64,000 nucleotides of DNA from Mesorhizobium koreense. GTDB lineage: Bacteria > Pseudomonadota > Alphaproteobacteria > Rhizobiales > Rhizobiaceae. Positions within the stretch are counted from its first letter, which is position 1, and every line of letters begins with the position of its first letter. The translations under genes were made by a program, and so were the position numbers. The notes beneath the pieces were generated by a model. The model did not search any database and was not told where the DNA came from. It saw only the letters and a program-made list of their open reading frames with translations. This document shows, one piece after another, positions 1 to 64,000 of the stretch. The stretch covers positions 3,615,001 through 3,679,000 of the forward strand of contig NZ_CP134228.1 in assembly GCF_031656215.1 (NCBI RefSeq), in the 5' to 3' direction.

Positions 1-142
1 ACGTTACGAGCAGCTTGCCGCCACCCTGACCGGCTGACACCACACGCAATCTCGCATCGACCGTCACACCAATCTGCTCGGCCGCACGAAGCGGCTGCGC
101 AATTGCGACCAAGCAACACAAGACGAATACGCTCCTGCGCAT
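1..142 (-). CDS. Exported protein, 5' part only (runs off the left edge)
   Basis: Only the first 47 codons are in the window. The ATG at 142 is preceded by a good ribosome binding site (AAGAGG, 8 bases upstream). The N-terminus is a clear signal peptide: two Arg, a hydrophobic run (VFVLCCLVAIA) and a likely cleavage after LRAAEQ. The mature part begins IGVTVDARLRVVSAG and continues beyond base 1. The function cannot be named from this fragment; it is expected in the periplasm or outer layers. Codon use and base composition look like the neighbours. Confidence 0.6.
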   Translation of the reverse strand, partial: MRRSVFVLCCLVAIAQPLRAAEQIGVTVDARLRVVSAGQGGGKLLVT

Positions 143-607
143 ACCGACGCCTCTTGTGCTTCTGCGCACACTATATAAATATTAGAAGTATATTATGTTA
201 TCCGCTTGCCAACGATTCTAGAATAATTGCCATTTACACCTATTGACTTAGTGCCTCTCCTCAAAAAGGGGCGAGCGATTCATTCATATTTCCGGGATTC
301 GGCTGGAAAACACGATGCCTTGAAGGCCTCTTTCGATGCCCTGCATGTCGTTGTGTTCAAGATCGTCGTTGATGTCGTTCGGGGATGTCGGGCACGGGCG
401 ACTTGGCGGCAGCCATGCGGTGCCAGAAGTGCCGCTACGTTGTCCGCCGAGGCCGCTTATGTGTCATTGACGGGGATGGATAGGGAGCGCGTGAAGGTGC
501 GCCGACTGGTTAAAATGAAGATAGTCCGGAGGGTGACTTGGGCAGACGGGGAATGATCACGGACTTGTTACCACAAGCGCAAAACTCCCGCATTACCATT
601 TCGCCCT
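143..607. other. Intergenic region with AT-rich promoter-like stretch
   Basis: This gap separates the leftward exported protein from the rightward Crp-type regulator. Bases 167-205 are markedly AT-rich (TATATAAATATTAGAAG) and probably hold promoters for one or both divergent genes. A 109-codon open frame at 227-556 begins at TTG without a convincing ribosome binding site and has no recognisable domain, so it is not called as a gene. Nothing else is recognised. Confidence 0.4.
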
Positions 608-1339
608 ATGCATAACGCTCTTAGAACCAAGCTTGAACGGTTCGTGCAGTTTAGCGCCGAGGAGAAGGCCGCTCTCGATGCGCTTATTGTGAATAAAAGG
701 CCAGTGCAGCGCCGCTCTTATCTCCTCCGTGAAGGCGACGTATCCAATACCGTTCACGTCATACTAAACGGGTTTCTTTGTCGCTCTCGGGTTTTGTCAT
801 CCGGGGATCGGCAGATATTTGGATATCTACTTCCCGGCGATGTTGCGGGCCTCAACGTCTTTATCGCACGGCGGATGGACTATGACATCGTCGCCCTCAC
901 GGATTGCATAGTTGCCGACATGCGGCCGCAAGCCCTTCTCTCTGTCATCGAGGAGCATCACGCGGTCGCAAAGGCATTGTGGTGGCAGTCCCTCGCTGTC
1001 GAAGTGGTGTTGCGTGAGTGGATCGTCAATTTGGCTCTACGCAAGTCCGATGAGCGCCTGGCGCATCTCTTGTGCGAGTTGATGGTTCGACTGGAGCGCG
1101 TCGGATTCGTCGAAAGCAGCACCTATGAGTTGCCGCTCACGCAGCAGGACCTCGGGGATACGCTCGGCCTCACTTCGATCCATGTCAACCGGAGCCTTAG
1201 GGAACTTCGTGAAGCCAACCTGGTGACCGTAAAGGGCGGCAAGGTCTTCGTTCATAACGTCGAGCGCCTGAAGAGGTTCGCTGGCTTCGACGGTGCATAC
1301 CTGAATTTGGGCAGCGACAAGCCGCCGACACCTATGTGA
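608..1339 (+). CDS. Crp/Fnr family transcriptional regulator
   Basis: A 243-residue protein with an N-terminal cyclic-nucleotide-binding-type beta-barrel (about residues 10-115) followed by a dimer helix and a C-terminal Crp-type winged helix (about 150-225; recognition region LTQQDLGDTLGLTS then HVNRSLREL at 177-200). It has no N-terminal cysteine cluster, so it is not an oxygen-sensing Fnr. It belongs to the rhizobial group of CRP-like regulators whose effector is often unknown. The ATG at 608 lacks a strong ribosome binding site. It stands alone, convergent with the maleate-isomerase-like gene, so a link to the adjacent catabolic operon is possible but not shown. Confidence 0.85.
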   Translation: MHNALRTKLERFVQFSAEEKAALDALIVNKRPVQRRSYLLREGDVSNTVHVILNGFLCRSRVLSSGDRQIFGYLLPGDVAGLNVFIARRMDYDIVALTDCIVADMRPQALLSVIEEHHAVAKALWWQSLAVEVVLREWIVNLALRKSDERLAHLLCELMVRLERVGFVESSTYELPLTQQDLGDTLGLTSIHVNRSLRELREANLVTVKGGKVFVHNVERLKRFAGFDGAYLNLGSDKPPTPM

Positions 1340-1417
1340 CCCCATCAGTCCGAATGGCCGGTAGGCCAATGGATTCAATCAGTTATCCTGGACTTTTCGC
1401 TAGAAGCCCGATAAAGT

Positions 1418-1441
1418 GGCCGGGGACATATCGCCCCGGCC
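1418..1441. terminator. Possible bidirectional terminator hairpin
   Basis: A perfect 8-bp inverted repeat (GGCCGGGG ... CCCCGGCC, 8-base loop) lies between two convergent genes. There is no clear T-run on either side, so this would be a weak or factor-assisted terminator. Confidence 0.45.
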
Positions 1442-1452
1442 GATTGTCCGTT

Positions 1453-2214
1453 CTACGCGCTCTTACGGAGTGTTCTGGCTCCAGTCTGGGGCCTGTCGCT
1501 CAGCGAGCGAAGAAGGCTGCCGCAATTGGTGATCTCCGGATCGATCCCAAGCGCCTCGTAGGTCAGCCACGCCGAAGCCTGGACGGCGGAATAGACGGGC
1601 TTGCCCAGATCCCGCTCGAGCAGGTCCAGAACTTCCAGCGCCCGCAGTTGCGTGCAGGCGACGAACACGGCCGTGGATTCCTTGGTCGCCGCTTCCTTCA
1701 CCTTCGCGTAGATTTCCTCCGGCTGGATCTTGGCGTGGTTGAACATGTCGAGCATGTCGAAGGTCCCTAGCTTTCCGACTTCGACATCATGCTCCCGCAG
1801 GAACTGCTTGAGGCGCTCATTGGTCAGGTCGACATAGGGCGTGACGACGTCGACCCTGCGATGACCGTTGCGCGTGAGGCATTCCGCCATGCCGCCCGCC
1901 GTGGTGACGGTCGGAGCACCGGTGATCTTCGTCAGTTCGTCGCAGATCATCTTGTTCCATGCCGGCCCCTCGAAGAAGCTGCCGGAAGTGCATCCATAGA
2001 CCACCACGTCAGGCTCGACATTGGCCACGCGCGAGGCCGCCGCGCGGGCTTCCTTTTCCATGTTGCGCAGTTCCTCCGGTGTCCCATGGCGACCGCCGGC
2101 GATACGGGCTGTGTGCACGGAAACACCCTTGGGCGCGATGCCCCAGAATTCAGTCTCCATCGTCGTGTTGATCGATGGAACAAGCAGGCCGATCCTTCCT
2201 CGCCATCCGTACAT
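1453..2214 (-). CDS. Asp/Glu racemase superfamily, maleate cis-trans isomerase-like
   Basis: A 253-residue protein of the maleate isomerase / arylmalonate decarboxylase branch of the Asp/Glu racemase superfamily. Both candidate catalytic cysteines are present: Cys75 in YGCTSGSF and Cys187 in VACTQL. That two-Cys arrangement is typical of isomerases and racemases rather than of the single-Cys decarboxylases. The start codon has AGGGAG upstream. It is the last gene of a minus-strand operon (ABC transporter, threonine-synthase-like enzyme, MmgE/PrpD, this gene), so it probably acts on a small dicarboxylate made or imported there. The substrate is not known. A paralogue lacking the first Cys lies at 36353. 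Confidence 0.8.
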   Translation of the reverse strand: MYGWRGRIGLLVPSINTTMETEFWGIAPKGVSVHTARIAGGRHGTPEELRNMEKEARAAASRVANVEPDVVVYGCTSGSFFEGPAWNKMICDELTKITGAPTVTTAGGMAECLTRNGHRRVDVVTPYVDLTNERLKQFLREHDVEVGKLGTFDMLDMFNHAKIQPEEIYAKVKEAATKESTAVFVACTQLRALEVLDLLERDLGKPVYSAVQASAWLTYEALGIDPEITNCGSLLRSLSDRPQTGARTLRKSA

Positions 2215-2272
2215 TCTTAAGTCTCCCTTGCGTGTTGGTCCGGCGCCGATCTCGATGCGCCGAAGTTGAAGA

Positions 2273-3691
2273 TCAGAGGTCGGCCGACGGCATCAGCGCA
2301 ACCAGTTCCCGGATGTCGCCGAGTTCTTCCAGACGCAGGATGGTCTGGATGACGGGCTCCACCTGTTCGGCGCTCAGACCCAGGCCAAAATCCATGCACA
2401 ATCGGAACTTCGCGAAGACCTCTTCCTCGGTCATCGGCAATTCAGGGCTGCCGGGCGTCATGGTTTCATGGATTTCAGTAGCCGATCCGTCCTTGAGCTT
2501 CACCGCGATATGGGACGGCCCCATTGCGGTGGGAGATTCATTCGGATCGGGCTTGACCACGATACGGGCGGCCAGCGCCGCGACGTCGGGATCCGTTATG
2601 TTCGGCCTTGTGTAGGTGCGCAGATCCACATGGCCGTCGGTCAATGCGCGGGCAAAGCTATAGGCGGCGTTGAACTGGGCATGGACGATGGAATCCCGTG
2701 TCACATCGTATGGCTGGCCGACGGTCTGATAGTTCACCTGTGGCAGTCTTATCTCGACCGCCTCCACATTTTCCGGCCGCAATCCCTGTTCGCGCAGCCG
2801 GATCGCAAGCGAGATGCTGGTGTGGTTGCAGCGGCAGCACGGATAGGGCTTGAAGGAGTAGCCTCGTGTCCGCCACTCCTTTCCCATCCCCTCCATCAAC
2901 TCGTCGGGGCGCACTTCGCCGCGCTCCTGCAGTTTGAAGAGCCCGGCATTGCCTTCGAGCGGCTGGAACGGCCCGGTTATCCCGCCCGTGGCGAGGAATG
3001 CGGCCGTTACCGCTCCGCGAGCGGCGAAGCCCGCACCAAGCCGCTTGCTCAACACACCGTCCAGCATGCTCTGCGCGCTGCCGCAGGCCTGGTGGGAGGC
3101 CAGACCGAAAGTGTTCAGCAGGGTTTCGGCATCCTGGTCGAGGAGCCTGCCTATCCCGAGCGAGGCGGCGAGAACGCCGAGCGTCATCGTCGGATGCCAT
3201 CCTTTTCCAAGCGAATTGTAGCAGGTGAAGCCAAGCCGCGCGTGCATCTCCGCCGCGACAGTCAGCGCGAGGAGAAACTTCCGCCCGTCGACATTCCCGA
3301 TGTCTTCGGCGGCGGCAAGAAGGGCCGGCAAGACGACGCAGAAGCTATGGATGCGCGCCGAGTCGTGCATATCGTCGAAATCGAGCCCATGCGCGGCCGC
3401 GCCATTGATCATCGCGGCGTGAGGAGGCGACAGGCGTTTCTTCGTCACCAGGCTCGTCGCCGACCCATCCTTCTCCCACCTGGAAAGCTGGGCTCCGATT
3501 TCAGCGATACCTGGTGCCCGCGCGGCGCCGCCGATCACACCCAGCGTATCGATGATGAACAGCTTCACAGTCAGGATCACATCGTCGGGTATGTCCTCGT
3601 ACCGAATCCCGGCCACCGCCTCGCAGAAACGACGGCTGATCCCTTTGAGTTCTTCGAAATCGACCGCTTCGGTGGTGGCTCGCACGTTCAT
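2273..3691 (-). CDS. MmgE/PrpD family protein
   Basis: A 472-residue protein, the usual length of the MmgE/PrpD family, which includes 2-methylcitrate dehydratase, cis-aconitate decarboxylase and many uncharacterised catabolic dehydratases or decarboxylases. The family-typical Ala/Gly-rich helical part is visible (AAAHGLDFDDMHD near residues 98-110, LGAGFAARGAVTAAF near 215-230). AGGGA precedes the ATG. It lies 28 bases downstream of the threonine-synthase-like gene in the same operon. Genuine prpD normally sits with prpB and prpC, which are absent, so a role in methylcitrate metabolism is unlikely; dehydration or decarboxylation of a hydroxy-di- or tricarboxylate is the better inference. Confidence 0.85.
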   Translation of the reverse strand: MNVRATTEAVDFEELKGISRRFCEAVAGIRYEDIPDDVILTVKLFIIDTLGVIGGAARAPGIAEIGAQLSRWEKDGSATSLVTKKRLSPPHAAMINGAAAHGLDFDDMHDSARIHSFCVVLPALLAAAEDIGNVDGRKFLLALTVAAEMHARLGFTCYNSLGKGWHPTMTLGVLAASLGIGRLLDQDAETLLNTFGLASHQACGSAQSMLDGVLSKRLGAGFAARGAVTAAFLATGGITGPFQPLEGNAGLFKLQERGEVRPDELMEGMGKEWRTRGYSFKPYPCCRCNHTSISLAIRLREQGLRPENVEAVEIRLPQVNYQTVGQPYDVTRDSIVHAQFNAAYSFARALTDGHVDLRTYTRPNITDPDVAALAARIVVKPDPNESPTAMGPSHIAVKLKDGSATEIHETMTPGSPELPMTEEEVFAKFRLCMDFGLGLSAEQVEPVIQTILRLEELGDIRELVALMPSADL

Positions 3692-3719
3692 TTCAATGTC
3701 CCTGTCTACCCGTTCCGAT

Positions 3720-4907
3720 CTAGTCGTTTCCCTGGGCGTTTCCGACCAGTTCGCCGATCCGGTCCGCAGCCTTGAGCCCGCTGCCGGTCAGGACCGCGAT
3801 GATACGCTCGCCCGCCGTAAGCGCTCCTCCGGCTTGCAGCTTCGTCAAGGCCGCGCCGACGCTCGCCGAGGTCGGCTCGACGAATAATCCGTTCGACAAA
3901 AGCCCTCGCAACCCATCCTTGATTTCTTCCTCCGAGACGGTGACCAGAGCGCCGCCGCTCTCGGATATCGCGGAGAGAACCTCCTTGACCCGGACTGGGT
4001 GGACGGAGGCGATCCCATCGGCGACGGTCGGGGACGGAGTGAACGGTACGGCATGATCCGCGCCTTGTCGCAAGGCGGCGGCGAAAGGGGCGCAGTTTGC
4101 GGCCTGCACCGCATAGATGCGCGGCAGCCTTTCAACCTCCCCGGTGCTCATCAATTCGTGGAAGCCGAGCCAGAGACCGAGGACGTTGCTCCCGTAGCCC
4201 AGTGGAACAACAACCGCGTCCGGCACGCTGAATCCCTGTTGCTCCCAGATTTCGAACGCCAGGGTCTTCGTGCCTTCGAGGAAGAAGGGCTGCCAGTTGT
4301 GACTGGCGTAGAATATTTTCTTCGCTTCTTTCAGCGCCTGGTCCGCAACATCCTGACGCGTGCCCGGCACCAGCGAGACATCTGCGCCCATCGAAGCAAT
4401 CTGGACGATCTTTCCCCTGGGCGCCGCCGCCGGAACCAGGATCCGGCATGAAATACCGGCCGCCGCCGAATAGGCCGACATCGAGGCGCCGGCATTGCCG
4501 GACGAATCTTCGAGGATCGCCTTGAGCCCCACATTGTGCAGGTAGGTGATCATGACCGCCATGCCCCGATCCTTAAAGGAACCGGTCGGAGCCAGATATT
4601 CCAGCTTGAACTCTATTTCGGAGCCGTTCCAGGAACGTTGGACGAGCGGCGTCCACCCTTCGCCGAGAGAGATGCGATTATCAGCGTCCACACGGATCGC
4701 CGAGCGGTAGCGCCAGAGGGAGCGGTCGTCCCGAACGATGGAGGCACGATCAAGACCCTGGCCGGGCGAAAGGTTGAGGTGGGCTCCATCCGGCGCACAC
4801 CACATCGCTTCTTCAGTGCCGAACGATTCACCTGTCGACGAGACGACATATCGCGCATTGCCGCTCATCGGCGATCTCTTCCGAGTGGTTTTGTGCATCA
4901 GGTTCAT
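3720..4907 (-). CDS. Threonine-synthase-like PLP enzyme (fold type II)
   Basis: A 395-residue protein of the tryptophan-synthase-beta superfamily, closest in pattern to threonine synthase, threonine dehydratase and diaminopropionate-type lyases. The PLP lysine is Lys112 in GSFKDRG; the phosphate-binding loop and SSGNAGAS substrate loop are present. The start at 4907 has GGTGA close upstream; an internal ATG at 4868 (MSGNARYV) has a better GGAAGAG site and may be the true start. In an operon with an ABC importer and MmgE/PrpD and maleate-isomerase-like enzymes, a beta- or gamma-elimination on an imported amino acid is more likely than threonine biosynthesis. RidA at 8650 would detoxify the enamine products of such a reaction. 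Confidence 0.8.
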   Translation of the reverse strand: MNLMHKTTRKRSPMSGNARYVVSSTGESFGTEEAMWCAPDGAHLNLSPGQGLDRASIVRDDRSLWRYRSAIRVDADNRISLGEGWTPLVQRSWNGSEIEFKLEYLAPTGSFKDRGMAVMITYLHNVGLKAILEDSSGNAGASMSAYSAAAGISCRILVPAAAPRGKIVQIASMGADVSLVPGTRQDVADQALKEAKKIFYASHNWQPFFLEGTKTLAFEIWEQQGFSVPDAVVVPLGYGSNVLGLWLGFHELMSTGEVERLPRIYAVQAANCAPFAAALRQGADHAVPFTPSPTVADGIASVHPVRVKEVLSAISESGGALVTVSEEEIKDGLRGLLSNGLFVEPTSASVGAALTKLQAGGALTAGERIIAVLTGSGLKAADRIGELVGNAQGND

Positions 4908-4919
4908 GGCATCACCGCA

Positions 4920-5810
4920 CTAGCGCTGCATGCCCCATCGCTGAACGGTACGGATCTCGATAAGCCTGAAGATCACCGATTCGACGACCAGACCGATGAT
5001 GATCACCGCCAGGAGACCCGCGAACACCTTCGAGGTGTAGAGTTCGGCACGCGCTTCGAAAATGTACCAGCCCAGGCCGCCGGCACGCGACGACACGCCG
5101 AAGACGAGTTCCGCCGCGATCAAAGTACGCCATGCGAAGGCCCAGCCGATCTTCAAACCGGCCAGTATCGAGGGGAAGGCGGCGGGCATCAGGATCTTCG
5201 TGACGTAACGGATGCCGGTCAGGCCGTAGTTTCGTCCCGACATACGCAATGTCTCCGGGACCGAGCGGAAACCGGTAAGGATATTCAGCGACACGGCCCA
5301 CAACACGGAGTGCACGATAACGAAGGCGATCGAAGAGACGCCGAGACCGAACCACAGCAATGCAAGAGGCAGCATCGCGATCGCGGGAAGCGGGTTGAAC
5401 ATCGCCGTCAGGGTCGTGAGAATGTCGGTGCCGATCCTGGTGGAAACGGCCAATGTCGTGAACACCGCCGCGGCAACGAGGCCGATCCCGTAACCGAGGA
5501 GCAGAACCTGAAGAGACGTGTAGGTGCGCTGAATTAGCGTGCCATTCGCCAGATCCGTCCAGAACGCGGAGATCGTATCGAGAAACGACGGAAAGAGCAG
5601 CGGATTGTGGATGAAGCGGGCGTATCCTTCCCACAGGAGGGCAAGAACAACGAGGATGACGGCGCGACGGAAAGCATCACTGGCCATCAAACGCTCGCCG
5701 ATGCCGAGCGGTCGCTCGACGACGCCGATGCCGCTGGTGTTCACCGGCTCCTGATCTATTTCCGGGCGTACCGGGGGAACCCGCCCGCCTGCTTCTACGG
5801 CCTGTATCAT
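4920..5810 (-). CDS. ABC transporter permease, SsuC/TauC type
   Basis: A 296-residue inner membrane protein with about six hydrophobic helices and the BPD_transp_1 fold. The EAA-like loop is visible around SVPETLRMSGRNYGLT. It belongs to the nitrate/sulfonate/taurine group of importers. Its ATG overlaps the stop of the ATPase gene by four bases (ATGA), so the two are translationally coupled. Together with the ATPase (5807) and the binding protein (6600) it forms a complete importer at the head of the operon. Confidence 0.88.
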   Translation of the reverse strand: MIQAVEAGGRVPPVRPEIDQEPVNTSGIGVVERPLGIGERLMASDAFRRAVILVVLALLWEGYARFIHNPLLFPSFLDTISAFWTDLANGTLIQRTYTSLQVLLLGYGIGLVAAAVFTTLAVSTRIGTDILTTLTAMFNPLPAIAMLPLALLWFGLGVSSIAFVIVHSVLWAVSLNILTGFRSVPETLRMSGRNYGLTGIRYVTKILMPAAFPSILAGLKIGWAFAWRTLIAAELVFGVSSRAGGLGWYIFEARAELYTSKVFAGLLAVIIIGLVVESVIFRLIEIRTVQRWGMQR

Positions 5811-6619
5811 GCGAGCGCTTTCTCGGGTTCAGGTTCCACCGCTTCCTCGAAGAGCAGGTGATGGATGCGGTCGGACAAGGCGTCGCGGCTTGGCCCGTCA
5901 AGCGTGGCGCTCGAATTCAGTTCGGCCCTCACCCGACCCGGATGGGGAGAAAGCACGAGGATGCGGGAACCGACGATGATGGCTTCCTCGATCGAATGGG
6001 TCACGAACAGCACCGTGAAGCGCAGCTGTTCCCAAAGGCCAAGGAGTTCCTCCTGCATCTTGCGGCGCGTCAACGCGTCGAGGGCCGCAAAGGGCTCGTC
6101 CATCAAAAGCACCTCCGGCTCCATTGCCATCGCGCGGGCGATCGCGACACGCATTTTCATGCCGCCGGACAACATGTGCGGATAGACGTCCGCGAACTTG
6201 GAAAGGTTGACCTTGTCCAGGGCCGACAGCGCTCTTTCCCTCGCTTCCTTCTTGCCGAAGCGCTTGGTGACCCTCATCGGGAAGGTGACGTTCTGAAGAA
6301 CGGTCTTCCAAGGCATGAGCTGTTCGAACTCCTGGAAGACCATCATCCGGTCGGGCCCGGGCGCGCGCACGACCTTGTCGCGCAGCCGGATCTCGCCTTC
6401 GACGGCAGGAAGAAAGCCGCCGATGGCTTTCAGCATCGTCGACTTCCCGCAGCCGGAAGGGCCGAGGATTACGAAGCGCTCGGCCTCGTAAACCTCGAAG
6501 CTGACCCGATAGGTCGCCGTCACCAGATGCTCAGGCGTCTTGTACCGTAGAGTGACGCCATTGACATTCAGTAGCGACGCGCCGGGGCCGACGCCTGGCC
6601 TAGTTTCCCGAGAGGCCAT
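5807..6619 (-). CDS. ABC transporter ATP-binding protein, SsuB/TauB type
   Basis: About 270 residues. Walker A is GPSGCGKST, the signature LSGGM is preceded by YPHM, Walker B is LLMDEPFAALD, and the switch His lies in VTHSIEEA. These are diagnostic for the NitT/TauT importer ATPase. The start at 6619 is chosen because GGAGG lies six bases upstream; further in-frame ATGs at 6625 and 6634 are less well placed. The 5' end overlaps the binding-protein gene by 20 bases and the 3' end overlaps the permease by 4, which is a compact operon. Confidence 0.88.
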   Translation of the reverse strand: MASRETRPGVGPGASLLNVNGVTLRYKTPEHLVTATYRVSFEVYEAERFVILGPSGCGKSTMLKAIGGFLPAVEGEIRLRDKVVRAPGPDRMMVFQEFEQLMPWKTVLQNVTFPMRVTKRFGKKEARERALSALDKVNLSKFADVYPHMLSGGMKMRVAIARAMAMEPEVLLMDEPFAALDALTRRKMQEELLGLWEQLRFTVLFVTHSIEEAIIVGSRILVLSPHPGRVRAELNSSATLDGPSRDALSDRIHHLLFEEAVEPEPEKALA

Positions 6620-7622
6620 GCACATCCTCCACAAAGAGTTCTTTCCAGTCCTTCGGGACGTTTTTTATAGTGCCGACTCCCGCGAGGAACTTGACATATG
6701 CCATGAGGCCAGCCGGAGCATCGGTGAACTGGACGTCCGGATCCTTCAGAATATCGAGGACATCCTGTTTCGTCACACCGCCTTCACTGCCGAGCTTCAT
6801 GTATATATCGGCAGCTTCTTCCGGATTCTTCTTGATGAAGTCTTGCGCGTCCTTGAGTGCCGCGCGAAGTGCTTTAACCGTCTTGGGATTATCCTTGATG
6901 AAGGAATCCTTCCCGAATAGAAGCGTGAAAGTCGCCGGCTGCCCCATCAGTTCATAAGACGTTGCGACCCTATGAATGCCCTCGTGCTTCACTTCGAGAT
7001 ACTGGTAGGGCGGAGAGGTGAAGTGAGCGGTGATCTCGGTGCCTGAAAGCAAAGCGGCCATGCCGTCGGGATGCGGAAGCGACGTCGTGAGCGGATCAAG
7101 CTTGCCGTAGTTGTCCTCACCCCACTTCTTAGCTGCCCACATCTGCATGATGATGGCAGGAATGGAAGTCTTCACCGCCGTGACGGCAATGCGGTCCTTG
7201 TCGGTGAAGTCCTCAAGGGAATGGACGTTCGGGTCCTTCGTGTTGAGCCACATCGGCAGCATGGACACGGGACCAATCCCGCTTACCGACAGAGGCGTAT
7301 TGTGCGTCCTGCCCCACATGATGATGAAAGAGGGCGGACCATTCGAGATGACGTCGACATTGCCGGAGAGCAGAGCGTCGTTTGCCGCCGCCGGGCCACC
7401 GAGCGTCAGCCATTCCGCCTTTGAATTCAGATTTTCTTCCTTGGCATGCTTCTCGAAGAGGCTATTGGCCTTCATTATCATCAGAGGCAAAAAGCCGAGC
7501 CCGTATTGTTGAGCGATGCGGATCTGGTCAACCTCTGCGCTGGCGACCGATACGGTCGCACAAATGGTCGACGCCGCCAGAACCAGCGCAATGGCGCTTT
7601 CTCTCATCAATGCCAATTTCAT
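6600..7622 (-). CDS. ABC transporter substrate-binding protein (NMT1/SsuA-like)
   Basis: A 340-residue periplasmic protein with a signal peptide (Arg at 8, hydrophobic core ALVLAASTICATVSV, cleavage near ASAEV). The mature sequence has the NMT1/THI5/SsuA pattern (IRIAQQYGLGFLPLMI at its start), as in binding proteins for sulfonates, aromatic acids, nitrate or pyrimidine precursors. GGGAG precedes the ATG. It is the first gene of the leftward operon, with a GTATAC-type operator about 80 bases upstream. The ligand cannot be read from the sequence; the neighbouring enzymes suggest an organic acid or amino acid. Confidence 0.87.
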   Translation of the reverse strand: MKLALMRESAIALVLAASTICATVSVASAEVDQIRIAQQYGLGFLPLMIMKANSLFEKHAKEENLNSKAEWLTLGGPAAANDALLSGNVDVISNGPPSFIIMWGRTHNTPLSVSGIGPVSMLPMWLNTKDPNVHSLEDFTDKDRIAVTAVKTSIPAIIMQMWAAKKWGEDNYGKLDPLTTSLPHPDGMAALLSGTEITAHFTSPPYQYLEVKHEGIHRVATSYELMGQPATFTLLFGKDSFIKDNPKTVKALRAALKDAQDFIKKNPEEAADIYMKLGSEGGVTKQDVLDILKDPDVQFTDAPAGLMAYVKFLAGVGTIKNVPKDWKELFVEDVHGLSGN

Positions 7623-8012
7623 GTCTCTCTCCCGTTGTTGGCCAGCTTCGATTTTCGGACCGCCCCGGCCAAGCTCCCAGCGGCTCCGCGCCTTCCCAAT
7701 CCTGGATACTGTATACAGAACTAGGTGAGGCGCAACACTTAATTGGTCCGGGTTTCACGCAGGTTGGCGGTCAGTTGCTGCACTCTCTTCTCCCACGCAA
7801 CCACCCCTCCTCTCAAGCTGCCTCGACCGTCGCAAATCCCATGCCAAGTGGAACGACGATTAAGGACACCCAATAGATGCCTTCCGATGATCGAGGAGGA
7901 CACATTTCTTCGAGAACTGTCTTCGTCAAGGACACCGAACAGCCATCGCTCGCCCGAAATTTCTCCGAGGGCCTGACACGATCGCGTCCCCTGAATGGAT
8001 GCAAGTCGAGTC
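7623..8012. other. Intergenic region between two minus-strand operons
   Basis: This stretch lies between the end of the HD-domain gene and the start of the binding-protein gene. It contains the operator described at 7704-7718. Short open frames on the minus strand (for example 7739-8047) show no domain and are considered accidental. No tRNA or strong terminator hairpin was found. Confidence 0.5.
7704..7718 (-). promoter_or_regulatory. GTATAC-type operator upstream of the ABC-transporter operon
   Basis: The plus strand reads GGATACTGTATACAG; the minus strand gives GTATACAGTATCC. This differs at one of 13 positions from the site at 33009 and at a few from the site at 30948. It lies about 80 bases upstream of the binding-protein ATG at 7622. 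Recurrence in three intergenic regions of this block points to a shared regulator, plausibly one of the GntR proteins encoded at 21102 and 21911. Confidence 0.55.
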
Positions 8013-8633
8013 TCACAGGGAAATCGGTCGCTTGTATTTCCCGGCAACCGTGGCCGGGTCGATTACACCGCCGGCGAGCATAATGCTCCAGTAGCCTATA
8101 TCGGCAAAATGGACGATCGTGTTTTCCAGGCTTCGCACCAGCAATTCGCCCTCCCCTGAATGGGCCGCGGCGATGTGCGCCACTTCTTCCGGCAGGCCGG
8201 CGGTCAGGCATATATGCGCGCCGTATACGCTATGGCGCAATGACGGCAAGCCGGTGGCACGAGGCTGCTCTCTCCAGCGCTTCTGGTTGACGGGATCGAA
8301 TTCCCAGGCCTTGCCGATATCATGACACAGGCCGCCAGCGACGACGATGTCGCGCCGGACCTTTATATCCGGGTTCGAGGCGATAATCTCGTCGGCCATG
8401 ACAATCGCTAAACGGGTGACACCACGGATATGGTCCGTCTGATCGCCCCTTATCAGAACCATGGAGTTTGGATTCCCGGCCGGCTGGATCTCGCGGATTG
8501 AATTGAAGCTGCTTCGCTGCAACGCCAGTTCCCACGCATCGATCACCTGTCGACGGAGCGTCTCGTCCTCTATCTGCGACACTTCCGGAAGTTCTTCCGA
8601 TATCAGCTTGCGCAGATTGTCTTTCGCACTCAT
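8013..8633 (-). CDS. HD-domain protein (putative metal-dependent hydrolase)
   Basis: A 206-residue protein with the HD superfamily pattern: an upstream His (DHIRGVTRL), then CHDIGKAWEF, then LRHSVYGAHI and IAAAHSGEGE supplying further metal ligands. HD proteins hydrolyse phosphate esters or other bonds with divalent metals; the substrate here is unknown. The start at 8633 is supported by AGGAGG eight bases upstream; a longer reading from 8765 has no such site. It is the last gene of the 12-gene operon, 16 bases after ridA. Its presence in a catabolic operon is unexplained. Confidence 0.75.
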   Translation of the reverse strand: MSAKDNLRKLISEELPEVSQIEDETLRRQVIDAWELALQRSSFNSIREIQPAGNPNSMVLIRGDQTDHIRGVTRLAIVMADEIIASNPDIKVRRDIVVAGGLCHDIGKAWEFDPVNQKRWREQPRATGLPSLRHSVYGAHICLTAGLPEEVAHIAAAHSGEGELLVRSLENTIVHFADIGYWSIMLAGGVIDPATVAGKYKRPISL

Positions 8634-8649
8634 CAGATCATCCTCCTGC

Positions 8650-9051
8650 TCATTTCCTGTCGTTGTCACGTTGCGGTTCCACGAGGGCGACCGCATCGAC
8701 TTCAATTTTATAGCCGTAGTGGAGTTCGGGCACCGGCACGACGGTGCGCGCGGGCCGCGCATCACCTAACAATTCGGCGTAAATGCTGTTGAAGAGCGGC
8801 CAATTCTCTACGCCGACGATATACGCGGTGATGCGCAGGACGGTGTGCGGGGCGGCGCCGGCCTCGCGGATGATCGCCAGCAAATTGCCTAGTGCTTGAC
8901 GCGCCTGGTCTTCGAAACCGAGCGCGGGCTGGTGCGTGCCGTCCGGCAGCACCGGCAATTGCCCCGATACATAGACGATGCCGTCATGCTCGACGGCCTG
9001 GGCGTAGTGACCAGCCGGCCGGGGCGCTCCCGGCGCCGTTATTGTGCGCAT
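8650..9051 (-). CDS. RidA/YjgF/YER057c/UK114 family protein
   Basis: A 133-residue protein of standard family length. It has the GIVYVSGQLPVLPDG strand and a C-terminal ARTVVPVPELHYGYKIEVDA segment; the Arg in PARTVVPV is the conserved substrate-binding arginine. RidA proteins hydrolyse reactive enamines/imines released by PLP dehydratases. GGGAGA precedes the ATG at 9051. It follows a D-threonine-aldolase/D-serine-dehydratase-like gene by 17 bases, a partnership that fits the family role. A second PLP lyase (3720) lies in the next operon. Confidence 0.85.
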   Translation of the reverse strand: MRTITAPGAPRPAGHYAQAVEHDGIVYVSGQLPVLPDGTHQPALGFEDQARQALGNLLAIIREAGAAPHTVLRITAYIVGVENWPLFNSIYAELLGDARPARTVVPVPELHYGYKIEVDAVALVEPQRDNDRK

Positions 9052-9068
9052 TCGCTGTCTCCCATCGA

Positions 9069-10211
9069 TTACCAGCCGCCGAAACGGGGCCAGAGTGCCC
9101 GGATGCTCGGATCGCCGCCCTGGACGACGTGATAGGCGGAATGCTGGGCTGCGGTGGCGCAGGCATGATTGGGCAGGATGCGCAGCCTGGTTCCGACAGG
9201 AAGCTCGGGCAACCGGGCCGCCGAACCTTCGCACATTCCGACGATCCCGTGCTCCTGGTTGGCATCGAGCACCAGGAGACCTTCCAGCACATTTCCCTCG
9301 ATATCGCACACAAGGCCGTATTTCTGGTCGATCGGTTGAGCAGCGGTTCCCCGGTCGCGGGATAGCGCCATCCAGCCTGCGTCGACGATCATCAGCCCCC
9401 TCTCCTTCTGGTGACCGATGACGGTGGTCAGCACGGAAAGGGCGATATCGTCCGGGGTGCAGACTCCGACCCCGGCCTGCACCAGGTCAAAGAACATCGA
9501 GACGCCCGCACGCACCTCCGTTACGCCAGGCAGATCGATATCGGACAGTGCGGTAGGAGTGGAACCAACGCTGACTACGGGCACTTCGTAGCCCGCCTTT
9601 CTGAGCCGGCTTGCCGCGGACACGACAGCGTCCCGCTCGCGCACGGCCCAGGCGTTGATCTCCTCGCGATTGCGGCTCGAATAGCTCGACCCGGCGTGGG
9701 TCAGGACGCCGCGTAATTTCGCGTCCGCAGCAAGGACAGCGGCGATCGCCGCAAGCGTCTCCCCGTCCTCCGGCGCGACCCCGCCCCTGTGGCCATCGCT
9801 GTCGATCTCAATGAGGGCTGGAATGCGCTCTTTCGATACCGCCGAGGCTTTAGCCACCGTCCTCCCCTGCTCGACGGAATCTAGGATCACGGAGAGGTCG
9901 GCACCTTTCCTGCGCAATTCGACCACCCTACCGAGCTTTGCAGGTGCGATGCCAACTGCATAGAGGATGTCCGTCAACCCGGCCGCCGCGAAGACCTCCG
10001 CTTCCTTGAGCGTCGAGACAGTTACGGGATGGGCCAGCGACGGCAACACGCGCCTTGTGACGTCTACGGACTTGGCCGTTTTCAGATGCGGGCGGTAGGT
10101 AACGCCCTTGGCGCCGATCGTCTCGTTGAGGCGACGAACATTCCTGTCCAACCTCTCGAGATCGAGGAGCAGACAAGGCGTCGCCAGTTGAAGGATGCTG
10201 TTTCCGTCCAT
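9069..10211 (-). CDS. D-threonine aldolase / D-serine dehydratase-like enzyme
   Basis: About 380 residues. The N-terminal alanine-racemase fold has the PLP lysine in RPHLKTAKS (about residue 44), and the C-terminal D-serine-dehydratase-like domain has the metal-binding His-x-Cys in PNHACAT near residue 350. Fold-type III enzymes with this layout cleave or dehydrate D-3-hydroxy amino acids using PLP plus a metal ion. The ATG at 10211 is preferred because GAGGTG lies six bases upstream; a GTG at 10220 is in frame but has no better site. It sits 10 bases after the oxidoreductase and upstream of ridA. Confidence 0.82.
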   Translation of the reverse strand: MDGNSILQLATPCLLLDLERLDRNVRRLNETIGAKGVTYRPHLKTAKSVDVTRRVLPSLAHPVTVSTLKEAEVFAAAGLTDILYAVGIAPAKLGRVVELRRKGADLSVILDSVEQGRTVAKASAVSKERIPALIEIDSDGHRGGVAPEDGETLAAIAAVLAADAKLRGVLTHAGSSYSSRNREEINAWAVRERDAVVSAASRLRKAGYEVPVVSVGSTPTALSDIDLPGVTEVRAGVSMFFDLVQAGVGVCTPDDIALSVLTTVIGHQKERGLMIVDAGWMALSRDRGTAAQPIDQKYGLVCDIEGNVLEGLLVLDANQEHGIVGMCEGSAARLPELPVGTRLRILPNHACATAAQHSAYHVVQGGDPSIRALWPRFGGW

Positions 10212-10221
10212 GATGTGCACC

Positions 10222-11217
10222 TCAATCTCGAGGAGTCAGGACGATCTTGCCCTGAACGCGGCCATGACGAAGCGCCTCCAGCGCTTCCGCGAAACGAGAC
10301 AAGGGTAGCACCTGGGAAATCAATGGGTTCAGTTTACCCTCCTCCCAAAGATGGAATATCTCCTCCTGGGCGGCACGGACCAGTTCCGGCGTGCGCTCGC
10401 GATAGTCCGACCATTGAAGGCCGGAAACCGCGATGTTCTTGACCAGAAGGTAGTTGGCCTTGATGGTGGGGATCGTCCCGGACGCGAAGCCGATGATCAC
10501 CATGCGTCCACGCCAGGCCATCGCACGCAGTGCGGCGGCATTGGCGTCGCCTCCGACGGGATCGATCACGATATCGCAGCCCTTGCCGCCCGTGACCGCA
10601 TAAACGGCCTCGCGCAGGCCGTTGTGAAGGTCCTCCATCGCCATGTCGATCACATGATCGCAGCCGATCCGTTTGGCCGCATCGACATTGTCCGCGCCGA
10701 GAGCACCTCCTATGACAACGGACGCGCCCAACGCCTTGGCAAGCTGGACCGCCGCCGACCCTATGCCGCCCGATGCCCCCAGCACGAGCACCGACTGGCC
10801 GGGGACGAAGCCCGCTCTTTCGATCAGTGCGAAATGGGACGTTTGGTAGACCAGCCCGAGGGCCGCGCCGACCTCGAACGGCATGGAAGAAGGCATCCGG
10901 AAGCAGGAGAGGGCGGAAACCCGGAGTTTCTGAGCATATGCGCCATACTCCACCTGGACGGAAACGGGATCATCGATCTTCAGTTCGTTTACGCCGGCGC
11001 CGACAGCCGAAATCCTGCCGGCTGCCGCCTTTCCCGGCGAAAACGGCAAAGGCGGTTTGACCTGGTATTTGCCTTCCATCACCAGGATGTCCGGAAAATT
11101 CGCCTCGCTTGCGGCAATCTCGACAACCACTTCGCCCTCTCCGGGAACCGGGTCGTCGACTTCGACGATCTTCGCCTGTTGCAGCGGCGCAAACCTCTCG
11201 ACCAGCACGGCCTTCAT
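10222..11217 (-). CDS. Zinc-independent quinone oxidoreductase, MDR family
   Basis: A 331-residue medium-chain dehydrogenase/reductase without the structural-zinc cysteines. The NADPH-binding fingerprint VLVLGASGGIGSAAVQLAKA lies near residue 145. Such enzymes reduce quinones, enones or enoyl thioesters. ATG at 11217 has GGGAG seven bases upstream; an in-frame GTG at 11223 overlaps a remnant's stop codon. In a CoA-ester catabolic operon it could act as an enoyl reductase or clear reactive enones; the substrate is unknown. Confidence 0.85.
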   Translation of the reverse strand: MKAVLVERFAPLQQAKIVEVDDPVPGEGEVVVEIAASEANFPDILVMEGKYQVKPPLPFSPGKAAAGRISAVGAGVNELKIDDPVSVQVEYGAYAQKLRVSALSCFRMPSSMPFEVGAALGLVYQTSHFALIERAGFVPGQSVLVLGASGGIGSAAVQLAKALGASVVIGGALGADNVDAAKRIGCDHVIDMAMEDLHNGLREAVYAVTGGKGCDIVIDPVGGDANAAALRAMAWRGRMVIIGFASGTIPTIKANYLLVKNIAVSGLQWSDYRERTPELVRAAQEEIFHLWEEGKLNPLISQVLPLSRFAEALEALRHGRVQGKIVLTPRD

Positions 11218-11219
11218 CG

Positions 11220-11399
11220 TCACTCTCCCGTCTTCTTTGTCTCGAGGATGTTGTCGCCGAGCAGTTCCGAATTGTGCCGGCCCAGGCGCGGAGCGATCGC
11301 GCTTGCTCTATTTACGCGGAAGGAAGATGCGGCTGGAACAGGCAAGAGGGTGGAGGAGTCGGGGGCGCCCAGCCCTGCCAGGACGCCTTCGGTCACGCC
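11220..11399 (-). pseudogene. 3' remnant of a CaiB/BaiF CoA transferase
   Basis: Reading the minus strand from 11399 to the TGA at 11222-11220 gives about 59 residues with the C-terminal signature of family III CoA transferases, including PVPAASSFRVNRAS followed by APRLGRHNSELLGDNIL. The intact paralogue at 17979 ends in a similar PPRLGQHQSEI. The rest of the gene is missing: upstream, the same bases encode the end of the 3-hydroxyacyl-CoA dehydrogenase-like protein. This looks like the tail of a second transferase lost by deletion. Confidence 0.7.
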
Positions 11400-12022
11400 T
11401 CGCTCCGCTTCTTGGCGACCACTGCACGCCGCGCCGGCATATAGGCGGCCTGACCGGTCATCTCGTGAATGGCGAGACTTATGTCATGATGGCGCGCAAG
11501 ATCACCCCGCACGACCCGCTCGATCAGGCCGTCAGGATAGCCAAGTCCCATCCGGCAAGTCATGTCCATCGCCTCGGCGGTGGCGAGACCTTCATCGAGG
11601 AAGCGCAGCGCAGCATTGTATTTCGGGCGGACCAACCGGTCGATGATACGGCCGGGCTGATCCGCGCATACCACCACCTCGAAGCCCGCGGCCTCGAACA
11701 TCAACCGCGCCGCTTCAATGGCCTCTTCGGAACTCTTCGGCTGGCGGACCAGCTCTACCAGATTGGTCGGTGCGTCCAGACCATTGCGGTAACGCGAGAA
11801 CCCCAGCACGTTCGAGCCTTCGTTGCCGGATTGCTCGCCCGTATGGACGCCGAGACACTCCGCGTCGAGTTCGACAAGGACGGCCGCACGGCTTGAATCC
11901 TCACACGGTTCGCCGCCGAGATGGATCAGGACCTCCGCGCCATGAACGGATCTGGAAAGGAACTCGTCGCCCGGAGGAAAGGACCTGCTCGGCCCAGTCT
12001 GGATGATTTCGTAATCCCTCAT
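11393..12022 (-). CDS. 3-hydroxyacyl-CoA dehydrogenase C-terminal-domain protein
   Basis: A 209-residue protein. Residues from about 95 onward match the C-terminal dimerisation domain of 3-hydroxyacyl-CoA dehydrogenases (PGRIIDRLVRPKYNAALRFLDEG, then MGLGYPDGLIERV), but the N-terminal half has no GxGxxG nucleotide-binding motif and looks like a degenerate Rossmann domain. It therefore probably cannot bind NAD alone. The ATG at 12022 has GAGG close upstream. It follows the complete dehydrogenase by four bases, so the two may form a heteromer. Confidence 0.75.
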   Translation of the reverse strand: MRDYEIIQTGPSRSFPPGDEFLSRSVHGAEVLIHLGGEPCEDSSRAAVLVELDAECLGVHTGEQSGNEGSNVLGFSRYRNGLDAPTNLVELVRQPKSSEEAIEAARLMFEAAGFEVVVCADQPGRIIDRLVRPKYNAALRFLDEGLATAEAMDMTCRMGLGYPDGLIERVVRGDLARHHDISLAIHEMTGQAAYMPARRAVVAKKRSEA

Positions 12023-12026
12023 ATCC

Positions 12027-12896
12027 TCACCCCTGCCGGGAATAGTCATAAAAGCCCCTGCCGGACTTGCGGCCGAGATGGCCCGCGGCCACCATGCGCC
12101 GCAGGAGCGGCGGGGCGGATGCTCGTGGATCGAGCGTAATGGGATAGAAGGCCTCGCAGAGACGGACCTGCGTATCGAGTCCGATAAGGTCGATCAGTTC
12201 GCACGGCCCCATCTTGTAGCCGAGCCCGGTCTTGATCGCCTTGTCGATATCGGCAGCGCTGGCAAGGCCCGCCTCGACCGCTCGGATGACGTCGTTGTTG
12301 AACGGCACGAGAAGCGCGTTGAGGATGAAGCCGGGCTTGTCCTGGGTCTCGACGGGATGCTGACCCGCTTTCAGCGTCCAGGCCCACGCCGCGTCGAACG
12401 TTTCATGGGACGTGTTGATGCCGCGCGACATCTCGATCAGCTTCATGAGCTGCGCGGGAAGGCAGAAATGCATTCCGACGACACGATCCTCGCGGCCGCA
12501 GCCGGATGCGATCTCGGTGATCGACAGGGTCGATGTGTTGGAGGCGAAAATCGTCTGCTCGCCGCAGATCCCGTTCAGTTGACGCAGCAGGTCTTGCTTC
12601 GTGGCGAGGTCCTCATAAACCGCTTCGATCACGAGATCCGCATCGGCAAGGTCGCCGAGATCGACGGTGGGCAGCATGCGCGCCAAGGCTTCCTGGCGCC
12701 CCTCCTCCGTCATCCGCCCGCGCTCGACCGACTTCGAAAAGAACATAGCCGCCTGATCACGACTGCGATCAAGGCCTTGCCGGGCAACGTCGTGGCAAAC
12801 CGTTTGGAAGCCCGCTCGCGCCGCCACCAACGCGATGCCTGCGCCCATCGTACCGCCTGCTCCGCAGATCGCGACTTTCCTGATGGTGGCATTCAT
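12027..12896 (-). CDS. 3-hydroxyacyl-CoA dehydrogenase (3-hydroxybutyryl-CoA dehydrogenase type)
   Basis: A 289-residue protein, the full length for the short monofunctional family. The NAD-binding motif is CGAGGTMGAGIA at 11-22, and the catalytic His lies in VVGMHFCLPAQLMKLIE (about 143). The C-terminal domain contains DKPGFILNALLVPFNNDVI. It oxidises 3-hydroxyacyl-CoA to 3-ketoacyl-CoA in beta-oxidation. Its ATG overlaps the TGA of the acyl-CoA dehydrogenase (ATGA). In this operon it would act on the ring-opened dicarboxylyl-CoA. Confidence 0.87.
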   Translation of the reverse strand: MNATIRKVAICGAGGTMGAGIALVAARAGFQTVCHDVARQGLDRSRDQAAMFFSKSVERGRMTEEGRQEALARMLPTVDLGDLADADLVIEAVYEDLATKQDLLRQLNGICGEQTIFASNTSTLSITEIASGCGREDRVVGMHFCLPAQLMKLIEMSRGINTSHETFDAAWAWTLKAGQHPVETQDKPGFILNALLVPFNNDVIRAVEAGLASAADIDKAIKTGLGYKMGPCELIDLIGLDTQVRLCEAFYPITLDPRASAPPLLRRMVAAGHLGRKSGRGFYDYSRQG

Positions 12897-14059
12897 CTTG
12901 TCAAGAAACTCCGTCCGATCAACTGCCGGTGAATCTGGTTGGTGCCTTCCCAGATCTGCGTGATCTTGGCATCGCGCATCAACCGCTCGGCGCGATAGTC
13001 GCGGCAATAGCCGTAGCCGCCATGAAACTGGACGCATTCGGTGGCCATCCGCATGGCGAGATCGGACGCCCTCAGTTTCGCCATCGACGCTTCCAGGCCG
13101 AAATCGGGTTCGCCGGCCTCCACCAGGTCGGCCACATAATCGATCCAGCGTTCCACCAGGGCCAGTTCCGTGGCGAGATCCGCCAGCGTGAACTGGTTGC
13201 CTTGAAATTCCAGGATGCGGCGACCTGACTGCGAACGGTCGTTCGCATAGGCGACCATGTCGTTGAACGCTGCCCGCGCTATCCCCCTGGCGTGGGCCGC
13301 AACGGAAGGGCGCGACTTGTTGAGCGAAGCCAGCAGAATTCCGAGGCCGTCGCCCGGATTGCCGATAAGATTGGCGCGCGGCACTCGAGCCCTCTCGAAC
13401 GCCAGGGCGCAGGTCGATGAGGCGCTGTGCCCCATTTTCCGCTCCTTGCCGATCACTTTGAGACCGGGCGTATCCTTTTCCATGACAAGGACGGATATCG
13501 CCTTCTTCGGGTCGTCGATCTCCGACCATTTCCCGAAAAGCAGAATGCGATCGGCGACATCGCCGTTTGTGATGAAGGTCTTCGAGCCTTTGACGACGAT
13601 CTCGTCCCCTTCCGGCGTGAAGCTCGTCTTCATGCCGGTTGCATCCGAGCCCGCGGTGGGTTCGGTAATGGCCAGCGCTCCCAGCCCGCCCTCGGCGATA
13701 CGGGGAAGGAGCCTTGCGCGCTGCTCGTTCGTTCCGAAGTCGATGAGCGGCTTCATGCCATGGAAGCTGGTGGCATATATGATGCCGGTGGAGGCACACG
13801 CCTCCGAGATGATCGAGACCGTTTCGAGATAGAGGCGAAAGCTCATCGGCGCGCCCCCATATGCTTCGGGCACGAAAATCGCATTCAGCCCGATCGAATT
13901 GAGCGCCTCGACATTGGCCCACGGAAATTCCGCGCTTTCGTCATAGCGCCCGGCGTTTGGAGCGATCACCTGTTCGGCTACCCGCCTCACCTGGTCGAGC
14001 ACAAGCCGCTCTTCCTCGTTCCACCTGCGGCTGGCATGAATGCGTTCAAGAAGCTTCAT
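12893..14059 (-). CDS. Acyl-CoA dehydrogenase (AliB-like by context)
   Basis: A 388-residue flavoprotein of the acyl-CoA dehydrogenase family. FAD/substrate-binding motifs ALAITEPTAGSDA and KTFITNGDVAD are present, and the catalytic Glu is in IWEGTNQIHR near the C-terminus; GGYGYCRDY is the usual FAD-contact region. It introduces a 2,3 double bond into an acyl-CoA and passes electrons to ETF. The start at 14059 overlaps the SDR stop by one base (TGATG). With CoA ligase, hydratase, SDR and a BadI-like hydrolase alongside, it would desaturate an alicyclic carboxyl-CoA. Confidence 0.87.
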   Translation of the reverse strand: MKLLERIHASRRWNEEERLVLDQVRRVAEQVIAPNAGRYDESAEFPWANVEALNSIGLNAIFVPEAYGGAPMSFRLYLETVSIISEACASTGIIYATSFHGMKPLIDFGTNEQRARLLPRIAEGGLGALAITEPTAGSDATGMKTSFTPEGDEIVVKGSKTFITNGDVADRILLFGKWSEIDDPKKAISVLVMEKDTPGLKVIGKERKMGHSASSTCALAFERARVPRANLIGNPGDGLGILLASLNKSRPSVAAHARGIARAAFNDMVAYANDRSQSGRRILEFQGNQFTLADLATELALVERWIDYVADLVEAGEPDFGLEASMAKLRASDLAMRMATECVQFHGGYGYCRDYRAERLMRDAKITQIWEGTNQIHRQLIGRSFLTR

Positions 14060-14763
14060 CAGTGCTTCATCCCCTGGCCGCCGTCGACATAGATCGTCTC
14101 GCCCGTGAGGAAGGCGATCTTTTCCGAAAAGATTGCCCCGACCAATCTGGCGACTTCGTCGACCGTTCCGGCCCGATGCAACGGCACACGTCGCTCGAGC
14201 CACTGGCGCACCTTCGGTCGGGCAAGGAACTCCTTGTTGAGATCGGTCTCGATATATCCCGGCGCGACATTGACCACGGATATGCCGTCATCCGCCCATT
14301 CGACCGCCATGCAGCGTGTCATGGCGGCGACGGCCGCCTTGGATGCGCAATAGGCGAGATTGTCCGGTACGCCCAGCTTGTCGAAGAAGGAGCCGATATT
14401 GACGATCGTGCCTCCCTTCCGGCCCAGGAAGGGATAGGCCTCTCGCGCGGTCACCATGACGGAAGTCGCATTGAGCGACATGACCGACTCGAAGTCCGTG
14501 GTTTTGAGCGAAGCCGTCGGGCCACCCATGTGCAGCCCCGCATTGTTGACAAGGCCGATCAGCGTAGCCGAACGGCCGATCTCCGCGAACGTTGCGGCCA
14601 CGGCTTTTTCATCGGTCAGGTCGCAAGCCACGCCCTCCCCCACCGTCGTCGCCCCCGAACGGGAAAGGCAGACGACATCGAAGCCGCGCCTGTCGAGATC
14701 CGCGGCGATGGCTGCGCCGATACCTTTGCTCGCGCCGGTGACGATGATGCGTTCCTCAGCCAT
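14059..14763 (-). CDS. Short-chain dehydrogenase/reductase (BadH-like role)
   Basis: A 234-residue classical SDR: TGASKGIG cofactor motif at 8-15, NNAG at about 79, catalytic Tyr and Lys in YCASK at about 141-145, and the APGYIETDL loop. By position between hydratase and dehydrogenase it would oxidise a 2-hydroxycycloalkanecarboxyl-CoA to the 2-keto form, as BadH does in cyclohexanecarboxylate catabolism. Overall similarity to BadH has not been tested. It overlaps the enoyl-CoA hydratase stop by eight bases. Confidence 0.85.
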   Translation of the reverse strand: MAEERIIVTGASKGIGAAIAADLDRRGFDVVCLSRSGATTVGEGVACDLTDEKAVAATFAEIGRSATLIGLVNNAGLHMGGPTASLKTTDFESVMSLNATSVMVTAREAYPFLGRKGGTIVNIGSFFDKLGVPDNLAYCASKAAVAAMTRCMAVEWADDGISVVNVAPGYIETDLNKEFLARPKVRQWLERRVPLHRAGTVDEVARLVGAIFSEKIAFLTGETIYVDGGQGMKH

Positions 14764-15526
14764 CCTGGAATTTGGCCTTTCTCTTCTGCTCGAAGGCGGC
14801 CATGCCCTCCTCGGCATCCGCCGTCTGGTAGGCCAGCGTGGAAAGGTCGGCCTCGATCCTTAGTCCGGCATGGAGCGGATTCTCCCACGCTCTCTGTACG
14901 GCCCGGCGCGCAAGGTTCAGGACAGGAAGGCTGTACCCGCAGAAAGATTGCGCGAACTCGGCCCCCGCGTCCGTCAGTGATCCGTCCACCACTCGGTTGA
15001 CGAGGCCGATGCCCAGCGCCTCCTCCGCATCCACCGTACGGCCGGTCATGATCATCTCCAGCGCGCGGCTTTCTCCGACCAGCCTTGGCAGCCTTTGTGT
15101 TCCGCCGTATCCGGGAACAAGGCCGAGTTTGATCTCCGGGAGTCCGAATTTCGCCTTCCGGGAGGCCAGCCGGAACGTGCAGGCAAGAGCCAGTTCGAGA
15201 CCTCCGCCGAACGCATAGCCATTGACGAGCGCGATCGAAGTTACCGGAAGATCATCGAGCTTGGCGAAGACCGACTGGCCGAGCTCGGCTCCCCGCTTCT
15301 GTTCAGACAGGGAACGATTGCGCAACTCCTTGATATCCGCGCCCGCGCAGAAAGCCTTTTCGCCCGCACCGGTGAAGAAGAGCGCGCGAATTTCAGGCCT
15401 GGCCGCCACCGCGTCTATCGCTTCTCCGATCTTCCGGATGATCGTGAAGGAAAGCGCGTTGAGCACCTCCGGCCGGTTGAGTGTGATCGTGGCGAAATCG
15501 CCATGAACCGCTAGTTCGACGGTCAT
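14756..15526 (-). CDS. Enoyl-CoA hydratase (BadK-like by context)
   Basis: A 256-residue crotonase. Both catalytic glutamates of hydratases are retained, in GGGLELALA and FGLPEIKLG, and the oxyanion-hole segments CAGADIKEL and YAFGGGLE are intact. It should hydrate an enoyl-CoA to a 3-hydroxyacyl-CoA. The ATG at 15526 overlaps the stop of the ligase (ATGA); a longer reading to 15661 lies inside the ligase and is discarded. It would act after the acyl-CoA dehydrogenase and before the SDR. Confidence 0.87.
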   Translation of the reverse strand: MTVELAVHGDFATITLNRPEVLNALSFTIIRKIGEAIDAVAARPEIRALFFTGAGEKAFCAGADIKELRNRSLSEQKRGAELGQSVFAKLDDLPVTSIALVNGYAFGGGLELALACTFRLASRKAKFGLPEIKLGLVPGYGGTQRLPRLVGESRALEMIMTGRTVDAEEALGIGLVNRVVDGSLTDAGAEFAQSFCGYSLPVLNLARRAVQRAWENPLHAGLRIEADLSTLAYQTADAEEGMAAFEQKRKAKFQDG

Positions 15527-17148
15527 TGCGCAGCCGCCTTCCGTTCCTGGTAGCGGATAGCGGTCGGCTGCAATTCGCCCTTGGCGACCATGGCGCTCAA
15601 TTCGCGTTTCAGGATTTTGCCGCTCGGCGTGAGAGGGAAGCTCTCCAGTCGCAGAAACCATTCCGGCATGTCGAATTTCGACAGCCCCTCGCGAGCCAGA
15701 TGGTCGAGCATTTCCTCGCCACCGATATCGCCTATGATTGCAATGCAGACGCGCTCGCCAAGGCGTTCATCCGGAATGGCGAAGGCGGCGGCCTTGGCCA
15801 CGCCAGCATGGGTCAGCGACAGCGCCTCGATCCGCGCAGGGTAGATGTTGTGACCGCCGCGGATGACGAGGTCCTTGAGCCGCCCTTCGATGGTCAGATT
15901 GCCGGCCTCGTCCAGAGAGCCGAGGTCGCCGGACAGGAACCATCCGTCCTTGTTGAAACTGCTCTCCGTCGCTAGCTGATTGCTGAAATAGCCGAGCATG
16001 AGGGCGGCGCCACGTCCTCCTATCTGCCCCGTCTGACCCGCGGCAAGAACCTTGTCGGGATCTTCGGTGTCGAAAATCCGGACCTCGTAGCCCGGCCCTC
16101 CCCGACCGCAGGTCGTGGTCCATATCCCGGCGGCATCGTCCGGATGCGTGTATTGGTGGGAGGAATTCTCCGTCATGCCATAGACGTTCTGTGGCGTGAT
16201 GCCCTGTCTCACGAAGGCTTCAGCCACGACCGTCGGGATCGGGGCGCCGGCCATGTAGAAAACCTTGACCGCACCGAGCGATGAAAGTCCCCTCGCCTTC
16301 TGCGCCTGAAGGATGTCCATGGCATGGGTCGGCACGCCCATGACGTAGGTGGCGGCGTTGGATACGATCCAGTCCAGCCGCTCGGTCCCGACCGGGGCAT
16401 CGTCCGTTACCAGAAAGCATCGGGCGATCAGCCATTGGGCGACGGCGACCCAGGCTATGTGATGCGAAAGCGGGCTCAGCGTAAGCAGGACGGCGTCCGG
16501 CCCCAACGCCCAATCGCGCACGAGATCACGGCCGTTGGCGAGAAGCGTGTTGGACGAATGCATGACGCATTTCGGCAGCCCGGTCGTTCCGGACGTGAAA
16601 GCCAGATAGGCGACGCCGTCCGGATTCCGATTATACGGGCGCTCGCTCAAATCGCCCGGCTTGGGAAAGTCTTCCGGCGTGTAGACCTTCCTGAGGAATG
16701 GCAGTTCTCCCAGCATCGCGTCGAAATCGGCTTGCGACCGGTCGGCGCCCCACCCCGCTTCCGTCACGAGGGCTGCGGAGCCGAGCGTTTTCAGCAATAC
16801 GATGATTTCGGCACAGGTGTAGGTGCGATGCAGCGACGGATTGCAGGCGATGCCTTCGCGGGAGCACGCCAGAAAGGCGATGATCGCCTCCGACCTGTTC
16901 GAAAGCCAAAGCGATACCCGATCCCCGGCGACCAGCCCCTGCGCGATGAGATCGTCGGCCATCGCATCGACCCGCAGCCGAAGGTCGGCCCAATCGAGCG
17001 TCGTTCTTCCATCGCGCAACGCCGGCTCACCCGGACGTTCCTCGGACGCTTTGACCAGAAGCGAGTAGAACGTATCTTCCCTCCACAGGCCCGCCTTGTA
17101 GAACGCCATGGCCTTGGCCGGTTCATGCAGGGTGAGAAAGGGACGCAT
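15523..17148 (-). CDS. AMP-dependent acyl-CoA ligase (AliA-like by context)
   Basis: A 541-residue ANL-superfamily ligase. P-loop-like motif FTSGTTGLPK, adenine-binding GMTENSS, hinge GDLGSLDEAGNL...GRLKDL, and the C-terminal catalytic lysine in PLTPSGKILKREL are present. It activates a carboxylic acid with ATP and CoA. The start at 17148 leaves a 7-base gap to the BadI-like gene. It supplies the CoA thioester consumed by the other enzymes; the CoA transferase at 17979 is an alternative activation route. Confidence 0.87.
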   Translation of the reverse strand: MRPFLTLHEPAKAMAFYKAGLWREDTFYSLLVKASEERPGEPALRDGRTTLDWADLRLRVDAMADDLIAQGLVAGDRVSLWLSNRSEAIIAFLACSREGIACNPSLHRTYTCAEIIVLLKTLGSAALVTEAGWGADRSQADFDAMLGELPFLRKVYTPEDFPKPGDLSERPYNRNPDGVAYLAFTSGTTGLPKCVMHSSNTLLANGRDLVRDWALGPDAVLLTLSPLSHHIAWVAVAQWLIARCFLVTDDAPVGTERLDWIVSNAATYVMGVPTHAMDILQAQKARGLSSLGAVKVFYMAGAPIPTVVAEAFVRQGITPQNVYGMTENSSHQYTHPDDAAGIWTTTCGRGGPGYEVRIFDTEDPDKVLAAGQTGQIGGRGAALMLGYFSNQLATESSFNKDGWFLSGDLGSLDEAGNLTIEGRLKDLVIRGGHNIYPARIEALSLTHAGVAKAAAFAIPDERLGERVCIAIIGDIGGEEMLDHLAREGLSKFDMPEWFLRLESFPLTPSGKILKRELSAMVAKGELQPTAIRYQERKAAAQ

Positions 17149-17155
17149 CGCGGCC

Positions 17156-17935
17156 TCAGTGCCCGAATTTCGAACTGTCGGGCTTGCGCCGCTCGGCAAA
17201 ACTGGCGGCCAGTTCTTTCGATTCTTTGGTATCGAGATACTGGCGCAGGAGCAGGTCGTGGGTGACGCGCGAAAGGCCGCTCACGCCGCCATGACGCGCA
17301 TTGAAAGCGGCCTTTATCGAGGCAAGGGCAAACGCGCCCCGATCGGCAACTTCCAGCGCGAACTCGCGTGTCTTCTCTGCGAGTTGATCATCGGGCACCA
17401 CCCTGTTTATCAGCCCCATCGCCAGGGCTTCCGCAGCCGTTATCTTCGGATTGGTGTACCATATCTCCTTGGCCTTCTTCTTGCCGACGAGATCTTCGAG
17501 GTACCAGGTACCGTAACCGGCATCGAAGGAGCCGACCATCGGTCCGACCTGCCGGAAGGTGGCGCTTTCCTTGGCGATCGTGAGATCACAGACGACGTGC
17601 AGCACATGACCGCCGCCGACGGCATAGCCATTGACGCTTGCAATCACAGGCTTCTGCAGCCGATCGATCGCTTCATACATTTCGAGCGCCGGAAGCACGC
17701 CGGCGTATAGCTTGCTGTCCTCCATCCCGTCCTTGCGGCCGCCGACGCAGAAGAATTTGTCTCCCGCCCCCGTCAGGACCACGACGCGCGTGCGCGTCTC
17801 GCGACGGATGTTTTCGATGCACTCCCGGATCTCATGGCACATGGTCTCGGTGAACATGTTCCCGTCGTCCGGCCGGTTGAGCGTGATCCTGGCGATCGGA
17901 CCATCCTCTTCGAACAGTATCTCGCTATAACTCAT
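17156..17935 (-). CDS. BadI/MenB-like crotonase: 2-ketocycloalkanecarboxyl-CoA hydrolase candidate
   Basis: A 259-residue crotonase with the sequence fingerprint of the DHNA-CoA synthase (MenB) / 2-ketocyclohexanecarboxyl-CoA hydrolase (BadI) subgroup rather than ordinary hydratases: FRQVGPMVGSFDAGYG at 127-142 and the KKKAKEIWY stretch just after. Asp138 matches the conserved Asp of that subgroup, and the usual hydratase Glu at the GGG site is replaced (GGGHVL). BadI opens an alicyclic 2-keto ring to give pimeloyl-CoA. The context has no menaquinone genes, and the ligase, dehydrogenase, hydratase and SDR expected before BadI follow directly, so ring cleavage is favoured. Confidence 0.82.
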   Translation of the reverse strand: MSYSEILFEEDGPIARITLNRPDDGNMFTETMCHEIRECIENIRRETRTRVVVLTGAGDKFFCVGGRKDGMEDSKLYAGVLPALEMYEAIDRLQKPVIASVNGYAVGGGHVLHVVCDLTIAKESATFRQVGPMVGSFDAGYGTWYLEDLVGKKKAKEIWYTNPKITAAEALAMGLINRVVPDDQLAEKTREFALEVADRGAFALASIKAAFNARHGGVSGLSRVTHDLLLRQYLDTKESKELAASFAERRKPDSSKFGH

Positions 17936-17978
17936 CGTTTCCTCTCGGTTTTCTGGCGCAACGCGGGATTGAGCGTCG

Positions 17979-19187
17979 CTATCGACAAATCTCGGATTGA
18001 TGCTGGCCGAGGCGCGGCGGCGCGGATCTCGGCCTTGATGCCGCTCCATCTATATGGATGCCGAGCCCAATCTGCGGCACCGGTGTTTCTTCGCCGGCAA
18101 GCGCAAAGAACAGGCCTCGCCGCTGCAGCGCGCGGTCTTCGGCCAGCGCATCGATCGTGTTGATGGGGCCGGCGGGGACCCTCGCAGTGGCAAACCGTTC
18201 CAGCCAATAGTCCCGCGGACGCGTAAGCAATATGGCCTGGATGCGCTCGACGATCTCCTGGCGACGTTCGCGCCTTAGAACATTGGTAGCGTATTCAGGC
18301 ATTTCCGCGATGTCGGTATCTCCGACGGCCTGCCAGAAGCGGCGCCATATCGCGTTATTGCCCAGCCCCAGCGTCATTGGCAGGTCGGACGTCTCGAAAC
18401 TCTGATAGACCGCGATCACGCTGTCGGTGCCCCCGGATCGTGTCGGCACCTCGCCCGATCCCAGATAGGTCGATATGCGGCACGAAAGAAAGCGCGTCAT
18501 GCTCTCGACCAGGCTGACGTCGATCACCCGTCCCTTCCCGCCGCGTTGCCTGTCGAACAGAGCAGCCATCGTCGCCATCGCGGCATCCTGCCCGGCCAGC
18601 ATGTCCGCGGCAGGCGCACCAAGCTTCTGCGGCGCTCCTCCCAGTTCGCCTGTCAGGTCCATGATCCCCGAATAGCCTTCGGCGATCAGATCGTAACAGG
18701 TCAGGTCGGCGCGGTCGCCACTCAAGCCGAAGCCGCTTATGGAAACGAAAATTATATCCGGCCGCACCGCGGAAAATGCGTCATGACCGAGGCCGAGTTT
18801 CTTCTGCACCGTGGGCGGCTGATTGGTCACCACGACATCTGCTTGCCTGGCTAGTTCCAGCAACGTGTCGCGGTCGGCCGCATCCGTCACGTCGAGCACG
18901 ATGCTTTTCTTGTTCCGGTTAACCGCAGTGAACCAGAGCGATTCACCGTTCAGGAATGGCGGCCCCCATGCTCTCGCATCATCGCCATCGGGCTTTTCGA
19001 TCTTCAAGACATCGGCGCCGAAATCCGACAACAGCATGGTCGCGTAGGGGCCGGCGATAGAGGTCGTCAGGTCCAGGACCTTGACACCCGATAACAGCTT
19101 GAAACCCTCTCCCGGCTCAACGGTGGGAAGGTGCCGCAGGGGGAGCCGCTCCGTAGACTCCGAGCGTTCCATCGATTGCTGGATCAT
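17979..19187 (-). CDS. CaiB/BaiF family III CoA transferase
   Basis: About 402 residues. The N-terminal motif VLDLTTSIAGPYATMLLSDF and catalytic-Asp segment APAADMLAGQDA (family pattern D-[ML]-L-A-G) are clear, and the C-terminus ends PPRLGQHQSE as expected. It moves CoA between acids. It is the first gene of the minus-strand operon, with a sigma-54 promoter just upstream; the ATG at 19187 is 27 bases from the predicted transcription start. In-frame ATG at 19172 is an alternative. A remnant of a second transferase lies at 11220. Confidence 0.85.
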   Translation of the reverse strand: MIQQSMERSESTERLPLRHLPTVEPGEGFKLLSGVKVLDLTTSIAGPYATMLLSDFGADVLKIEKPDGDDARAWGPPFLNGESLWFTAVNRNKKSIVLDVTDAADRDTLLELARQADVVVTNQPPTVQKKLGLGHDAFSAVRPDIIFVSISGFGLSGDRADLTCYDLIAEGYSGIMDLTGELGGAPQKLGAPAADMLAGQDAAMATMAALFDRQRGGKGRVIDVSLVESMTRFLSCRISTYLGSGEVPTRSGGTDSVIAVYQSFETSDLPMTLGLGNNAIWRRFWQAVGDTDIAEMPEYATNVLRRERRQEIVERIQAILLTRPRDYWLERFATARVPAGPINTIDALAEDRALQRRGLFFALAGEETPVPQIGLGIHIDGAASRPRSAPPRLGQHQSEICR

Positions 19188-19223
19188 GTTTTCTCTCGTC
19201 CATTCTCCGCCAGTCCGAACCAA

Positions 19224-19239
19224 AGCAAGCGCCGTACCA
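19224..19239 (-). promoter_or_regulatory. Sigma-54 promoter of the CoA-ring-cleavage operon
   Basis: The minus strand reads TGGTACGGCGCTTGCT. This matches the RpoN consensus TGGYACR-N4-TTGCW at every fixed position, with correct spacing between GG (-24) and GC (-12). Predicted start of transcription is near 19214. A divergent sigma-54 activator gene begins at 19357. Confidence 0.8.
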
Positions 19240-19257
19240 ATCCGTTTCGAACACGGA

Positions 19258-19303
19258 CATACAACTGGTGGGCCCATGCTGTGTGCTTTCGATCGGTTGT
19301 ACG
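19258..19303. promoter_or_regulatory. Candidate upstream activator sequence (inverted half-sites)
   Basis: CATACAACTG (19258-19267) and CGGTTGTACG (19294-19303) are inverted copies of CRTACAACYG, 36 bases centre to centre, with a TGGGCCCA palindrome between them (19269-19276). They lie about 45-90 bases upstream of the predicted sigma-54 transcription start, within the usual range for an enhancer-binding protein. Confidence 0.45.
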
Positions 19304-19356
19304 TTCTTCGCGTTTCCTGTATCCCGCACGGTCAGAATGGAACCGCTGTGTCCTCG

Positions 19357-21045
19357 ATGAACACATTGGCCACACCAATAGCTGCGGAAAGCACCAATCG
19401 CTTGAAGATGGGCATCGTCTGTACGGGCGCGGATGGACGCGTCCTCCACGCCGTGGGCATCGGCAAGGAGCCGGCCATCCTGGCGCTGGTTCGTGACCCG
19501 CAATGGGTCCGCTCCGTCAAGGAGAGCAGGCTTGCCTCCCTGAAATTCAACGGACGAAAGCTCGTCCTGCTATGGTGCGATCTGGCGGAAGGCGGCCTGC
19601 TTGCCGTCCGTGAAGCCAGTGGCGACACGGTCTTCGAATTCATCGCGGCGGTGGACTTCGCCTATGACATCTTCGACCATCTGCTGAGCAATCCCTTCGA
19701 CGGCATGACGGTGGTGGACGCCAAGGGGATCGTGCGTTTCATCTCGCCGATACACGAGAAATTCTTCAACCACCAACATGGCGAAGCATCAGGCAAACCG
19801 GTGCAAAAGGTGATCGAGAACACCCGCCTCCACAAGATCGTGCAGACGGGCAAGTCCGAGGTCGGTTTCACGCAACGGATGGGCGGCACCAATCGCGTCG
19901 TCAGCCGGACGCCGATTTTCCGCAATGATGAGATCGTCGGTGCGATTGGACGCGTGATGTTCAAAGGCCCCGAACAGCTCGAAGAACTCAACCAGCGCAT
20001 CAACTCCCTGCAGAACGAAGTGGAATTCTACAAGCGCGAGGCCGACGCGATGCGCCGTCAGGACTTCGGCATTTCCAACATCATCGGCACGAGCACCCGT
20101 ATCGAGGAATTGAAAAAGGATATCATCCGCGTTGCACCGCTCGATGTTCCGGTGCTGATCATAGGCGAGAGCGGGTCGGGCAAGGAACTGGTCGCGCAAG
20201 CGTTGCACCGGCTCAGTTCAAGGCGCACGCGCAGCATGATCATGATAAACGCTGCCGCGCTTCCTTCGACCCTCGTGGAGAGCGAGTTGTTCGGCTATTC
20301 CGCCGGAGCATTCACGGGTGCGCATCAGAAAGGGCACGCGGGAAAATTCGAGCAGGCAAACGGCAGTTCGCTGTTTCTCGATGAAATCGGCGACATGCCG
20401 CTGGAGGTGCAGGCCAAGCTCCTAAGGGTGCTTCAGGACGGCTCCGTCGAGAAGCTCGGCGGCAGCAAACCGATAAAGGCCGACTTCCGTCTCATATCGG
20501 CCACCAATCGGGATATCGACGCCATGGTGGGGCGCAACGAGTTCCGGCTCGACCTCTATTACCGCATCAGTCCGGTCGTGCTGAGGGTTCCGCCCTTGCG
20601 CGATCGGCGTGAAGACATCCCGCTTCTGGCCGAGGAGTTCCTGCAGAATTTCGCCGAACGGCACGGCCGCCCGCGCTGTCATCTAAGTTCCGAGGCTGTT
20701 GAATATATGCAGAGCCAGGGTTGGCCCGGAAATGTGCGCCAATTGAAGCATGAGCTGGAAAGGGCGGCGATATTCAACAGCGGAGGAACGATCGACCGTG
20801 CCACGCTTCAACGATCGCTGGAGGGTATGGAGCCCTCGCCGCAGGCTGCTGCCATTCCGGCCCTCACCGTTGACGCGAGATCGGATGGCTTCGCACTCAA
20901 GGATCGTCTGCAGAAGGTCGAGGATGATCTGATCCAGGCCACCATGACCCGCTGTCGCGGCAACAAAAAGAAAGTGGCCGAAGAGCTTGGCATCTCTCGG
21001 TCGTATCTCTACAAAAAACTCGCCGAAATCGGCGGTTACGACTGA
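19357..21045 (+). CDS. Sigma-54-dependent transcriptional activator (PAS, AAA+, Fis)
   Basis: About 562 residues. A PAS-type sensor lies at about 108-202, a short coiled-coil linker at 206-235, and an AAA+ domain at 240-470 with Walker A GESGSGKE (270-277), the sigma-54 contact loop GAFTGA (317-322) and Walker B LFLDEIGD. A C-terminal Fis helix-turn-helix (RGNKKKVAEELGISRSYLYKKL) ends the protein. There is no receiver domain, so it probably senses a metabolite. The ATG at 19357 is chosen because longer readings run back into the divergent CoA-transferase gene; an ATG at about residue 18 is also possible. Its likely target is the operon at 8013-19187. Confidence 0.88.
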   Translation: MNTLATPIAAESTNRLKMGIVCTGADGRVLHAVGIGKEPAILALVRDPQWVRSVKESRLASLKFNGRKLVLLWCDLAEGGLLAVREASGDTVFEFIAAVDFAYDIFDHLLSNPFDGMTVVDAKGIVRFISPIHEKFFNHQHGEASGKPVQKVIENTRLHKIVQTGKSEVGFTQRMGGTNRVVSRTPIFRNDEIVGAIGRVMFKGPEQLEELNQRINSLQNEVEFYKREADAMRRQDFGISNIIGTSTRIEELKKDIIRVAPLDVPVLIIGESGSGKELVAQALHRLSSRRTRSMIMINAAALPSTLVESELFGYSAGAFTGAHQKGHAGKFEQANGSSLFLDEIGDMPLEVQAKLLRVLQDGSVEKLGGSKPIKADFRLISATNRDIDAMVGRNEFRLDLYYRISPVVLRVPPLRDRREDIPLLAEEFLQNFAERHGRPRCHLSSEAVEYMQSQGWPGNVRQLKHELERAAIFNSGGTIDRATLQRSLEGMEPSPQAAAIPALTVDARSDGFALKDRLQKVEDDLIQATMTRCRGNKKKVAEELGISRSYLYKKLAEIGGYD

Positions 21046-21101
21046 TATGATGAACGCATCGTGGGACCGCTGTCCAACCATCGAACTCCGGAGGTCGCCC
21101 G

Positions 21102-21818
21102 GTGAATTTGCCCACCCGGCTTGAGCCGCTATTCGACCAGATTTACGAGATTCTCTGGTCAAACATCATCTCCGGAGAGATTCAGCCGGGTTCGCGCATG
21201 AGCGACCTCGAATGGTCCGGCAAACTGAACGTCAGCAGGACACCGGTCCGGGAGGCGATGCGGAAGCTTCAGCAGGACGGGGTGCTTCTACCCCTGAACC
21301 GCGGCGGATACGAGGTCCGGCGCGTGACGGCGGAGGATGTGCGCAATCTGTATCGTTGTCGCGCCGCCTTGGAAGCGCTGGCGACACGCGATGCGGTGCA
21401 GAATGGCACCCCGGCCCACTTCGGCAAGCTGCGGGCGATCGTCGAGGAGAGCCAGAAGGCGCTCGACACGGGTAATTTCAGCCGCGCCTTCGAGCTGAAC
21501 ACGCGGTTCCACGACCAGATCCTGGCTTGCTCCAAGAACACCTATCTCAAGAGAATGCTGAAGGATCTTCGGCGGATGATCCTGTTCGCGCGCTCCACTC
21601 TCATGAGCGCGGCAAGCAGTCGCCAATTCACCGAGCCGTACATCAAGCACCTCCATCGCGTCCAGGTCGACCACCGGGAGGTGCTGGAGGCGATAGAGAA
21701 AAGAGGGGAGCAGGCGGCTGCCATGCGGATGCAACAGCACATCGAGAATACCAGCGGCGACATGAGCATCCTTGCAACAAGCTTGCTCGGCGGAAAGCCG
21801 CAGGAGAGCGACGCCTGA
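21102..21818 (+). CDS. GntR-family regulator, FCD subfamily
   Basis: A 238-residue protein with an N-terminal winged helix (IISGEIQPGSRMSDLEW, then LNVSRTPVREAMRKLQQDGV at about 42-61) and an all-helical FCD effector domain (about 85-225). Metal-binding acidic and His positions such as NTRFHDQIL and HREVLEAIE are visible. FCD regulators usually repress catabolic operons and are released by an organic acid. The GTG start at 21102 has GGAGGT seven bases upstream. It stands between the sigma-54 activator and a second GntR gene and is a candidate for binding the GTATAC operators. Confidence 0.87.
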   Translation: MNLPTRLEPLFDQIYEILWSNIISGEIQPGSRMSDLEWSGKLNVSRTPVREAMRKLQQDGVLLPLNRGGYEVRRVTAEDVRNLYRCRAALEALATRDAVQNGTPAHFGKLRAIVEESQKALDTGNFSRAFELNTRFHDQILACSKNTYLKRMLKDLRRMILFARSTLMSAASSRQFTEPYIKHLHRVQVDHREVLEAIEKRGEQAAAMRMQQHIENTSGDMSILATSLLGGKPQESDA

Positions 21819-21910
21819 CATCATCCAGTCGGCGGCCAATGCTGGCATATTTGCTTTTCTGTCGCGCGAAATGCTAAATCTTCGACGAAAGTGCCGCGCG
21901 ATGCAGGGAC

Positions 21911-22864
21911 ATGAAAGCAGGATCGGCGTCAGCCGCCACAAGCAGCCGTAGAGCGATCACGGAGCCTCTTGCGGGGCAGATCCTCAACTACATCCGTTCC
22001 GAAGTCCTGCGGCCCGGCACCCATCTCCCAGCGCAGCACCTTGCCGACCGCTTCCATGTCTCGCGCTCGCCGGTCAATCGCGCTCTGGTCCTGCTGGCCA
22101 AGAGCAAAATCGTGACGCATGAAAGCGGACGGGGCTTCCTGGTGGCTGCCGGGGCTCATTCGGAGACCGGGCAGCATGGGAACGTGGCAGGTCCAGACCC
22201 GCTGGCGTCGGTTTATTTCACGATCGTCAACGATCGACTGCAGAGTGAACTGGGCGATCGGATATCGGCGCGTTCGCTCCAGATGCGATACGGTCTGACC
22301 AGAGGCCAGGTCACGCAATTGCTGGACCGGATGGTGCGCGAGGGATGGGCGGAGCGACGTCCGGGCTATGGGTGGATGCTCGCTTCCGTCATCACCACGC
22401 CCGAAGCCCTCGAGAAAAGCTATCGCCTGAGGCTTGCGATCGAGCCGGCCGGATTGCTGGAGCCGAGTTTCAATCTACCGCAGGACGTTGCAAGGCTTGC
22501 GCGCGAACGCGAGCAGGATCTTCTGAGAGGAGGCATCGAGGCCCTGCCGCCCGACGTCCTCTACGAACGAGGCGTCCAGTTCCACGAGATGCTCGCAGAA
22601 GCCTCGGGCAACCCGTTTTTTCTGGAATCATTGCAGCGTGTGAACCGGATGCGGAGGCTCTTCGCCTACCGCACGATGGACAATCGCGACCGCTACTACC
22701 GACAGGTCAGCACTCACTTGCGTATCCTCGACCTGCTGGCGGAAGGGCGCAATGCGGAAGCCGCCGATACGATGAGGGGCCACCTCCTCGAGGTGCTTGA
22801 AAGCATGCGCGGTCTGGCAATGGAAATTGCACGGGTTGGGAACGAGCGGAAGGCAGGCAAATGA
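21911..22864 (+). CDS. GntR-family regulator with two winged-helix domains and FCD
   Basis: A 317-residue protein, about 80 longer than a normal FCD regulator. Residues 13-80 form a GntR winged helix (HLADRFHVSRSPVNRAL). Residues 100-160 form what looks like a second winged helix (ARSLQMRYGLTRGQVTQLL, then a WAERRPGYGWML wing). An FCD domain follows from about 165. The gene overlaps the amidohydrolase start by four bases, so the pair is co-transcribed. The function of the duplicate DNA-binding domain is unknown; it may read bipartite operators. Confidence 0.82.
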   Translation: MKAGSASAATSSRRAITEPLAGQILNYIRSEVLRPGTHLPAQHLADRFHVSRSPVNRALVLLAKSKIVTHESGRGFLVAAGAHSETGQHGNVAGPDPLASVYFTIVNDRLQSELGDRISARSLQMRYGLTRGQVTQLLDRMVREGWAERRPGYGWMLASVITTPEALEKSYRLRLAIEPAGLLEPSFNLPQDVARLAREREQDLLRGGIEALPPDVLYERGVQFHEMLAEASGNPFFLESLQRVNRMRRLFAYRTMDNRDRYYRQVSTHLRILDLLAEGRNAEAADTMRGHLLEVLESMRGLAMEIARVGNERKAGK

Positions 22865-23748
22865 ACGTCAATCACAGCAAACCCGGCTTCCAGATACCCG
22901 CTGGAGCCTGTGACTGCCACATGCATATCTTCGGGACCGCCGACCGGTACCCATTCGCCCCCGGCCGCAGTTACACCCCGCCCGAAGCCAGTTTGCGCGC
23001 CTATCGGGACATGACGCGAACGCTTGGCCTGGAAAGGAACGTCTTCGTCCAGGGAAGCGCCTACGGAGCGGACAACGCATGCCTGCTCGATGCGCTGAGC
23101 GAGGCCGGAACGACCGCACGCGGTGTTGTCATGATCGATCGCCAAACGACCGATGACGCCCTCCGATCCATGGATAAGGCGGGGGTTTGCGGCGTTCGCG
23201 TCAACGCACACTCGGCGGGCATACGTTCGGCATCCGAGATAGAGAGCGTCCTTCGGGAGACGGCGGACCGCATAAAGCCGCTGGGTTGGCATATACAATT
23301 GTTCGCGGCGCTTGATGCCGTCGCCGAACTCGCCCCTGTTCTGCGATCGCTTGGCGTTCCGGTCGTCATCGACCACATGGGAATGGCAAAGGCGCATCTC
23401 GGCATGCAGCAGCCAGGCTTTCGATCGCTGCTCGACCTTGTCGCCGACGGCGCATGGGTCAAGATTTCAGGCGCCTACAGGGTGTCGGAGGAAGCTCCGG
23501 ACTACCCCGGCGCCAAGCCGATCGCGCAGGCGCTCATCGACGCCAACCCGGATCGGGTCGTCTGGGGAACGGATTGGCCGCACACCGGCAAGCATCCGAA
23601 TGCCAGTCTCGAAGCAGCACCGCTGACCGAGTACCGGCCCCTTGACGATGGCCTCCTCCTCGACCTGCTCGCGAGTTGGGCGGAGGATCCTGCCATCCGC
23701 CGGAAGATTCTGGTGGACAATCCGGCTGAGCTATACGGGTTCAACTGA
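22861..23748 (+). CDS. Amidohydrolase-family protein (2-pyrone-4,6-dicarboxylate lactonase-like)
   Basis: A 295-residue TIM-barrel hydrolase of the amidohydrolase_2 group. The metal-site motif CDCHMHIFG is at about 17-25, a second conserved His is in VVIDHMGMA, and the catalytic Asp is in VWGTDWPHT. The group includes LigI (2-pyrone-4,6-dicarboxylate lactonase) and lactonases for sugar or dicarboxylate lactones. Its ATG overlaps the GntR stop (ATGA). The substrate is unknown; a lactone of a dicarboxylic acid is plausible. Confidence 0.85.
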   Translation: MNVNHSKPGFQIPAGACDCHMHIFGTADRYPFAPGRSYTPPEASLRAYRDMTRTLGLERNVFVQGSAYGADNACLLDALSEAGTTARGVVMIDRQTTDDALRSMDKAGVCGVRVNAHSAGIRSASEIESVLRETADRIKPLGWHIQLFAALDAVAELAPVLRSLGVPVVIDHMGMAKAHLGMQQPGFRSLLDLVADGAWVKISGAYRVSEEAPDYPGAKPIAQALIDANPDRVVWGTDWPHTGKHPNASLEAAPLTEYRPLDDGLLLDLLASWAEDPAIRRKILVDNPAELYGFN

Positions 23749-23767
23749 ATACCCTGCTTTCAGGATT

Positions 23768-23810
23768 GCATTTTTGACATCTAAAATGCGATCATGTTAG
23801 AGCAATGATC
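23768..23810 (+). promoter_or_regulatory. Promoter/operator region with two dyads
   Basis: GCATTTT and AAAATGC form a perfect 7-bp inverted repeat (8-base spacer, 23768-23789), with a consensus -35 hexamer TTGACA inside (23774-23779). GATCAT and ATGATC form a second dyad at 23790-23810. No good -10 is visible at 17 bases. It precedes the dehydrogenase gene at 23857 and follows the amidohydrolase stop, so it could be an operator or, less likely, a terminator. Confidence 0.4.
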
Positions 23811-23856
23811 GGTCGAGCGAAGGGCGGGGCATAGAGCATGAGCCCCGAATAGGCAC

Positions 23857-24924
23857 ATGAACATCCTTGTTATGGAAGGCGACGGCATCGGACCGGAGAT
23901 CGTCCGGGCCACCCTCTCGGTGCTCAAGCAGGCGGACAAGAAGTTCGGCCTCGATCTCGCCTTCAGCAGCGTTCCGATCGGCCTCTCCGCTCTCAAGAAA
24001 TCCGGCACGACCATGCCGCCTGAATCGCTCGAGGCTGCCCGCGCCAGCCAGGGCACGATCCTTGGGCCGATCTCCCACAATTCCTATCCGCCGGTTTCCG
24101 AAGGCGGCCTCAATCCTTCCGGCGTGCTGCGCAAGTCGCTCGACCTCTACGGCAACATACGCCCCGCGCGGACACGGCCCGCTTTTCCGCCGCCATGCGG
24201 CAAGGAATTCGACATCGTCATCGTTCGCGAAAATACGGAAGGTTTCTATTCAGACCGCTCCATGCATATGGGACCGGGCGAGATCATGCCGACACCGGAC
24301 CTCGCGCTCTCGATCCGGAAGATCAGCCGCGGCGGGTCGACCCGTATCGTGGAGATGGCATTTGCCCAGGCACAGGCGCGCCCCCGGAAAAAGGTCACCT
24401 GCGTACATAAGGGCAACGTGCTGCGACTCTCCGACGGCCTGTTTCTGGAATGCGCGCGCGGAGTAGCCGCACGCCATCCCGACGTCGAGTACGAGGAACA
24501 GCTTGTGGATTCGATGGCGGCGCTTCTGGTGCGCGATCCCGGCCGTTTCGATGTGGTCGTGACGACCAACATGTTCGGCGACATCCTGTCCGACCAGGCG
24601 TCGGAACTGTCCGGCAGTCTTGGCCTTGCTGCGTCGCTCAACGTTGGAACCGAGCATGCCGTTGCCCAAGCCCAGCATGGCTCCGCGCCCGACATCGCGG
24701 GACGCGACATCGCCAATCCATCCTCCCTGATCGGCTCCGCGGCGATGCTGATAGCCTGGCTCGGCGAAGCCCGCGACGCGGCGCGTTTCACGACCGCCGC
24801 CGCCGCGATCGACCGGGCGTTGGATGAGGTCATTTCAAGCGGTGCCGCTCGCACTCCGGATCTCGGGGGCAAGCATGGCACGCAAGCCTTCGCTGCGGCG
24901 GTCGCCGAACGGCTATCCGCGTAG
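23857..24924 (+). CDS. Isocitrate/isopropylmalate dehydrogenase family protein
   Basis: A 355-residue beta-decarboxylating dehydrogenase. GDGIGPEI at 9-16, the arginine-containing substrate segment (LDLYGNIRPAR), and the metal-binding TNMFGDILSDQASEL near 230-245 are intact. In a biosynthetic leuB the neighbours would be leuCD; here they are catabolic genes, so the substrate is probably a tartrate-, homoisocitrate- or alkylmalate-like hydroxyacid. It is followed after 12 bases by an Ldh-type dehydrogenase. Confidence 0.85.
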   Translation: MNILVMEGDGIGPEIVRATLSVLKQADKKFGLDLAFSSVPIGLSALKKSGTTMPPESLEAARASQGTILGPISHNSYPPVSEGGLNPSGVLRKSLDLYGNIRPARTRPAFPPPCGKEFDIVIVRENTEGFYSDRSMHMGPGEIMPTPDLALSIRKISRGGSTRIVEMAFAQAQARPRKKVTCVHKGNVLRLSDGLFLECARGVAARHPDVEYEEQLVDSMAALLVRDPGRFDVVVTTNMFGDILSDQASELSGSLGLAASLNVGTEHAVAQAQHGSAPDIAGRDIANPSSLIGSAAMLIAWLGEARDAARFTTAAAAIDRALDEVISSGAARTPDLGGKHGTQAFAAAVAERLSA

Positions 24925-24936
24925 GAGCATCCGAAG

Positions 24937-25968
24937 ATGGCTGATCTTCCCGAGCGACTGAGCCGCGATGCCCTTCTGGCCCTTGCGATCAAGGTTCTGC
25001 AATCAAGCGGGCTGAGCCGGGAAGATGCCGAGGAAGGAGCGGAAATCCTTGTCCTGGCCGATCTTTTCGGAATTTCCACGCATGGGGTGGACAGGCTACC
25101 CTCCTATACCGAACGGATGCGCACCGGCGGCGTCGATCCCAGGGCGACGGTGGTGATCGATCACACGGCTCGCGCGCTTCTTCGGGTCGACGGAAACAAC
25201 GGCCTGGGTCCGGTGGTCGCTCGCAAGGCGTTGAAAGCATGCCTTGCCGCTGCGCGCGACACCGGCCTTGCCGCGGCCTTCGTCCGGGGCAGCAACCATT
25301 TCGGACCCACGATCTCCTACACTTATCTCGCGGCCCAACAAGGCTTCGCCTCGATCGTAGCGAGCAACGCCACAACGACAATCGCTCCGACTGGCGGACG
25401 GGCCGCTCGCCTGGGCAATAATCCTCTCGGTATCGGCATTCCCAATCCTGCAGGTGATCCGATCATCTTAGACATGGCGATGAGCGTCGTCGCTCGCGCC
25501 AAGATCCGCCGTGCGGCCGCTCGTGGCGAGAACATTCCCTCGACCTGGGCAACGGATAAGGAAGGGCGCCCCACCGAAAGTCCCGAGGCCGCCCTCGACG
25601 GATTTCTCCTCCCGATCGGCGGGTACAAGGGATATGGACTTGCCTTGATGGTCGACCTGCTCACAGGTCTATTGTCGGATGCTGCCTATCTCACCCATGT
25701 CAGTTCCTGGGTCGACAGCCCCGACGAGCCGCAGAACCTTGGCCACTTCATTCTGTGCATCGACACGAAGCGTCTCGGCAGCCGCGCCTGGCTCGGGGCT
25801 GCGATGCAGGATTTCGTCGGGATTTTGAAAGACACGCCGGCGGCCGATCCTGCGCATCCGGTGCTCGTGCCCGGCGAGAACGAAATGAACGCCTTCAAGC
25901 GCAATTCGGAAGAAGGGATCGCCATCTCTTCATCGCTGCTGGAAAAGTTGAACGAACTTGCGCGCTGA
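24937..25968 (+). CDS. Ldh-family NAD(P)-dependent oxidoreductase
   Basis: A 343-residue protein of the malate/L-lactate dehydrogenase (Ldh/YlbC/ComC) family, unrelated to classical Rossmann LDH. Family segments FGISTHGVDRLP, FVRGSNHFGPTISY and PIGGYKGYGLALMVDLL are present, including the catalytic His in SNHFG. Members reduce or oxidise 2-hydroxy acids, ureidoglycolate or imines. It ends the plus-strand group; the following gene is convergent and only 18 bases away, with both stop codons inside a 7-bp inverted repeat. Confidence 0.85.
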   Translation: MADLPERLSRDALLALAIKVLQSSGLSREDAEEGAEILVLADLFGISTHGVDRLPSYTERMRTGGVDPRATVVIDHTARALLRVDGNNGLGPVVARKALKACLAAARDTGLAAAFVRGSNHFGPTISYTYLAAQQGFASIVASNATTTIAPTGGRAARLGNNPLGIGIPNPAGDPIILDMAMSVVARAKIRRAAARGENIPSTWATDKEGRPTESPEAALDGFLLPIGGYKGYGLALMVDLLTGLLSDAAYLTHVSSWVDSPDEPQNLGHFILCIDTKRLGSRAWLGAAMQDFVGILKDTPAADPAHPVLVPGENEMNAFKRNSEEGIAISSSLLEKLNELAR

Positions 25969-25986
25969 CCCCTGCAGCGCAGAGGA

Positions 25987-27171
25987 TCAGCGCCAAAATC
26001 CCCGCGCGAGTTCCAGCACCTTCTGGACGTCCGCGTCATTGTTGTAGGCATGGAACGAAAAGCGCAGCATGCCGCGACGTATCGTCAGCCGGACGCCGTT
26101 TGCGGTGAGATGCTCGTAGAACCGGATCATCTCGCGATCCCGGGTCGCATCGTGCTCGTCCGATAATTCGCGCCCTACCGACACGATATGCGAGCGTGCG
26201 TCACGGGTCGGACACCTGAATACGGGAAAGCCGCACTCAGCCAGACCTTCCGCGAGACTGGCTGCCAATCCGCAAGCGTATCTTTCGATGGATGCGGTAC
26301 CTACGCCAAGGATGGTTTCGAGGGAGCGCTCGAGTGCGATCGCCGCGATATAGTTGAAATTGCCGACGTCGAAGCGTTTCGCGCCGTCGGCAAGCCTGTA
26401 GTCTTGCAGGTCGCCGCTCGATGCCTCGTGCCCCGACGCGGCCTTTACCCCCATACGCGAAAGATAAAGGGGCGTGAGCCCATTGGCGATCTCCCGCCGG
26501 ACATAGAGAAACCCCGCCCCGTACAGGCCCAGCAATCCCTTCTGGGTCGACGAGGCCAGCCCGTCGATCTGCAGTTCCTGCACATTCGTATCGAGAATAC
26601 CGATCGACTGCGCCGCATCGACAATCAGGAGGACGCCACGCTCCCGGCAATGACGGCCGAGTTCGGCGACCGGAAAGCGGAACCCCGGCGAAAATGAAAT
26701 GGTCGAGAGCGTAACGACGCGGGTCTTTTCGTCGATCGTCTTGATGATCCGCTCGAGCGGAATCGCGCCGCTGTCCGGCTCTACCGTCTTGATCTCGATG
26801 CCCCTCGCCTGCGCCAGGCTGTGCCAGGGGAAGATGTTGGCGGGATGTTCCAGCGCTTCGCAAATGACCACATTGTCGCCAGCCTGCCACGGAAGCGCCT
26901 GTGCAAGGGCGTTGATGCCATCCGAGATATTGCGGGTGAAGGCTATCTCGTCGGCCGAGGCGTGAATCAGTTCAGCGATCCGGCTCCGCGCCGTCTCGAC
27001 CCGCTCGAACATCCAGGCCTTGTCGCCCCCATCGAACATCCGTTGTTCAAGATACTGCTCCGCAGCGGCCTTGACCGGGAGTGAGACAAGGCCTCGCGCC
27101 GCCACGTCCAGATAGGTCCATTTCGTGGCCCCCGGAAATTGCGGCCGAAGCGCGTCTATCGAACTGCTCAT
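25987..27171 (-). CDS. Class V aminotransferase-fold PLP enzyme
   Basis: About 394 residues, similar in layout to cysteine desulfurase/kynureninase-type class V enzymes. The PLP lysine is in SSTQKGLLGLYG, and the PLP-contact segments FTRNISDGIN and VDAAQSIGILD are present. The ATG at 27171 lies seven bases after hyuB. It has no SufS-type active-site cysteine loop near the C-terminus that I could identify. Co-transcription with hydantoinase subunits suggests processing of the released amino acid rather than Fe-S assembly. Confidence 0.82.
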   Translation of the reverse strand: MSSSIDALRPQFPGATKWTYLDVAARGLVSLPVKAAAEQYLEQRMFDGGDKAWMFERVETARSRIAELIHASADEIAFTRNISDGINALAQALPWQAGDNVVICEALEHPANIFPWHSLAQARGIEIKTVEPDSGAIPLERIIKTIDEKTRVVTLSTISFSPGFRFPVAELGRHCRERGVLLIVDAAQSIGILDTNVQELQIDGLASSTQKGLLGLYGAGFLYVRREIANGLTPLYLSRMGVKAASGHEASSGDLQDYRLADGAKRFDVGNFNYIAAIALERSLETILGVGTASIERYACGLAASLAEGLAECGFPVFRCPTRDARSHIVSVGRELSDEHDATRDREMIRFYEHLTANGVRLTIRRGMLRFSFHAYNNDADVQKVLELARGFWR

Positions 27172-27178
27172 GGCTGCC

Positions 27179-28843
27179 CTACATCGCCGAGACTTTGCCG
27201 GGGACATCCTTGGAAGGCCCGCGCCCTTCCCTCACGTCCTGGGCCAGTGCTTCCACAGAACGTTCCGACGGAGGGCCATAGGCTCCGCCACCCGGGGTAC
27301 GGATGGAAAGAAGCGCTCCTTTCGGCAACGCTACATCCGCCTCCGCGGAAGAGAGCACCCGTTCGTCAGGTCGGCCCGGGTTGAGGATGAACCGGCCTAC
27401 TTCGCCGTTTCCGCCGTCTTCGAGTCCAGGCGCAGGGACATGCTGCCGTTCCGACGAAAGCGACACGTGGATCCCATCCACCAGCGCGCGGTAGTCCCGG
27501 ATCACGCCGGTACCGCCACGATACTTTCCGGCTCCGCCCGAGTGGTCCCGCAACGCATAGCGTTCGAGGCGCAACGGATAGGCATGTTCGAGGGTCTCGA
27601 TCGGAAGGTTGGAGGCTCCGGACGCGTGCACGCGCACCGCGTCCATACCGTCCCTGTACGCGCGCGCTCCCATTCCTCCGGCGATCGTCTCGTAGTTGAC
27701 GAAATAAGAGCCTTCCTGCGTCCCAGGTCCTGCAAAGACTGCAAGATGATGCGGGCCGCTGCCTGCAATCGCCTTGCCCGGCATCGCCTGGGAAAGAGCG
27801 GCGGCAATCATGTCGCCGAGCACGCCGCAGGAGATCGAACGACATCCGACCGGCGCCGGCGCCACAGGCTGCACTACCGATCCCTTGGGGGCCCTGACGT
27901 CGATCGTATCGAAATAGCCGGCGTTGGCCGGCACGTCGGGGTCAAGCAGGCTCTTCGTGACCGTATAGATCGTCGCGATGAGCGCCTGGTCGGGGATATT
28001 GCGGGCCCAGCTCAATTGTGGCGCCGAACCCTCGAAGTCGAAATCCAGCCGGCCTTCGCCAACGGTCAGGGTAAGGGCGAGCCGGGCCGTCTCGCCTGGT
28101 CCCTCGCCGTCGAGAAAATCCTCGGACCTGTAGACGCCCGGCTTGATGCTGTTGATCGCCGATATGAAGCGACGCCTGGTGTAGTCGAGATAGGCCGCGA
28201 TCGCGGCTTCGGTAGTCTCGCCATATCGGTCGAACAGCGCCAGCACGCCGCGTATGCCCGTGACGTTCGAAGCGAACTGCGCGTTGAGATCCCCCACTCT
28301 TTCGTCCGGTGTGCGCGAATTGAGCAGGATGATGTCGAGGACGTCCTTGATAGGGACGTTGCCGCGCATGATGCGAACCGGCGGTATACGGATGCCTTCC
28401 TGGAAGATGGAACGGCAGACGGCGGCCTCGCTCCCTGGCACCATGCCACCGACATCCGCATGGTGGGCGATGTTCGCCACATAGGCGACCAGCCGGTCCC
28501 GCCAGAAGACGGGGGCGATCACGTTTATGTCCGGAAGATGCGAACCGCCACCGCTGTAAGGATCGTTGGCGACAAACATATCGCCAGGTTTGATCTCGGC
28601 CTCGTCAAAGCGGGCGCGGATAGCGTTGACCGCGCCGATCATCGAACCGAGATGGATCGGCACGCGCTGCGCCTGCGCGATCACGCGACCCTCGCGGTCG
28701 AACAAGGCCGTGGAGCAGTCCGCGCGTTCCTTGATATTCGGCGAGAACGACGCGCGGATCAGCGTCGCACCCATCTCCTCGGAAATCGAGAAGAGATGAC
28801 GGGAAACGACCTCGGCCGTGATTGCATCGACTGTCGTGTTCAT
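27179..28843 (-). CDS. Hydantoinase B / oxoprolinase subunit
   Basis: A 554-residue HyuB family protein; the N-terminal signature FSISEEMGATLIRASFSPNIKE is family-typical and PYSGGGSHLPD lies near 115. HyuA and HyuB together hydrolyse hydantoins, 5-oxoproline or related cyclic amides with ATP; related pairs act as acetone or acetophenone carboxylases. The start codon overlaps the hyuA stop by four bases. The exact substrate cannot be deduced. Confidence 0.87.
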   Translation of the reverse strand: MNTTVDAITAEVVSRHLFSISEEMGATLIRASFSPNIKERADCSTALFDREGRVIAQAQRVPIHLGSMIGAVNAIRARFDEAEIKPGDMFVANDPYSGGGSHLPDINVIAPVFWRDRLVAYVANIAHHADVGGMVPGSEAAVCRSIFQEGIRIPPVRIMRGNVPIKDVLDIILLNSRTPDERVGDLNAQFASNVTGIRGVLALFDRYGETTEAAIAAYLDYTRRRFISAINSIKPGVYRSEDFLDGEGPGETARLALTLTVGEGRLDFDFEGSAPQLSWARNIPDQALIATIYTVTKSLLDPDVPANAGYFDTIDVRAPKGSVVQPVAPAPVGCRSISCGVLGDMIAAALSQAMPGKAIAGSGPHHLAVFAGPGTQEGSYFVNYETIAGGMGARAYRDGMDAVRVHASGASNLPIETLEHAYPLRLERYALRDHSGGAGKYRGGTGVIRDYRALVDGIHVSLSSERQHVPAPGLEDGGNGEVGRFILNPGRPDERVLSSAEADVALPKGALLSIRTPGGGAYGPPSERSVEALAQDVREGRGPSKDVPGKVSAM

Positions 28844-30921
28844 TCTTTTCCTCCCGCGCTGGCCGTCGAGGGAATCTGGACCATGAGATTGCCGAAGCGG
28901 TCGTTCGCCACCTTTGCCCCGGGCGGGATTACCGTGGTGGCGTCCATCTGCTCGATCACCGCCGGTCCGCTGAATTCCGCCCCCAGCGGAATTTCGGCGC
29001 GATCGTAGACCGGCGTCTCGACAAAGCCCGTTTCATGGAACCACACCTGGCGCGTATCCAGTACCGCCGCATCGACGCTTCCGGCTTTGCTGGCTGCCGA
29101 CAAGGCTGGTGGGACCGGACGCGGGACGTTCAGGTTCAGCCTGACGTTCACGACCTCGACCGGCTGGTCGGCCATGCGATACCCGTAGGCCTGCTCATGT
29201 GCGGCGTGGAAACCTTCGACCAGCCTGCTCAATTCCGCCGGGTCGATGCGCTCCGATTTGAGCGCCGCGCTGAGTTCGAAATTCTGACCCAGGTAACGCA
29301 GGTCCACCGCCCAGCTATAAACGGCATTCGCTCCGTCCAGGCGCTCCGTCCTCAACCACTCACGGCCACGTTCCTTGAGTTGCGAAATCGCGTCGTCCAG
29401 TTTCCCGAGCGAATCTTCCCCTGCCCTGACGAGCCTTGTCAGGCTGAAATCGCCCTGCGTGTCGGCGTGGAGAAGTCCGAGCGAGGAGAGTATCCCAGGC
29501 CGCTGCGGAACGAAGACATGCGGGATATCCATGATGCGCGCGATGTCACACACATGCAGCGGACCCGCGCCGCCGAAGGGCATGAGCGCGAAACGGCGAG
29601 GGTCCTCCCCTTGCTCCACCGAGATCACGCGGACGGCGCCCATCATGTTCACGTTGATGATTTCGAGGATGCCGGCCGCCGCCCGCTCGAGGCTCATCCC
29701 GAGCTTGCCGCACAGATGCTCCTCGATCGCCTTGCGGCCAAGATCGGGGTAGACCGGCATCCGGCCGCCGAGCAACGCCTTCTGGTTCAAGCGCCCCAAG
29801 ACCATGTTGGCGTCCGTTACCGTCGGCAGTTCGCCGCCGCTGCCATAGGACGCCGGCCCCGGCTTCGATCCGGCGCTACGAGGCCCGACCTTCAGCAGGC
29901 CGCCCGGATCGATCCAGGCAAGGCTGCCGCCGCCGGCGCCTATCGTATGAATATCGAGCGTACGGGTACGGACCGGGAAGCCGGCCATCTCCCGCACGTC
30001 CTTTTTCCCGGGGACGCCATTCTTGATGAGCGCGACATCGGTGGAGGTGCCGCCCATATCCAGGGTGATGACATCCGGACAGCCAGCCTCGATACCGAGT
30101 TGCGCCGCGCCGATGATGCCGCCGGCGGGACCCGAGAAGAAGGTGTTGACCGGCTTGACGCGAACGGCGGCCGGTGAGACCGCACCGCCGTTCGATTGCA
30201 TGATCCGTGGCGCAGCCTTGATGCCGAGGCGTTCCACCCCTTTCTCGAAGCGTTCTAGGTAGCGATCGATGACCGGCAGCAGGCTTGCGTTTACCGCGGT
30301 GGTGGCGAAACGCTCATACTCACGGAATTCGGCGAGCACGTCCGAAGACGTACTCAGATAGGCATCCGGCCAGACTTCGCGAACGATGTCCGCAGCCCGC
30401 TTTTCATGTTCCTGATTCGCGTAGGAGTGGAGGAAACAGATCGCCACTGCGTCGCATCCCGCATCGCGGAGGCGGCGGACCGCGCATTTGACAGCTTCCT
30501 CATCCAGGGACGCGATCACTTCGCCATCGGCAGCAATGCGCTCCCTCACTTCCAGGCGATCCTCCCTGAGAGACGGAGGGACCGGCTTGGGGATATCCAG
30601 GTTGAAGAAGCTTGGCCTCCGCTGACGAGCCAATTCCAGTATGTCGCGAAATCCTGTGGTGGTGACCAGCCCTGTACGGGCCCATTTACCTTCGAGGATG
30701 GCGTTGGTGGCAAGAGTCGTGCCGTGGCAAATGAAAGCCACATCAGACGCTTCGATGTTGGCAAGCTCCAGAAGTTCGCCAACGCCCTTCAGGATACCGA
30801 CGGAAGCATCATCCGGCGTCGTGGGCACCTTGTGAAACCAATATTGCCCTTCCGGCACCGTGGCGAGGGTCAGGTCGGTGAACGTCCCTCCCGTGTCAAT
30901 TCCGATCCATGCACCGCCCAC
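28840..30921 (-). CDS. Hydantoinase A / oxoprolinase subunit
   Basis: A 693-residue HyuA family protein with the ASKHA phosphate-binding motif WIGIDTGGTFTDL at the N-terminus and DMGGTSTDVALI near 270. GTG start at 30921 with AGGAG eight bases upstream. It is the first gene of a three-gene operon (hyuA, hyuB, class V aminotransferase). A GTATAC-type operator lies 27-39 bases upstream of the start codon, well placed to block transcription. Confidence 0.87.
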   Translation of the reverse strand: MGGAWIGIDTGGTFTDLTLATVPEGQYWFHKVPTTPDDASVGILKGVGELLELANIEASDVAFICHGTTLATNAILEGKWARTGLVTTTGFRDILELARQRRPSFFNLDIPKPVPPSLREDRLEVRERIAADGEVIASLDEEAVKCAVRRLRDAGCDAVAICFLHSYANQEHEKRAADIVREVWPDAYLSTSSDVLAEFREYERFATTAVNASLLPVIDRYLERFEKGVERLGIKAAPRIMQSNGGAVSPAAVRVKPVNTFFSGPAGGIIGAAQLGIEAGCPDVITLDMGGTSTDVALIKNGVPGKKDVREMAGFPVRTRTLDIHTIGAGGGSLAWIDPGGLLKVGPRSAGSKPGPASYGSGGELPTVTDANMVLGRLNQKALLGGRMPVYPDLGRKAIEEHLCGKLGMSLERAAAGILEIINVNMMGAVRVISVEQGEDPRRFALMPFGGAGPLHVCDIARIMDIPHVFVPQRPGILSSLGLLHADTQGDFSLTRLVRAGEDSLGKLDDAISQLKERGREWLRTERLDGANAVYSWAVDLRYLGQNFELSAALKSERIDPAELSRLVEGFHAAHEQAYGYRMADQPVEVVNVRLNLNVPRPVPPALSAASKAGSVDAAVLDTRQVWFHETGFVETPVYDRAEIPLGAEFSGPAVIEQMDATTVIPPGAKVANDRFGNLMVQIPSTASAGGKE

Positions 30922-30947
30922 GGCTCTCTCCTGCCAGTTCGTATTCT

Positions 30948-30960
30948 GTATACTGGATAC
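30948..30960 (+). promoter_or_regulatory. GTATAC-type operator upstream of hyuA
   Basis: GTATACTGGATAC agrees at 11 of 13 positions with the site at 33009. The flanking GTATTCT at 30941 adds a partial third repeat. It lies just upstream of the hyuA ribosome binding site. Confidence 0.55.
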
Positions 30961-31031
30961 CTATCTTTCGACCTGAGTGCAAGCCACGATCGGAGGTTTG
31001 CGCTTCCCGAGGTGGTCGCCCTCGTTGGGCG

Positions 31032-32744
31032 TCAATCGGGGATCAGAAGTTCCGTGATCAGCCTGACCAGTTCGGTATAGCTGCGTATTGCTAAGGCGAC
31101 GCCGAGCGCCAACACCGCAGCGAGTACGATCTGGGGAGTTCCCCAAGATGGCCAGGAAATCCACAAAGTCAGCACCGCAGCCAGCAACCCGGCGATCAAC
31201 GCGGCCGCGTTGCCGAACCGGATCGTGGCCCGAAGCACCGGGAAACGGTCGAGCCCATGGGGAACAGGCGCGCCGGTACTCTCCAAAGCTGGCGTGGTAG
31301 CCGAAGAAAGAGGATTCTTTCCGGCAACGCCGGCACCTTTTACCAGTTCGGCTACCCGTTCCGCCGCTATCAGGCCGAAGGAACCGGCCTTGATCAAGCC
31401 TCCGATGTAGACGGCGTTGCTGCCGCCTTCCAATCCGCCCGTCGCGGCGCCGGCAGCCAGAAGTCCCCTGATGGGAGAACCCTGTTTGTCAAGAACCTGG
31501 GCATGCCCATCGATGGCAATGCCGCCCATCGTATAGGTGATACCGGGAACCGCAGGAATAGCCATGAATGGCGGGTTGGCGATTGGATGGGGTTTTATGC
31601 GCTCGGAGCGCGGCACCGGCAGTCGATCCAGCGTGCCATTGTCGAGTGCCACCTGATACCCCTCCACCGTTGCGCGCAGTTCCTGCGGCGGCACGCCGAT
31701 CTTGCCGGCCAGTTCCTCCAATGTGTCCGCGCGCAGAACCGTGCCGTTGGCGCGTTCCAGCAGTGGATTGGCGGGAATACGGGCCGATTTGCCGGGCCCT
31801 TCCCAGATCGCGCCATCGAAGATGACATGGAATCTGGATGACGCGGGCAGCGCTGCCAGGGCATTCGCCAGATAAACGCCGCTTCGTCCTTCATCGACGA
31901 CACGTCGGCCAGTCTGGTCGACGACCAATCCCCCGGTCGCGATCGCATCGAGTTCCGGGTAAGGCCAGACATTGTCGTTGTTGCGCGCATCCGCGCAAAG
32001 CAGATGACCGTAAAATCGGTTCGTCTCGGTGAGCGCCGCGCCGGCCGCCACGGCCATCTTGAGACCATCGCCCATCCCCGTGCGTGCCCCGCGTTGGAAA
32101 ACGGCATCGAACCCGGGACCGATATGGGCCTGGAACAGTTCGGGGTCGGCTTGGAATCCGCCATCGGCAATCAGGCAGTGCGAGGCATACCATTCTTCCT
32201 CCCCGCTCTCGCTTTGCCCACGAACACCGACACACACGCCCTCTTCCATGATCAGGGCGGTGGCTCGGGTCCTCAGGCGGAGCGTCCCTCCCCTCGCCAC
32301 GAAGTCTCTTGCAAGCCCTTGAAGAACGACATCCGGACCGCGCCCCTGCCAGTCTATCCCCGCTCGGAGGGCCCGCGGCGGCGCCATGCACCAGCGATAG
32401 CCTTCCTGGGGATTGAAGCGCATGAAGCGCGCGCCCTTTGCCTGCAGCCAGGAAATCAACCGGCCGCCATTTTCGGCAAGCGCGGCTGCCAATTGCGGCT
32501 TTGCCTCGCCATCCGTCGCCTTGGCAACTATATTGACGAGTTCCTGCGCGGGGCGGAAGGGGTCGTGAAAGAAGATATGAAGAATGCCGCCTGACTGCCG
32601 CGAATTGCAGGGATAATCGTCGCCGTCTCCCTTCTCCAGCAGCAACGTCCGCAGCCCGAGTTCGGTCGCGCGCACTCCCCCCACGAGGCCGGCAAGACCT
32701 CCACCGACGATAACCAGATCATACTGGGGTCTGCTGCTGTTCAC
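31032..32744 (-). CDS. FAD-binding fumarate-reductase-type flavoprotein with C-terminal membrane anchor
   Basis: About 570 residues. The N-terminal VIVGGGLAGLVGG binds FAD; a DNGTLDRLP insert and the C-terminal GGIAIDGHAQVLD and GAATGGLEGGSNAVYIGGL segments match the FAD_binding_2 family (fumarate reductase, 3-ketosteroid dehydrogenase, tricarballylate dehydrogenase TcuA). The last 65 residues form two hydrophobic helices (AAALIAGLLAAVLTLWI and IVLAAVLALGVALAI), which family members normally lack. GTG at 32744 is the best start; its ribosome binding site is weak. It is divergent from the ABC transporter at 33188. Confidence 0.8.
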   Translation of the reverse strand: MNSSRPQYDLVIVGGGLAGLVGGVRATELGLRTLLLEKGDGDDYPCNSRQSGGILHIFFHDPFRPAQELVNIVAKATDGEAKPQLAAALAENGGRLISWLQAKGARFMRFNPQEGYRWCMAPPRALRAGIDWQGRGPDVVLQGLARDFVARGGTLRLRTRATALIMEEGVCVGVRGQSESGEEEWYASHCLIADGGFQADPELFQAHIGPGFDAVFQRGARTGMGDGLKMAVAAGAALTETNRFYGHLLCADARNNDNVWPYPELDAIATGGLVVDQTGRRVVDEGRSGVYLANALAALPASSRFHVIFDGAIWEGPGKSARIPANPLLERANGTVLRADTLEELAGKIGVPPQELRATVEGYQVALDNGTLDRLPVPRSERIKPHPIANPPFMAIPAVPGITYTMGGIAIDGHAQVLDKQGSPIRGLLAAGAATGGLEGGSNAVYIGGLIKAGSFGLIAAERVAELVKGAGVAGKNPLSSATTPALESTGAPVPHGLDRFPVLRATIRFGNAAALIAGLLAAVLTLWISWPSWGTPQIVLAAVLALGVALAIRSYTELVRLITELLIPD

Positions 32745-33187
32745 GATGATTGCCCAACTTTCACTGCACGAGGCGCAAGAACATGGCCGGATCCTTTGCG
32801 GACGGGCACCGTGTCTGAAAGCGCTCGTACGCAAATGTCATGCCATGGGAAATGCCGGCGAACATCCGTCTGCAATCTTTCTCCTGGAACTTGCCATGAG
32901 CCGTCCGATGGCTGGCTGCCATCGACGGCAATAGGAAAGACACTTTGTCCGTCTGGACTACACAGCAGCAACCCGGACATTTTGCGGTTCCAGCGCTTCT
33001 GCTTTTCCGTATACTGTATCCTGTATCGCAGCAACCGGCTGGCCATGTGAGGAGCGGGCTCGTTCAAGCTGGCATGCTTGTTGCGTGGGGAACACAGCGC
33101 CAGCGAGGCATTTTGCCCGCTTGTCATCGAAATTGGCGAAGTCAGGAATGCCTTTCGCCAATAAATTGAATGGCTAGGGAGGAAGAA
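32745..33187. other. Divergent intergenic region with operator
   Basis: This 443-base region separates the leftward flavoprotein and the rightward ABC transporter operon, so it must hold both promoters. It contains the GTATAC operator at 33009-33027. Short open frames here show no domain. No clear sigma-70 or sigma-54 element was identified. Confidence 0.45.
33009..33027 (+). promoter_or_regulatory. GTATAC-type operator upstream of the amino-acid-type ABC transporter
   Basis: GTATACTGTATCC followed directly by TGTATC gives three near-repeats of GTATNC at 6-7-base spacing. It differs at one of 13 positions from the minus-strand site at 7704. It lies about 160 bases before the binding-protein ATG and about 265 bases before the flavoprotein start. 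Confidence 0.55.
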
Positions 33188-34018
33188 ATGAAGGGTTTTG
33201 TTCTGAAATTCGCGGCTGCCGCCATTTCCGCGGCGACGCTCGCAGCCGTCACCTTGGGTTCCACACTTGCAGACGAGCTTTCCGACATCAAGTCACGCGG
33301 CACTCTCGTGGTCGGCGTAAAGGGCGACTCGCGCCCATGGGGCTATCTCGATCCGCAGGGCAAGCCGATCGGAATGGAAGTCGACCTGGCTCAGGACGTG
33401 GCAAAAAGGCTCGGCGTGAAACTGCAAGCCGTGGTGGTCCAGAGCTCGAACCGTATCGAATTCCTGAACCAGGGCCGGGTCGATATGCTTATCGCCACGA
33501 TGTACGACACCAAGGAGCGTCGACGGGCGATAGACATGATACAGCCTCACTACTATTCGGCTGCCACAAATGTGCTCGCGCGCAAAAGTGCGAAGCTCAA
33601 GGAATGGAAGGACCTTACCGGTAAGCCGGTCTGCGGCCAGCAAGGCAGCGTCTATAACAAGTGGATCGAGAAGACATATGGCGCCAAAGCCATGTCGCTT
33701 CCGACGATCGAGGAAGGATACGCGGCGCTCCGTGCCGGAAACTGCGTCGCCTTCGTATACAACGATCTCCTGCTGGAGATGGCTGCCAAGGAGCCTCAGT
33801 GGAAGGATTACGAGGTGCCTCTCCCCAGCGAAGACCGCCAGTATCACTCCATCGGAGTGCGCAAGGGAGAAGCCGAAACCGAGTTTGGCAAGACCCTGTC
33901 GGGCATCGTGACCGATTGGCACAAATCCGGGTTCCTTATCGATCTGAACGCGAAATGGGGCGTTGCCCCCAATACGTTCCTCGAGGAAGAGCATAAGAAG
34001 CTGGCGAACCAGAAATAG
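33188..34018 (+). CDS. Amino-acid-type ABC transporter substrate-binding protein
   Basis: A 276-residue family-3 extracellular solute-binding protein with a signal peptide (KFAAAAISAATLAAVTLG, cleavage near TLADE). The mature part starts RGTLVVGVKGDSRPWGYLD and contains the family GMEVDLAQDVAKRLGV motif. GGAGGAAGAA precedes the ATG at 33188; an upstream in-frame ATG at 33170 lacks this. First gene of a five-gene operon (binding protein, two permeases, ATPase, racemase-family enzyme). The ligand is a small amino acid or acid analogue, not further resolved. Confidence 0.88.
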   Translation: MKGFVLKFAAAAISAATLAAVTLGSTLADELSDIKSRGTLVVGVKGDSRPWGYLDPQGKPIGMEVDLAQDVAKRLGVKLQAVVVQSSNRIEFLNQGRVDMLIATMYDTKERRRAIDMIQPHYYSAATNVLARKSAKLKEWKDLTGKPVCGQQGSVYNKWIEKTYGAKAMSLPTIEEGYAALRAGNCVAFVYNDLLLEMAAKEPQWKDYEVPLPSEDRQYHSIGVRKGEAETEFGKTLSGIVTDWHKSGFLIDLNAKWGVAPNTFLEEEHKKLANQK

Positions 34019-34020
34019 TG

Positions 34021-34764
34021 ATGGACACGATCGCGAGTTGGTTCGAGCGTCTTTATGACGTCACCGGAATCAATCTGTCGTTCGTCTACGATTCCTACGA
34101 TCGTGGGAGATTCTTGGCCGGCATCCAGCTTACGCTGGAGCTGGCTTTGACCTGCATCGTCCTTTCCATCGCGATCGGCGTGATCGGCGCGTGGCTCCAA
34201 GGCTCGAGGTTCCGGATCACCAATGCGTTGATTCGGGCCTACATCGCCCTGTTTCGCAATACTCCGCCGATCGTACAGCTTTTTTTCTTCTTCTTTGTGG
34301 TGGGCGGGTTCCTGACCATCCACACGGACAGCGGCGTATTTCGTCTCAGCAACTTCACCTGGGCCGTCATTTCCCTGTCGTTCTATTATGGAAGCTTCAA
34401 CATCGAGAACTTCAGGGCCAGCATCGAGGCTGTGCCGGATACCACGGTGCAGGCGGCCGAAGCACTAGGTTATCGCACGCATCAGATCTACTTCCATATC
34501 GTCCTGCCGCTTGCGGTACGCTTCAGCCTGCCCTCATTGGCGAACAACCTGGTCAGCCTCGTGAAGTCGACGTCACTGGCTTATGTGATCGCCGTTCCAG
34601 AAGTCCTCTACGTGTCCTCCGAGATATGGAGCGAACAACTGAACGTCACCGAGATGATGTTCGTGGTGCTGTTCTTCTACGTCTTTCTGGTGGGTTTGCT
34701 GGTCTACGCGATGCATAGGCTCGAGGCCTACCTGCGCATCCCCGGCTACAACCTGGGAGCCTGA
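34021..34764 (+). CDS. Amino-acid-type ABC transporter permease 1
   Basis: About 247 residues with the HisM/GlnP layout: hydrophobic helices at about 25-50, 60-100, 190-230, the LFRNTPPIVQLFFFFF segment, and the EAA loop AAEALGYRTHQIYFHIVLPLA. ATG at 34021 follows the binding-protein stop by two bases; a GTG at 34018 overlapping the stop is an alternative. Pairs with the next gene as a heterodimeric channel. Confidence 0.87.
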   Translation: MDTIASWFERLYDVTGINLSFVYDSYDRGRFLAGIQLTLELALTCIVLSIAIGVIGAWLQGSRFRITNALIRAYIALFRNTPPIVQLFFFFFVVGGFLTIHTDSGVFRLSNFTWAVISLSFYYGSFNIENFRASIEAVPDTTVQAAEALGYRTHQIYFHIVLPLAVRFSLPSLANNLVSLVKSTSLAYVIAVPEVLYVSSEIWSEQLNVTEMMFVVLFFYVFLVGLLVYAMHRLEAYLRIPGYNLGA

Positions 34765-34767
34765 GTC

Positions 34768-35580
34768 TTGGACCTGACCCACAAAATCGTCGGTTCAACG
34801 TCGTCGAAGTCACAGGTCCTGATGGCGGTACTCTTCGTCTTCAGTCTTGGATTCACGCTGATGGTGACCGCCGACGCCGCGCTTGCTGCGCCGGGCAGTG
34901 AGGGCTGGCTCGATATCCTGGCCAAATGGGCGCCTTTGATCTTTTTCGGGTTTTGCCTGAACGTCGCCATGAGCCTCATCGCGGTCGTGCTGGGCACCCT
35001 GGCGGGCGGGCTGCTCGGCATCGGACAATGCGCCCAAACGCTATGGGTCAAACGGATTTCGTGGCTGATCACCGAATTTTTCCGCAACGCGCCCACCCTG
35101 GTGCTGCTCTTTTTCTGCATGTACCTGATACCCTTCCAGGTTCATATCGGCCCGTTCGACGTGCCGCTCCCCGCATGGGTGAAGGCGATCTTCGGCCTGT
35201 CGCTGTCGAAGATGGCATACGTATCGGAGATCGTCAGAGGCGCATTCGCTTCCATCCCGTCCGCGCAATGGGAGACGGCGGAGGCCCTCGCCTTCTCGCG
35301 ATGGCAGACGATACGCATGATCATCCTGCCCCAGTGCATCAAGCGGATGCTGCCTCCGTGGATGAACGCCTACGCGATCATGATCATGTCGACGCCGCTT
35401 GCGTCCGTCCTGGGGGTCAACGAAGGCCTGACCCTGACCCGTGCCGCGATCTCTGCGGTAGGCCGTCCCGACATGCTGACGCCGTTCTACCTTTTCCTGC
35501 TCGCCCTGTTCTTTATCTACTCATACCCGATATCGGCCTGGACGATCCGGCTCGAACGTCGATACGCCGTGAGGAACTGA
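34768..35580 (+). CDS. Amino-acid-type ABC transporter permease 2
   Basis: A 270-residue membrane protein of the same HisM/GlnP family: FRNAPTLVLLFFCMYL, then EAA loop ETAEALAFSRWQTIRMIILPQ. It has an extra N-terminal hydrophobic stretch (ALFVFSLGFTLMVTADAAL-like, about 15-35). The TTG start at 34768 has GGGAG upstream and lies three bases after the first permease. Confidence 0.86.
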   Translation: MDLTHKIVGSTSSKSQVLMAVLFVFSLGFTLMVTADAALAAPGSEGWLDILAKWAPLIFFGFCLNVAMSLIAVVLGTLAGGLLGIGQCAQTLWVKRISWLITEFFRNAPTLVLLFFCMYLIPFQVHIGPFDVPLPAWVKAIFGLSLSKMAYVSEIVRGAFASIPSAQWETAEALAFSRWQTIRMIILPQCIKRMLPPWMNAYAIMIMSTPLASVLGVNEGLTLTRAAISAVGRPDMLTPFYLFLLALFFIYSYPISAWTIRLERRYAVRN

Positions 35581-35586
35581 GGCCTT

Positions 35587-36330
35587 ATGACCGAAGAAAA
35601 TCCTCCTATCGTTCGCATAAGGGACATCCACAAATCCTTCGGAGCCATGCCCGTTCTCCGGGGTGTCTCGATGGACGTAACGCACGGAGACACCGTCTGC
35701 ATCATCGGTCCCTCCGGCTCCGGGAAATCGACACTGCTGCGCTGCGTAAACGCGCTTGTCCCCGTCGACGAGGGTTCGATCATGGTCGATGGACAAGACG
35801 TCACTGGAGCCAGGCTCGACAAGTTGGCTCTCCGCCGCAAGGTCGGCATGGTGTTTCAGCAGTACAATCTCTTTCCGCATCGCACTGCGCTGCAGAACGT
35901 CATGATGGCGCCCATCCATGTCCTCAAGCAGGATCGCGCCTCGGTCGAGACGCGGGCCCGCGCGCTGCTCAGAAAGGTGCGGCTGGAAGGCAAGGAAATG
36001 GCCTATCCGGGAGAGCTCTCCGGCGGCCAGCAGCAGCGGGTGGCAATTGCGAGGTCACTCGCGATGAACCCGAACGTCATGCTGTTCGACGAGGTCACGG
36101 CCGCACTCGATCCGGAGACCGTCAAGGAGGTTCTCGTCACCATACGGGAACTGGCGGAGGACGGCATGACGTGCCTGATCGTCACCCACGAGATGGGCTT
36201 TGCCCGCGAGGTCGCCAACAGGATCTACTTCACCGATAGCGGCAAGATAGTGGAAGACGGCCCGCCGGATGAATTCTTCGCTTCGCCTCGCCACGAGCGC
36301 ACACGCGAATTCCTCAATCAGATTCTTTAA
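35587..36330 (+). CDS. Amino-acid-type ABC transporter ATP-binding protein
   Basis: A 247-residue ATPase of the GlnQ/HisP group: Walker A GPSGSGKST, Q-loop VFQQYNLFPH, signature LSGGQQQRVAIARSLA, Walker B VMLFDEVTAALD and the switch His in VTHEMGFA. It starts six bases after the second permease. It completes a self-sufficient importer. Confidence 0.9.
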   Translation: MTEENPPIVRIRDIHKSFGAMPVLRGVSMDVTHGDTVCIIGPSGSGKSTLLRCVNALVPVDEGSIMVDGQDVTGARLDKLALRRKVGMVFQQYNLFPHRTALQNVMMAPIHVLKQDRASVETRARALLRKVRLEGKEMAYPGELSGGQQQRVAIARSLAMNPNVMLFDEVTAALDPETVKEVLVTIRELAEDGMTCLIVTHEMGFAREVANRIYFTDSGKIVEDGPPDEFFASPRHERTREFLNQIL

Positions 36331-36352
36331 CGACATACCGAATGGAGCCGTC

Positions 36353-37090
36353 ATGTCTGATCAGTCGCCCCCGACGTCGAAACGCATCGGATTGCTTGTG
36401 CCTTCCTCCAACTCGACGATCGAGGTTGAATTCTACCGGGCCCTCCCCTCTGACGTGACGCTCCATGTCGCGCGCTGCTTTCTGACCAAAATCGAGCCCG
36501 CCTCGATCGCAAGACTGACGGAGGATATCGATCGGGAGGCCGAATATCTGGCTTCCGCGGATGTCGACGTCGTCGTTCTAGGGGCGACCGCCCCGAGCTT
36601 CCTGCGCGGCAAGGGGTACGATCAGGAGCTGATCGCCCGGCTGACAAAGGCATCCGGAAAACCCGCAACGACAACTTCAACAGCCCTCCTGGCGGCGCTG
36701 GACGCGTTGGGTTTGAAGAAGGTGGCGCTATCGACGGCATTCAAGTCGGAAGTGAACGACATCGCCATCAAGTTCCTCAGCGACAACGGGTTGGAAGTCG
36801 TCGCTTCGAGCGGGCTCGGAATGGTGGACAATCTGCAGGTCGGCCGCTTGCCGCCGCAAACGGCGATCGACGCGGTCCGCGCCGTCGACAACTCCGAAGC
36901 GCAGGCAGTGGTGCTGGCCTGCACCAACTGGCAGTCGATGGCGGTTCTGCAGGAGCTTGAGGATGAACTGGGGAAACCGGTGCTTTCGACATCGCAGATG
37001 ACGCTCTGGCATGCGCTCAGGCTTGCTGGATATCCAGCCGGCGTGAAGGGCTTCGGAAGCCTCCTGGCTCAATCCATGCGCTTGAGTTGA
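36353..37090 (+). CDS. Arylmalonate-decarboxylase-like member of the Asp/Glu racemase superfamily
   Basis: A 245-residue paralogue of the protein at 1453. The second catalytic cysteine is kept (Cys190 in VLACTNWQ), but the first is replaced by Ala78 in LGATAPSF where the paralogue has YGCTSGSF. Single-cysteine enzymes of this superfamily are known as arylmalonate decarboxylases, which carry Gly at that place. A decarboxylase or a one-base isomerase is therefore more likely than a racemase. GGAG precedes the ATG. It ends the ABC transporter operon, so the transported compound is its probable substrate or precursor. Confidence 0.78.
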   Translation: MSDQSPPTSKRIGLLVPSSNSTIEVEFYRALPSDVTLHVARCFLTKIEPASIARLTEDIDREAEYLASADVDVVVLGATAPSFLRGKGYDQELIARLTKASGKPATTTSTALLAALDALGLKKVALSTAFKSEVNDIAIKFLSDNGLEVVASSGLGMVDNLQVGRLPPQTAIDAVRAVDNSEAQAVVLACTNWQSMAVLQELEDELGKPVLSTSQMTLWHALRLAGYPAGVKGFGSLLAQSMRLS

Positions 37091-37499
37091 GCGCCGCAAG
37101 CTCGCGACTGCCCGACATGGCACGCAACCGTGAACCGGCGGATCAGGGTCCGAAGCCCGCTGGCACGGCGACTCTGACGAGTGCTCATCCGACGACATCA
37201 AATTCTCACTCGAGCGAGTGGCCGGCAAAGACTTTTCCTCGCCATTCCGCTGAGGGCGGCCATACGTCCTCCTCGAGATGGAAGGAAGGCGCGGGTCGAA
37301 CCGAGCGCCCGTCAGGCAAGCGGGTTGGCCGGACATAGGTCGAAAGCGGTATTTGAGCGCGGAAGACCTAACAATTGCGCTCAGGTCAGCCTTTCACACG
37401 GAGCCCGATATGGCGCATCACAACCTTTTGTGCATGTTGTCCTGCCTCTGACTATTGCCGGATGATTGCTCCACCGGGTTAGCAGGCGGGGCATTTTAC
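37091..37499. other. Intergenic region at the end of the catabolic block
   Basis: No gene is supported. Short open frames on both strands have no domain or ribosome binding site. A perfect short dyad, CACTCG-ag-CGAGTG, lies at 37207-37220; its two-base centre makes it more like a protein-binding site than a terminator. Confidence 0.4.
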
Positions 37500-38600
37500 G
37501 TGATCGTTAATATTCAGGTATTGCGCGCGGTCGCAGCGCTGATGGTTGTTTGCGACCACATCCTCTTCGATTGGCATCACAGTCATGGGAACACATTTCC
37601 CCATTGGTTCAACACGACCGTAGGGTCGGCCGGCGTCGACCTGTTTTTCGTGATCAGCGGCTTCATCATGTTCGAAACGACACGCGGGCGTGACACAAGT
37701 CCCGTATCGTTTCTTGCCAAGCGGCTGATCCGCATTGCCCCCCTCTATTGGCTCCTGGTGATCGCATTGGCGGCCAAGAGCTATGAGCACAATCCTTCTC
37801 ATTTTGACTGGGAGTGGCTTGTTCAGTCATTGCTCTTTCTCCCCCATGTCGAAGGAGACATGGCGGGAGCGAGATTCCCCAGCGCCTATTTTCCCATTCT
37901 CTTCGTCGGATGGACTCTTATTTTCGAGATGTTCTTCTACGCGATATTCGCCTTAGCCCTTGTCTTCCGTGGCTCCAGATACTGGCGTGGCTCCAGATAC
38001 TGGCCTCTTGTCGTGCCCGCGTTCTTCCTGGTCATGATGAGCCTCGCCGACTGGACCCACAGCCAATACCTTGGCTACTACGATCATCCGATCATCTTCG
38101 AATTCCTCTTTGGAATGGCGATCGCAGCCATCCCGCCGAAATTCCGGTGGTGGCCGCTTGAAAGCGTCGGCGTGGCGATTTTCATGGTCGCCGGCGGCAT
38201 CGTGGGGCTGATCCTCGGAGATCTTGCGTTTGGCGAGATCAGGTCGGCGAGAGTATTTATGTACGGAATTCCGGCCGCTGCCATTGTCTATGGCGCGACG
38301 CGGCTGGAGCGCTCCGGATATGTCGTGAGAGGCCCGCTTCTCTTGTCGATCGGCGCCGCCAGCTATTCACTCTACCTGATCCATCCTATCTTTCTCTCGA
38401 AGGTGGAAAGGCTGCTGGACATCTTCCCCCCGCCGGACTTCTTGCTGGCATTTGCTGTTTATCTATGTGCGGTGATCGGCGCTGTAGTGCTTGCACTACT
38501 TTCATATGCGTTCTTTGAGCGGCCAACGCAGCATTTTCTCAAGCGCGTCTTGAGTGCGTGGCCAGCCGATGGGGCCACCAAGCCGGCAAGGGGAAGCTGA
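37500..38600 (+). CDS. Acyltransferase-3 family membrane protein (OafA-like)
   Basis: About 366 residues with around ten hydrophobic helices. The N-terminal IQVLRAVAALMVVCDH carries the family R-x10-H signature, and GVDLFFVISGFIMF is diagnostic. These enzymes O-acylate sugars of LPS, exopolysaccharide or Nod factors at the inner membrane. GTG at 37500 has a GGCGGGG site; a TTG at 37455 would add 15 residues. A perfect 18-base tandem duplication at 37968-38003 repeats RGSRYW in a loop between helices. It is convergent with the next acyltransferase gene. Confidence 0.85.
   Translation: MIVNIQVLRAVAALMVVCDHILFDWHHSHGNTFPHWFNTTVGSAGVDLFFVISGFIMFETTRGRDTSPVSFLAKRLIRIAPLYWLLVIALAAKSYEHNPSHFDWEWLVQSLLFLPHVEGDMAGARFPSAYFPILFVGWTLIFEMFFYAIFALALVFRGSRYWRGSRYWPLVVPAFFLVMMSLADWTHSQYLGYYDHPIIFEFLFGMAIAAIPPKFRWWPLESVGVAIFMVAGGIVGLILGDLAFGEIRSARVFMYGIPAAAIVYGATRLERSGYVVRGPLLLSIGAASYSLYLIHPIFLSKVERLLDIFPPPDFLLAFAVYLCAVIGAVVLALLSYAFFERPTQHFLKRVLSAWPADGATKPARGS
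37968..38003 (+). repeat. Perfect 18-bp tandem duplication inside the acyltransferase gene
   Basis: CGTGGCTCCAGATACTGG occurs twice in direct succession and keeps the reading frame, duplicating six residues. The perfect identity suggests a recent slippage event. Confidence 0.9.
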
Positions 38601-38748
38601 ATGCGAGCCGCGGTTTCGTGGTTGGCATTTTTGTAGGGGGCATTGCCCGCTTTTGAGCGCCCGCTTGCCTCATGACGCGTCGCGATACGCGCCATGCCGC
38701 TCCAGCCTTTGCCTCGAAGGTTGTCTGGAACTCCCCGCTCCGATGCCG

Positions 38749-39741
38749 TCACCCGACTTGCGGCGAGGGCCGGAGCATATTTTTCGCTCCACCCACAAAT
38801 TCTGCCGTCCGTTCGTTCGATACGCGGCGGTAAGCTCTCATGGCCGCCGCCCCGGCAACCCAGGCCAATGTGCTGGCGATCATCGCGAATATCCATGCTC
38901 CATCCTGGTCATACAGGCCGAGGACTTTTCTGTGTACCCGCAGGAAGATGGTATGCAGCAGGAAGATCGTGAAAGATGCCTGACCGACGACGTAGAGCAC
39001 TCGTACGGCGATGGAGGGCAGGATCAGGCTGGATTTCAGCGCCAGTATCGTCATGGCCGCCGAAAGGGTCCAGAACTGAGGATCGGCCGGACCGAAGACC
39101 GCTCCCGCACACACGACGGTTCCCGCGACAAGAGCAGTTTTCCGCATTCCAAGCGTATGCGCGTTCCGGTCGCGCAACAAAAAGAAAGCGACCCATCCGA
39201 GCAGGAAATTCCAGGCTACTCGCCAGGGCAATGTGGCGTGCGGCACCTCCGGCCAGAAGGTCGTCGTCACGATCGCCAGAGTGAGGAGAACGAGCGATCC
39301 TCGGAGCGGATTTCGCAGGAAGCCGTCGGCTGCCGCCGGAATGCAAAACAGGAGAAACGTAAAAGCAAGGATCTGAAGCAGCACCTGCGGATACCAGACA
39401 AACATGAAAGTCAGGAATTCCCTGGAGAACAGGTTGCTGAAAAAAAGGAGCTCGGAAAGGCTGAATTTCTGCCGGACAACGAAGGAAAGCAGCACAATGG
39501 CGGCGCACGGCAACCATATCTTAAGCGCCAGGCTGGCGACCGCGCGCCTGACGGACTGCGCATCGCCGCTCTGCAGCGCGAAACGCGCGAACGAATATCC
39601 CGATAGCATCAGGAGTACCGTCATCCCGCCGGCATAGTCGAATGGCCTCACGGGATGCGCATGATTGAAGACGACAGCGGAAATCGCAATCGCCTTCAGG
39701 GCAATGTCGGATGAAATGCCGCGCCTAGAGAGCCAATGCAT
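38749..39741 (-). CDS. Acyltransferase-3-like membrane protein
   Basis: A 330-residue multi-helix membrane protein. The N-terminus ALKAIAISAVVFNHAHPV carries the positively charged residue and His of the acyltransferase-3 signature in shortened form, and GGMTVLLMLSGYSFARF resembles the second family motif. About nine further hydrophobic helices follow, ending near TIFLLHTIFLRVH. GAGGG precedes the ATG. The start overlaps the end of the adenylation-carrier gene by 17 bases, so both are one transcript and probably one pathway: the acyl group loaded on the carrier is likely passed to this membrane enzyme. Confidence 0.72.
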   Translation of the reverse strand: MHWLSRRGISSDIALKAIAISAVVFNHAHPVRPFDYAGGMTVLLMLSGYSFARFALQSGDAQSVRRAVASLALKIWLPCAAIVLLSFVVRQKFSLSELLFFSNLFSREFLTFMFVWYPQVLLQILAFTFLLFCIPAAADGFLRNPLRGSLVLLTLAIVTTTFWPEVPHATLPWRVAWNFLLGWVAFFLLRDRNAHTLGMRKTALVAGTVVCAGAVFGPADPQFWTLSAAMTILALKSSLILPSIAVRVLYVVGQASFTIFLLHTIFLRVHRKVLGLYDQDGAWIFAMIASTLAWVAGAAAMRAYRRVSNERTAEFVGGAKNMLRPSPQVG

Positions 39742-41449
39742 TCGCGCGGCCCTCTAGTTCATCCACCGTCAGATTTTCCCAATCGTCGGGGACGCACCCC
39801 AAATAGTCCTCGAGCGCAAGATAGGTTTGTACATAGCTCAGCGAATCCCCGGACAACGAGGAGAAGGTGCTGCCGGCATCGACGCCCTGCGCGCTGACGA
39901 AGGTTCGGTAAATGTGCGCGACCCCTTCCCATTCCTCCTTGGCGAGGCCGAGTATCCGTGCGGATTCCAGGAATGCCCCTCTGTAGAAATCCGGAGAAAG
40001 AAGTACCGACAGCCAGTCGGGCAGCGCGGCTCCTGAAACGCGCGCGACACTCTCCTCCCGGTCCCTTGCGGCCAGTTCCAAAAGCTGTCGGTAGTCGGTC
40101 TTGCCTGTTTCCAGCAACGGCAGTTCGTCAACAACGACCACTGAGAACATGAAGGCCGGCAGGTGGTACATGGAGGCCAATGTTGACACGAGCTGCTCGG
40201 ATTCCACCGGCGAGACTGACCGGGGGAATGCGACGACGATCCTTTCATCCGTTCCCGCAAGCGCGCAGCCGGGTATCCATTGCCTGGCCTGGTTCTGTAC
40301 TTCGTCCAGGTTCACCCGGATTCCGAATGGCTTTACGAAGCGGGATTTCCTGCCGACGATGTAGAAGAGCCCGTCTCCGTTCCGGCAGGCGATGTCGTCG
40401 GTCAAAAGCCGGGCCGGCGTGCAGTCGGAAGAGAGGTCGGAACTATCGTGTGCGTACCCCATCATGACGTTCGGGCCGCGATATGTCAGTTCACCGGGAA
40501 TATCGGGTACGAGAACGGGGTTCCCGGTCTCGTCGATCAAGTCGATTTCGCCGCCCGGCACCGGCATACCAATGCAATGGGAGAATTCCGCGGCCCGGTC
40601 CGGGGGAAGATAAGCGATACGGGGCGAGGCTTCTGTCTGTCCGTACATCACATAGAAGCGCCATCCGTTCTCTTCGCCGACCCTGGCAAGCTGGCTGACG
40701 AGCGCCGGCGCGAGCCGGCCGCCCGCCTGCGTGGCGTATCTCAACCCCCGCGTTTTTGCCCACGGAAACGCCGCTCGGTCGAGCATTTCGAATGTGTAGG
40801 GAACGCCCGCGAAACTGGTTGCACCGACTTGGCCGAAGAGATCCCAGAATTCGCGTTCGATGACGGATAGATCGGTCAGCGCCAGGGAAGCGCCGCATGC
40901 CAGATGGGAATTCACCACCGACATCCCATAGGAATAATTGAACTGCAGGCTCGTCAGGGCCCGTTCGCGGGTATCGAGACGGAGGTATTCGCAGATGGAA
41001 AGAGCATTGGCGTGGATATTCTTTCCCGACAACTTCACGAACTTCGGGGTTCCGGTCGACCCGGATGTCGACAGAAGCACGCGCAGGTCCGGATGCAGCT
41101 CGTGAGGCGCTTCGCAAGGCCTATCCTCCTCGAGACTGCCGCTTCGCCAGCGCCAGACGACGTTGGGTTTGTACCTTTCCGCCAGGGCGGCGGTCTTTTG
41201 CCAGTCGCGCCCTGAAAAAAGATAGACGGGATGCGCTCCGATCAGACAGCCGAGATAGGCGGCGATCGACTCGACGGTGTTGAGAGCCTCCAGGAACACC
41301 AGCGCGCGCGCCGGTCCGAGCCGCTCGGCAAAGTTTTCCGCCTCCCCCAGGAGCTCGCCGTAGCTGACCTGCCGGTCTCCGGCGACCAGCGCCACGTTTT
41401 CGGAATGCTGCTTCAGATTGTCGTAGAACGCAGACAGCACAGCCCCCAC
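39725..41449 (-). CDS. Adenylation domain fused to a C-terminal carrier domain
   Basis: A 574-residue fusion. The adenylation part has A3 LLSTSGSTGTPKFV (125-138), A5 YGQTEA (269-274), A7/A8 TDDIACR...GRKSRFVKPFG (350-376) and the A10 lysine Lys450 in LETGKTDY. A carrier-like domain (about 505-570) has the phosphopantetheine serine in LSGDSL (Ser536). The A4 segment reads FNYSYG; the Asp that binds an alpha-amino group in amino-acid-activating domains is Asn, so an organic or fatty acid may be the substrate. There is no condensation or thioesterase domain. The start is GTG at 41449, with another GTG at 41440. It is an analogue of DltA-DltC or AlmE-AlmF in one chain, followed by a membrane acyltransferase. 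Confidence 0.8.
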   Translation of the reverse strand: MGAVLSAFYDNLKQHSENVALVAGDRQVSYGELLGEAENFAERLGPARALVFLEALNTVESIAAYLGCLIGAHPVYLFSGRDWQKTAALAERYKPNVVWRWRSGSLEEDRPCEAPHELHPDLRVLLSTSGSTGTPKFVKLSGKNIHANALSICEYLRLDTRERALTSLQFNYSYGMSVVNSHLACGASLALTDLSVIEREFWDLFGQVGATSFAGVPYTFEMLDRAAFPWAKTRGLRYATQAGGRLAPALVSQLARVGEENGWRFYVMYGQTEASPRIAYLPPDRAAEFSHCIGMPVPGGEIDLIDETGNPVLVPDIPGELTYRGPNVMMGYAHDSSDLSSDCTPARLLTDDIACRNGDGLFYIVGRKSRFVKPFGIRVNLDEVQNQARQWIPGCALAGTDERIVVAFPRSVSPVESEQLVSTLASMYHLPAFMFSVVVVDELPLLETGKTDYRQLLELAARDREESVARVSGAALPDWLSVLLSPDFYRGAFLESARILGLAKEEWEGVAHIYRTFVSAQGVDAGSTFSSLSGDSLSYVQTYLALEDYLGCVPDDWENLTVDELEGRANALAL

Positions 41450-41948
41450 CGCTTCCGGCTAAGCGCCATCAGCGCCCCGTCAAACCCCGGTTTCGCCTTC
41501 AACCTCTCGATACGGTCGCCAAAGATGCGCGGACTGGCCCTTCAGCTCGCGCGAATACACCCGGATCGCAAATCCCCGGTCGGCCTTCGGAAAGGCCGAG
41601 AATTTCCCGGGGATATCAAGCTCCGTTCGCTCACGATTATATTCAATATTAAGCTCAAATATTTATTATAGATTCCGAGCTTCAGGAAGAAAGCTTCCAT
41701 CGGCACTTCGTATATATTGCACTATGCTTTCGGCGTATCTGGCTGGCAGAATCCTGGCAATGATAAGCGTTGAAGTTCGTTCTCGCGGCCGGGCCGACCC
41801 TGCCCTTGCCCGATCGCGCTGCCGACGAAGCACGCTGCAAGGGGCGGAAATTGCTCGGTCATGAACATAACAAATACAAAAAGTTGAAACTGGCCCCGGA
41901 GAAAAGTTGAAACTCCAGAGCGACAAAGCGCCAAGTGTTTGAGAAATA
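41450..41948. other. Intergenic region between surface module and tRNA-Asp
   Basis: No gene is supported in this 499-base gap. Bases 41633-41725 are AT-rich and probably include the promoter of the adenylation-carrier operon. A 13-base direct repeat lies at 41879 and 41902. No integrase or transposase remnant is recognisable. Confidence 0.45.
41879..41914 (+). repeat. 13-bp direct repeat next to tRNA-Asp
   Basis: AAAAGTTGAAACT occurs at 41879-41891 and 41902-41914, separated by 10 bases. It lies 35 bases beyond the 3' end of tRNA-Asp. It may be a relic of a mobile element end or a protein-binding site. Confidence 0.7.
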
Positions 41949-42025
41949 TGGCGCGAGTGACGGGGCTCGAACCCGCGACCTCCGGCGTGACAGGCCGGCA
42001 CTCTAACCGACTGAGCTACACCCGC
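41949..42025 (-). tRNA. tRNA-Asp (GTC)
   Basis: A 77-base cloverleaf with encoded CCA. The acceptor stem is GCGGGTG/CACTCGC with one G-T pair, the D-loop arm reads AGCTCAGTCGGTTAGAG, the anticodon loop CCTGTCACG gives anticodon GTC, and the T-arm GCGGGTTCGAGCCCCGT is canonical. Confidence 0.97.
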
Positions 42026-42345
42026 GCTTCGACGCCGCCAGACGGCCGCGTCGTGGCGGGTGATTAAGCGGTTACCCATGTGGTGTCAAGCGGCCAACCA
42101 TGCTCGAAAGGAGCGCTTCGACGGACGCTGGATCACCGCGCCGGCATGTAAGGCAAGGTGCGGAACGGCGGACGCACAAGGCCGATGCGAGATGCCGCCT
42201 GGCCGGAGGCGGAAACGGCGCCGCTTGAGGTTGATCGAGCCGACATACAATATGTGGCAATTGCGTTTCAGCGTTGCCGCGCAGGCAGGCAATGCCGGAA
42301 ATCCCCTTGCCGGGCAGGCTGGAAACCCTTAAACGGGCGCCGGAA
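42026..42345. other. Spacer between divergent tRNA genes
   Basis: This region lies between leftward tRNA-Asp and rightward tRNA-Val and should hold both promoters. It contains GC-rich imperfect repeats around 42282-42330. No protein gene is supported. Confidence 0.4.
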
Positions 42346-42421
<76 letters not shown>

Positions 42422-42453
42422 TCGCCTAAGGAAGCAGCCGGCGGGGAAATGGG

Positions 42454-42696
42454 ATGAGGATCAGCACAGGCAACCGATCAGCATGGGCGGCGCTGCTGCG
42501 CGCAGGGCTCGGTATCTCTCTTACCGCGTCCATGCTCGGCGGAATGCTCGTGGCCCTGTCGGCCTGCGGCGGCGGGGGTTGGCCCATGACGGTCGAGCAG
42601 CGCTACAGCACACCCAAGACACAGGAAGAAGTTCTGCAGGACAAGGTCGACGCCGCGCGCCGTGCCGAGCGCGCGCACGGCAACGGCTCATTCTGA
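42454..42696 (+). CDS. Small putative lipoprotein
   Basis: An 80-residue protein with a long N-terminal hydrophobic segment (about 13-37) and a lipobox-like LSAC at 35-38 followed by a glycine run, so lipid attachment at Cys38 is likely. The mature part is about 43 residues, charged and helical. No known domain. It starts 32 bases after tRNA-Val and is convergent with the L,D-transpeptidase gene; function unknown. Confidence 0.65.
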   Translation: MRISTGNRSAWAALLRAGLGISLTASMLGGMLVALSACGGGGWPMTVEQRYSTPKTQEEVLQDKVDAARRAERAHGNGSF

Positions 42697-42739
42697 GAGC
42701 GCCGCAATCCGGGCTCAGCGCCTTCCGACCTAGTCGATA

Positions 42740-44707
42740 TCACAATTTCGAATCGGCGCCGCTGTCTGCCTTCTCGATGGCGCCGGACACTTCCTCCGAA
42801 ACCGGAGCCCTCACGGCGTCCGTCTTTTGCATGGCCTCGGCCAACCGCGCGTCGCGGCCGTAGACGTCGTCATAGAATTGCACCTTGCCGTCCGCATCCG
42901 GCCAGGCTGTGAAATAGGCTACATAGACCGGTATCTTGACCGGAACCTTCTGCGAGGAATGGCCCTGCTTGAGCTTGGCGGCGATCGCATCGACGCTGGT
43001 GCCGAGCACGGCGGCGGCCATCTCGCGCGGCTCCTGCAGGCGCACGCAGCCATGGCTGAAAGCGCGCATGTCCCGCTTGAATAAGCTCTTCGCCGGCGTG
43101 TCATGCATATAGATGGCGTGCTTGTTCGGGAAGAGTATCTTCAATTCGCCGAGCGCATTGTCGTCGCTCGGCACCTGGCGGACGTTGTAAGGGATGTGCG
43201 TGCCATAGCGGCCCCAGTCGATGGCCGCCGAGGGGATGCGATTACCCTTCATGTCGGTGACTTCATAGCCCGCGCGGTCGAGGTAACCCGGATCGGTGAC
43301 GAGCCTGGGCAGCATCTCGTTGACGATGATCGACTGCGGAACGCCCCAATAGGGGTTGAAGACGACTTCCTCGATCTGGTCGTAGAAGAAAGTCGTCTGG
43401 TTGGTCGGCCTTCCGACCACCGCGCGCATTGAAAGGAGTTGCTGGCCATCCTTCGTGAAGGTCACGCGATAGGCCGGTTCGTTGATGAAGACATATTGAT
43501 CGCCGAGCGTGTGCGGCAGCCAGCGCATTTCTTCCAGCGCCACCGTCACCTTGGCAATCTTGTCGGCCTTCGTCTCGCCGGCCAGCACCTTCACGGTGCG
43601 CGAACCGATCACACCGTCGGCTGCAAGCCCGTTGGCCTTCTGCGCCGCCTTGATCAGCGGCACGAGGTCTTCGGAATAGGTCTCGTTCGTCGCGTTCTCT
43701 TCCAGGAGCGTGCCGTATTCCGTCTTGAAGGCGTCATCCGCCTTTTGCGAGATGAGTTCCAGGATCTTCGGGAAATCGGGGTCGGTACCGCCCGGCTTCA
43801 AAAGCAGGTCGGGCCGGACGACGATGTCGTTTTCCGAACTGTCGCGAAGCGCGGCAAGCTCGGTCCTGAGTTGCTGGTATTGCGGCGCCTGTGGATGTTT
43901 TGCCTCGAGATATTCGCGCGCCTCGAAGGTGTGCGAAAGGTCGGTAAGCACCGCCACCATGTCGAGCGGCTTTACCGGCAGGTCGTAATATTCGGACATG
44001 CGGTCAGGAGCGACCCTGCCGTCGTAGGCATCATGGACGTAGCGCAGGACGCGCGCCGACAATTCCACCTCGAAGCGCGTCAATTCGCGCATGCGGCCGG
44101 CCGTGTCGTCGATGGAAAAAGCCGTCGACGGAACAGTGACGGCATAGTCGGCCGGATTGAGCCCGTAGCTCGCCGCTTCGCCGAGCACCCTGAGCGCCTC
44201 CTTGGCGCGGCTGTTCGGGCCGAAGCCGCTGACCCAGATGAAATCCGGATTCTTCGAATAGTAGTCGTTCAGCGCCTTGGCTACGTCCTTGGTGGCGTAA
44301 AGACCGAAGTCTGCCAGTGTCGCACGCGCCTCCTCGAACCCGCTTGCCTGGAGGGAAGGCTGGAACGTGGTCTCATGCTCCGCCTTGATGACAGGCGTGA
44401 AATCGACGCGGACAAGCGGATCCGGCTTGTAGGCGCGGTAGGTCGGACCGCTGATCTTGACAAGCTTCCGCGGCGCCGTCGGCTGAGCGGCGGGCTCCTC
44501 CCGGGAATCGCGCCGGTCATAGCGGCCGTTCCACTGATAGCGGCCGCGGTCGGGCATCGAGTCGTAACGTTCGCCGCGCTCGTAGCGGTGAGCGCCGAAA
44601 AGCCGCTCGAAAAGATTCTGCGCCGACGCGCTGGAGGTGCCCATCGCAATCGTGACGCCAAGCACCAGAAAAGGCAGCGCCGCGATGCGGCGTCGAAAAA
44701 CTTTCAC
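42740..44707 (-). CDS. L,D-transpeptidase, YcbB/LdtD-like
   Basis: A 655-residue periplasmic protein with a signal anchor (RRIAALPFLVLGVTIAMG, cleavage near SSASA). A central peptidoglycan-binding-like segment contains GLAADGVIGSRTVKVL (about 365-385). The YkuD catalytic domain ends with SHGCVRLQEP, nucleophile Cys554, with the upstream His in YMHDTPAKSLF. It makes 3-3 cross-links in peptidoglycan and/or attaches lipoproteins. GTG start at 44707 with AGGTGA upstream. The domain order and length fit the long YcbB type. Confidence 0.88.
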   Translation of the reverse strand: MKVFRRRIAALPFLVLGVTIAMGTSSASAQNLFERLFGAHRYERGERYDSMPDRGRYQWNGRYDRRDSREEPAAQPTAPRKLVKISGPTYRAYKPDPLVRVDFTPVIKAEHETTFQPSLQASGFEEARATLADFGLYATKDVAKALNDYYSKNPDFIWVSGFGPNSRAKEALRVLGEAASYGLNPADYAVTVPSTAFSIDDTAGRMRELTRFEVELSARVLRYVHDAYDGRVAPDRMSEYYDLPVKPLDMVAVLTDLSHTFEAREYLEAKHPQAPQYQQLRTELAALRDSSENDIVVRPDLLLKPGGTDPDFPKILELISQKADDAFKTEYGTLLEENATNETYSEDLVPLIKAAQKANGLAADGVIGSRTVKVLAGETKADKIAKVTVALEEMRWLPHTLGDQYVFINEPAYRVTFTKDGQQLLSMRAVVGRPTNQTTFFYDQIEEVVFNPYWGVPQSIIVNEMLPRLVTDPGYLDRAGYEVTDMKGNRIPSAAIDWGRYGTHIPYNVRQVPSDDNALGELKILFPNKHAIYMHDTPAKSLFKRDMRAFSHGCVRLQEPREMAAAVLGTSVDAIAAKLKQGHSSQKVPVKIPVYVAYFTAWPDADGKVQFYDDVYGRDARLAEAMQKTDAVRAPVSEEVSGAIEKADSGADSKL

Positions 44708-45033
44708 AATTTCACCTGTCGCGAACAGAATTGGCTGAAAGGATACGGAACGGGCACAAGCCCGCCCTCCCCGTCACCGCCCGAACACCGATACAAAACA
44801 AGGCCGTCATCCGTCCGGGTAGCATTGCAGGATACGTCCCATTAAGCATAGCGATTCATTGCCGGGACGTTAAGCGCCCGGCCCACAATGGGCCTGATGC
44901 GTGCCATTTCGATCACAATCTGTTGACGCCGCCCGCGGCATTTCGCGGTTCCCGTCCAACAAACGAAAGGATGGTCCTTGTTTCGGCGATCAAGGCAGGC
45001 AATCCTTTGCCAACCGAAATGAAAGGATCGCAT
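44708..45033. other. Divergent intergenic region
   Basis: It separates the leftward L,D-transpeptidase and the rightward rhodanese gene. A 6-bp inverted repeat GCCGGG...CCCGGC lies at 44861-44882, and TTGACG near 44923 could be a -35 element. No further gene is supported; an upstream extension of the rhodanese reading frame has no ribosome binding site. Confidence 0.4.
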
Positions 45034-45435
45034 ATGCCCACGATGAAGAAAGGCTCCAAGGCGCTGGTCGATGAAGCCAACGCCGAGATCGAAGCGGTAA
45101 CGCCCGCCGAAGCGGCCGACCTCGCCAAGAGCGACGACGTCCTTCTTGTCGACATACGCGATGTCAGGGAATTGCAGCGAGAAGGCAAGATCCCCGGCGC
45201 GATCCATGCGCCGCGCGGCATGCTCGAATTCTGGGTCGATCCCGATAGCCCCTACCACAAGGAGGTATTCTCCTCCGGCAAGACCTTCATCTTTTTCTGC
45301 GCCGGCGGCCTGCGCTCCGCGCTCGCCACAAAGGCCGTCCAGGACATGGGGCTGACGCCCGTCAAGCACATAGAAGGCGGCTTCGGCGCCTGGCGGGCGG
45401 CCGGCCTGCCGATCGAAGCGGTACCGACCAAATAG
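45034..45435 (+). CDS. Rhodanese-like domain protein
   Basis: A 133-residue single-domain rhodanese. The strand VLLVDIRDVRELQREGKIPGA and active-site loop FFCAGGLRSALAT are typical; the Cys in CAGGLRS is the sulfur-carrying residue. Cytoplasmic, no signal peptide. AAAGGA lies upstream of the ATG at 45034. It probably transfers sulfur or acts as a sulfide/thiol handling protein. moaA lies 184 bases downstream on the same strand, but a shared transcript is uncertain. Confidence 0.87.
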   Translation: MPTMKKGSKALVDEANAEIEAVTPAEAADLAKSDDVLLVDIRDVRELQREGKIPGAIHAPRGMLEFWVDPDSPYHKEVFSSGKTFIFFCAGGLRSALATKAVQDMGLTPVKHIEGGFGAWRAAGLPIEAVPTK

Positions 45436-45619
45436 GCGCGGTAATCGAATCCTCTGGCATAAACGGCCCGAGTTGCCTTTCCAGCCGACATGGTGCTAGG
45501 CCATGACCTTCGTACGGCTTGAAACCGTTCCGGCGAAGCCCGACATTCCCCAAAATTGGGCCTAACGGAATGGGGCCTGATGGTAAGTCGGTCGGGTCGG
45601 TGAAGAACCGGGGCAGGAT

Positions 45620-46630
45620 ATGAGTTTCGACACGAGCGGCATGATCGATCCCTTCGGGCGCGCCATCAGCTATCTGCGCGTCTCCGTGACCGACCGCTGC
45701 GATTTCCGCTGCACCTATTGCATGGCGGAGGATATGACCTTCCTGCCGAAGCGGGATCTGCTTTCGCTGGAAGAACTCGACCGCCTTTGCACGGTCTTCA
45801 TCGAGAAGGGCGTAAGGAAGCTGAGGCTGACCGGCGGCGAGCCGCTTGTGCGCAAGAACGTGATGCATCTGGTGCGCTCGCTTTCCCGGCACCTCGGAAA
45901 CGGCGCGCTGGACGAATTGACGCTGACCACCAACGGCTCGCAACTGTCACGCTTCGCCGACGAACTCGCCGGCTGTGGGGTAAAGCGGATCAATGTCTCG
46001 CTCGATACGCTCGACCCGACGAAGTTTCATGCCGTCACGCGCTGGGGCAATCTAGACAAGGTCATGCAGGGCATCGAGGCCGCGGACCGTGCCGGCCTCA
46101 GGATCAAGCTTAACGCGGTCGCTCTCAAGGGCTTCAACGATGCTGAATTGCCGGAACTCATGCGCTGGGCGCACGGACGCGGCATGGACTTGACTGTCAT
46201 CGAGACCATGCCGATGGGCGAGATCGACGCCGACCGCACCGATCAATACCTGCCGCTCTCCTTGCTGCGCGCCGAACTCGAGCGCCGGTTCACGCTCACC
46301 GACATTCCCTACAAGACCGGCGGGCCGGCCCGCTATGTCGAGGTGAAGGAGACGGGCGGTCGGCTCGGCTTCATCACACCGATGACCCATAATTTCTGCG
46401 AAAGCTGCAATCGGGTGCGGCTGACCTGTACGGGAACCCTTTATATGTGCCTCGGCCAGGATGACGCCGCAGACCTGAGGACGCCGCTTCGCCAATCGGA
46501 GGGGAACGAACTTCTCTCCCGGGCGATCGACGAGGCGATCGGACGCAAGCCGAAGGGCCACGATTTCGTCATCGACCGTAATACGCACCGCCCCGCAGTA
46601 GCCCGCCACATGAGCGTCACCGGCGGCTAG
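45620..46630 (+). CDS. moaA: GTP 3',8-cyclase MoaA (molybdenum cofactor biosynthesis)
   Basis: A 336-residue radical-SAM enzyme. The N-terminal Fe4S4 motif is CDFRCTYC (27-34), the C-terminal cluster cysteines are in [15 protein letters not shown], and the chain ends in the conserved Gly-Gly (VTGG). It converts GTP to 3',8-cyclo-7,8-dihydro-GTP, the first step of molybdopterin synthesis. GCAGGAT precedes the ATG. moaC and moaE are not nearby; mobB lies 4 kb downstream. Confidence 0.95.
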
Positions 46631-46706
46631 GCACAGCGTCACGCTTGATCGGCATTTCCCCCGCGGCGAATTGAATTTACGCCGTTGGCCCTCGCAATCC
46701 CTATTT

Positions 46707-46732
46707 CTGTACATACATAAATTGTTGTGCAG
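46707..46732 (+). promoter_or_regulatory. Inverted repeat upstream of brnT-brnA
   Basis: CTGTACA and TGTGCAG form an imperfect 7-bp dyad with a 12-base AT-rich spacer, 26-52 bases before the brnT start codon. BrnA antitoxins autorepress, so this is a reasonable operator candidate. Confidence 0.45.
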
Positions 46733-46758
46733 GCGGTTAGATAGGGGTACAAAACCTC

Positions 46759-47043
46759 GTGAAAGCGCCCCACCACTTCACTGCCGATCCGGTCAAGAAC
46801 GCTCGCAATCTTACCGCACGCGGCATCGATCTGATCCATGGGGCGAAGGCTTTCGATTTTGGAACGGCGGTTTCAGCCGTCGATGATCGGAAGGATTATG
46901 GCGAGGTCAGGGAAGTCGCAGCAGGCTTTATCGGTCCGCGTCTTCACATCCTCGTCTTTACGATGCGCGGCGGTACCTGCCACGTGATTTCGCTACGCAA
47001 GGCCAACAAGCGGGAGATCAGGCGATATGTCGAAAAGACCTGA
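46759..47043 (+). CDS. brnT: BrnT-family toxin
   Basis: A 94-residue RelE-fold ribonuclease toxin of the BrnT/DUF497 family. The segments DPVKNARNLTARGIDL, YGEVREVAAGFI and VFTMRGGTCHVISLRKANKRE show the family layout, although the usual HG-I-D is RGID here. GTG start at 46759. Its 3' end overlaps brnA by 17 bases; toxin-first order is usual for this system. Confidence 0.88.
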   Translation: MKAPHHFTADPVKNARNLTARGIDLIHGAKAFDFGTAVSAVDDRKDYGEVREVAAGFIGPRLHILVFTMRGGTCHVISLRKANKREIRRYVEKT

Positions 47044-47320
47044 CTGGAACGAAGCGCGGCGAAAGGCGCTTCAGGCACTCGCGGAAATGAGCGGGGAAGA
47101 GGACGCGGCGATTACGGCCGATGCAAACGCGGACCCTGACAACCCGCCGGCCGATGATCTCATTGCCCGCCGTGGGCGCGGCCGGCCGCCGCTCGACCAT
47201 CCGAAACAGCGCATTCAGTTGCGCGTTGACGAGGATGTGCTCGAACGCTTCAAGGCCGGCGGCACAGGCTGGCAAACGCGCATGAACAGCGCACTACGCA
47301 AGGCGGCCGGTCTGGAATAA
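47027..47320 (+). CDS. brnA: BrnA-family antitoxin
   Basis: A 97-residue antitoxin. Residues 50-60 contain RRGRGRPPLDHPKQ, followed by the ribbon-helix-helix IQLRVDEDVLERFKAGGTGWQ and MNSALRKAAG, which form the DNA-binding dimer. GGAGATC lies nine bases before the ATG. It neutralises BrnT and probably represses the operon through the dyad at 46707. Confidence 0.88.
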   Translation: MSKRPDWNEARRKALQALAEMSGEEDAAITADANADPDNPPADDLIARRGRGRPPLDHPKQRIQLRVDEDVLERFKAGGTGWQTRMNSALRKAAGLE

Positions 47321-47370
47321 GCCTCCATTATGTCTCTTCGGAGCAGGCTGCGCCTTCAGGCCGACGCGTC

Positions 47371-49320
47371 TCAATGCACCGGCGCGACGGCGCGGTTCGG
47401 GCTCTGCTGCTGCGGCCAGAACACTTCCCATCCGGCCTTGACGGCGGTGCCGTCCTGGATGTGGAGCACGCTGTCGTAGAACTCCACCCCGCCATGCGAG
47501 CGCGGCGGCTCGCTTTCGTGCATGACGCTGATGACGGTCGCCTCGGCGCAATTGTCCTTGATCGCCTGATGGAAGGCGATGCGCGCCTCCGGGTCGAGCG
47601 CGCCGGTCGCTTCATCGAGGAAAAGGAGGCCCGGCTTGTGCAGCAATATGCGCGCCAGCATCAGTTTCTGCTTCTGGCCGCCTGAGAGGACCTGGTCCCA
47701 CGGCTTGCCGGCGCACGTCTCGTCGCTGAGGAATTCGATGAAGTCGCCGATCCCCGCCTTGTGGAGCGCGGCTGCGACGCGTGCGTCGGAAAACAGTTCG
47801 TCGTCGTCCGGCAGGCAGACGAGTTGCTTCAGCGACAATGCCTGCAGCTTGATGTCCTGTGACGCATAGAAGGCGCCGACGCCCTGCGGGTAGACGATAT
47901 CCCCTCGCCCGTAGGCCCAAAGCCCGTTCAGCGCCTTTAGCAGGCTCGTCTTGCCGCAACCCGAATCGCCCTTGATGAAGGTCCATTCGCCCGGCTTGAA
48001 GCGAAGGCCGGTGGCCGTCAGGAACGGCGCTACCTCGTCGCCCTTGTGCATGAGTTCGAGCTTGCGGACGGTAAGCCCGAAGCGGGCGTTCTGGCGGCCG
48101 TAGTGGAAATCCGAAAGCCCCGTCGATCGATAGAACTCGGCAGGATGGCGGACCTTCTCGATCGCTTCGGCCAGATCCGTCACGCGCCTGCTATTGGCCC
48201 GCAGCGTGGCGATGGCGGGCATGACGTGGATGAACCAGGAGCATTGGGAAATCAGCGAATTAACCAGTTCGGCGCCGGTGATGTAGGAGCGCAGGCTGAT
48301 CTTCTCGTTGATGTACGGGATGAGCCCCGGAGCATAGGCCACCATGCGCGCGGCGAAAAAGTCGTAGACGTGCTGGAAGGAGGTATAGACCGCGCTGACC
48401 TTGTTGAGTTTGGCCCAGTTGCGATCGATATCGACATAGAGCCGGTCGTGCATCGTCTTCTGCACCTTCTCGCCGCAGGAAGCCGCCACCTGGAAGCTGC
48501 GCCGGAAGAGCGTCGTCAACTCGCCGCGATAGCTGCCTTCGGCCTGCTGCATGGCGATGTTGATGAATTCGAGGATACGGCCGAGCCTGACGGCGACATA
48601 GGTGTTGAGCGGGACATAGATGGCGACGGCGGCGAAGGCGAGGACTGCGCTGCCATACATGCCGAGGAATTCGAGCCCGTGCACGGGCGCGGATGTTTCG
48701 AGCAGGCGCTGGCCGACGAAGAACAGCGACGTCAGCACGCTCAATACGCCCATGGCGAGGCCGATCGCGCCACCGGTCATACCCTTGATCGATTCCTGAA
48801 CGCGCTGATCGATATTGTCCGGCGCCTTGTCGTCGTCGCCCGTCCCGTGCTGGACATGGAAATGCGTGTGGCTGTCGCTCAGGAGCGCTTCGTTGAAGCG
48901 GCCGTTGAGCCAGCCGCGCCAGCGTCGATGAAGCGTCGCGGAAATATAGCCGCGCACCCCGTTGAAACCGGCATCCTTGATCACGACCAGAAGAAGCAGC
49001 ATGCCCGCACTGGAAAGGACCGCGGTCAGCGGCGAACTGTTGTTCCTGTCGTGAAAGAAGGCGATGGCGTTGACGAGTTCACCGGAGGATTCGGCGATCC
49101 AGACGCTTGCCTTGCTCACCAGCGCCGTCAGGACCGCGATGAACAGGGTAAGGGTCCACGCTTCCCTCCAGTGGTCGGAGAACCAGTAGGCCCGCATCAA
49201 CCCCCAGAACGTCCGCATCGAGGATACAGGAGTAGCGTCGGACTTCTCGCCGAAGGCAAATAGCCGTCCACCCTTTGATCGCATCCGATGCAGTTCCGCT
49301 CTGAGCGTCCGAATCACCAC
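47371..49320 (-). CDS. ABC transporter, fused permease-ATPase, SbmA/BacA/ExsE-like
   Basis: A 649-residue half-transporter. The N-terminal half holds about six helices with the SbmA/BacA family region (FNGVRGYISATLHRRWRGWLNGR), and the C-terminal ATPase has Walker A GDSGCGKTSLL, signature LSGGQKQKLMLARIL and Walker B LLFLDEATGALD. Such proteins (ABCD4, YddA, rhizobial ExsE) move peptides, cobalamin or fatty acyl compounds. GTG start at 49320. It is convergent with brnA and stands alone. The substrate is not resolved. Confidence 0.85.
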   Translation of the reverse strand: MVIRTLRAELHRMRSKGGRLFAFGEKSDATPVSSMRTFWGLMRAYWFSDHWREAWTLTLFIAVLTALVSKASVWIAESSGELVNAIAFFHDRNNSSPLTAVLSSAGMLLLLVVIKDAGFNGVRGYISATLHRRWRGWLNGRFNEALLSDSHTHFHVQHGTGDDDKAPDNIDQRVQESIKGMTGGAIGLAMGVLSVLTSLFFVGQRLLETSAPVHGLEFLGMYGSAVLAFAAVAIYVPLNTYVAVRLGRILEFINIAMQQAEGSYRGELTTLFRRSFQVAASCGEKVQKTMHDRLYVDIDRNWAKLNKVSAVYTSFQHVYDFFAARMVAYAPGLIPYINEKISLRSYITGAELVNSLISQCSWFIHVMPAIATLRANSRRVTDLAEAIEKVRHPAEFYRSTGLSDFHYGRQNARFGLTVRKLELMHKGDEVAPFLTATGLRFKPGEWTFIKGDSGCGKTSLLKALNGLWAYGRGDIVYPQGVGAFYASQDIKLQALSLKQLVCLPDDDELFSDARVAAALHKAGIGDFIEFLSDETCAGKPWDQVLSGGQKQKLMLARILLHKPGLLFLDEATGALDPEARIAFHQAIKDNCAEATVISVMHESEPPRSHGGVEFYDSVLHIQDGTAVKAGWEVFWPQQQSPNRAVAPVH

Positions 49321-49526
49321 ATTCCCGTCCCCAAGCCTTGATGGACGCTATCATGAACTCAAATTACACGAATTAATTTTTAGTGAAGTTGTATTAACGA
49401 CCGGTTTCTTTCAGGCCGGTGTTGCATCTCGGTCGCACCACAATCGGTCGACCGGCCCAGCCAACTGACCGCCGCATAAGCCGTTTGCATTACATCGGGA
49501 TGACGGTGCCGTGCGGGGATGCTTCT

Positions 49527-50474
49527 TCAGGCGCTGCGCTTGGCCTGCCTGAAATCGTCGAGGATGACGCGTTCGGCCGCGATTTCCGAGAAGAGGAAAT
49601 CGCGGAAGGCCCGGATCTTGGGTTCGGCCAGCCGTTCGGGAAGGCAGCAGAAATAGAAGCCGGCCTGGGCCGGCACCATCAGGTCGAAAGGCGCGACGAG
49701 CCGACCCGACGCGATGTCGCGCATCGACAGCGTCAGCCGTCCGAGCACGATGCCGGCGCCGTCGAGCGCTGCTTCGAGCGCATGGTCGGCATGAGAGAAG
49801 CGCGGCCCCCGCGTGGGATCGACGTTGGTAACGCGCGCGCGCCGAAGCCAGTCGGCCCAACTCACAGCGTTGATGATGAAGTTTGCCGAATCGTCGTGAA
49901 GCAGCGCGACACGGCCCAGATCCTCCGGCCGCAGGTGACCGCCCAACTGCTCCAGAAGGCGCGGGCTGATGAGCGGCAGGACATGCTCGTCGGCAAGCCT
50001 TTCCACGTGGAGGCCGGGATAGTTGCCGCCGCCGAACCGGATGGACAGATCGACCTCGTCCGAACGAAAATCGGTCAGCTTGAGGTTGGCGGAGATACGG
50101 ATATCGATCTCCGGGTAGCGCTCAAGAAACTTGTGCAGTCTTGGCGACAACCATTTGGCGGCGAAGGCCGGCCCGGTGGATACGGTGAGCACGTTGGCCG
50201 GCGCCGGCCCCTTCAGGCGCCCCATGGCCTCGGCGAGGCGCTCGAAGGCGTCATGGACGCCGGGCGCGATGCGCTCGCCCGCATCGGTCAGCCTGACCGC
50301 CCGGTTCAGGCGCACGAAGAGCGGAACCTGTAAAAAATCCTCGAGCTGCCTGATCTGGTAGGAAAGCGCCGACGGCGTGACGTTGAGTTCCTCGGCGGCC
50401 TTCTGGAAGCTCATATGCCGCGCCGCGACCTCGAAAGCGCGAAGCGAGTTGAGCGGTGGCAGGCGATAGGCCAT
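49527..50474 (-). CDS. LysR-family regulator (GcvA-like)
   Basis: A 315-residue regulator: N-terminal winged helix (LRAFEVAARHMSFQKAAEELNVTPSALSYQI-type, residues 9-40) and a C-terminal periplasmic-binding-like effector domain. The VTPSALSYQIRQLED recognition region is typical of the GcvA/AmpR group. The ATG at 50474 is chosen because the longer reading lacks a ribosome binding site. Its upstream region abuts the mobA remnant on the opposite strand. Target unknown. Confidence 0.87.
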   Translation of the reverse strand: MAYRLPPLNSLRAFEVAARHMSFQKAAEELNVTPSALSYQIRQLEDFLQVPLFVRLNRAVRLTDAGERIAPGVHDAFERLAEAMGRLKGPAPANVLTVSTGPAFAAKWLSPRLHKFLERYPEIDIRISANLKLTDFRSDEVDLSIRFGGGNYPGLHVERLADEHVLPLISPRLLEQLGGHLRPEDLGRVALLHDDSANFIINAVSWADWLRRARVTNVDPTRGPRFSHADHALEAALDGAGIVLGRLTLSMRDIASGRLVAPFDLMVPAQAGFYFCCLPERLAEPKIRAFRDFLFSEIAAERVILDDFRQAKRSA

Positions 50475-50669
50475 CAATTCAATTGTCTTTAATCGGCAAT
50501 ACAAGCTACGCGCTCGCCCGCATTGCCGCAAGCGGGCGGCAGAGAGCCTTCCGGCTTATGCCGAACGGGTGACGTTTGCCGGCAACCGTCGTATTGCGAA
50601 CCGAACGCGATGAAGGATGTATGACGACCATGACGAACCCACCTCTCGCCGAGTTGGAAGCCCCGACTT

Positions 50670-50789
50670 CGGCGTTCGGCTCGTTTCGGTCCCACCGACA
50701 TCGGCGGGCGCGGTCTCGATCCCTTCTTCAACATCGACACACCGGCGGATATGGAAGAGACGGAACAGTTGCCGGCAGGGGAAATATGA
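50670..50789 (+). pseudogene. 3' remnant of mobA
   Basis: In the frame ending at TGA 50787-50789 the sequence reads FGPTDIGGRGLDPFFNIDTP followed by ADMEETEQ. This is the conserved C-terminal tail of MobA (DPFFNxNTPxDL). Upstream stops at 50622 and 50631 close the frame and no other part of mobA is seen; the LysR gene occupies the place. The remnant stops one base before mobB, showing a former mobA-mobB operon. Confidence 0.72.
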
Positions 50790-50790
50790 G

Positions 50791-51297
50791 ATGACAATGC
50801 GCGTATTCGGCGTCACCGGCTGGAAGAATTCCGGCAAGACGACGCTGGTCGAGGCGCTGGTGCGCGAATTGACAGGGCGCGGCTGGCGTGTGGCGACCGT
50901 CAAGCACGCGCATCACGATTTCGACATCGACAAGGAAGGGACCGATTCCTTCCGGCATCGTAAGGCCGGCGCGAAGGAGGTGGCGATCGTCTCGGGACGC
51001 CGCTGGGCACTGATGCACGAATTGGGAGAGGAAGGAGAACCGACGCTCGAAGACGTGCTTTCCCGCCTTTCGCCCGCGGACCTCGTCCTGATCGAGGGTT
51101 ACAAGCGCGGTTCGCACCGCAAGATCGAGACCCGTCGGCTGGAGGCGAAGGACAGAAGCCCGCTTACTGCGACCGATCCCAACATCGCGGCGATCGCGGC
51201 GGATCATCCTGTGCCCGGAGAGACCGTGCCTGTTTTCGATCTCCACGATATCGCCGGGATCGCGGATTTAATCGAACGGGAGACTGGGCTCAAATGA
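50791..51297 (+). CDS. mobB: Molybdopterin-guanine dinucleotide biosynthesis protein MobB
   Basis: A 168-residue P-loop GTPase with GWKNSGKTTLVEALV at 9-23, the VKHAHHDFDIDKEGTDS segment, and VLIEGYKRGSHRKIE near 105-118, all MobB hallmarks. It binds molybdopterin/GTP and assists MobA. GGCAGGGGAA precedes the ATG at 50791. Its usual partner mobA is reduced to a tail upstream, so an intact mobA is expected elsewhere in the genome. Confidence 0.92.
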   Translation: MTMRVFGVTGWKNSGKTTLVEALVRELTGRGWRVATVKHAHHDFDIDKEGTDSFRHRKAGAKEVAIVSGRRWALMHELGEEGEPTLEDVLSRLSPADLVLIEGYKRGSHRKIETRRLEAKDRSPLTATDPNIAAIAADHPVPGETVPVFDLHDIAGIADLIERETGLK

Positions 51298-51455
51298 GCG
51301 GAGCCGCCATGCATCATGAATCCGTTTCGATGCAGGGATTTACGGTTGCATTTTCACCGAAGCCGATGGGAATATCCGCGCCCGTCGCACCGTGACGCCG
51401 CTAGCCGGGTGCGGCCTGAGCGGCCAGTGCCGATGCAGCGTTCAAAAGGACGTAT

Positions 51456-52238
51456 ATGAGAATCCTCAGAGACATATGTCTGGTGGCTGCCGCTATCGCG
51501 GCCCTCACGTCCGCGGTAAGTGCCGCCACGCCCGAGCTGAAGCTTACGATCGGCACGGAAGGCGCCTATCCGCCCTTCAACAGCGTCGGCCCGGACGGCA
51601 GCCTCGTCGGCTTCGACATCGACATCGCCAAGGCGCTGTGCGCGGAGATGGGGGCTGACTGCACCTTCGTGACGCAGGACTGGCAAGGCATCATTCCTGC
51701 CCTTCAGTCCGGCCGGTTCGATGCCATCGTTTCATCGATGGCAATCACCGACGAACACAAAAAGAAGGTCGACTTCACCCATGCCTATTACCGGACGACG
51801 CCGGCAATCGTGGTACGGAAGGATTCGACGCTCGCCGGCGTGGCGCCGGAGGATATGACAGGCCGGACGCTCGGTGTCAGGGGATCGACCATTCATTCCA
51901 GATACGCCAGGGCGAAATACAAGCAGAGCGATATCCGTACCTACCCGACGATTGCGGGCTACGAGCACGACCTTGCGGAAGGCCAACTCGACGCGGCGAT
52001 GGACGGCCGGATCGTGCTCGACACATGGCTGAAGACCGATGCCGGCCAGTGCTGCCGTCTACTGGGCATGATCAAGCCCGACCCCGGGTTGCATGGCCAG
52101 GGCGCCGGCATCGCGGTGCGCAAGGGCGACACCGATCTGGTCAACAGGTTCAACGCGGCGATCGCCGCCATCCGCACCAACGGAACGTATAAGAGGATCA
52201 ACGACAAATATTTCGATTTCGATATTTACGGCGACTGA
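51456..52238 (+). CDS. Polar amino acid ABC transporter binding protein (family 3)
   Basis: A 260-residue periplasmic protein with signal peptide (DICLVAAAIAALTSAVSAATP, cleavage after SAA). The family motif LVGFDIDIAKALCAEMG and FDAIVSSMAITDEHKKKVDFT are those of lysine/arginine/ornithine-type binding proteins. Permease and ATPase genes are not adjacent, so it is an orphan that may serve a transporter elsewhere. It is 70 bases upstream of an oxidoreductase on the same strand. Confidence 0.87.
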   Translation: MRILRDICLVAAAIAALTSAVSAATPELKLTIGTEGAYPPFNSVGPDGSLVGFDIDIAKALCAEMGADCTFVTQDWQGIIPALQSGRFDAIVSSMAITDEHKKKVDFTHAYYRTTPAIVVRKDSTLAGVAPEDMTGRTLGVRGSTIHSRYARAKYKQSDIRTYPTIAGYEHDLAEGQLDAAMDGRIVLDTWLKTDAGQCCRLLGMIKPDPGLHGQGAGIAVRKGDTDLVNRFNAAIAAIRTNGTYKRINDKYFDFDIYGD

Positions 52239-52307
52239 GCGCGGCATCGCGCGGCAGCGGCGCCGCAGGATTTGTATCTGTCACTATTGGAATGAGGAAA
52301 TGAGAGA

Positions 52308-53177
52308 ATGGCGAAAGTTGCGTTTCTGGGTCTTGGCGTGATGGGCTATCCGATGGCCGCGCACCTGAAGAACAAGGGCGGCCACGAGATCACCGTCTAT
52401 AACCGCACCGCCGCACGCGCGAAAAAGTGGGTCGCCGAGCATGGCGGCAAAAGCGCATCGACGCCGAAAGAGGCGGCGAAGGACCAGGATTTCGTCTTCT
52501 CCTGCGTCGGCAATGACGACGATCTGCGCTCCGTCACGCTTGGCCCCGACGGTGCATTCCAGTCGATGAAGAAGGGTTCCGTCTTCATCGACAACACCAC
52601 CGCATCGGCCGCGATCGCGCGCGAACTGGCGGCGGCGGCGGAAAAAGGCGGCTTCGGCTTTCTGGATGCGCCGGTGTCCGGCGGCCAGGCGGGCGCCGAG
52701 AACGGTGTCCTCACCGTCATGGTCGGCGGCGACAAGGATACTTTCGACAAGACACGGCCGGTGATCGATGCCTACGCGCGCATGATCGGCCTCATGGGAC
52801 CGGCGGGCGCGGGCCAGCTTACCAAGATGATCAACCAGATCTGCATCGCCGGCCTTGTCCAGGGCCTCGCCGAAGGCATCCATTTCGGCAAGAAGGCCGG
52901 GCTCGATATCGAAAAGGTCGTCGACGTCATCTCCAAGGGCGCTGCTGGTTCGTGGCAGATGGAAAACCGCCACAAGACCATGAACACCGGCAAGTACGAT
53001 TACGGCTTTGCGGTCGACTGGATGCGCAAGGACCTTGGCATCTGCCTCTCGGAAGCCGACCGCAACGGCGCGCGCCTGCCGGTGACCGCGCTCGTCGACC
53101 AGTTCTACAAGGACGTCCAGGAGATGGGCGGCCGGCGCTGGGACACCTCGTCGCTGCTCGCGCGGCTGGAGCGGTAG
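52308..53177 (+). CDS. Beta-hydroxyacid dehydrogenase (3-hydroxyisobutyrate dehydrogenase family)
   Basis: A 289-residue NAD(P)-dependent enzyme. N-terminal FLGLGVMGYPMAAHL is the cofactor motif; GFLDAPVSGGQAGAENG is the substrate loop, and the catalytic Lys is in GAGQLTKMINQI (about 170). Family members oxidise 3-hydroxyisobutyrate, tartronate semialdehyde or gamma-hydroxybutyrate. The substrate is unclear; no valine-catabolism genes are beside it. Confidence 0.88.
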   Translation: MAKVAFLGLGVMGYPMAAHLKNKGGHEITVYNRTAARAKKWVAEHGGKSASTPKEAAKDQDFVFSCVGNDDDLRSVTLGPDGAFQSMKKGSVFIDNTTASAAIARELAAAAEKGGFGFLDAPVSGGQAGAENGVLTVMVGGDKDTFDKTRPVIDAYARMIGLMGPAGAGQLTKMINQICIAGLVQGLAEGIHFGKKAGLDIEKVVDVISKGAAGSWQMENRHKTMNTGKYDYGFAVDWMRKDLGICLSEADRNGARLPVTALVDQFYKDVQEMGGRRWDTSSLLARLER

Positions 53178-53180
53178 GCA

Positions 53181-53201
53181 GGCGGCGGCCACCGCGCCGC
53201 C
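53181..53201. terminator. Possible bidirectional terminator hairpin
   Basis: GGCGGCG and CGCCGCC form a perfect 7-bp stem (7-base loop) between two convergent genes. No T-run follows. Confidence 0.35.
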
Positions 53202-53219
53202 CACGGCAAGACCGGGAGG

Positions 53220-53711
53220 CTATGCGGCGGATGCGCTAGCCTCCTTCTCCAGCATCAGATAGTCGAGCGGCAACTCGGTCGTGTATTTGATCTGCTCCAT
53301 GGCGAATGCCGAGGAGACGTCGCGGATATCGATCTTCGAAATCAGCCGCTTGTAGAAGGAGTCGTAGGCGGCGATATCCGGCACCACGACGCGCAGGAGA
53401 TAGTCGACATCGCCGCTCATGCGGTAGAATTCGACGACCTCGGGGAACTCCTGCACCACCTCGGAAAAGCGGCGCAGCCATTCGTGCGAATGCGAGCCGG
53501 TGCGGATGGAGACAAAGGCGGTGACGCGGGCATTGATCTTTACGGGATCGAGCAGCGCGACCCGGCGGCGGATGACGCCCTCCTCCTCAAGTTTCTGGAT
53601 GCGGCGCCAGCAGGGCGTGGTGGAAAGCCCCACCTTTTTGGCGATATCGGCAACGGCAAGCGTCGCGTTTTCCTGCAGGAGGCGCAGGATCTTGCGGTCG
53701 AGACGGTCCAT
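53220..53711 (-). CDS. Lrp/AsnC family regulator
   Basis: A 163-residue regulator with an N-terminal helix-turn-helix (LRLLQENATLAVADIAKKVGLSTTPCWRRIQKLEEEGVI-type, residues 8-46) and a C-terminal RAM ligand domain containing YRMSGDVDYLLRVVVPD. Such proteins respond to amino acids. It is convergent with the dehydrogenase at 52308. Target not evident. Confidence 0.9.
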   Translation of the reverse strand: MDRLDRKILRLLQENATLAVADIAKKVGLSTTPCWRRIQKLEEEGVIRRRVALLDPVKINARVTAFVSIRTGSHSHEWLRRFSEVVQEFPEVVEFYRMSGDVDYLLRVVVPDIAAYDSFYKRLISKIDIRDVSSAFAMEQIKYTTELPLDYLMLEKEASASAA

Positions 53712-53822
53712 TGAACAGGCTCCTTGTAGAAATTTATTGCTGCCTTTAGCCCATCTCTCCGAGACTTCAACAAATATCTACCGGATATTGCCCATCAGAT
53801 AAAATTTTTTCATCTATATTCC

Positions 53823-54437
53823 CTACCCAGCAAGGCGCGACACCTCTGCCCGCAAGACCGGCAGAACCTCGCGCTCGAACCACGGATTCCGCTTCAGCCA
53901 ACCCGTGTTGCGCCAGGACGGATGCGGAAGCGGCAGGCACTTCGGCAGGCCGGGCCTCTCGAAGATACGCCGCCAGTCGCGTACCGTCGCATCGACCGAC
54001 GCGCCCCTGTCTTTGCCGAGATGCCAAGCCTGGGCATAAAGACCGATGACGAGGACGAGTTCCACCTGCGGCATGAGCGCCAGAAGGCGCGCGCGCCATG
54101 CCGGGGCGCATTCGGCGCGCGGCGGACGGTCGCCGCCATGCGCGTCGAGACCGGGGAAGCAGAAGCCCATCGGCACGATCGCCAGCCGCGAGGGATCGTA
54201 GAATTCTTCCCTCGACATCCCGAGCCATTCGCGCAGCCTGTCACCGGAGCGGTCGTCGAAAGGCACCCCGCTTGCGTGGACACGTGTGCCGGGCGCCTGG
54301 CTGGCGACCAGGATCTTCGCGCTGTCGGAAGCGACGAGCACCGGCCGCGGTTCATGCGGGAGCGGCCTTTTCGGATGCTCCAGGCAAATCCGGCATGCTT
54401 CGATCTCGCGAAGCAGGCGGTCGAGCGATTCAGACAC
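53823..54437 (-). CDS. Uracil-DNA glycosylase family protein
   Basis: A 204-residue UDG-superfamily protein. It has N-terminal cysteines in ACRIC, motif 1 as SQAPGTRVHASGVPF in place of the usual GExPG, and motif 2 as PLPHPSWRN, the His-containing catalytic loop. The altered motif 1 separates it from classical UDG families 1, 4 and 5, so its base specificity is uncertain. GTG start at 54437. Lies 9 bases after the glutathione transferase gene on the same strand, likely co-transcribed. Confidence 0.8.
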   Translation of the reverse strand: MSESLDRLLREIEACRICLEHPKRPLPHEPRPVLVASDSAKILVASQAPGTRVHASGVPFDDRSGDRLREWLGMSREEFYDPSRLAIVPMGFCFPGLDAHGGDRPPRAECAPAWRARLLALMPQVELVLVIGLYAQAWHLGKDRGASVDATVRDWRRIFERPGLPKCLPLPHPSWRNTGWLKRNPWFEREVLPVLRAEVSRLAG

Positions 54438-54446
54438 TTTTGCGCC

Positions 54447-55058
54447 TCAGGCTTCCGCGCTAGGCCTCGCGGCAAGTGCGGCGTGCCAGCGGATGACGTT
54501 AGTGAATTCCGGCGGCATGGCGATGCGCGCGGGCTTCATGAAATCGACACCGATCAGGCCGGTGATATCGGCAATCGAATATTCGTCGCCGGCGGCGAAT
54601 TCGCGGCTCGCCAGTTCGCGGTCGAACAGGGCAAGGAATTCGAGCGTGCGCGGCTTGTTCGCCTCTCCCCATTCCGGGATCTGCGGCACCTCCCAATCCT
54701 TCATGGCAGGGTGGATGTGGCGGAACGCTTGCGCGACACAGAACATGAAGTTCAGTTCCATGCGCCGCTGCCACATCTCCACCAGCGTCTTGCCCAGGAC
54801 GCCCTTGCCGAAGAGAGGCGGTTCGGGATGAAGTTCCTCGAAATAGCGGCAGATGGCGACCGACTCGGTGATGATCGTCCCGTCATCCAGTTCCAGCACC
54901 GGCAGGCGCTTCAGCGGATTGCGGCTGGCGACTTCCTCGGAACGGTGGCCGAGCGCTCCCATATCGACCGGGACGAGCGGCACCTCGATGCCCTTCTCCG
55001 CCAGGAACACCCTCACCCGGCGCGGATTGGGAGCGCGCCCTCCGTCATAAAGCTTCAT
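54447..55058 (-). CDS. Glutathione S-transferase family protein
   Basis: A 203-residue cytosolic GST. The N-terminal thioredoxin-like domain includes MKLYDGGRAPNPRRVRVFLAE and the glutathione-binding LPVLELDDGTIITESVAIC; a helical C-terminal domain follows. The catalytic Ser/Cys position carries Asn-Pro (APNPRR), as in several bacterial detoxification GSTs. It precedes the UDG-like gene. Confidence 0.88.
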   Translation of the reverse strand: MKLYDGGRAPNPRRVRVFLAEKGIEVPLVPVDMGALGHRSEEVASRNPLKRLPVLELDDGTIITESVAICRYFEELHPEPPLFGKGVLGKTLVEMWQRRMELNFMFCVAQAFRHIHPAMKDWEVPQIPEWGEANKPRTLEFLALFDRELASREFAAGDEYSIADITGLIGVDFMKPARIAMPPEFTNVIRWHAALAARPSAEA

Positions 55059-55195
55059 CGCTGCCTTCCTTCCCCTCCCTGCTTACAGGGGTGCCCACCG
55101 CAATCGCAAGGATAGAGTTTGGACCCTTTCCAAAAGGGTCTCTTAATCATTCAACCGTAGTTTGCGAAGCTTGACATACCGGCAAGAACGGAACG

Positions 55196-56716
55196 GTGCT
55201 GCAGCGCTCGCAAACAGCGGACAAGATCATCGTCGACCGCAGGAAACCGCATCGCCACAGCGATGTGGCTCGTGCGGTGCGCCGCACGCGTGAGCGCCTG
55301 TCCCAGCAAGCGGGCAACCCCATCTTCGACCGCGAACTGCTGAAACTGCACGCCCATGCGATCGTCGGCGGAGCACCCGCCATTCCGCTGATGGTGCTGC
55401 TCGTCACCGCCGCCGGCCTCTTCGCCGGTATGAGCGGCGAAATCCTGATCTGGGCCTTTTGTACGGTGACCTTCTATGCCGTGCTCGCGGTCACCGCCCG
55501 GCGCATCGACCAGGCCGAGACCTCGGCCATCGAGACGGCGACAGCGTCGCGCAACCTCCTTGTCGGCCATTTTTTCAGCGGACTGGGCTGGGCCTATCTC
55601 GCCTGGCTCGGCTGCACGGAATGCCGCGTCGACCAGTTCCCCGTCATCAAGGCGGTGGTGCTCCTGATCGCAATCGCGGCCACCGCGCTGATTGCCTCGT
55701 CGCTCCGTTACGCACTGGTTGTCACCTTCGCGCTCCCGGTCGCCGCCTATCTGGCCTTCGGCGCAAACCTCTCCAATCCGGTCGAGGCGATCATGGCGGG
55801 GCTGCTGTTCCTCGCCCTGCCCTTTTTCTCCTATATCGCCAGCCATCTTAACCGCACCGCCACCATGCTGCTTTCCTTCCGCTCGGAGAAGGACGCGCTC
55901 ATCGCGGAACTCGAAACCGCCAAATCCATGTCCGACGAGGCGAGGCGTCGCGCGGAGGAAGCCAATCTCGCCAAATCGCGTTTCCTTGCCTCGATGAGCC
56001 ATGAATTGCGGACGCCGCTCAACGCGATCCTCGGCTTTTCGGAAGTAATGGCGAAGGAAGTGCTGGGGCCGCTCGAAAACGAAAGCTACCGGCAATACGC
56101 GCGCGACATCAACGATTCAGGCCAGCACCTGCTCGATCTCATCAACGAGATCCTCGACCTCTCCCGTATCGAGGCGGGCCGCTATGCGCTGAACGAGGAG
56201 CCGCTCAGGCTTGCGCATGTCGTCGAGGATTGCTGCAGGATGATGGAACTGAAAGCGCATAACAAGAGCCTCCGCATCGTCCAGCAATATGAAGAACACC
56301 TGCCGAGGCTCTATGCCGACGAGCGCGCGCTGAGGCAGATCGCACTCAATCTTCTCTCCAACGCGGTGAAGTTCACGCCGAGCAACGGCGAAATCCGCGT
56401 ACGCGTCGGCTGGACCATCGGCGGCGGCCAGTATGTCTCCGTCAAGGACAACGGTCCCGGTATTCCGCCGGAAGAGATACCGGTTGTTCTTTCCGCCTTC
56501 GGCCAGGGCTCCATCGCCATCAAGAGTGCCGAGCAAGGCACCGGGCTCGGCCTGCCGATCGTTCAGGGCATGATGCACATGCATGGCGGCGAGTTCGAAC
56601 TGATCTCGAAGTTGCGCGAAGGGACCGAGGCTCTGGCGGTCTTCCCGGCATCGCGCGTGATGGAAGAACTGCCGGCCATGCCGACGGCCGAACCGAAGCG
56701 CGCCGCCCGCCGCTGA
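55196..56716 (+). CDS. Membrane sensor histidine kinase
   Basis: A 506-residue kinase. About six hydrophobic helices lie at 55-220, then a coiled coil (AELETAKSMSDEARRRAEEAN) and the H-box FLASMSHELRTPLNAILGF (His phospho-acceptor near 270). The HATPase domain has LNLLSNAVKFTP, DNGPGIPPEEI and GTGLGLPIV. The pattern is that of the PdhS/PleC/DivJ-type alphaproteobacterial kinases. No response regulator is adjacent, so it is an orphan. GTG start at 55196. Confidence 0.85.
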   Translation: MLQRSQTADKIIVDRRKPHRHSDVARAVRRTRERLSQQAGNPIFDRELLKLHAHAIVGGAPAIPLMVLLVTAAGLFAGMSGEILIWAFCTVTFYAVLAVTARRIDQAETSAIETATASRNLLVGHFFSGLGWAYLAWLGCTECRVDQFPVIKAVVLLIAIAATALIASSLRYALVVTFALPVAAYLAFGANLSNPVEAIMAGLLFLALPFFSYIASHLNRTATMLLSFRSEKDALIAELETAKSMSDEARRRAEEANLAKSRFLASMSHELRTPLNAILGFSEVMAKEVLGPLENESYRQYARDINDSGQHLLDLINEILDLSRIEAGRYALNEEPLRLAHVVEDCCRMMELKAHNKSLRIVQQYEEHLPRLYADERALRQIALNLLSNAVKFTPSNGEIRVRVGWTIGGGQYVSVKDNGPGIPPEEIPVVLSAFGQGSIAIKSAEQGTGLGLPIVQGMMHMHGGEFELISKLREGTEALAVFPASRVMEELPAMPTAEPKRAARR

Positions 56717-56719
56717 CTA

Positions 56720-57715
56720 TCAGCGCACGCCTGAGACGGCAACCGAAGCGTAGCAGGTCGATGCAGCCTTCAGTAGCCCGGCGGCAAGCACCGCCGCAAC
56801 GCCGCTTTCCCCGATGTCGAGATCGAGCAACGGCTTGAAGCCGAGCCGCGCTGCCGCCTTCGCCTGTCCGTCGTCGGCCGAAAGCCCGGCAAGCACACAA
56901 TGGCCGATGGCATCGGGATTCACGGCATGGAGAACGGCGGCGGCGGCAACGGCGGGATAGCCGTCCAGCACCACCGGAATATGTTCTGAGCGCGCCGCGA
57001 TAATTGCGCCGGCGATTGCGGCGAATTCGCGGCCGCCGAGGCGGCGCAGCACTTCCAGTGGATCGGCGAGGCGTCCTGAATGAACGGAAAGGGCGGCATC
57101 GACCATTCCGGCCTTGCGCCCTCTTATTGAACGGTCCGCCCCTGGCTCGTCTCCGACCCAATCCGCCCCTCGCCCGCCGAAAAGAGCCGCGCAGATCGCA
57201 GCCGCAACCGTCGAATTGCCGACGCCGAAAGCGCTGAGGCAGAGAAGGTCGGTGCCACCCGCGATCGCCTCCATGCCGAAGGCCATGGTCGCGGCGGTCG
57301 CCTTTTCATCGAGTGCCGACTCTATCGCGATATCGCCGGTCGGCAGGTCGAGCGCGAGGTCGAACACCTTCAGGCCGAGATCGTAAGTCGAGCAAAGCTG
57401 GCAGGCAGGCGCAGCGCCGGAACTGCACCGTTCAACCATAGCGGCCGTTGCACCGATCGGCAGGGCCGAAATGTTGCGCGCCGCCACGCCATGGCTGCCG
57501 GCAAAGATCGCAAGCAGCGGGCGAAGGATCATCGGGCGCGGTCGGCCGCTCCATCCCGCCAGCCAGACGGCAAGCTCCTCCAGGCAGCCGAGCGAACCGC
57601 CCTTCCCGGCGTAGCGGCGGAAATCCTGCACAACGTGGTCCGCCGCCTTTTGGTCTATCGGACGCGGCGCGGCGAGCAATGTGCGAAAATCATCGAAAGG
57701 AAGGCCGCTGGTCAT
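56720..57715 (-). CDS. cobT: Nicotinate-nucleotide-dimethylbenzimidazole phosphoribosyltransferase
   Basis: A 331-residue CobT protein. Motifs IFAGSHGVAARNISALP, GIGNSTVAAAI-like FGVGNSTVAAAICAAL and the C-terminal DLDIGESGVAAVLA, with the catalytic Glu in IGESG, are diagnostic. It makes alpha-ribazole phosphate for the lower ligand of cobalamin. It is convergent with the kinase, with four bases between. cobS, its usual divergent neighbour in rhizobia, is not present in the 173-base gap to DUF1289. Confidence 0.9.
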   Translation of the reverse strand: MTSGLPFDDFRTLLAAPRPIDQKAADHVVQDFRRYAGKGGSLGCLEELAVWLAGWSGRPRPMILRPLLAIFAGSHGVAARNISALPIGATAAMVERCSSGAAPACQLCSTYDLGLKVFDLALDLPTGDIAIESALDEKATAATMAFGMEAIAGGTDLLCLSAFGVGNSTVAAAICAALFGGRGADWVGDEPGADRSIRGRKAGMVDAALSVHSGRLADPLEVLRRLGGREFAAIAGAIIAARSEHIPVVLDGYPAVAAAAVLHAVNPDAIGHCVLAGLSADDGQAKAAARLGFKPLLDLDIGESGVAAVLAAGLLKAASTCYASVAVSGVR

Positions 57716-57888
57716 GGATTTCGATTTCGTCCGGAGAGGATGGAAAGGGCTGAAAGCGGCATAGCGGCAGCCGGCACCGGCCGCAATCGTCGGTCAGCCG
57801 TTTCGGCCGTGACGCGCTGTCGCTTTCGGCGCACTTGCAAAGCGCGGATTGGAATATCATGTGGTGACTCAAGGCGACAGGAACTTCC

Positions 57889-58122
57889 ATGACCGCAATC
57901 GAATCTCCGTGCATCCTCGTTTGCTCAATTGACATGAAAACGGGCTATTGCTTCGGCTGCGGACGCACGCGCGATGAGATCGGCGCCTGGTTGACCATGA
58001 CGCCTGAGATACGGCGCGAGATCATGGCGGAACTGCCGGCCCGTCTCGCAACCGTCGAACGACGCCCGCGCCGTGAAACGCGCCGCGCCCGCATGGCGCG
58101 CGAAAGAGGTTCTGTCGGGTGA
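57889..58122 (+). CDS. DUF1289 domain protein
   Basis: A 77-residue protein with the family pattern SPCILVCSIDMKTGYCFGCGRT followed by EIGAW; four cysteines (positions 8, 12, 20 and 23) suggest a metal site. The C-terminus is a basic tail. Function unknown. It precedes the aspartic protease gene by four bases and is probably co-transcribed. Confidence 0.88.
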   Translation: MTAIESPCILVCSIDMKTGYCFGCGRTRDEIGAWLTMTPEIRREIMAELPARLATVERRPRRETRRARMARERGSVG

Positions 58123-58126
58123 CATC

Positions 58127-58834
58127 ATGCGTAATCGGCTGCTCTGGTTCATACTGGGCGCCATCGGGGTCGCCCTCGTCCTCCTCGTCACCAACAACGA
58201 TGCGGGATCGACGTTCGGTATCGGCAACGAAAAATTTGGCCACGGCATCTATCTCGCGCTCTGGGGCCTGGTGATCGCCGCCGGCGTGGTCGGCTCGCGT
58301 CGCCTGATGGGAAATGCCGCGCGCGATGTCGCGATATGGATCGCGGTCGTGTTCGTGCTCGTCGCCGGGTTCCAATATCGTTATGAACTGCAGGATGTCG
58401 CCTATCGCGTCACCGCGGGGCTAATTCCGGGAAGCCCCCTCTCGTCGGTGGACGGGAACGGACGCAATGTGGTGACCCTACAAAAGCTCGACAACGGCCA
58501 TTTCGGCGTGCGCGCCGATGTCAACGACGCTGGCGTATCCATGATCGTCGATACCGGCGCGACACGGACCGTGCTGACCGCCGATGCGGCCAGCCGTGCC
58601 GGCATCGACATCTCGAAGCTCAACTATAATCTGCCGGTGATGACCGCCAATGGCCTGGCGCAAGCAGCAAGCGTAACCGTTGACGAGCTTTCGGTGGGCT
58701 CAATCAAGCGCCGGCACATGGCCGTGCTGGTTGCGGCGCCCGGCAGCCTCGGTGAAAGCCTGCTCGGCATGAATTTCATCAACTCGCTCTCCGGCTTCGA
58801 CATGCGCGGCGACCGGATGACCCTCTACGACTAA
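58127..58834 (+). CDS. TIGR02281-type retropepsin-like aspartic protease, membrane anchored
   Basis: About 236 residues. N-terminal helices (LLWFILGAIGVALVLLV and GIYLALWGLVIAAGVVG, then VAIWIAVVFVLVAGF) anchor it. The protease core has the catalytic IVDTGATRTVLT (Asp near 143) and a C-terminal LLGMNFINSLSGFDMRGD flap region. It is thought to act in the periplasm. It follows DUF1289, the common order in this bacterial group. Confidence 0.87.
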   Translation: MRNRLLWFILGAIGVALVLLVTNNDAGSTFGIGNEKFGHGIYLALWGLVIAAGVVGSRRLMGNAARDVAIWIAVVFVLVAGFQYRYELQDVAYRVTAGLIPGSPLSSVDGNGRNVVTLQKLDNGHFGVRADVNDAGVSMIVDTGATRTVLTADAASRAGIDISKLNYNLPVMTANGLAQAASVTVDELSVGSIKRRHMAVLVAAPGSLGESLLGMNFINSLSGFDMRGDRMTLYD

Positions 58835-58881
58835 GGCATGTCCTCCCGAAAGTGGAGAACCGTTTCGGGATAAAGGCATGC
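58835..58881. repeat. Rhizobial-type intergenic palindrome
   Basis: A 47-base element with imperfect symmetry: outer GGCATG / GGCATGC and inner CCCGAAA / TTTCGGG around a short centre. It resembles the CCCGAAA-rich palindromes repeated between genes in rhizobial genomes. It sits between convergent genes and could also act as a terminator. Only one copy is seen in the window. Confidence 0.6.
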
Positions 58882-58893
58882 GTAAATAAAGAC

Positions 58894-59880
58894 TCAGGCG
58901 GCTTCCTCTGCGGGTGCCAGCCGGACGGCGTCAAAAGCGGCAAGAAGCACTTCGGGCCCTGCGCCGGGGCGCGTCGCATCGGTCGAAAGGATCTGCCGAT
59001 AGCGTCGCGCGCCGGGCAAACCGTGGAACAGGCCGGTCATGTGCCGCGTGACATGGGCGAGACGCCCTCCCCGTTCGATATGCCTCGCGGCATAGTCAGC
59101 CATCGTCTCGACAACACAGGCGAGATCGACCGGTTCGGATGGCCGCTCCCCCAGGATTTCATCGACACCGGCAAGCATTCCCGGCTCGTGATAGGCGGCA
59201 CGGCCGAACATGACCCCGTCGGTATGGGCGAGGTGTTCCCGTGCCTCGGCGACCGTGCGTATGCCGCCATTGATGCCGATGAAACGATCGGGATAGCGCG
59301 CCTTCAAGCGATAGACGCGGCCATAGTCGAGCGGCGGGATCTCTCGGTTCTCCTTCGGGCTCAACCCTTCCAGCCACGCCTTGCGCGCATGGACCCAAAG
59401 CCCATCGGCGCCGGTGGCTAAAACCGCGTCGGTCAATTCGTCGAGCGCCGTTTCGGGATCCTGATCGTCGACGCCAAGCCGGCATTTCACCGTCACGGGG
59501 ATGGGCACGGCCGCCTTCATCGCCTCGACGCAGGCGCCGACGAGTTCGGGCGTCCGCATCAGGCACGCACCGAACGTGCCGGACTGGACGCGATCCGAGG
59601 GGCAGCCGACATTCAGGTTGATTTCGGTGTAGCCGGATTCCGCGCCGATCCTGGCCGCCTCGGCGAGTTTTGCCGGATCCGAGCCGCCGAGCTGGAGCGC
59701 CACAGGCTGTTCAGCTCCAGAAAAACCGAGCAGACGTTCGCGATCGCCGTGGATCACGGCATCGGCCACAACCATTTCCGTGTAGAGGACAGCCCGGCTC
59801 GTCAATTGCCGATGGAAGAACCGACAATGCCGATCCGTCCAGTCCATCATGGGTGCAATGGCTATTTTCTTTTCGTGCAT
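58894..59880 (-). CDS. dusA: tRNA-dihydrouridine synthase A
   Basis: A 328-residue flavoenzyme that reduces uridine 20/20a of tRNA. Characteristic motifs IAPMMDWTDRHCRFFHR, LNVGCPSDRVQSGTFGACLM (catalytic Cys in the latter) and GINGGIRTVAEA are present, with GVMFGRAAYHEP typical of DusA. ATG at 59880 is chosen because the upstream reading has no motif or ribosome binding site. Confidence 0.93.
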   Translation of the reverse strand: MHEKKIAIAPMMDWTDRHCRFFHRQLTSRAVLYTEMVVADAVIHGDRERLLGFSGAEQPVALQLGGSDPAKLAEAARIGAESGYTEINLNVGCPSDRVQSGTFGACLMRTPELVGACVEAMKAAVPIPVTVKCRLGVDDQDPETALDELTDAVLATGADGLWVHARKAWLEGLSPKENREIPPLDYGRVYRLKARYPDRFIGINGGIRTVAEAREHLAHTDGVMFGRAAYHEPGMLAGVDEILGERPSEPVDLACVVETMADYAARHIERGGRLAHVTRHMTGLFHGLPGARRYRQILSTDATRPGAGPEVLLAAFDAVRLAPAEEAA

Positions 59881-59983
59881 CAAACGCTTGCAACCGAATT
59901 TTATGCCCGCTTCATAGCCACCGGCCGCGCGGGTAACGGTCAGATATGCCCGGGGGCAGCGTCGGTCAATCGCGGCGCCGCGC

Positions 59984-60331
59984 TCATATCGCCAGAAGCA
60001 ACGCCGCAAAGAGAGCTTCGGCAACGACGATGCCGACGATGATCTTCCGTCCGAGAGCCAGATAGGCGGCAAACCCGACCGCGACCGCCGCAACGCGGAT
60101 CCATACCGGTGTCGTGGCGAGCGCGCCGGTTGGAAAGAAGATCAGATTGCCGACAACGCCGGCGACGAGCGCGGTCGCCACAGCCCTGACCAGCACGAGC
60201 AGTTCGGAATCCTCCGCCATCCGGCCGCCGAAGACGACGCCGAGATAGCGCCAGCTATCCGTCGCCAGCCAGCCGCCGACCAGAATGAAGGCGAAGGGCC
60301 ACCACCATGCCTCATACGAGGAAAAGGTCAT
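59984..60331 (-). CDS. azlD: AzlD-family branched-chain amino acid exporter subunit
   Basis: A 115-residue membrane protein with four hydrophobic helices; WWPFAFILVGGWLATDSWRYLGV is family-typical. Its ATG overlaps the azlC stop (ATGA). AzlC-AzlD export branched-chain or related amino acids. Confidence 0.87.
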   Translation of the reverse strand: MTFSSYEAWWWPFAFILVGGWLATDSWRYLGVVFGGRMAEDSELLVLVRAVATALVAGVVGNLIFFPTGALATTPVWIRVAAVAVGFAAYLALGRKIIVGIVVAEALFAALLLAI

Positions 60332-61071
60332 CGCGCCGCCTCTCGCCTGAAAAGGCGATGCAGCGCATAGCCGCCTAAACCGCCCACAAGCCCCGCGCCG
60401 AGGAGATCGAAGCCTGGCACGATCATGTGGAAGATCGGGCCGAACGCCACGCCGAGCCCCATGGCGTAGTAGGCGGCATGTTCCCGTGCCGAGCCCCACA
60501 GCGAGGTGATGAAATAGATTGGCGTCAGCAGGAACAGCCCGGCTGAAACGGCTGTCGGCAGATGCGGCGCCACCAGATAGATGACGACCACCACGACCAT
60601 GTTGACCAGCACCAGCGTCGAGCCGAGGCCGCCGTAGAAGGCGGTGCGCCGCTCCCTCGGCACGTCAGGCAGCCGTTCAGCCGCCAGTACCCACGACGTC
60701 ACGGCGATAAAGTGGGAAAGCAGGAGCAGCACCCAGTTGCGGGTCGACCGTGTGCGCATTTCCGGAACTAGCGCCATCACCATCGGCATCAGCCGTATGG
60801 ACGACAAGGCGACGGCGAAGGCGGTTGCCGCCAGCGAGCTGCCGGACAGGACGGAACCGACCAGCACCACCTGCCCCGGCAGCGCCCATACGATGCCTGT
60901 CATGAAAACGGTCTCGGCCATGGTCAATCCCGATTCATGGGCGAGACCGGCGAAGCCGACAAAAGCGCTTATGAGAATGAGCAAGGGGACCGAAAGGGTC
61001 GAGAACACACCGCGAAAGAACCAGGCCGCGGCACCTCCCCCAGCAACAATTTCGGTCTGCTCCAGCATCAC
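60328..61071 (-). CDS. azlC: AzlC-family branched-chain amino acid exporter
   Basis: A 247-residue membrane protein with the AzlC motif region FVGFAGLAHESGLTMAETV and a later ALPGQVVLVGSVLSGSSL; the chain is hydrophobic throughout. The first codon is GTG at 61071, with ATG immediately after at 61068. It forms a two-component exporter with AzlD. Confidence 0.87.
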   Translation of the reverse strand: MMLEQTEIVAGGGAAAWFFRGVFSTLSVPLLILISAFVGFAGLAHESGLTMAETVFMTGIVWALPGQVVLVGSVLSGSSLAATAFAVALSSIRLMPMVMALVPEMRTRSTRNWVLLLLSHFIAVTSWVLAAERLPDVPRERRTAFYGGLGSTLVLVNMVVVVVIYLVAPHLPTAVSAGLFLLTPIYFITSLWGSAREHAAYYAMGLGVAFGPIFHMIVPGFDLLGAGLVGGLGGYALHRLFRREAAR

Positions 61072-61108
61072 GGCGCGGTTAACATGCTAAATTCGAAAAG
61101 ATGTGGTC

Positions 61109-61150
61109 CAAAAAAGGAAAAGGCTTCTCCCAACGCGTCGGGAGAAGCCT
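61109..61150 (-). terminator. Rho-independent terminator of clpA
   Basis: AGGCTTCTCCC and GGGAGAAGCCT form a perfect 11-bp stem (8-base loop, 61121-61150). On the minus strand it is followed by a T-rich stretch (61120-61109). It lies 20 bases after the clpA stop. Confidence 0.9.
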
Positions 61151-61170
61151 CGATCAGTGCCTGTCGAGCA

Positions 61171-63678
61171 TCAGGACTTGCGCGGCAGCTGCGGGACAAT
61201 ACTCCGCTTGGCCGCACCCCTGCCCTTTTGCGGGGGGGCGTCGGGTTGGCCGGCAGGTCCCTTGCCTGCAGGCCTGGGCTTTGCCTGCGCCTTCACCGAT
61301 GACGGTTTCTTCGCCGTCTTCTTCTTCGGTGCGGGCGCCTTTTTCGGATCTTCCTTCTTGGGGTGCACCGGCACCTCGTCGCTGATGGCTTCGAGCTTCA
61401 GGCCCGGCTTGCCGGCTTCGTCGTTGACGACGGTGACCTTGACCGTGCCGCCGCGCTTCAGCTTGCCGAAGAGCACCTCGTCGGCAAGCGGCTTCTTGAC
61501 GTGCTCCTGGATGACCCGGCCGAGCGGCCGTGCGCCCATGCGTTCGTCATAGCCCTTGTCCGCCAGCCAGGCGATAGCCTCGGGCGACAGGTCGAAGGTG
61601 ACGCGGCGCTCGGCAAGCTGCGCCTCGAGCTGAATGACGAATTTCTGCACGACCTGATGTACGACCGGCACCGGCAATGCGCCGAACGGGATGATCGCGT
61701 CGAGGCGGTTGCGGAACTCCGGCGAGAAGAGCCGGTTGATCGCCTCCATGTCGTCTCCTTCGCGCTTGGAGGAGCCGAAGCCGATAGCGGCCTTCGCCAT
61801 GTCGGCCGCACCCGCATTCGTCGTCATGATGAGGATGACGTTGCGGAAGTCGATCTTCTTGCCGTTATGGTCGGTCAGCTTGCCGTGATCCATGACCTGC
61901 AACAGGATGTTGAACAAGTCCGGATGCGCCTTCTCGACCTCATCGAGAAGCAGCACGCAATGCGGATGCTGGTCGACGCTGTCGGTGAGCAGACCGCCCT
62001 GGTCGAAGCCGACATAGCCCGGAGGCGCGCCGATCAGCCGGCTCACCGTGTGCCGCTCCATATATTCCGACATGTCGAAGCGGATCAGTTCCACTCCGAG
62101 CGAGGCGGCAAGCTGCTTGGCGACCTCGGTCTTGCCGACGCCGGTCGGGCCGGAGAACAGATAGCTGCCGATCGGCTTTTCCGGCTCGCGCAGGCCGGCC
62201 CGGGCCAGCTTGATCGCGGAGGCAAGAGCGGAGATTGCCGTCTCCTGCCCGTAGACGACGCGCTTCAATTCTTCCTCCAGCGTCGCCAGCACCTTCTCGT
62301 CGTCGGTCGTCACCGTCTTCGGCGGGATGCGCGCCATCGTGGCGATGGTCGCCTCGATCTCCTTGACGCTGATGGTCTTGCGACGGCGGGATTCGGGCAG
62401 CAGCATCTGCGAGGCGCCCGTCTCGTCGATCACGTCGATCGCCTTGTCGGGCAGCTTCCGGTCGTTGATGTAACGTGCCGAAAGCTCGACCGCCGCCTTG
62501 ATCGCCTCATTGGTGTAGCGGACCTTGTGGAAGTCCTCGTAATAGGGCTTCAGACCCTTCATGATGGCGATAGCGTCGTCCACCGAAGGCTCGTTCACGT
62601 CGATCTTCTGGAAGCGCCGCACCAGTGCGCGGTCCTTCTCGAAGAATTGGCGGAACTCCTTGTACGTGGTCGAGCCGATGCAGCGGATCGCGCCGGACGA
62701 CAGCGCCGGCTTCAAGAGGTTCGAAGCGTCCATCGCGCCGCCCGACGTGGCGCCGGCTCCGATCACCGTGTGGATCTCGTCGATGAACAGGACCGCACCC
62801 GGATATTCTTCCAGTTCCTTGACGACCTGTTTCAGCCGCTCCTCGAAATCACCGCGATAGCGGGTTCCGGCAAGCAGCGTGCCCATGTCGAGCGCGAAGA
62901 TTGTCGCGTTCATCAGGACGTCCGGCACGTCGCCCTCGACGACGCGCTTGGCAAGGCCTTCCGCGATGGCGGTCTTGCCGACGCCGGGATCGCCCACGTA
63001 AAGCGGGTTGTTCTTGGAGCGGCGGCATAGCACCTGGATGGTGCGGGCGATCTCGGATTCGCGGCCGATCAGCGGATCGATACGGCCAGCCCGCGCCTTG
63101 TCGTTCAGATTGATGCAGTAGGCGGTCAGCGCATCCTGTTGCTGCTTCTTCTTGCCGCCTTCTTCCGGTTCGCCGCCACCACCCGCTCCGGGCTGATCTT
63201 CCTCGGCTCCACGCGGCGGCCGCGAATCGCCCGCGCCCGGCCGCTTGGCGATGCCGTGCGAGATGTAGTTGACCGCGTCGTAACGGGTCATCTGCTGTTC
63301 CTGCAGGAAATAGGCGGCGTGGCTCTCGCGCTCGGCGAAGATGGCGACGAGCACGTTGGCGCCCGACACCTCCTCACGGCCGGACGATTGCACGTGGATG
63401 ACGGCACGCTGGATCACGCGCTGGAAGCCGGCGGTCGGCTTGGAATCCTCGTCATACCCCGTGACGAGATTGTCCAGTTCCGTGTCGATATAGGTGACGA
63501 GAACCTGCTTCAGTTCGTCGAGATCGACATTGCAGGCCCGCATGACGGCACCGGCGTCGGCATCGTCGATCAGGGCGAGCAGAAGATGTTCGAGCGTCGC
63601 GTATTCGTGGTGACGCTCATTCGCATAGGTGAGCGCTTGATGCAGCGCTCGTTCTAGGCCTTGGGAGAAAGCCGGCAT
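61171..63678 (-). CDS. clpA: ATP-dependent Clp protease ATP-binding subunit ClpA
   Basis: An 835-residue AAA+ unfoldase: N-domain repeats (about 1-140), first AAA+ module with [13 protein letters not shown], second with [14 protein letters not shown]. It feeds proteins to ClpP. The C-terminal 60 residues are a Lys/Pro/Ala-rich tail ([15 protein letters not shown]) not present in E. coli ClpA but common in alphaproteobacteria. It starts seven bases after the clpS stop. Confidence 0.95.
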
Positions 63679-63685
63679 TCATTCC

Positions 63686-64000
63686 TCACTTCTTCTCCAT
63701 CACGCATTGCAGCGGGTGCTGATGCTGACGGGCAAAGTCCATGACTTGCGTCACTTTGGTCTCGGCGACCTCGAATGTATATACCCCGCACTCTCCGACA
63801 CCGTGATTGTGAACATGCAGCATGATGCGGGTGGCGGCGTCGCGGTCTTTCTGGAAAAAACGCTCCAGTACGTGGACGACAAATTCCATCGGCGTGTAGT
63901 CGTCGTTCAGGATCAGTACGCGGTAAAGGCTCGGCTTCTTCGTTTTCTGCCTGGGCCGGGCAATGACAGCCGTACCACGCCCGGTGCCATTTCCTCGGTC
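63686..64000 (-). CDS. clpS: ATP-dependent Clp protease adaptor ClpS, 3' part (runs off the right edge)
   Basis: About 104 residues are visible, reading upstream of the more common short start. The core [20 protein letters not shown] binds N-degrons, and [20 protein letters not shown] is family-typical. The N-terminus, basic and flexible, continues beyond base 64000. ClpS delivers N-end-rule substrates to ClpA, whose gene follows. Confidence 0.92.

Follow-up and report, generated by a model that had tools for sequence, protein, structure and literature searches.

The CoA operon and its divergent activator gene

The window analysed here is a 64,000-nucleotide stretch of the Mesorhizobium koreense genome, in which twelve consecutive minus-strand genes, running from 19187 to 8013, make the originally predicted 12-gene operon plausible. 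The following features lie in and around the 169-base intergenic region that separates this operon from a divergent activator gene:

8013–18049 (−): remaining operon genes
17979–19187 (−): family III CoA transferase, first gene of the operon
19224–19239 (−): sigma-54 −24/−12 element TGGTACGGCGCTTGCT, read as TGGTACG-N4-TTGCT, ahead of the 12-gene CoA operon
19258–19304 (no strand): inverted CRTACAACYG half-sites (19258–19267 and 19295–19304), present and unsupported as a regulatory site
19348–19366 (no strand): predicted activator site GTGTCCTCGATGAACACAT, spanning the activator start codon (ATG 19357)
19357–21045 (+): enhancer-binding protein with an N-terminal domain, PAS, AAA+ with GAFTGA and a Fis-type HTH
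21102–21818 and 21911–22864: two GntR-FCD regulator genes next to the activator gene

Behind the CoA transferase, the operon encodes a BadI/MenB-like crotonase, an acyl-CoA ligase, an enoyl-CoA hydratase, an SDR, an acyl-CoA dehydrogenase, a 3-hydroxyacyl-CoA dehydrogenase, a 3HCDH-like protein, a quinone-oxidoreductase-like protein, a D-serine-dehydratase-like protein, a RidA protein and an HD protein. The first eight of these genes are kept in relatives. No linked relative of the last three (8013–10220, minus strand) was found in the searched loci, and this end may have been added locally. The set of products suggests a CoA-thioester chemistry with a β-oxidation-like ring opening, and the originally predicted alicyclic-ring operon is a reasonable reading, although the BadI-like protein falls under the cut-offs of both the BadI model TIGR03210 (227.2 bits against 467.6) and the MenB model NF005637 (253.3 against 380). 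Its closest PDB entries are MenB-type enzymes, and the ligase and the SDR likewise score under the cyclohexanecarboxylate-CoA ligase and ChcB2 cut-offs. Among 198 genomes of one family, RpoN was over its cut-off in 62 and the BadI-like protein (E 1e-90) was found in one, counts too uneven to inform on whether RpoN and the operon occur together.

The product of the divergent gene was recognised by Pfam through Sigma54_activat (PF00158, E 7.9e-64), an AAA lid and the Fis-type HTH_8 (E 9.7e-13), and its GAFTGA motif is intact. The Pfam PAS match remained below its cut-off; a predicted model of the N-terminal part (pLDDT 87) contains a PAS fold, in which residues 115–202 superimpose on the PAS domain 3a0v (Z 12.8, rmsd 1.8, 88 aligned). 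Fold matches fall mostly on this PAS part, which follows a first N-terminal domain (about residues 18–86). The original prediction has the activator sensing a pathway intermediate, which it may do, but a PAS fold does not point to a particular ligand. Pfam domains, motif and fold model agree with the original description of a PAS-AAA-Fis activator, and the protein scores well under the cut-off of every NCBIfam activator equivalog shown. The closest activators among the relatives are those of L017 (70% identity) and L011/L019 (63%). The genome carries one rpoN and no paralogue of the type found inside related loci (see below). Eight of its proteins pass the PF00158 cut-off, four of them strongly; three of these contain GAFTGA, including the divergent activator.

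Promoter and its conservation among relatives

Sigma-54 promoters carry a GG-N10-GC core within TGGYRYR-N4-TTGCW. The element at 19224–19239 on the minus strand, originally described as near-perfect, matches this consensus without a mismatch. Taking the C of the −12 GC as position −12, the predicted transcription start lies near 19213, leaving a leader of about 26 bases to ATG 19187. The longest CoA transferase ORF begins at 19277; the start at 19187 fits better, because its distance of 52 bases from the −24 T lies within the 47–52 bases of equivalent spacing in five annotated plasmid loci with a CoA transferase as first gene (L115, L116, L117, L121 and L122).

By itself the consensus match is weak evidence. 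Genome-wide (5.0 Mb) there are 13 exact matches and 24 in the reversed control, which is chance level without enrichment, and the full 19/19 score occurs in 66 of 13,888 control 200-base stretches on one strand, or about 0.4% for the 169-base intergenic region. A crude sigma-70-type scan found no match in that region (four matches in the 15.9 kb scanned, 3.5 in shuffles), and the best IHF candidate there agrees with 7 of 9 positions of the IHF consensus, a full match not being found.

Position and conservation are more informative. Relatives were collected by a scan with the BadI-like protein, giving 80 named loci in most of which the operon is kept. The window and 25 relatives, some from outside the named set, form 26 distinct loci in which the activator gene and the operon are adjacent and point away from each other; the first gene of the operon varies among CoA transferase, ligase and BadI-like genes. 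A sigma-54 site of at least 18/19 precedes that gene in 26 of 26 loci, against 279 of 13,888 control 200-base stretches (2.0%) and 7 of 26 on the opposite strand of the same loci; the loci are not phylogenetically independent and the thresholds were chosen while looking at the data. Such a site occurs in 31 of 53 further loci (three left out, two with too short an upstream stretch and one with no usable BadI match): in all 16 with an activator gene elsewhere in the locus and in 15 of the 37 without one (Fisher 3.1e-5). Because the same promoter recurs before the same genes in many related bacteria, the case that the predicted promoter is real is convincing. The comparison of loci also lends strong support to the original proposal that the divergent PAS-AAA-Fis protein controls the CoA operon through sigma-54.

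Among plasmid loci, a sigma-54 site was found in eight of nine (L115 duplicates L021, and L119 may repeat L053). Five are new divergent loci, with the promoter in 5/5 and the palindrome described below in 4/5; the one locus lacking the site, L123, has no annotated activator. In L116 and L122 the operon and the divergent activator lie on large plasmids, which fits horizontal spread. These large plasmids include ones from human-derived isolates of Burkholderia multivorans and Achromobacter denitrificans.

A conserved palindrome and the predicted regulon

A de novo EM palindrome search upstream of the 26 promoters returned the 19-base consensus GTGTCcTCgncGAgGACAC, in a TGT-N11-ACA frame, with a log-likelihood of 225 (32–46 in six shuffled sets). 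At 10 bits or more it is present in 26 of 26 learning loci and in 3.9% of 4,189 background stretches of 330 bases. In the 53 held-out loci, it lies upstream in 15 of the 31 with a sigma-54 site, being absent at 10 bits from the other 16, and in none of the 22 without one (Fisher 8.7e-5). Of the 326 sigma-54-like sites counted over 89 loci, a palindrome stands upstream of 82, compared with 14 for the mirrored stretch and a random mean of 6.6. In most loci it is near the start of the activator gene itself, including L035, L039 and L061, where the activator is located away from the operon.

In the window, the site at 19348–19366 scores 19.0 bits with a matrix from the 25 other loci, and nowhere else in the genome is the degenerate motif matched exactly. 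Its left half-site (TGTGT) deviates from the consensus. Its centre is 118 bases upstream of the −24 element, so that a conserved palindrome, predicted to be the activator site, stands at enhancer distance from the promoter. Elsewhere in the genome there are six one-mismatch matches, none with a sigma-54 site of score 18 at 40–270 bases.

Scanning the window with the same matrix gave matches at 7917 (23.2 bits), 19348 (19.0), 56433 (15.0), 32945 (12.7) and 52579 (12.0), so a matrix trained without the window recovers the same sites. Seven sigma-54-like sites in the window reach 18, and four of them (7846−, 19239−, 32845− and 33070+) have a palindrome of at least 12 bits 80–118 bases upstream; random placement gave a mean of 0.11 such pairs, with four never attained in 5,000 trials. 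The other three sites (17701, 44660 and 47657) lie inside ORFs, and the palindromes at 56433 and 52579 have no sigma-54 site of score 18. A second exact consensus match, at 47642–47657 on the minus strand inside an ABC transporter ORF (47371–49320) and with no palindrome, is probably due to chance. The features of the three additional pairs are as follows:

3720–7622 (−): predicted target operon, encoding an NMT1-type binding protein, ABC ATPase, permease and threonine-synthase-like PLP-dependent enzyme
7831–7846 (−): second predicted sigma-54 promoter TGGCATGGGATTTGCG, before the importer/PLP-enzyme operon
7917–7935 (no strand): predicted activator site CTGTCTTCGTCAAGGACAC, the best in the window
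25987–32834 (−): predicted target operon, encoding an FAD_binding_2 flavoprotein, hydantoinase A, hydantoinase B and class V aminotransferase
32830–32845 (−): third predicted sigma-54 promoter TGGCATGACATTTGCG
32945–32963 (no strand): predicted activator site TTGTCCGTCTGGACTACAC, common to two divergent sigma-54 promoters, of only 12.7 bits
33070–33085 (+): fourth predicted sigma-54 promoter TGGCATGCTTGTTGCG
33188–37090 (+): predicted target operon, encoding an SBP_bac_3 binding protein, two permeases, an ATPase and an arylmalonate-decarboxylase/Asp-Glu-racemase-like protein

Transcripts from the promoter at 7831–7846 would begin with a leader of some 200 bases. The true start of the flavoprotein is probably near 32745. 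The predicted regulon would gain two ABC importers, a flavoprotein and a hydantoinase/aminotransferase operon. When 18 window proteins were compared with the 89 loci, relatives of at least 40% identity were found for the flavoprotein (two loci) and the racemase-like protein (one locus) only; the flavoprotein relatives in L067 and L084 lie beside or near the activator gene. Several palindrome-paired promoters in the 89 loci precede genes that resemble solute-binding proteins, judged by their translated starts. A faint hint of a nitrogen-containing substrate comes from the predicted targets, which include hydantoinase, aminotransferase, RidA and PLP enzymes. The accessible parts of PMC9795900, PMC4109377, PMC12583861 and PMC4547698 provide analogies only for naming a substrate. 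A further sequence, GTATACTGTATCC, and its near-identical complement occur at 7704–7716 and 33009–33021, the only two in the window and both near the extra sigma-54 promoters; one of the two GntR-FCD regulators (21102–21818 and 21911–22864) may use them as an operator.

Very probably, the CoA operon would be transcribed from the sigma-54 promoter at 19239–19224 and activated by the divergent PAS-AAA-Fis protein, which would bind the 19-base palindrome. Since three or more further sigma-54 promoters in the window also have such a palindrome in front of them, the same activator would govern a regulon of further uptake and catabolic operons. Bound over its own start codon, it would probably also limit its own expression, a suggestion drawn from the place of the palindrome here and near the activator start in most relatives. 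From the conservation of promoter and palindrome, their pairing, the intact GAFTGA and the single rpoN, all of which were observed computationally, we infer binding, activation, autoregulation and the transcription start. The promoter being present in 15 of 37 loci with no nearby activator gene counts against this explanation, as do the 16 held-out loci with a sigma-54 site and no palindrome at 10 bits, the unenriched consensus matches, the deviating left half-site in the window, the long leader of the second promoter, the low score at 32945 and the unpaired palindromes at 56433 and 52579.

Three other explanations were weighed against it. The palindrome might be bound by another regulator, with the PAS protein acting elsewhere or without specific binding. 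The two GntR-FCD genes adjoining the activator gene and the held-out loci that have a sigma-54 site and no palindrome speak for such a regulator; yet the palindrome stays near the activator start even in some loci with the activator apart from the operon, it is paired with sigma-54 sites at a typical enhancer distance, and the 89 loci contain no relative of either GntR gene at 40% identity, which leaves this explanation unlikely. The original prediction had instead noted inverted CRTACAACYG half-sites ahead of the promoter and placed the activator footprint at 19250–19310. Both half-sites exist, as the only two CRTACAACYG matches in the window, but 32% of shuffles contain a 9-base inverted repeat with one mismatch, and 7.7% reach the count of 10-base repeats with two mismatches. 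The pair is missing from every relative, even from the loci of the closest activators (L017, L011/L019), and the other three palindrome-bearing promoters lack it because the motif occurs in the window at 19258–19304 only. Lying within shuffle expectation and unconserved, the half-sites were rejected as the activator site and it is very unlikely that the activator binds them; the proposed footprint region is most likely wrong, and the conserved palindrome at 19348–19366 is most likely the site to be predicted in its place.

It is barely credible that the sigma-54 element arose by chance and that a sigma-70-type promoter drives the operon instead. Exact matches no commoner in the genome than in the control would agree with chance, but the conservation at the same place in all 26 divergent loci, the near-constant distance to the first gene and the empty result of the crude sigma-70-type scan argue for the sigma-54 promoter.

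Known systems and sigma-54 genes within related loci

Control of catabolic operons by sigma-54 and an enhancer-binding protein is of a known kind, exemplified by XylR, DmpR, PrpR and AtoC. The locus resembles these systems in its −24/−12 promoter, upstream palindrome, AAA+ domain with GAFTGA, divergent gene and predicted autoregulation, and differs from them in the PAS-type N-terminus of its activator, its own palindrome and its CoA-dependent ring-degradation regulon.

The bad-ali cyclohexane carboxylate clusters of Aromatoleum sp. CIB and R. palustris are described in the accessible part of PMC9795900 as having MarR-type (BadR) or TetR-like regulators. Their logic of CoA ligase, acyl-CoA dehydrogenase, hydratase, SDR and BadI-type hydrolase is shared, whereas the BadI-like protein, ligase and SDR of the window fall under the respective cut-offs, this locus includes family III CoA transferases, and the adjacent divergent regulator is an enhancer-binding protein followed by two GntR-FCD proteins rather than a regulator of the bad-ali types. 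In the monoterpene ring cleavage (mrc) system of Castellaniella defragrans, a hydratase, a dehydrogenase and a BadI-type hydrolase similarly open a CoA-bound six-membered ring, and MrcE is reported to be 88% identical to a BadI; unlike at this locus, the accessible part of that report mentions no sigma-54 activator, and the BadI-like protein of the window is under the BadI cut-off (PMC4109377). In open-licence literature no description was found of this activator family, its palindrome or an RpoN gene within such loci, nor any paper joining 2-ketocyclohexanecarboxyl-CoA hydrolase with sigma-54 or cyclohexane carboxylate with rpoN, an absence that is weak evidence.

By tblastn, 12 of the 80 named loci contain an RpoN gene (L025, L028, L029, L035, L038, L039, L043, L055, L059, L066, L083 and L088), and L051 has an additional divergent RpoN outside this count. 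PF04552 counts for all 12 genomes, matched by contig coordinates, indicate that seven of them (L025, L029, L035, L038, L039, L043 and L055) yielded no RpoN besides the in-locus one. Part of these seven are drafts or MAGs, L025 and L043 belonging to the MAGs; the L055 copy is a short open frame (194 aa) that may be broken. A sigma-54-plus-palindrome promoter precedes the RpoN-like gene in six loci (L028, L035, L039, L043, L059 and L088), and all five of their products that were run, L039 being left out, contain the three sigma-54 Pfam domains. Among the PF00158 proteins found at E 1e-20 in each of the L035, L039 and L029 genomes, the in-locus activator alone has a GxFTGA box (GSFTGA). On an RpoN tree of 40 rows, a 20-row group (100/100) contains each of the 12 rows labelled as in-locus, a set that takes in L013 and leaves out L055 and L051, and the RpoN of the window and the second RpoN of the L028, L059, L066 and L088 genomes fall outside it. 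On this tree the in-locus label must have changed four times or more, which counts against a single origin and leaves one unsupported.

Cereibacter sphaeroides has the pairs RpoN1-NifA, RpoN2-FleQ and RpoN3-AprX according to the accessible part of PMC11999139. The likeness lies in a sigma-54 paralogue dedicated to one activator and gene set and in the GAFTGA/GSFTGA box; unlike in C. sphaeroides as described there, the RpoN gene of the 12 relatives, the window excepted, lies within the catabolic locus and is the sole RpoN found in seven genomes.

It is an evenly balanced proposition, drawn from these comparisons, that the activator and its palindrome form a portable sigma-54 module travelling with the CoA-dependent ring-degradation regulon across proteobacteria. 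In some lineages the module would carry its own sigma-54 gene under the same type of promoter, which would amount to a private sigma factor for one pathway.

One predicted promoter is thereby extended to a testable regulon with a defined predicted binding site and a corrected footprint target, and uptake and breakdown operons in the window become linked. The relatives suggest that sigma-54, usually global, can shrink to serving one catabolic pathway, which bears on the origin and spread of sigma-54 regulons.

Follow-up and report, generated by a model that had tools for sequence, protein, structure and literature searches.

A split adenylation-carrier and membrane acyltransferase gene pair of Mesorhizobium koreense, related to single-chain fusions and possibly a carrier-fed acylation system

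In the Dlt system, an adenylation enzyme loads a carrier, and a multi-helix membrane acyltransferase draws on the carrier-bound acyl group. DltB is an MBOAT protein, and AlmG belongs to a transferase family other than AT3. The acyltransferase-3 (AT3) proteins themselves are among the commonest modifiers of bacterial surfaces, and the donors shown for them so far are acyl-CoAs. A review of AT3 enzymes describes their R/K-X10-H motif, gives SGNH and alanine racemase as their commonest fusion partners and argues against carrier-bound donors, the members studied so far being users of acyl-CoA (PMC9558356). The terms 'AMP-binding' and 'phosphopantetheine' do not occur in the main text of that review, and the literature searched, a scope that ended at subscription papers, holds no description of a chain that joins adenylation domain, carrier and AT3 (A-T-AT3), alone or tied to iron.

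The window analysed here, a stretch of 64,000 nucleotides of M. koreense DNA, encodes these three elements in two genes (Table 1). The sequence-only reading had proposed a fusion of adenylation domain and carrier, its gene overlapping that of an AT3-like protein, and both points are borne out; we add that both genes lie on the minus strand. The adenylation domain of the fusion (A-T) protein matches PF00501 at residues 101–332 with 142 bits (cut-off 29.9), and its catalytic Lys450 has no exception among 56 homologues. Its nearest neighbours in fold (Z 37–39) are acyl-CoA ligases and the adenylation domains of NRPSs, in a structure search by Foldseek and VIA-align whose match lists are dominated by this domain and barely probe the carrier and AT3 folds; the noteworthy matches in a viral library are likewise to adenylation only. 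A Pfam scan of the protein detects no condensation or thioesterase domain, and the surrounding ORF lists, read by eye and in part Pfam-scanned, show neither these nor an NRPS partner, as had been stated earlier, which sets the protein apart from an NRPS module.

Table 1. Positions of the features of the gene pair, numbered from the first letter of the window
Feature	Position	Strand	Basis
A-T protein: adenylation domain + C-terminal carrier	39725..41449	-	574 aa; ORF list, Pfam, homologue alignment, AlphaFold2 model
Adenylation domain	40061..41449	-	residues 1-463; PF00501, VinN alignment, pocket table, structure matches
Carrier domain	39728..39937	-	residues 505-574; profile A6 matches carrier proteins, model helices
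Ser536 codon, expected phosphopantetheine attachment site	39842..39844	-	invariant in 56 homologues
AT3a, membrane acyltransferase, split-off C-terminal domain of fused relatives	38749..39741	-	330 aa; PF01757, fused-AT3 profile
K16-X10-H27 in AT3a, R/K-X10-H motif of AT3 enzymes	39661..39696	-	sequence motif
Overlap of A-T and AT3a genes, 17 bp	39725..39741	-	same length in closest relative

The substrate pocket includes Pro276, the invariant Arg277 and, at the position that binds the amino group in amino acid-activating enzymes (GrsA Asp235, VinN Asp230), Ser173, placed there by its gap-free distance from the GASL motif and by the VinN alignment. The same distance and alignment reject Asn171 of the FNYSYG motif, which had been taken for the residue replacing this Asp; that assignment was out of register, while the absence of an acidic residue, its essential point, stands. 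All 56 aligned rows carry Ser or Cys where Dlt- and Alm-type enzymes carry Asp, and because this Asp is missing, the acid activated is probably not an amino acid.

The window's own carrier falls below the PF00550 cut-off (13.6 against 20.8 bits), although three orthologues exceed it (24.9, 37.4 and 26.9 bits), and every listed solved-structure match of profile A6, built on the region, is a carrier protein or a synthetase with a carrier. Ser536 is present in 56/56 homologues, whose consensus there, LGGDSL, is the usual carrier motif. The fold of residues 505–570, on which the sequence-only reading had staked its case beforehand, withstood examination: the AlphaFold2 model (pLDDT 88.6) has helices at 510–517, 536–550 and 562–573, and Ser536 opens a helix, as in carriers. 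Residues 505–574 are a carrier despite the sub-threshold score. The host genome has one recognised phosphopantetheinyl transferase, so that Ser536 must be loaded by that enzyme or by an undetected one.

AT3a is marked as an AT3 protein by PF01757 (47.3 bits, cut-off 31; no other Pfam family, and thus not the MBOAT transferase of Dlt) together with the motif in its first helix. The second AT3 gene nearby (37455–38600), earlier placed 150 bases away, lies 148 bp from the AT3a gene on the plus strand; being convergent, it stands outside the operon, and its product is unrecognised by the family AT3 profile and falls in another AT3 group. We therefore reject it as a partner, and the plural 'acyltransferases' of the proposed system is reduced to one.

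About 100 homologues, spanning many genera and two phyla, are single chains of about 830–930 residues that unite adenylation domain, carrier and AT3. In the tree, the window A-T protein and three further split proteins form a small clade (SH-aLRT 97) amid fused ones. A profile built on the AT3 portion of the fused chains matches AT3a (E 1.8e-41) and the AT3 proteins of two relatives (L142, 6.6e-44; L144, 6.2e-37), while all seven other AT3 proteins tested go unrecognised. In L142, the closest relative, both genes are present and likewise overlap by 17 bp, and the paired AT3 protein is 49% identical to AT3a. The window pair is thus a two-gene version of A-T-AT3, its split most likely derived from a single-chain ancestor. 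That loading enzyme and carrier share a chain, as noted earlier, is true of the window and understates the family, in most of whose members the transferase is in the chain as well. Because the three are one polypeptide in most relatives, and because of the polysaccharide loci of the window's branch described below, the proposal that adenylation domain, carrier and AT3 would act as one functional unit is supported. Five standalone ligases (L005, L006, L101, L108, L132) were rejected as family members, being too short for a carrier and an AT3 domain; those examined adjoin LuxE-type or ACP/SDR genes.

The family tree has two branches, a deep one that includes the window, with modest support as a group (80, drawn open), and a larger one that appears, from operators and gene neighbourhoods, to be iron-regulated. 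RirA boxes precede 23/27 rhizobial genes of the larger branch, and DtxR/IdeR-like boxes are found at 35 of its 47 actinobacterial loci (control 1/155), two unrelated kinds of operator; a ferric-iron ABC transporter adjoins the gene at 28 of the same 47. In R. fascians, the binding protein encoded beside the gene matches SfuA (9e-134), and on the virulence plasmid of this organism a family gene adjoins an iron transporter and metal-resistance genes. The annotated records examined name the iron-branch genes merely AMP-binding proteins. In the deep branch, none of 12 loci has an iron box, and 5 of the 12 examined lie in polysaccharide clusters (L143, L144, L037, L033, L147), whereas glycan genes are found near 0/79 iron-branch loci (Fisher P 2e-5). 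Position 276 differs too: the window has Pro, 46/46 iron-branch sequences have Ala, and the deep branch usually has Pro (Ala in 3/10 of its rows). The surface acylation suggested earlier thus fits the deep branch and does not extend to the iron branch, with its operators and its actinobacterial ferric transporters. That branch may rely on one protein to produce or attach an iron ligand.

The domains, the kinship with the fused form, the conserved motifs and the polysaccharide context of several branch members, all computed here, lead us to favour, on balance and with restraint, the reading that the window pair is an A-T-AT3 acylation machine fed by its carrier and serving an extracytoplasmic acceptor, most likely a surface-polysaccharide sugar. 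If active in this organism, the adenylation domain would activate a carboxylic acid, probably a non-amino acid, with ATP and hand the acyl group over to the phosphopantetheine attached at Ser536 in the same chain. The carrier would dock at the cytoplasmic face of AT3a, which would take the acyl group from it, and not from coenzyme A, and transfer it to the outer acceptor. That the carrier itself is the donor we infer from the fusion, which suggests an AT3 donor other than acyl-CoA, and the best reading for a glycan acceptor here draws on more distant members of the branch. Several observations weigh against this proposal, namely the modest support of the deep branch and its few Ala276 rows, the single recognised phosphopantetheinyl transferase of the genome, the lack of recognised glycan genes around the window pair and near L142, the use of acyl-CoA by the AT3 enzymes studied to date together with the published argument against carrier-bound donors (PMC9558356), and the A-T gene of L143, which adjoins a generic AT3 gene and not one of the A-T-AT3 family.

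The pair could instead act as the iron branch does, making or attaching, when iron is scarce, an acyl ligand that binds the metal, with uptake by a ferric ABC transporter encoded elsewhere. It shares the architecture and most catalytic residues with relatives whose boxes and transporters point to iron, and at -208 there is a site one mismatch away from an operator. Yet the 520 bp upstream of the pair contain no perfect RirA box (TGA-N9-TCA), no ferric transporter adjoins it, and it carries Pro276 in a branch devoid of iron boxes at the loci examined, and we regard this alternative as unlikely. Some AT3 enzymes acylate macrolides, and the acceptor might be a secreted or antibiotic-like small molecule, with flanking strain-specific genes supplying the substrate. 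The segment holding the pair is not conserved beside the tRNA-Asp of a genus relative, and genes for catabolic enzymes and for an ABC transporter of amino-acid type lie to its left; no tRNA-derived repeat marking an island end was found. Since no biosynthetic cluster is apparent and the nearest relatives have different gene surroundings, a small-molecule acceptor seems distinctly improbable. Least credible is a chance juxtaposition of an acyl-CoA-ligase-like enzyme and a generic AT3 acetyltransferase: the nearest folds of the adenylation domain and the low Pfam score of the carrier would suit it, but the single-chain fusions already contradict it, and the invariant carrier serine and the specific AT3 subfamily speak against it.

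For the family as a whole, we put forward tentatively, as a possibility rather than an expectation, that rhizobia and actinobacteria acquire iron with the help of an enzyme class not yet described, the A-T-AT3 chain, a single membrane protein that would activate and carry an acid and whose AT3 part would produce or tether an iron ligand for FbpABC-type uptake, the window pair belonging to a related branch that would acylate surface polysaccharides from a CoA-independent carrier donor. Two unrelated regulators appear to mark the iron-branch genes as iron-starvation genes in many soil and plant bacteria, so that an uptake route of uncharacterised chemistry may be common. AT3 proteins fed by a dedicated carrier would open a wider range of groups to surface sugars, and the chain would allow the passage of acyl groups across the membrane by AT3 enzymes to be studied in one protein.

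Among known systems, the siderophore pathways with FbpABC/SfuABC uptake resemble the iron branch in their iron-responsive operators and adjoining ferric-iron ABC transporter, although one protein there replaces a synthetase cluster (NRPS or NIS); on present evidence, this likeness would be confined to that branch and would not apply to the window. The NRPS didomain PA1221 and the EntE-EntB fusion, both among the structure matches, share the adenylation and carrier folds, whereas the partner of the window A-T protein is a membrane acyltransferase, with no condensation or thioesterase partner. OafA, OafB and OatA share the PF01757 membrane domain and the R/K-X10-H motif, and several A-T-AT3 relatives lie, like surface acyltransferases, among polysaccharide genes, but these studied enzymes use acyl-CoA. 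AlmE-AlmF-AlmG, which attaches glycine to Vibrio lipid A, likewise combines adenylation, carrier and membrane acyltransferase to modify a surface molecule, and differs in its separate proteins, its amino acid substrate and the family of AlmG. DltA-DltC-DltB, which D-alanylates teichoic acids, follows the same order from adenylation through carrier to a multi-helix membrane acyltransferase; unlike it, the window pair has an AT3 and not an MBOAT transferase, lacks the Asp at the amino-binding position, and joins loading enzyme and carrier in one chain, as most relatives join all three.

The window pair consists of two overlapping genes, one coding for adenylation and carrier domains in one chain (A-T) and the other for an acyltransferase-3 protein (AT3a). 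The sequence-only reading, that adenylation, carrier and acyltransferase work together, was largely correct and is supported by single-chain fusions. A search of 101 related genomes recovered homologues with open frames some 300 residues longer than the window A-T, in which adenylation, carrier and AT3 domains form a single chain (fused genes), and a scan of genome contigs yielded 80 loci in rhizobia, phyllobacteria, Leisingera, Marinobacterium, Streptomyces, Mycolicibacterium, Arthrobacter, Nocardioides and others. Nearly all fused members are 830–930 aa long, and they are labelled 'AMP-binding protein' in the annotated plasmid records examined. A-T homologues (E < 1e-60) occur in 30 of 298 genomes of the window genome's family, a few being standalone ligases, and three genomes of its genus have none; the family is therefore patchy. 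The related standalone ligases of L005, L006 and L108 belong to a different acyl-activation system; their neighbours are LuxE-type acyl-protein synthetases or, within a sugar cluster, genes for ACP, SDR and KAS III. On a Rhizobium phaseoli plasmid (L105), the fused gene has a YcaO/TfuA-like gene pair within a few genes of it.

The main A-T gene is real, its 574-residue product scoring 142 bits with the Pfam AMP-binding profile. The final 70 residues form the carrier that had been proposed: although the Pfam carrier model gives 13.6 bits, under the 20.8 cut-off, it scores three orthologues at 24.9, 37.4 and 26.9 bits, a profile of the region matches only carrier proteins or carrier-bearing synthetases among the solved structures listed, and a helix begins at Ser536 in the AlphaFold2 model (pLDDT 88.6, pTM 0.81). 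Ser536 is invariant among 56 homologues, and the GDSL in which it was noticed is the ordinary carrier motif (consensus LGGDSL).

The pair appears to be a split form of the fused proteins. Three other genomes carry A-T proteins without AT3 in the chain (L142, 53% identical; L143; L144), the matching AT3 gene comes next in L142 and L144, and the L142 overlap is 17 bp, as in the window. A maximum-likelihood tree built from 128 A-T parts groups these three with the window in one clade among fused proteins (SH-aLRT 97). Fission of a fused ancestor is the most parsimonious origin, rather than a proven one, because the tree is rooted at its midpoint. The strongest evidence that the two genes form one unit is a profile of the fused AT3 domain, which recognises the split AT3s of the window (1.8e-41), L142 (6.6e-44) and L144 (6.2e-37) but picks up none of seven further AT3 proteins tested. 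Among those seven is the nearby second AT3, which had been counted with the system; it runs the opposite way, converging with the pair, and therefore lies outside the operon.

Features of the window (window positions) and of related loci
Feature	Position	Strand	Remarks
A-T gene	39725-41449	-	574-aa open frame
AT3a gene	38749-39741	-	overlaps A-T gene by 17 bp; PF01757, 47.3 bits
Second AT3 gene	37455-38600	+	convergent with the pair
tRNA-Asp	41949-42025		window pair just past it
Segment conserved in genus relative	51344-41883		about 85% identity; includes tRNA-Asp
Rearrangement or insertion boundary	41883-41949		just past tRNA-Asp 3' end
Probable catabolic region	27179-30921, 33170-37090		hydantoinase/oxoprolinase-type genes, amino-acid-type ABC transporter, arylmalonate-decarboxylase-like gene
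Actinobacterial single-chain A-T-AT3 genes	L106, L109, L046, L059, others		DtxR/IdeR-like boxes; SfuABC/FbpABC neighbour; annotated only AMP-binding protein
RirA operator overlapping promoter region	about 20-90 bp upstream of rhizobial fused gene		L004, L010-L012, L014-L018, L020-L026, others

Beyond the conserved segment the genus relative diverges, and its sequence past the break maps to 2.80 Mb in the window's genome; the pair therefore sits in a segment that the genus does not conserve at that location. A search of the window for a repeat of the tRNA-Asp end found none.

The tree separates a deep group holding the window (support 80, weak) from two sister clades (sisterhood 87), one actinobacterial (99) and one of rhizobia and relatives (100), which together make up an iron branch. 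Upstream sites that match the DtxR/IdeR iron-box consensus at 14 or more of its 19 positions are present at 35/47 actinobacterial loci versus 1/155 control upstream regions from the same loci; a ferric-iron ABC transporter is present at 28/47, and box or transporter at 40/47. The transporter adjoins the fused gene in Rhodococcus, Mycolicibacterium, Streptomyces, Protofrankia, Nocardioides and others, in three different arrangements, and structures matched by the binding protein of R. fascians include SfuA (E 9e-134), YfuA and FbpA. The RirA operator is TGA-N9-TCA (PMC8822346, PMC6386902), and it occurs in the promoter region of 23/27 rhizobial fused genes versus 32/178 other genes, P values for iron operators being overstated as related loci are not independent. 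Two unrelated operators in two phyla nevertheless agree. Rhizobial loci rarely have the transporter (L015, L026, L103). As a whole, the family is bigger and stranger than had been expected, since the greater part of it seems to fall within iron-starvation regulons. The iron-branch acceptor could be an iron-binding molecule. In the Leisingera loci L027, L028 and L029, the promoters of the fused genes have in common a motif resembling TTGACAnnnTTnGTAAAT, which may be a Rhodobacterales iron-responsive site.

The window pair does not resemble the iron branch. A perfect RirA operator is absent from the 520 bp upstream of its A-T gene, which hold only a one-mismatch site at -208, and from the stretch tested in all 12 deep-branch loci. 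Polysaccharide genes (bacterial sugar transferase, glycosyltransferases, UDP-sugar dehydrogenases, probable flippase) lie near 5/12 deep loci (L033, L037, L143, L144 and L147, the genes of the last recognised by sequence and similarity rather than by a Pfam scan) versus 0/79 loci of the other clades in the same search (Fisher P 2e-5), with flank length varying among loci and the 12 including L057, L148 and L149, which branch beside the deep group, outside it. Surface acylation, as originally proposed, is plausible for the deep branch and would extend to the window genome by analogy with its branch, a surface glycan being the most likely acceptor there.

Counted to the GASL motif, the window A-T has no gap relative to VinN and GrsA, which places Ser173 at the amino-binding position. 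The residue there is Asp235 in GrsA and Asp230 in VinN (PMC11253843). Asn171, previously read as replacing this Asp, lies two positions before Ser173, where most relatives have His, and was rejected on this register; the lack of an acidic residue for an amino group stood, position 173 being Ser or Cys in 56/56 rows. Arg277, aligned to VinN Arg331, is invariant. The likely substrate is a carboxylic acid, not an amino acid, that may bear a further polar or acidic group. At position 276 the window and 7/10 deep rows have Pro, versus Ala in 46/46 iron-branch rows, a difference suggesting that the deep-branch pocket takes another acid.

In the proposed mechanism, the A-T protein would adenylate the acid and shift the acyl group to the arm on Ser536, which would offer it to AT3a at the cytoplasmic side for transfer to an acceptor outside. 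A single phosphopantetheinyl transferase was identified in the genome, and AT3a retains the R/K-X10-H motif reported for AT3 enzymes (PMC9558356). The main text of that review mentions neither AMP-binding nor phosphopantetheine, and the donor in the systems studied is acyl-CoA, not a carrier protein (PMC9558356); a carrier as donor, if true, would be a departure from those AT3 systems.
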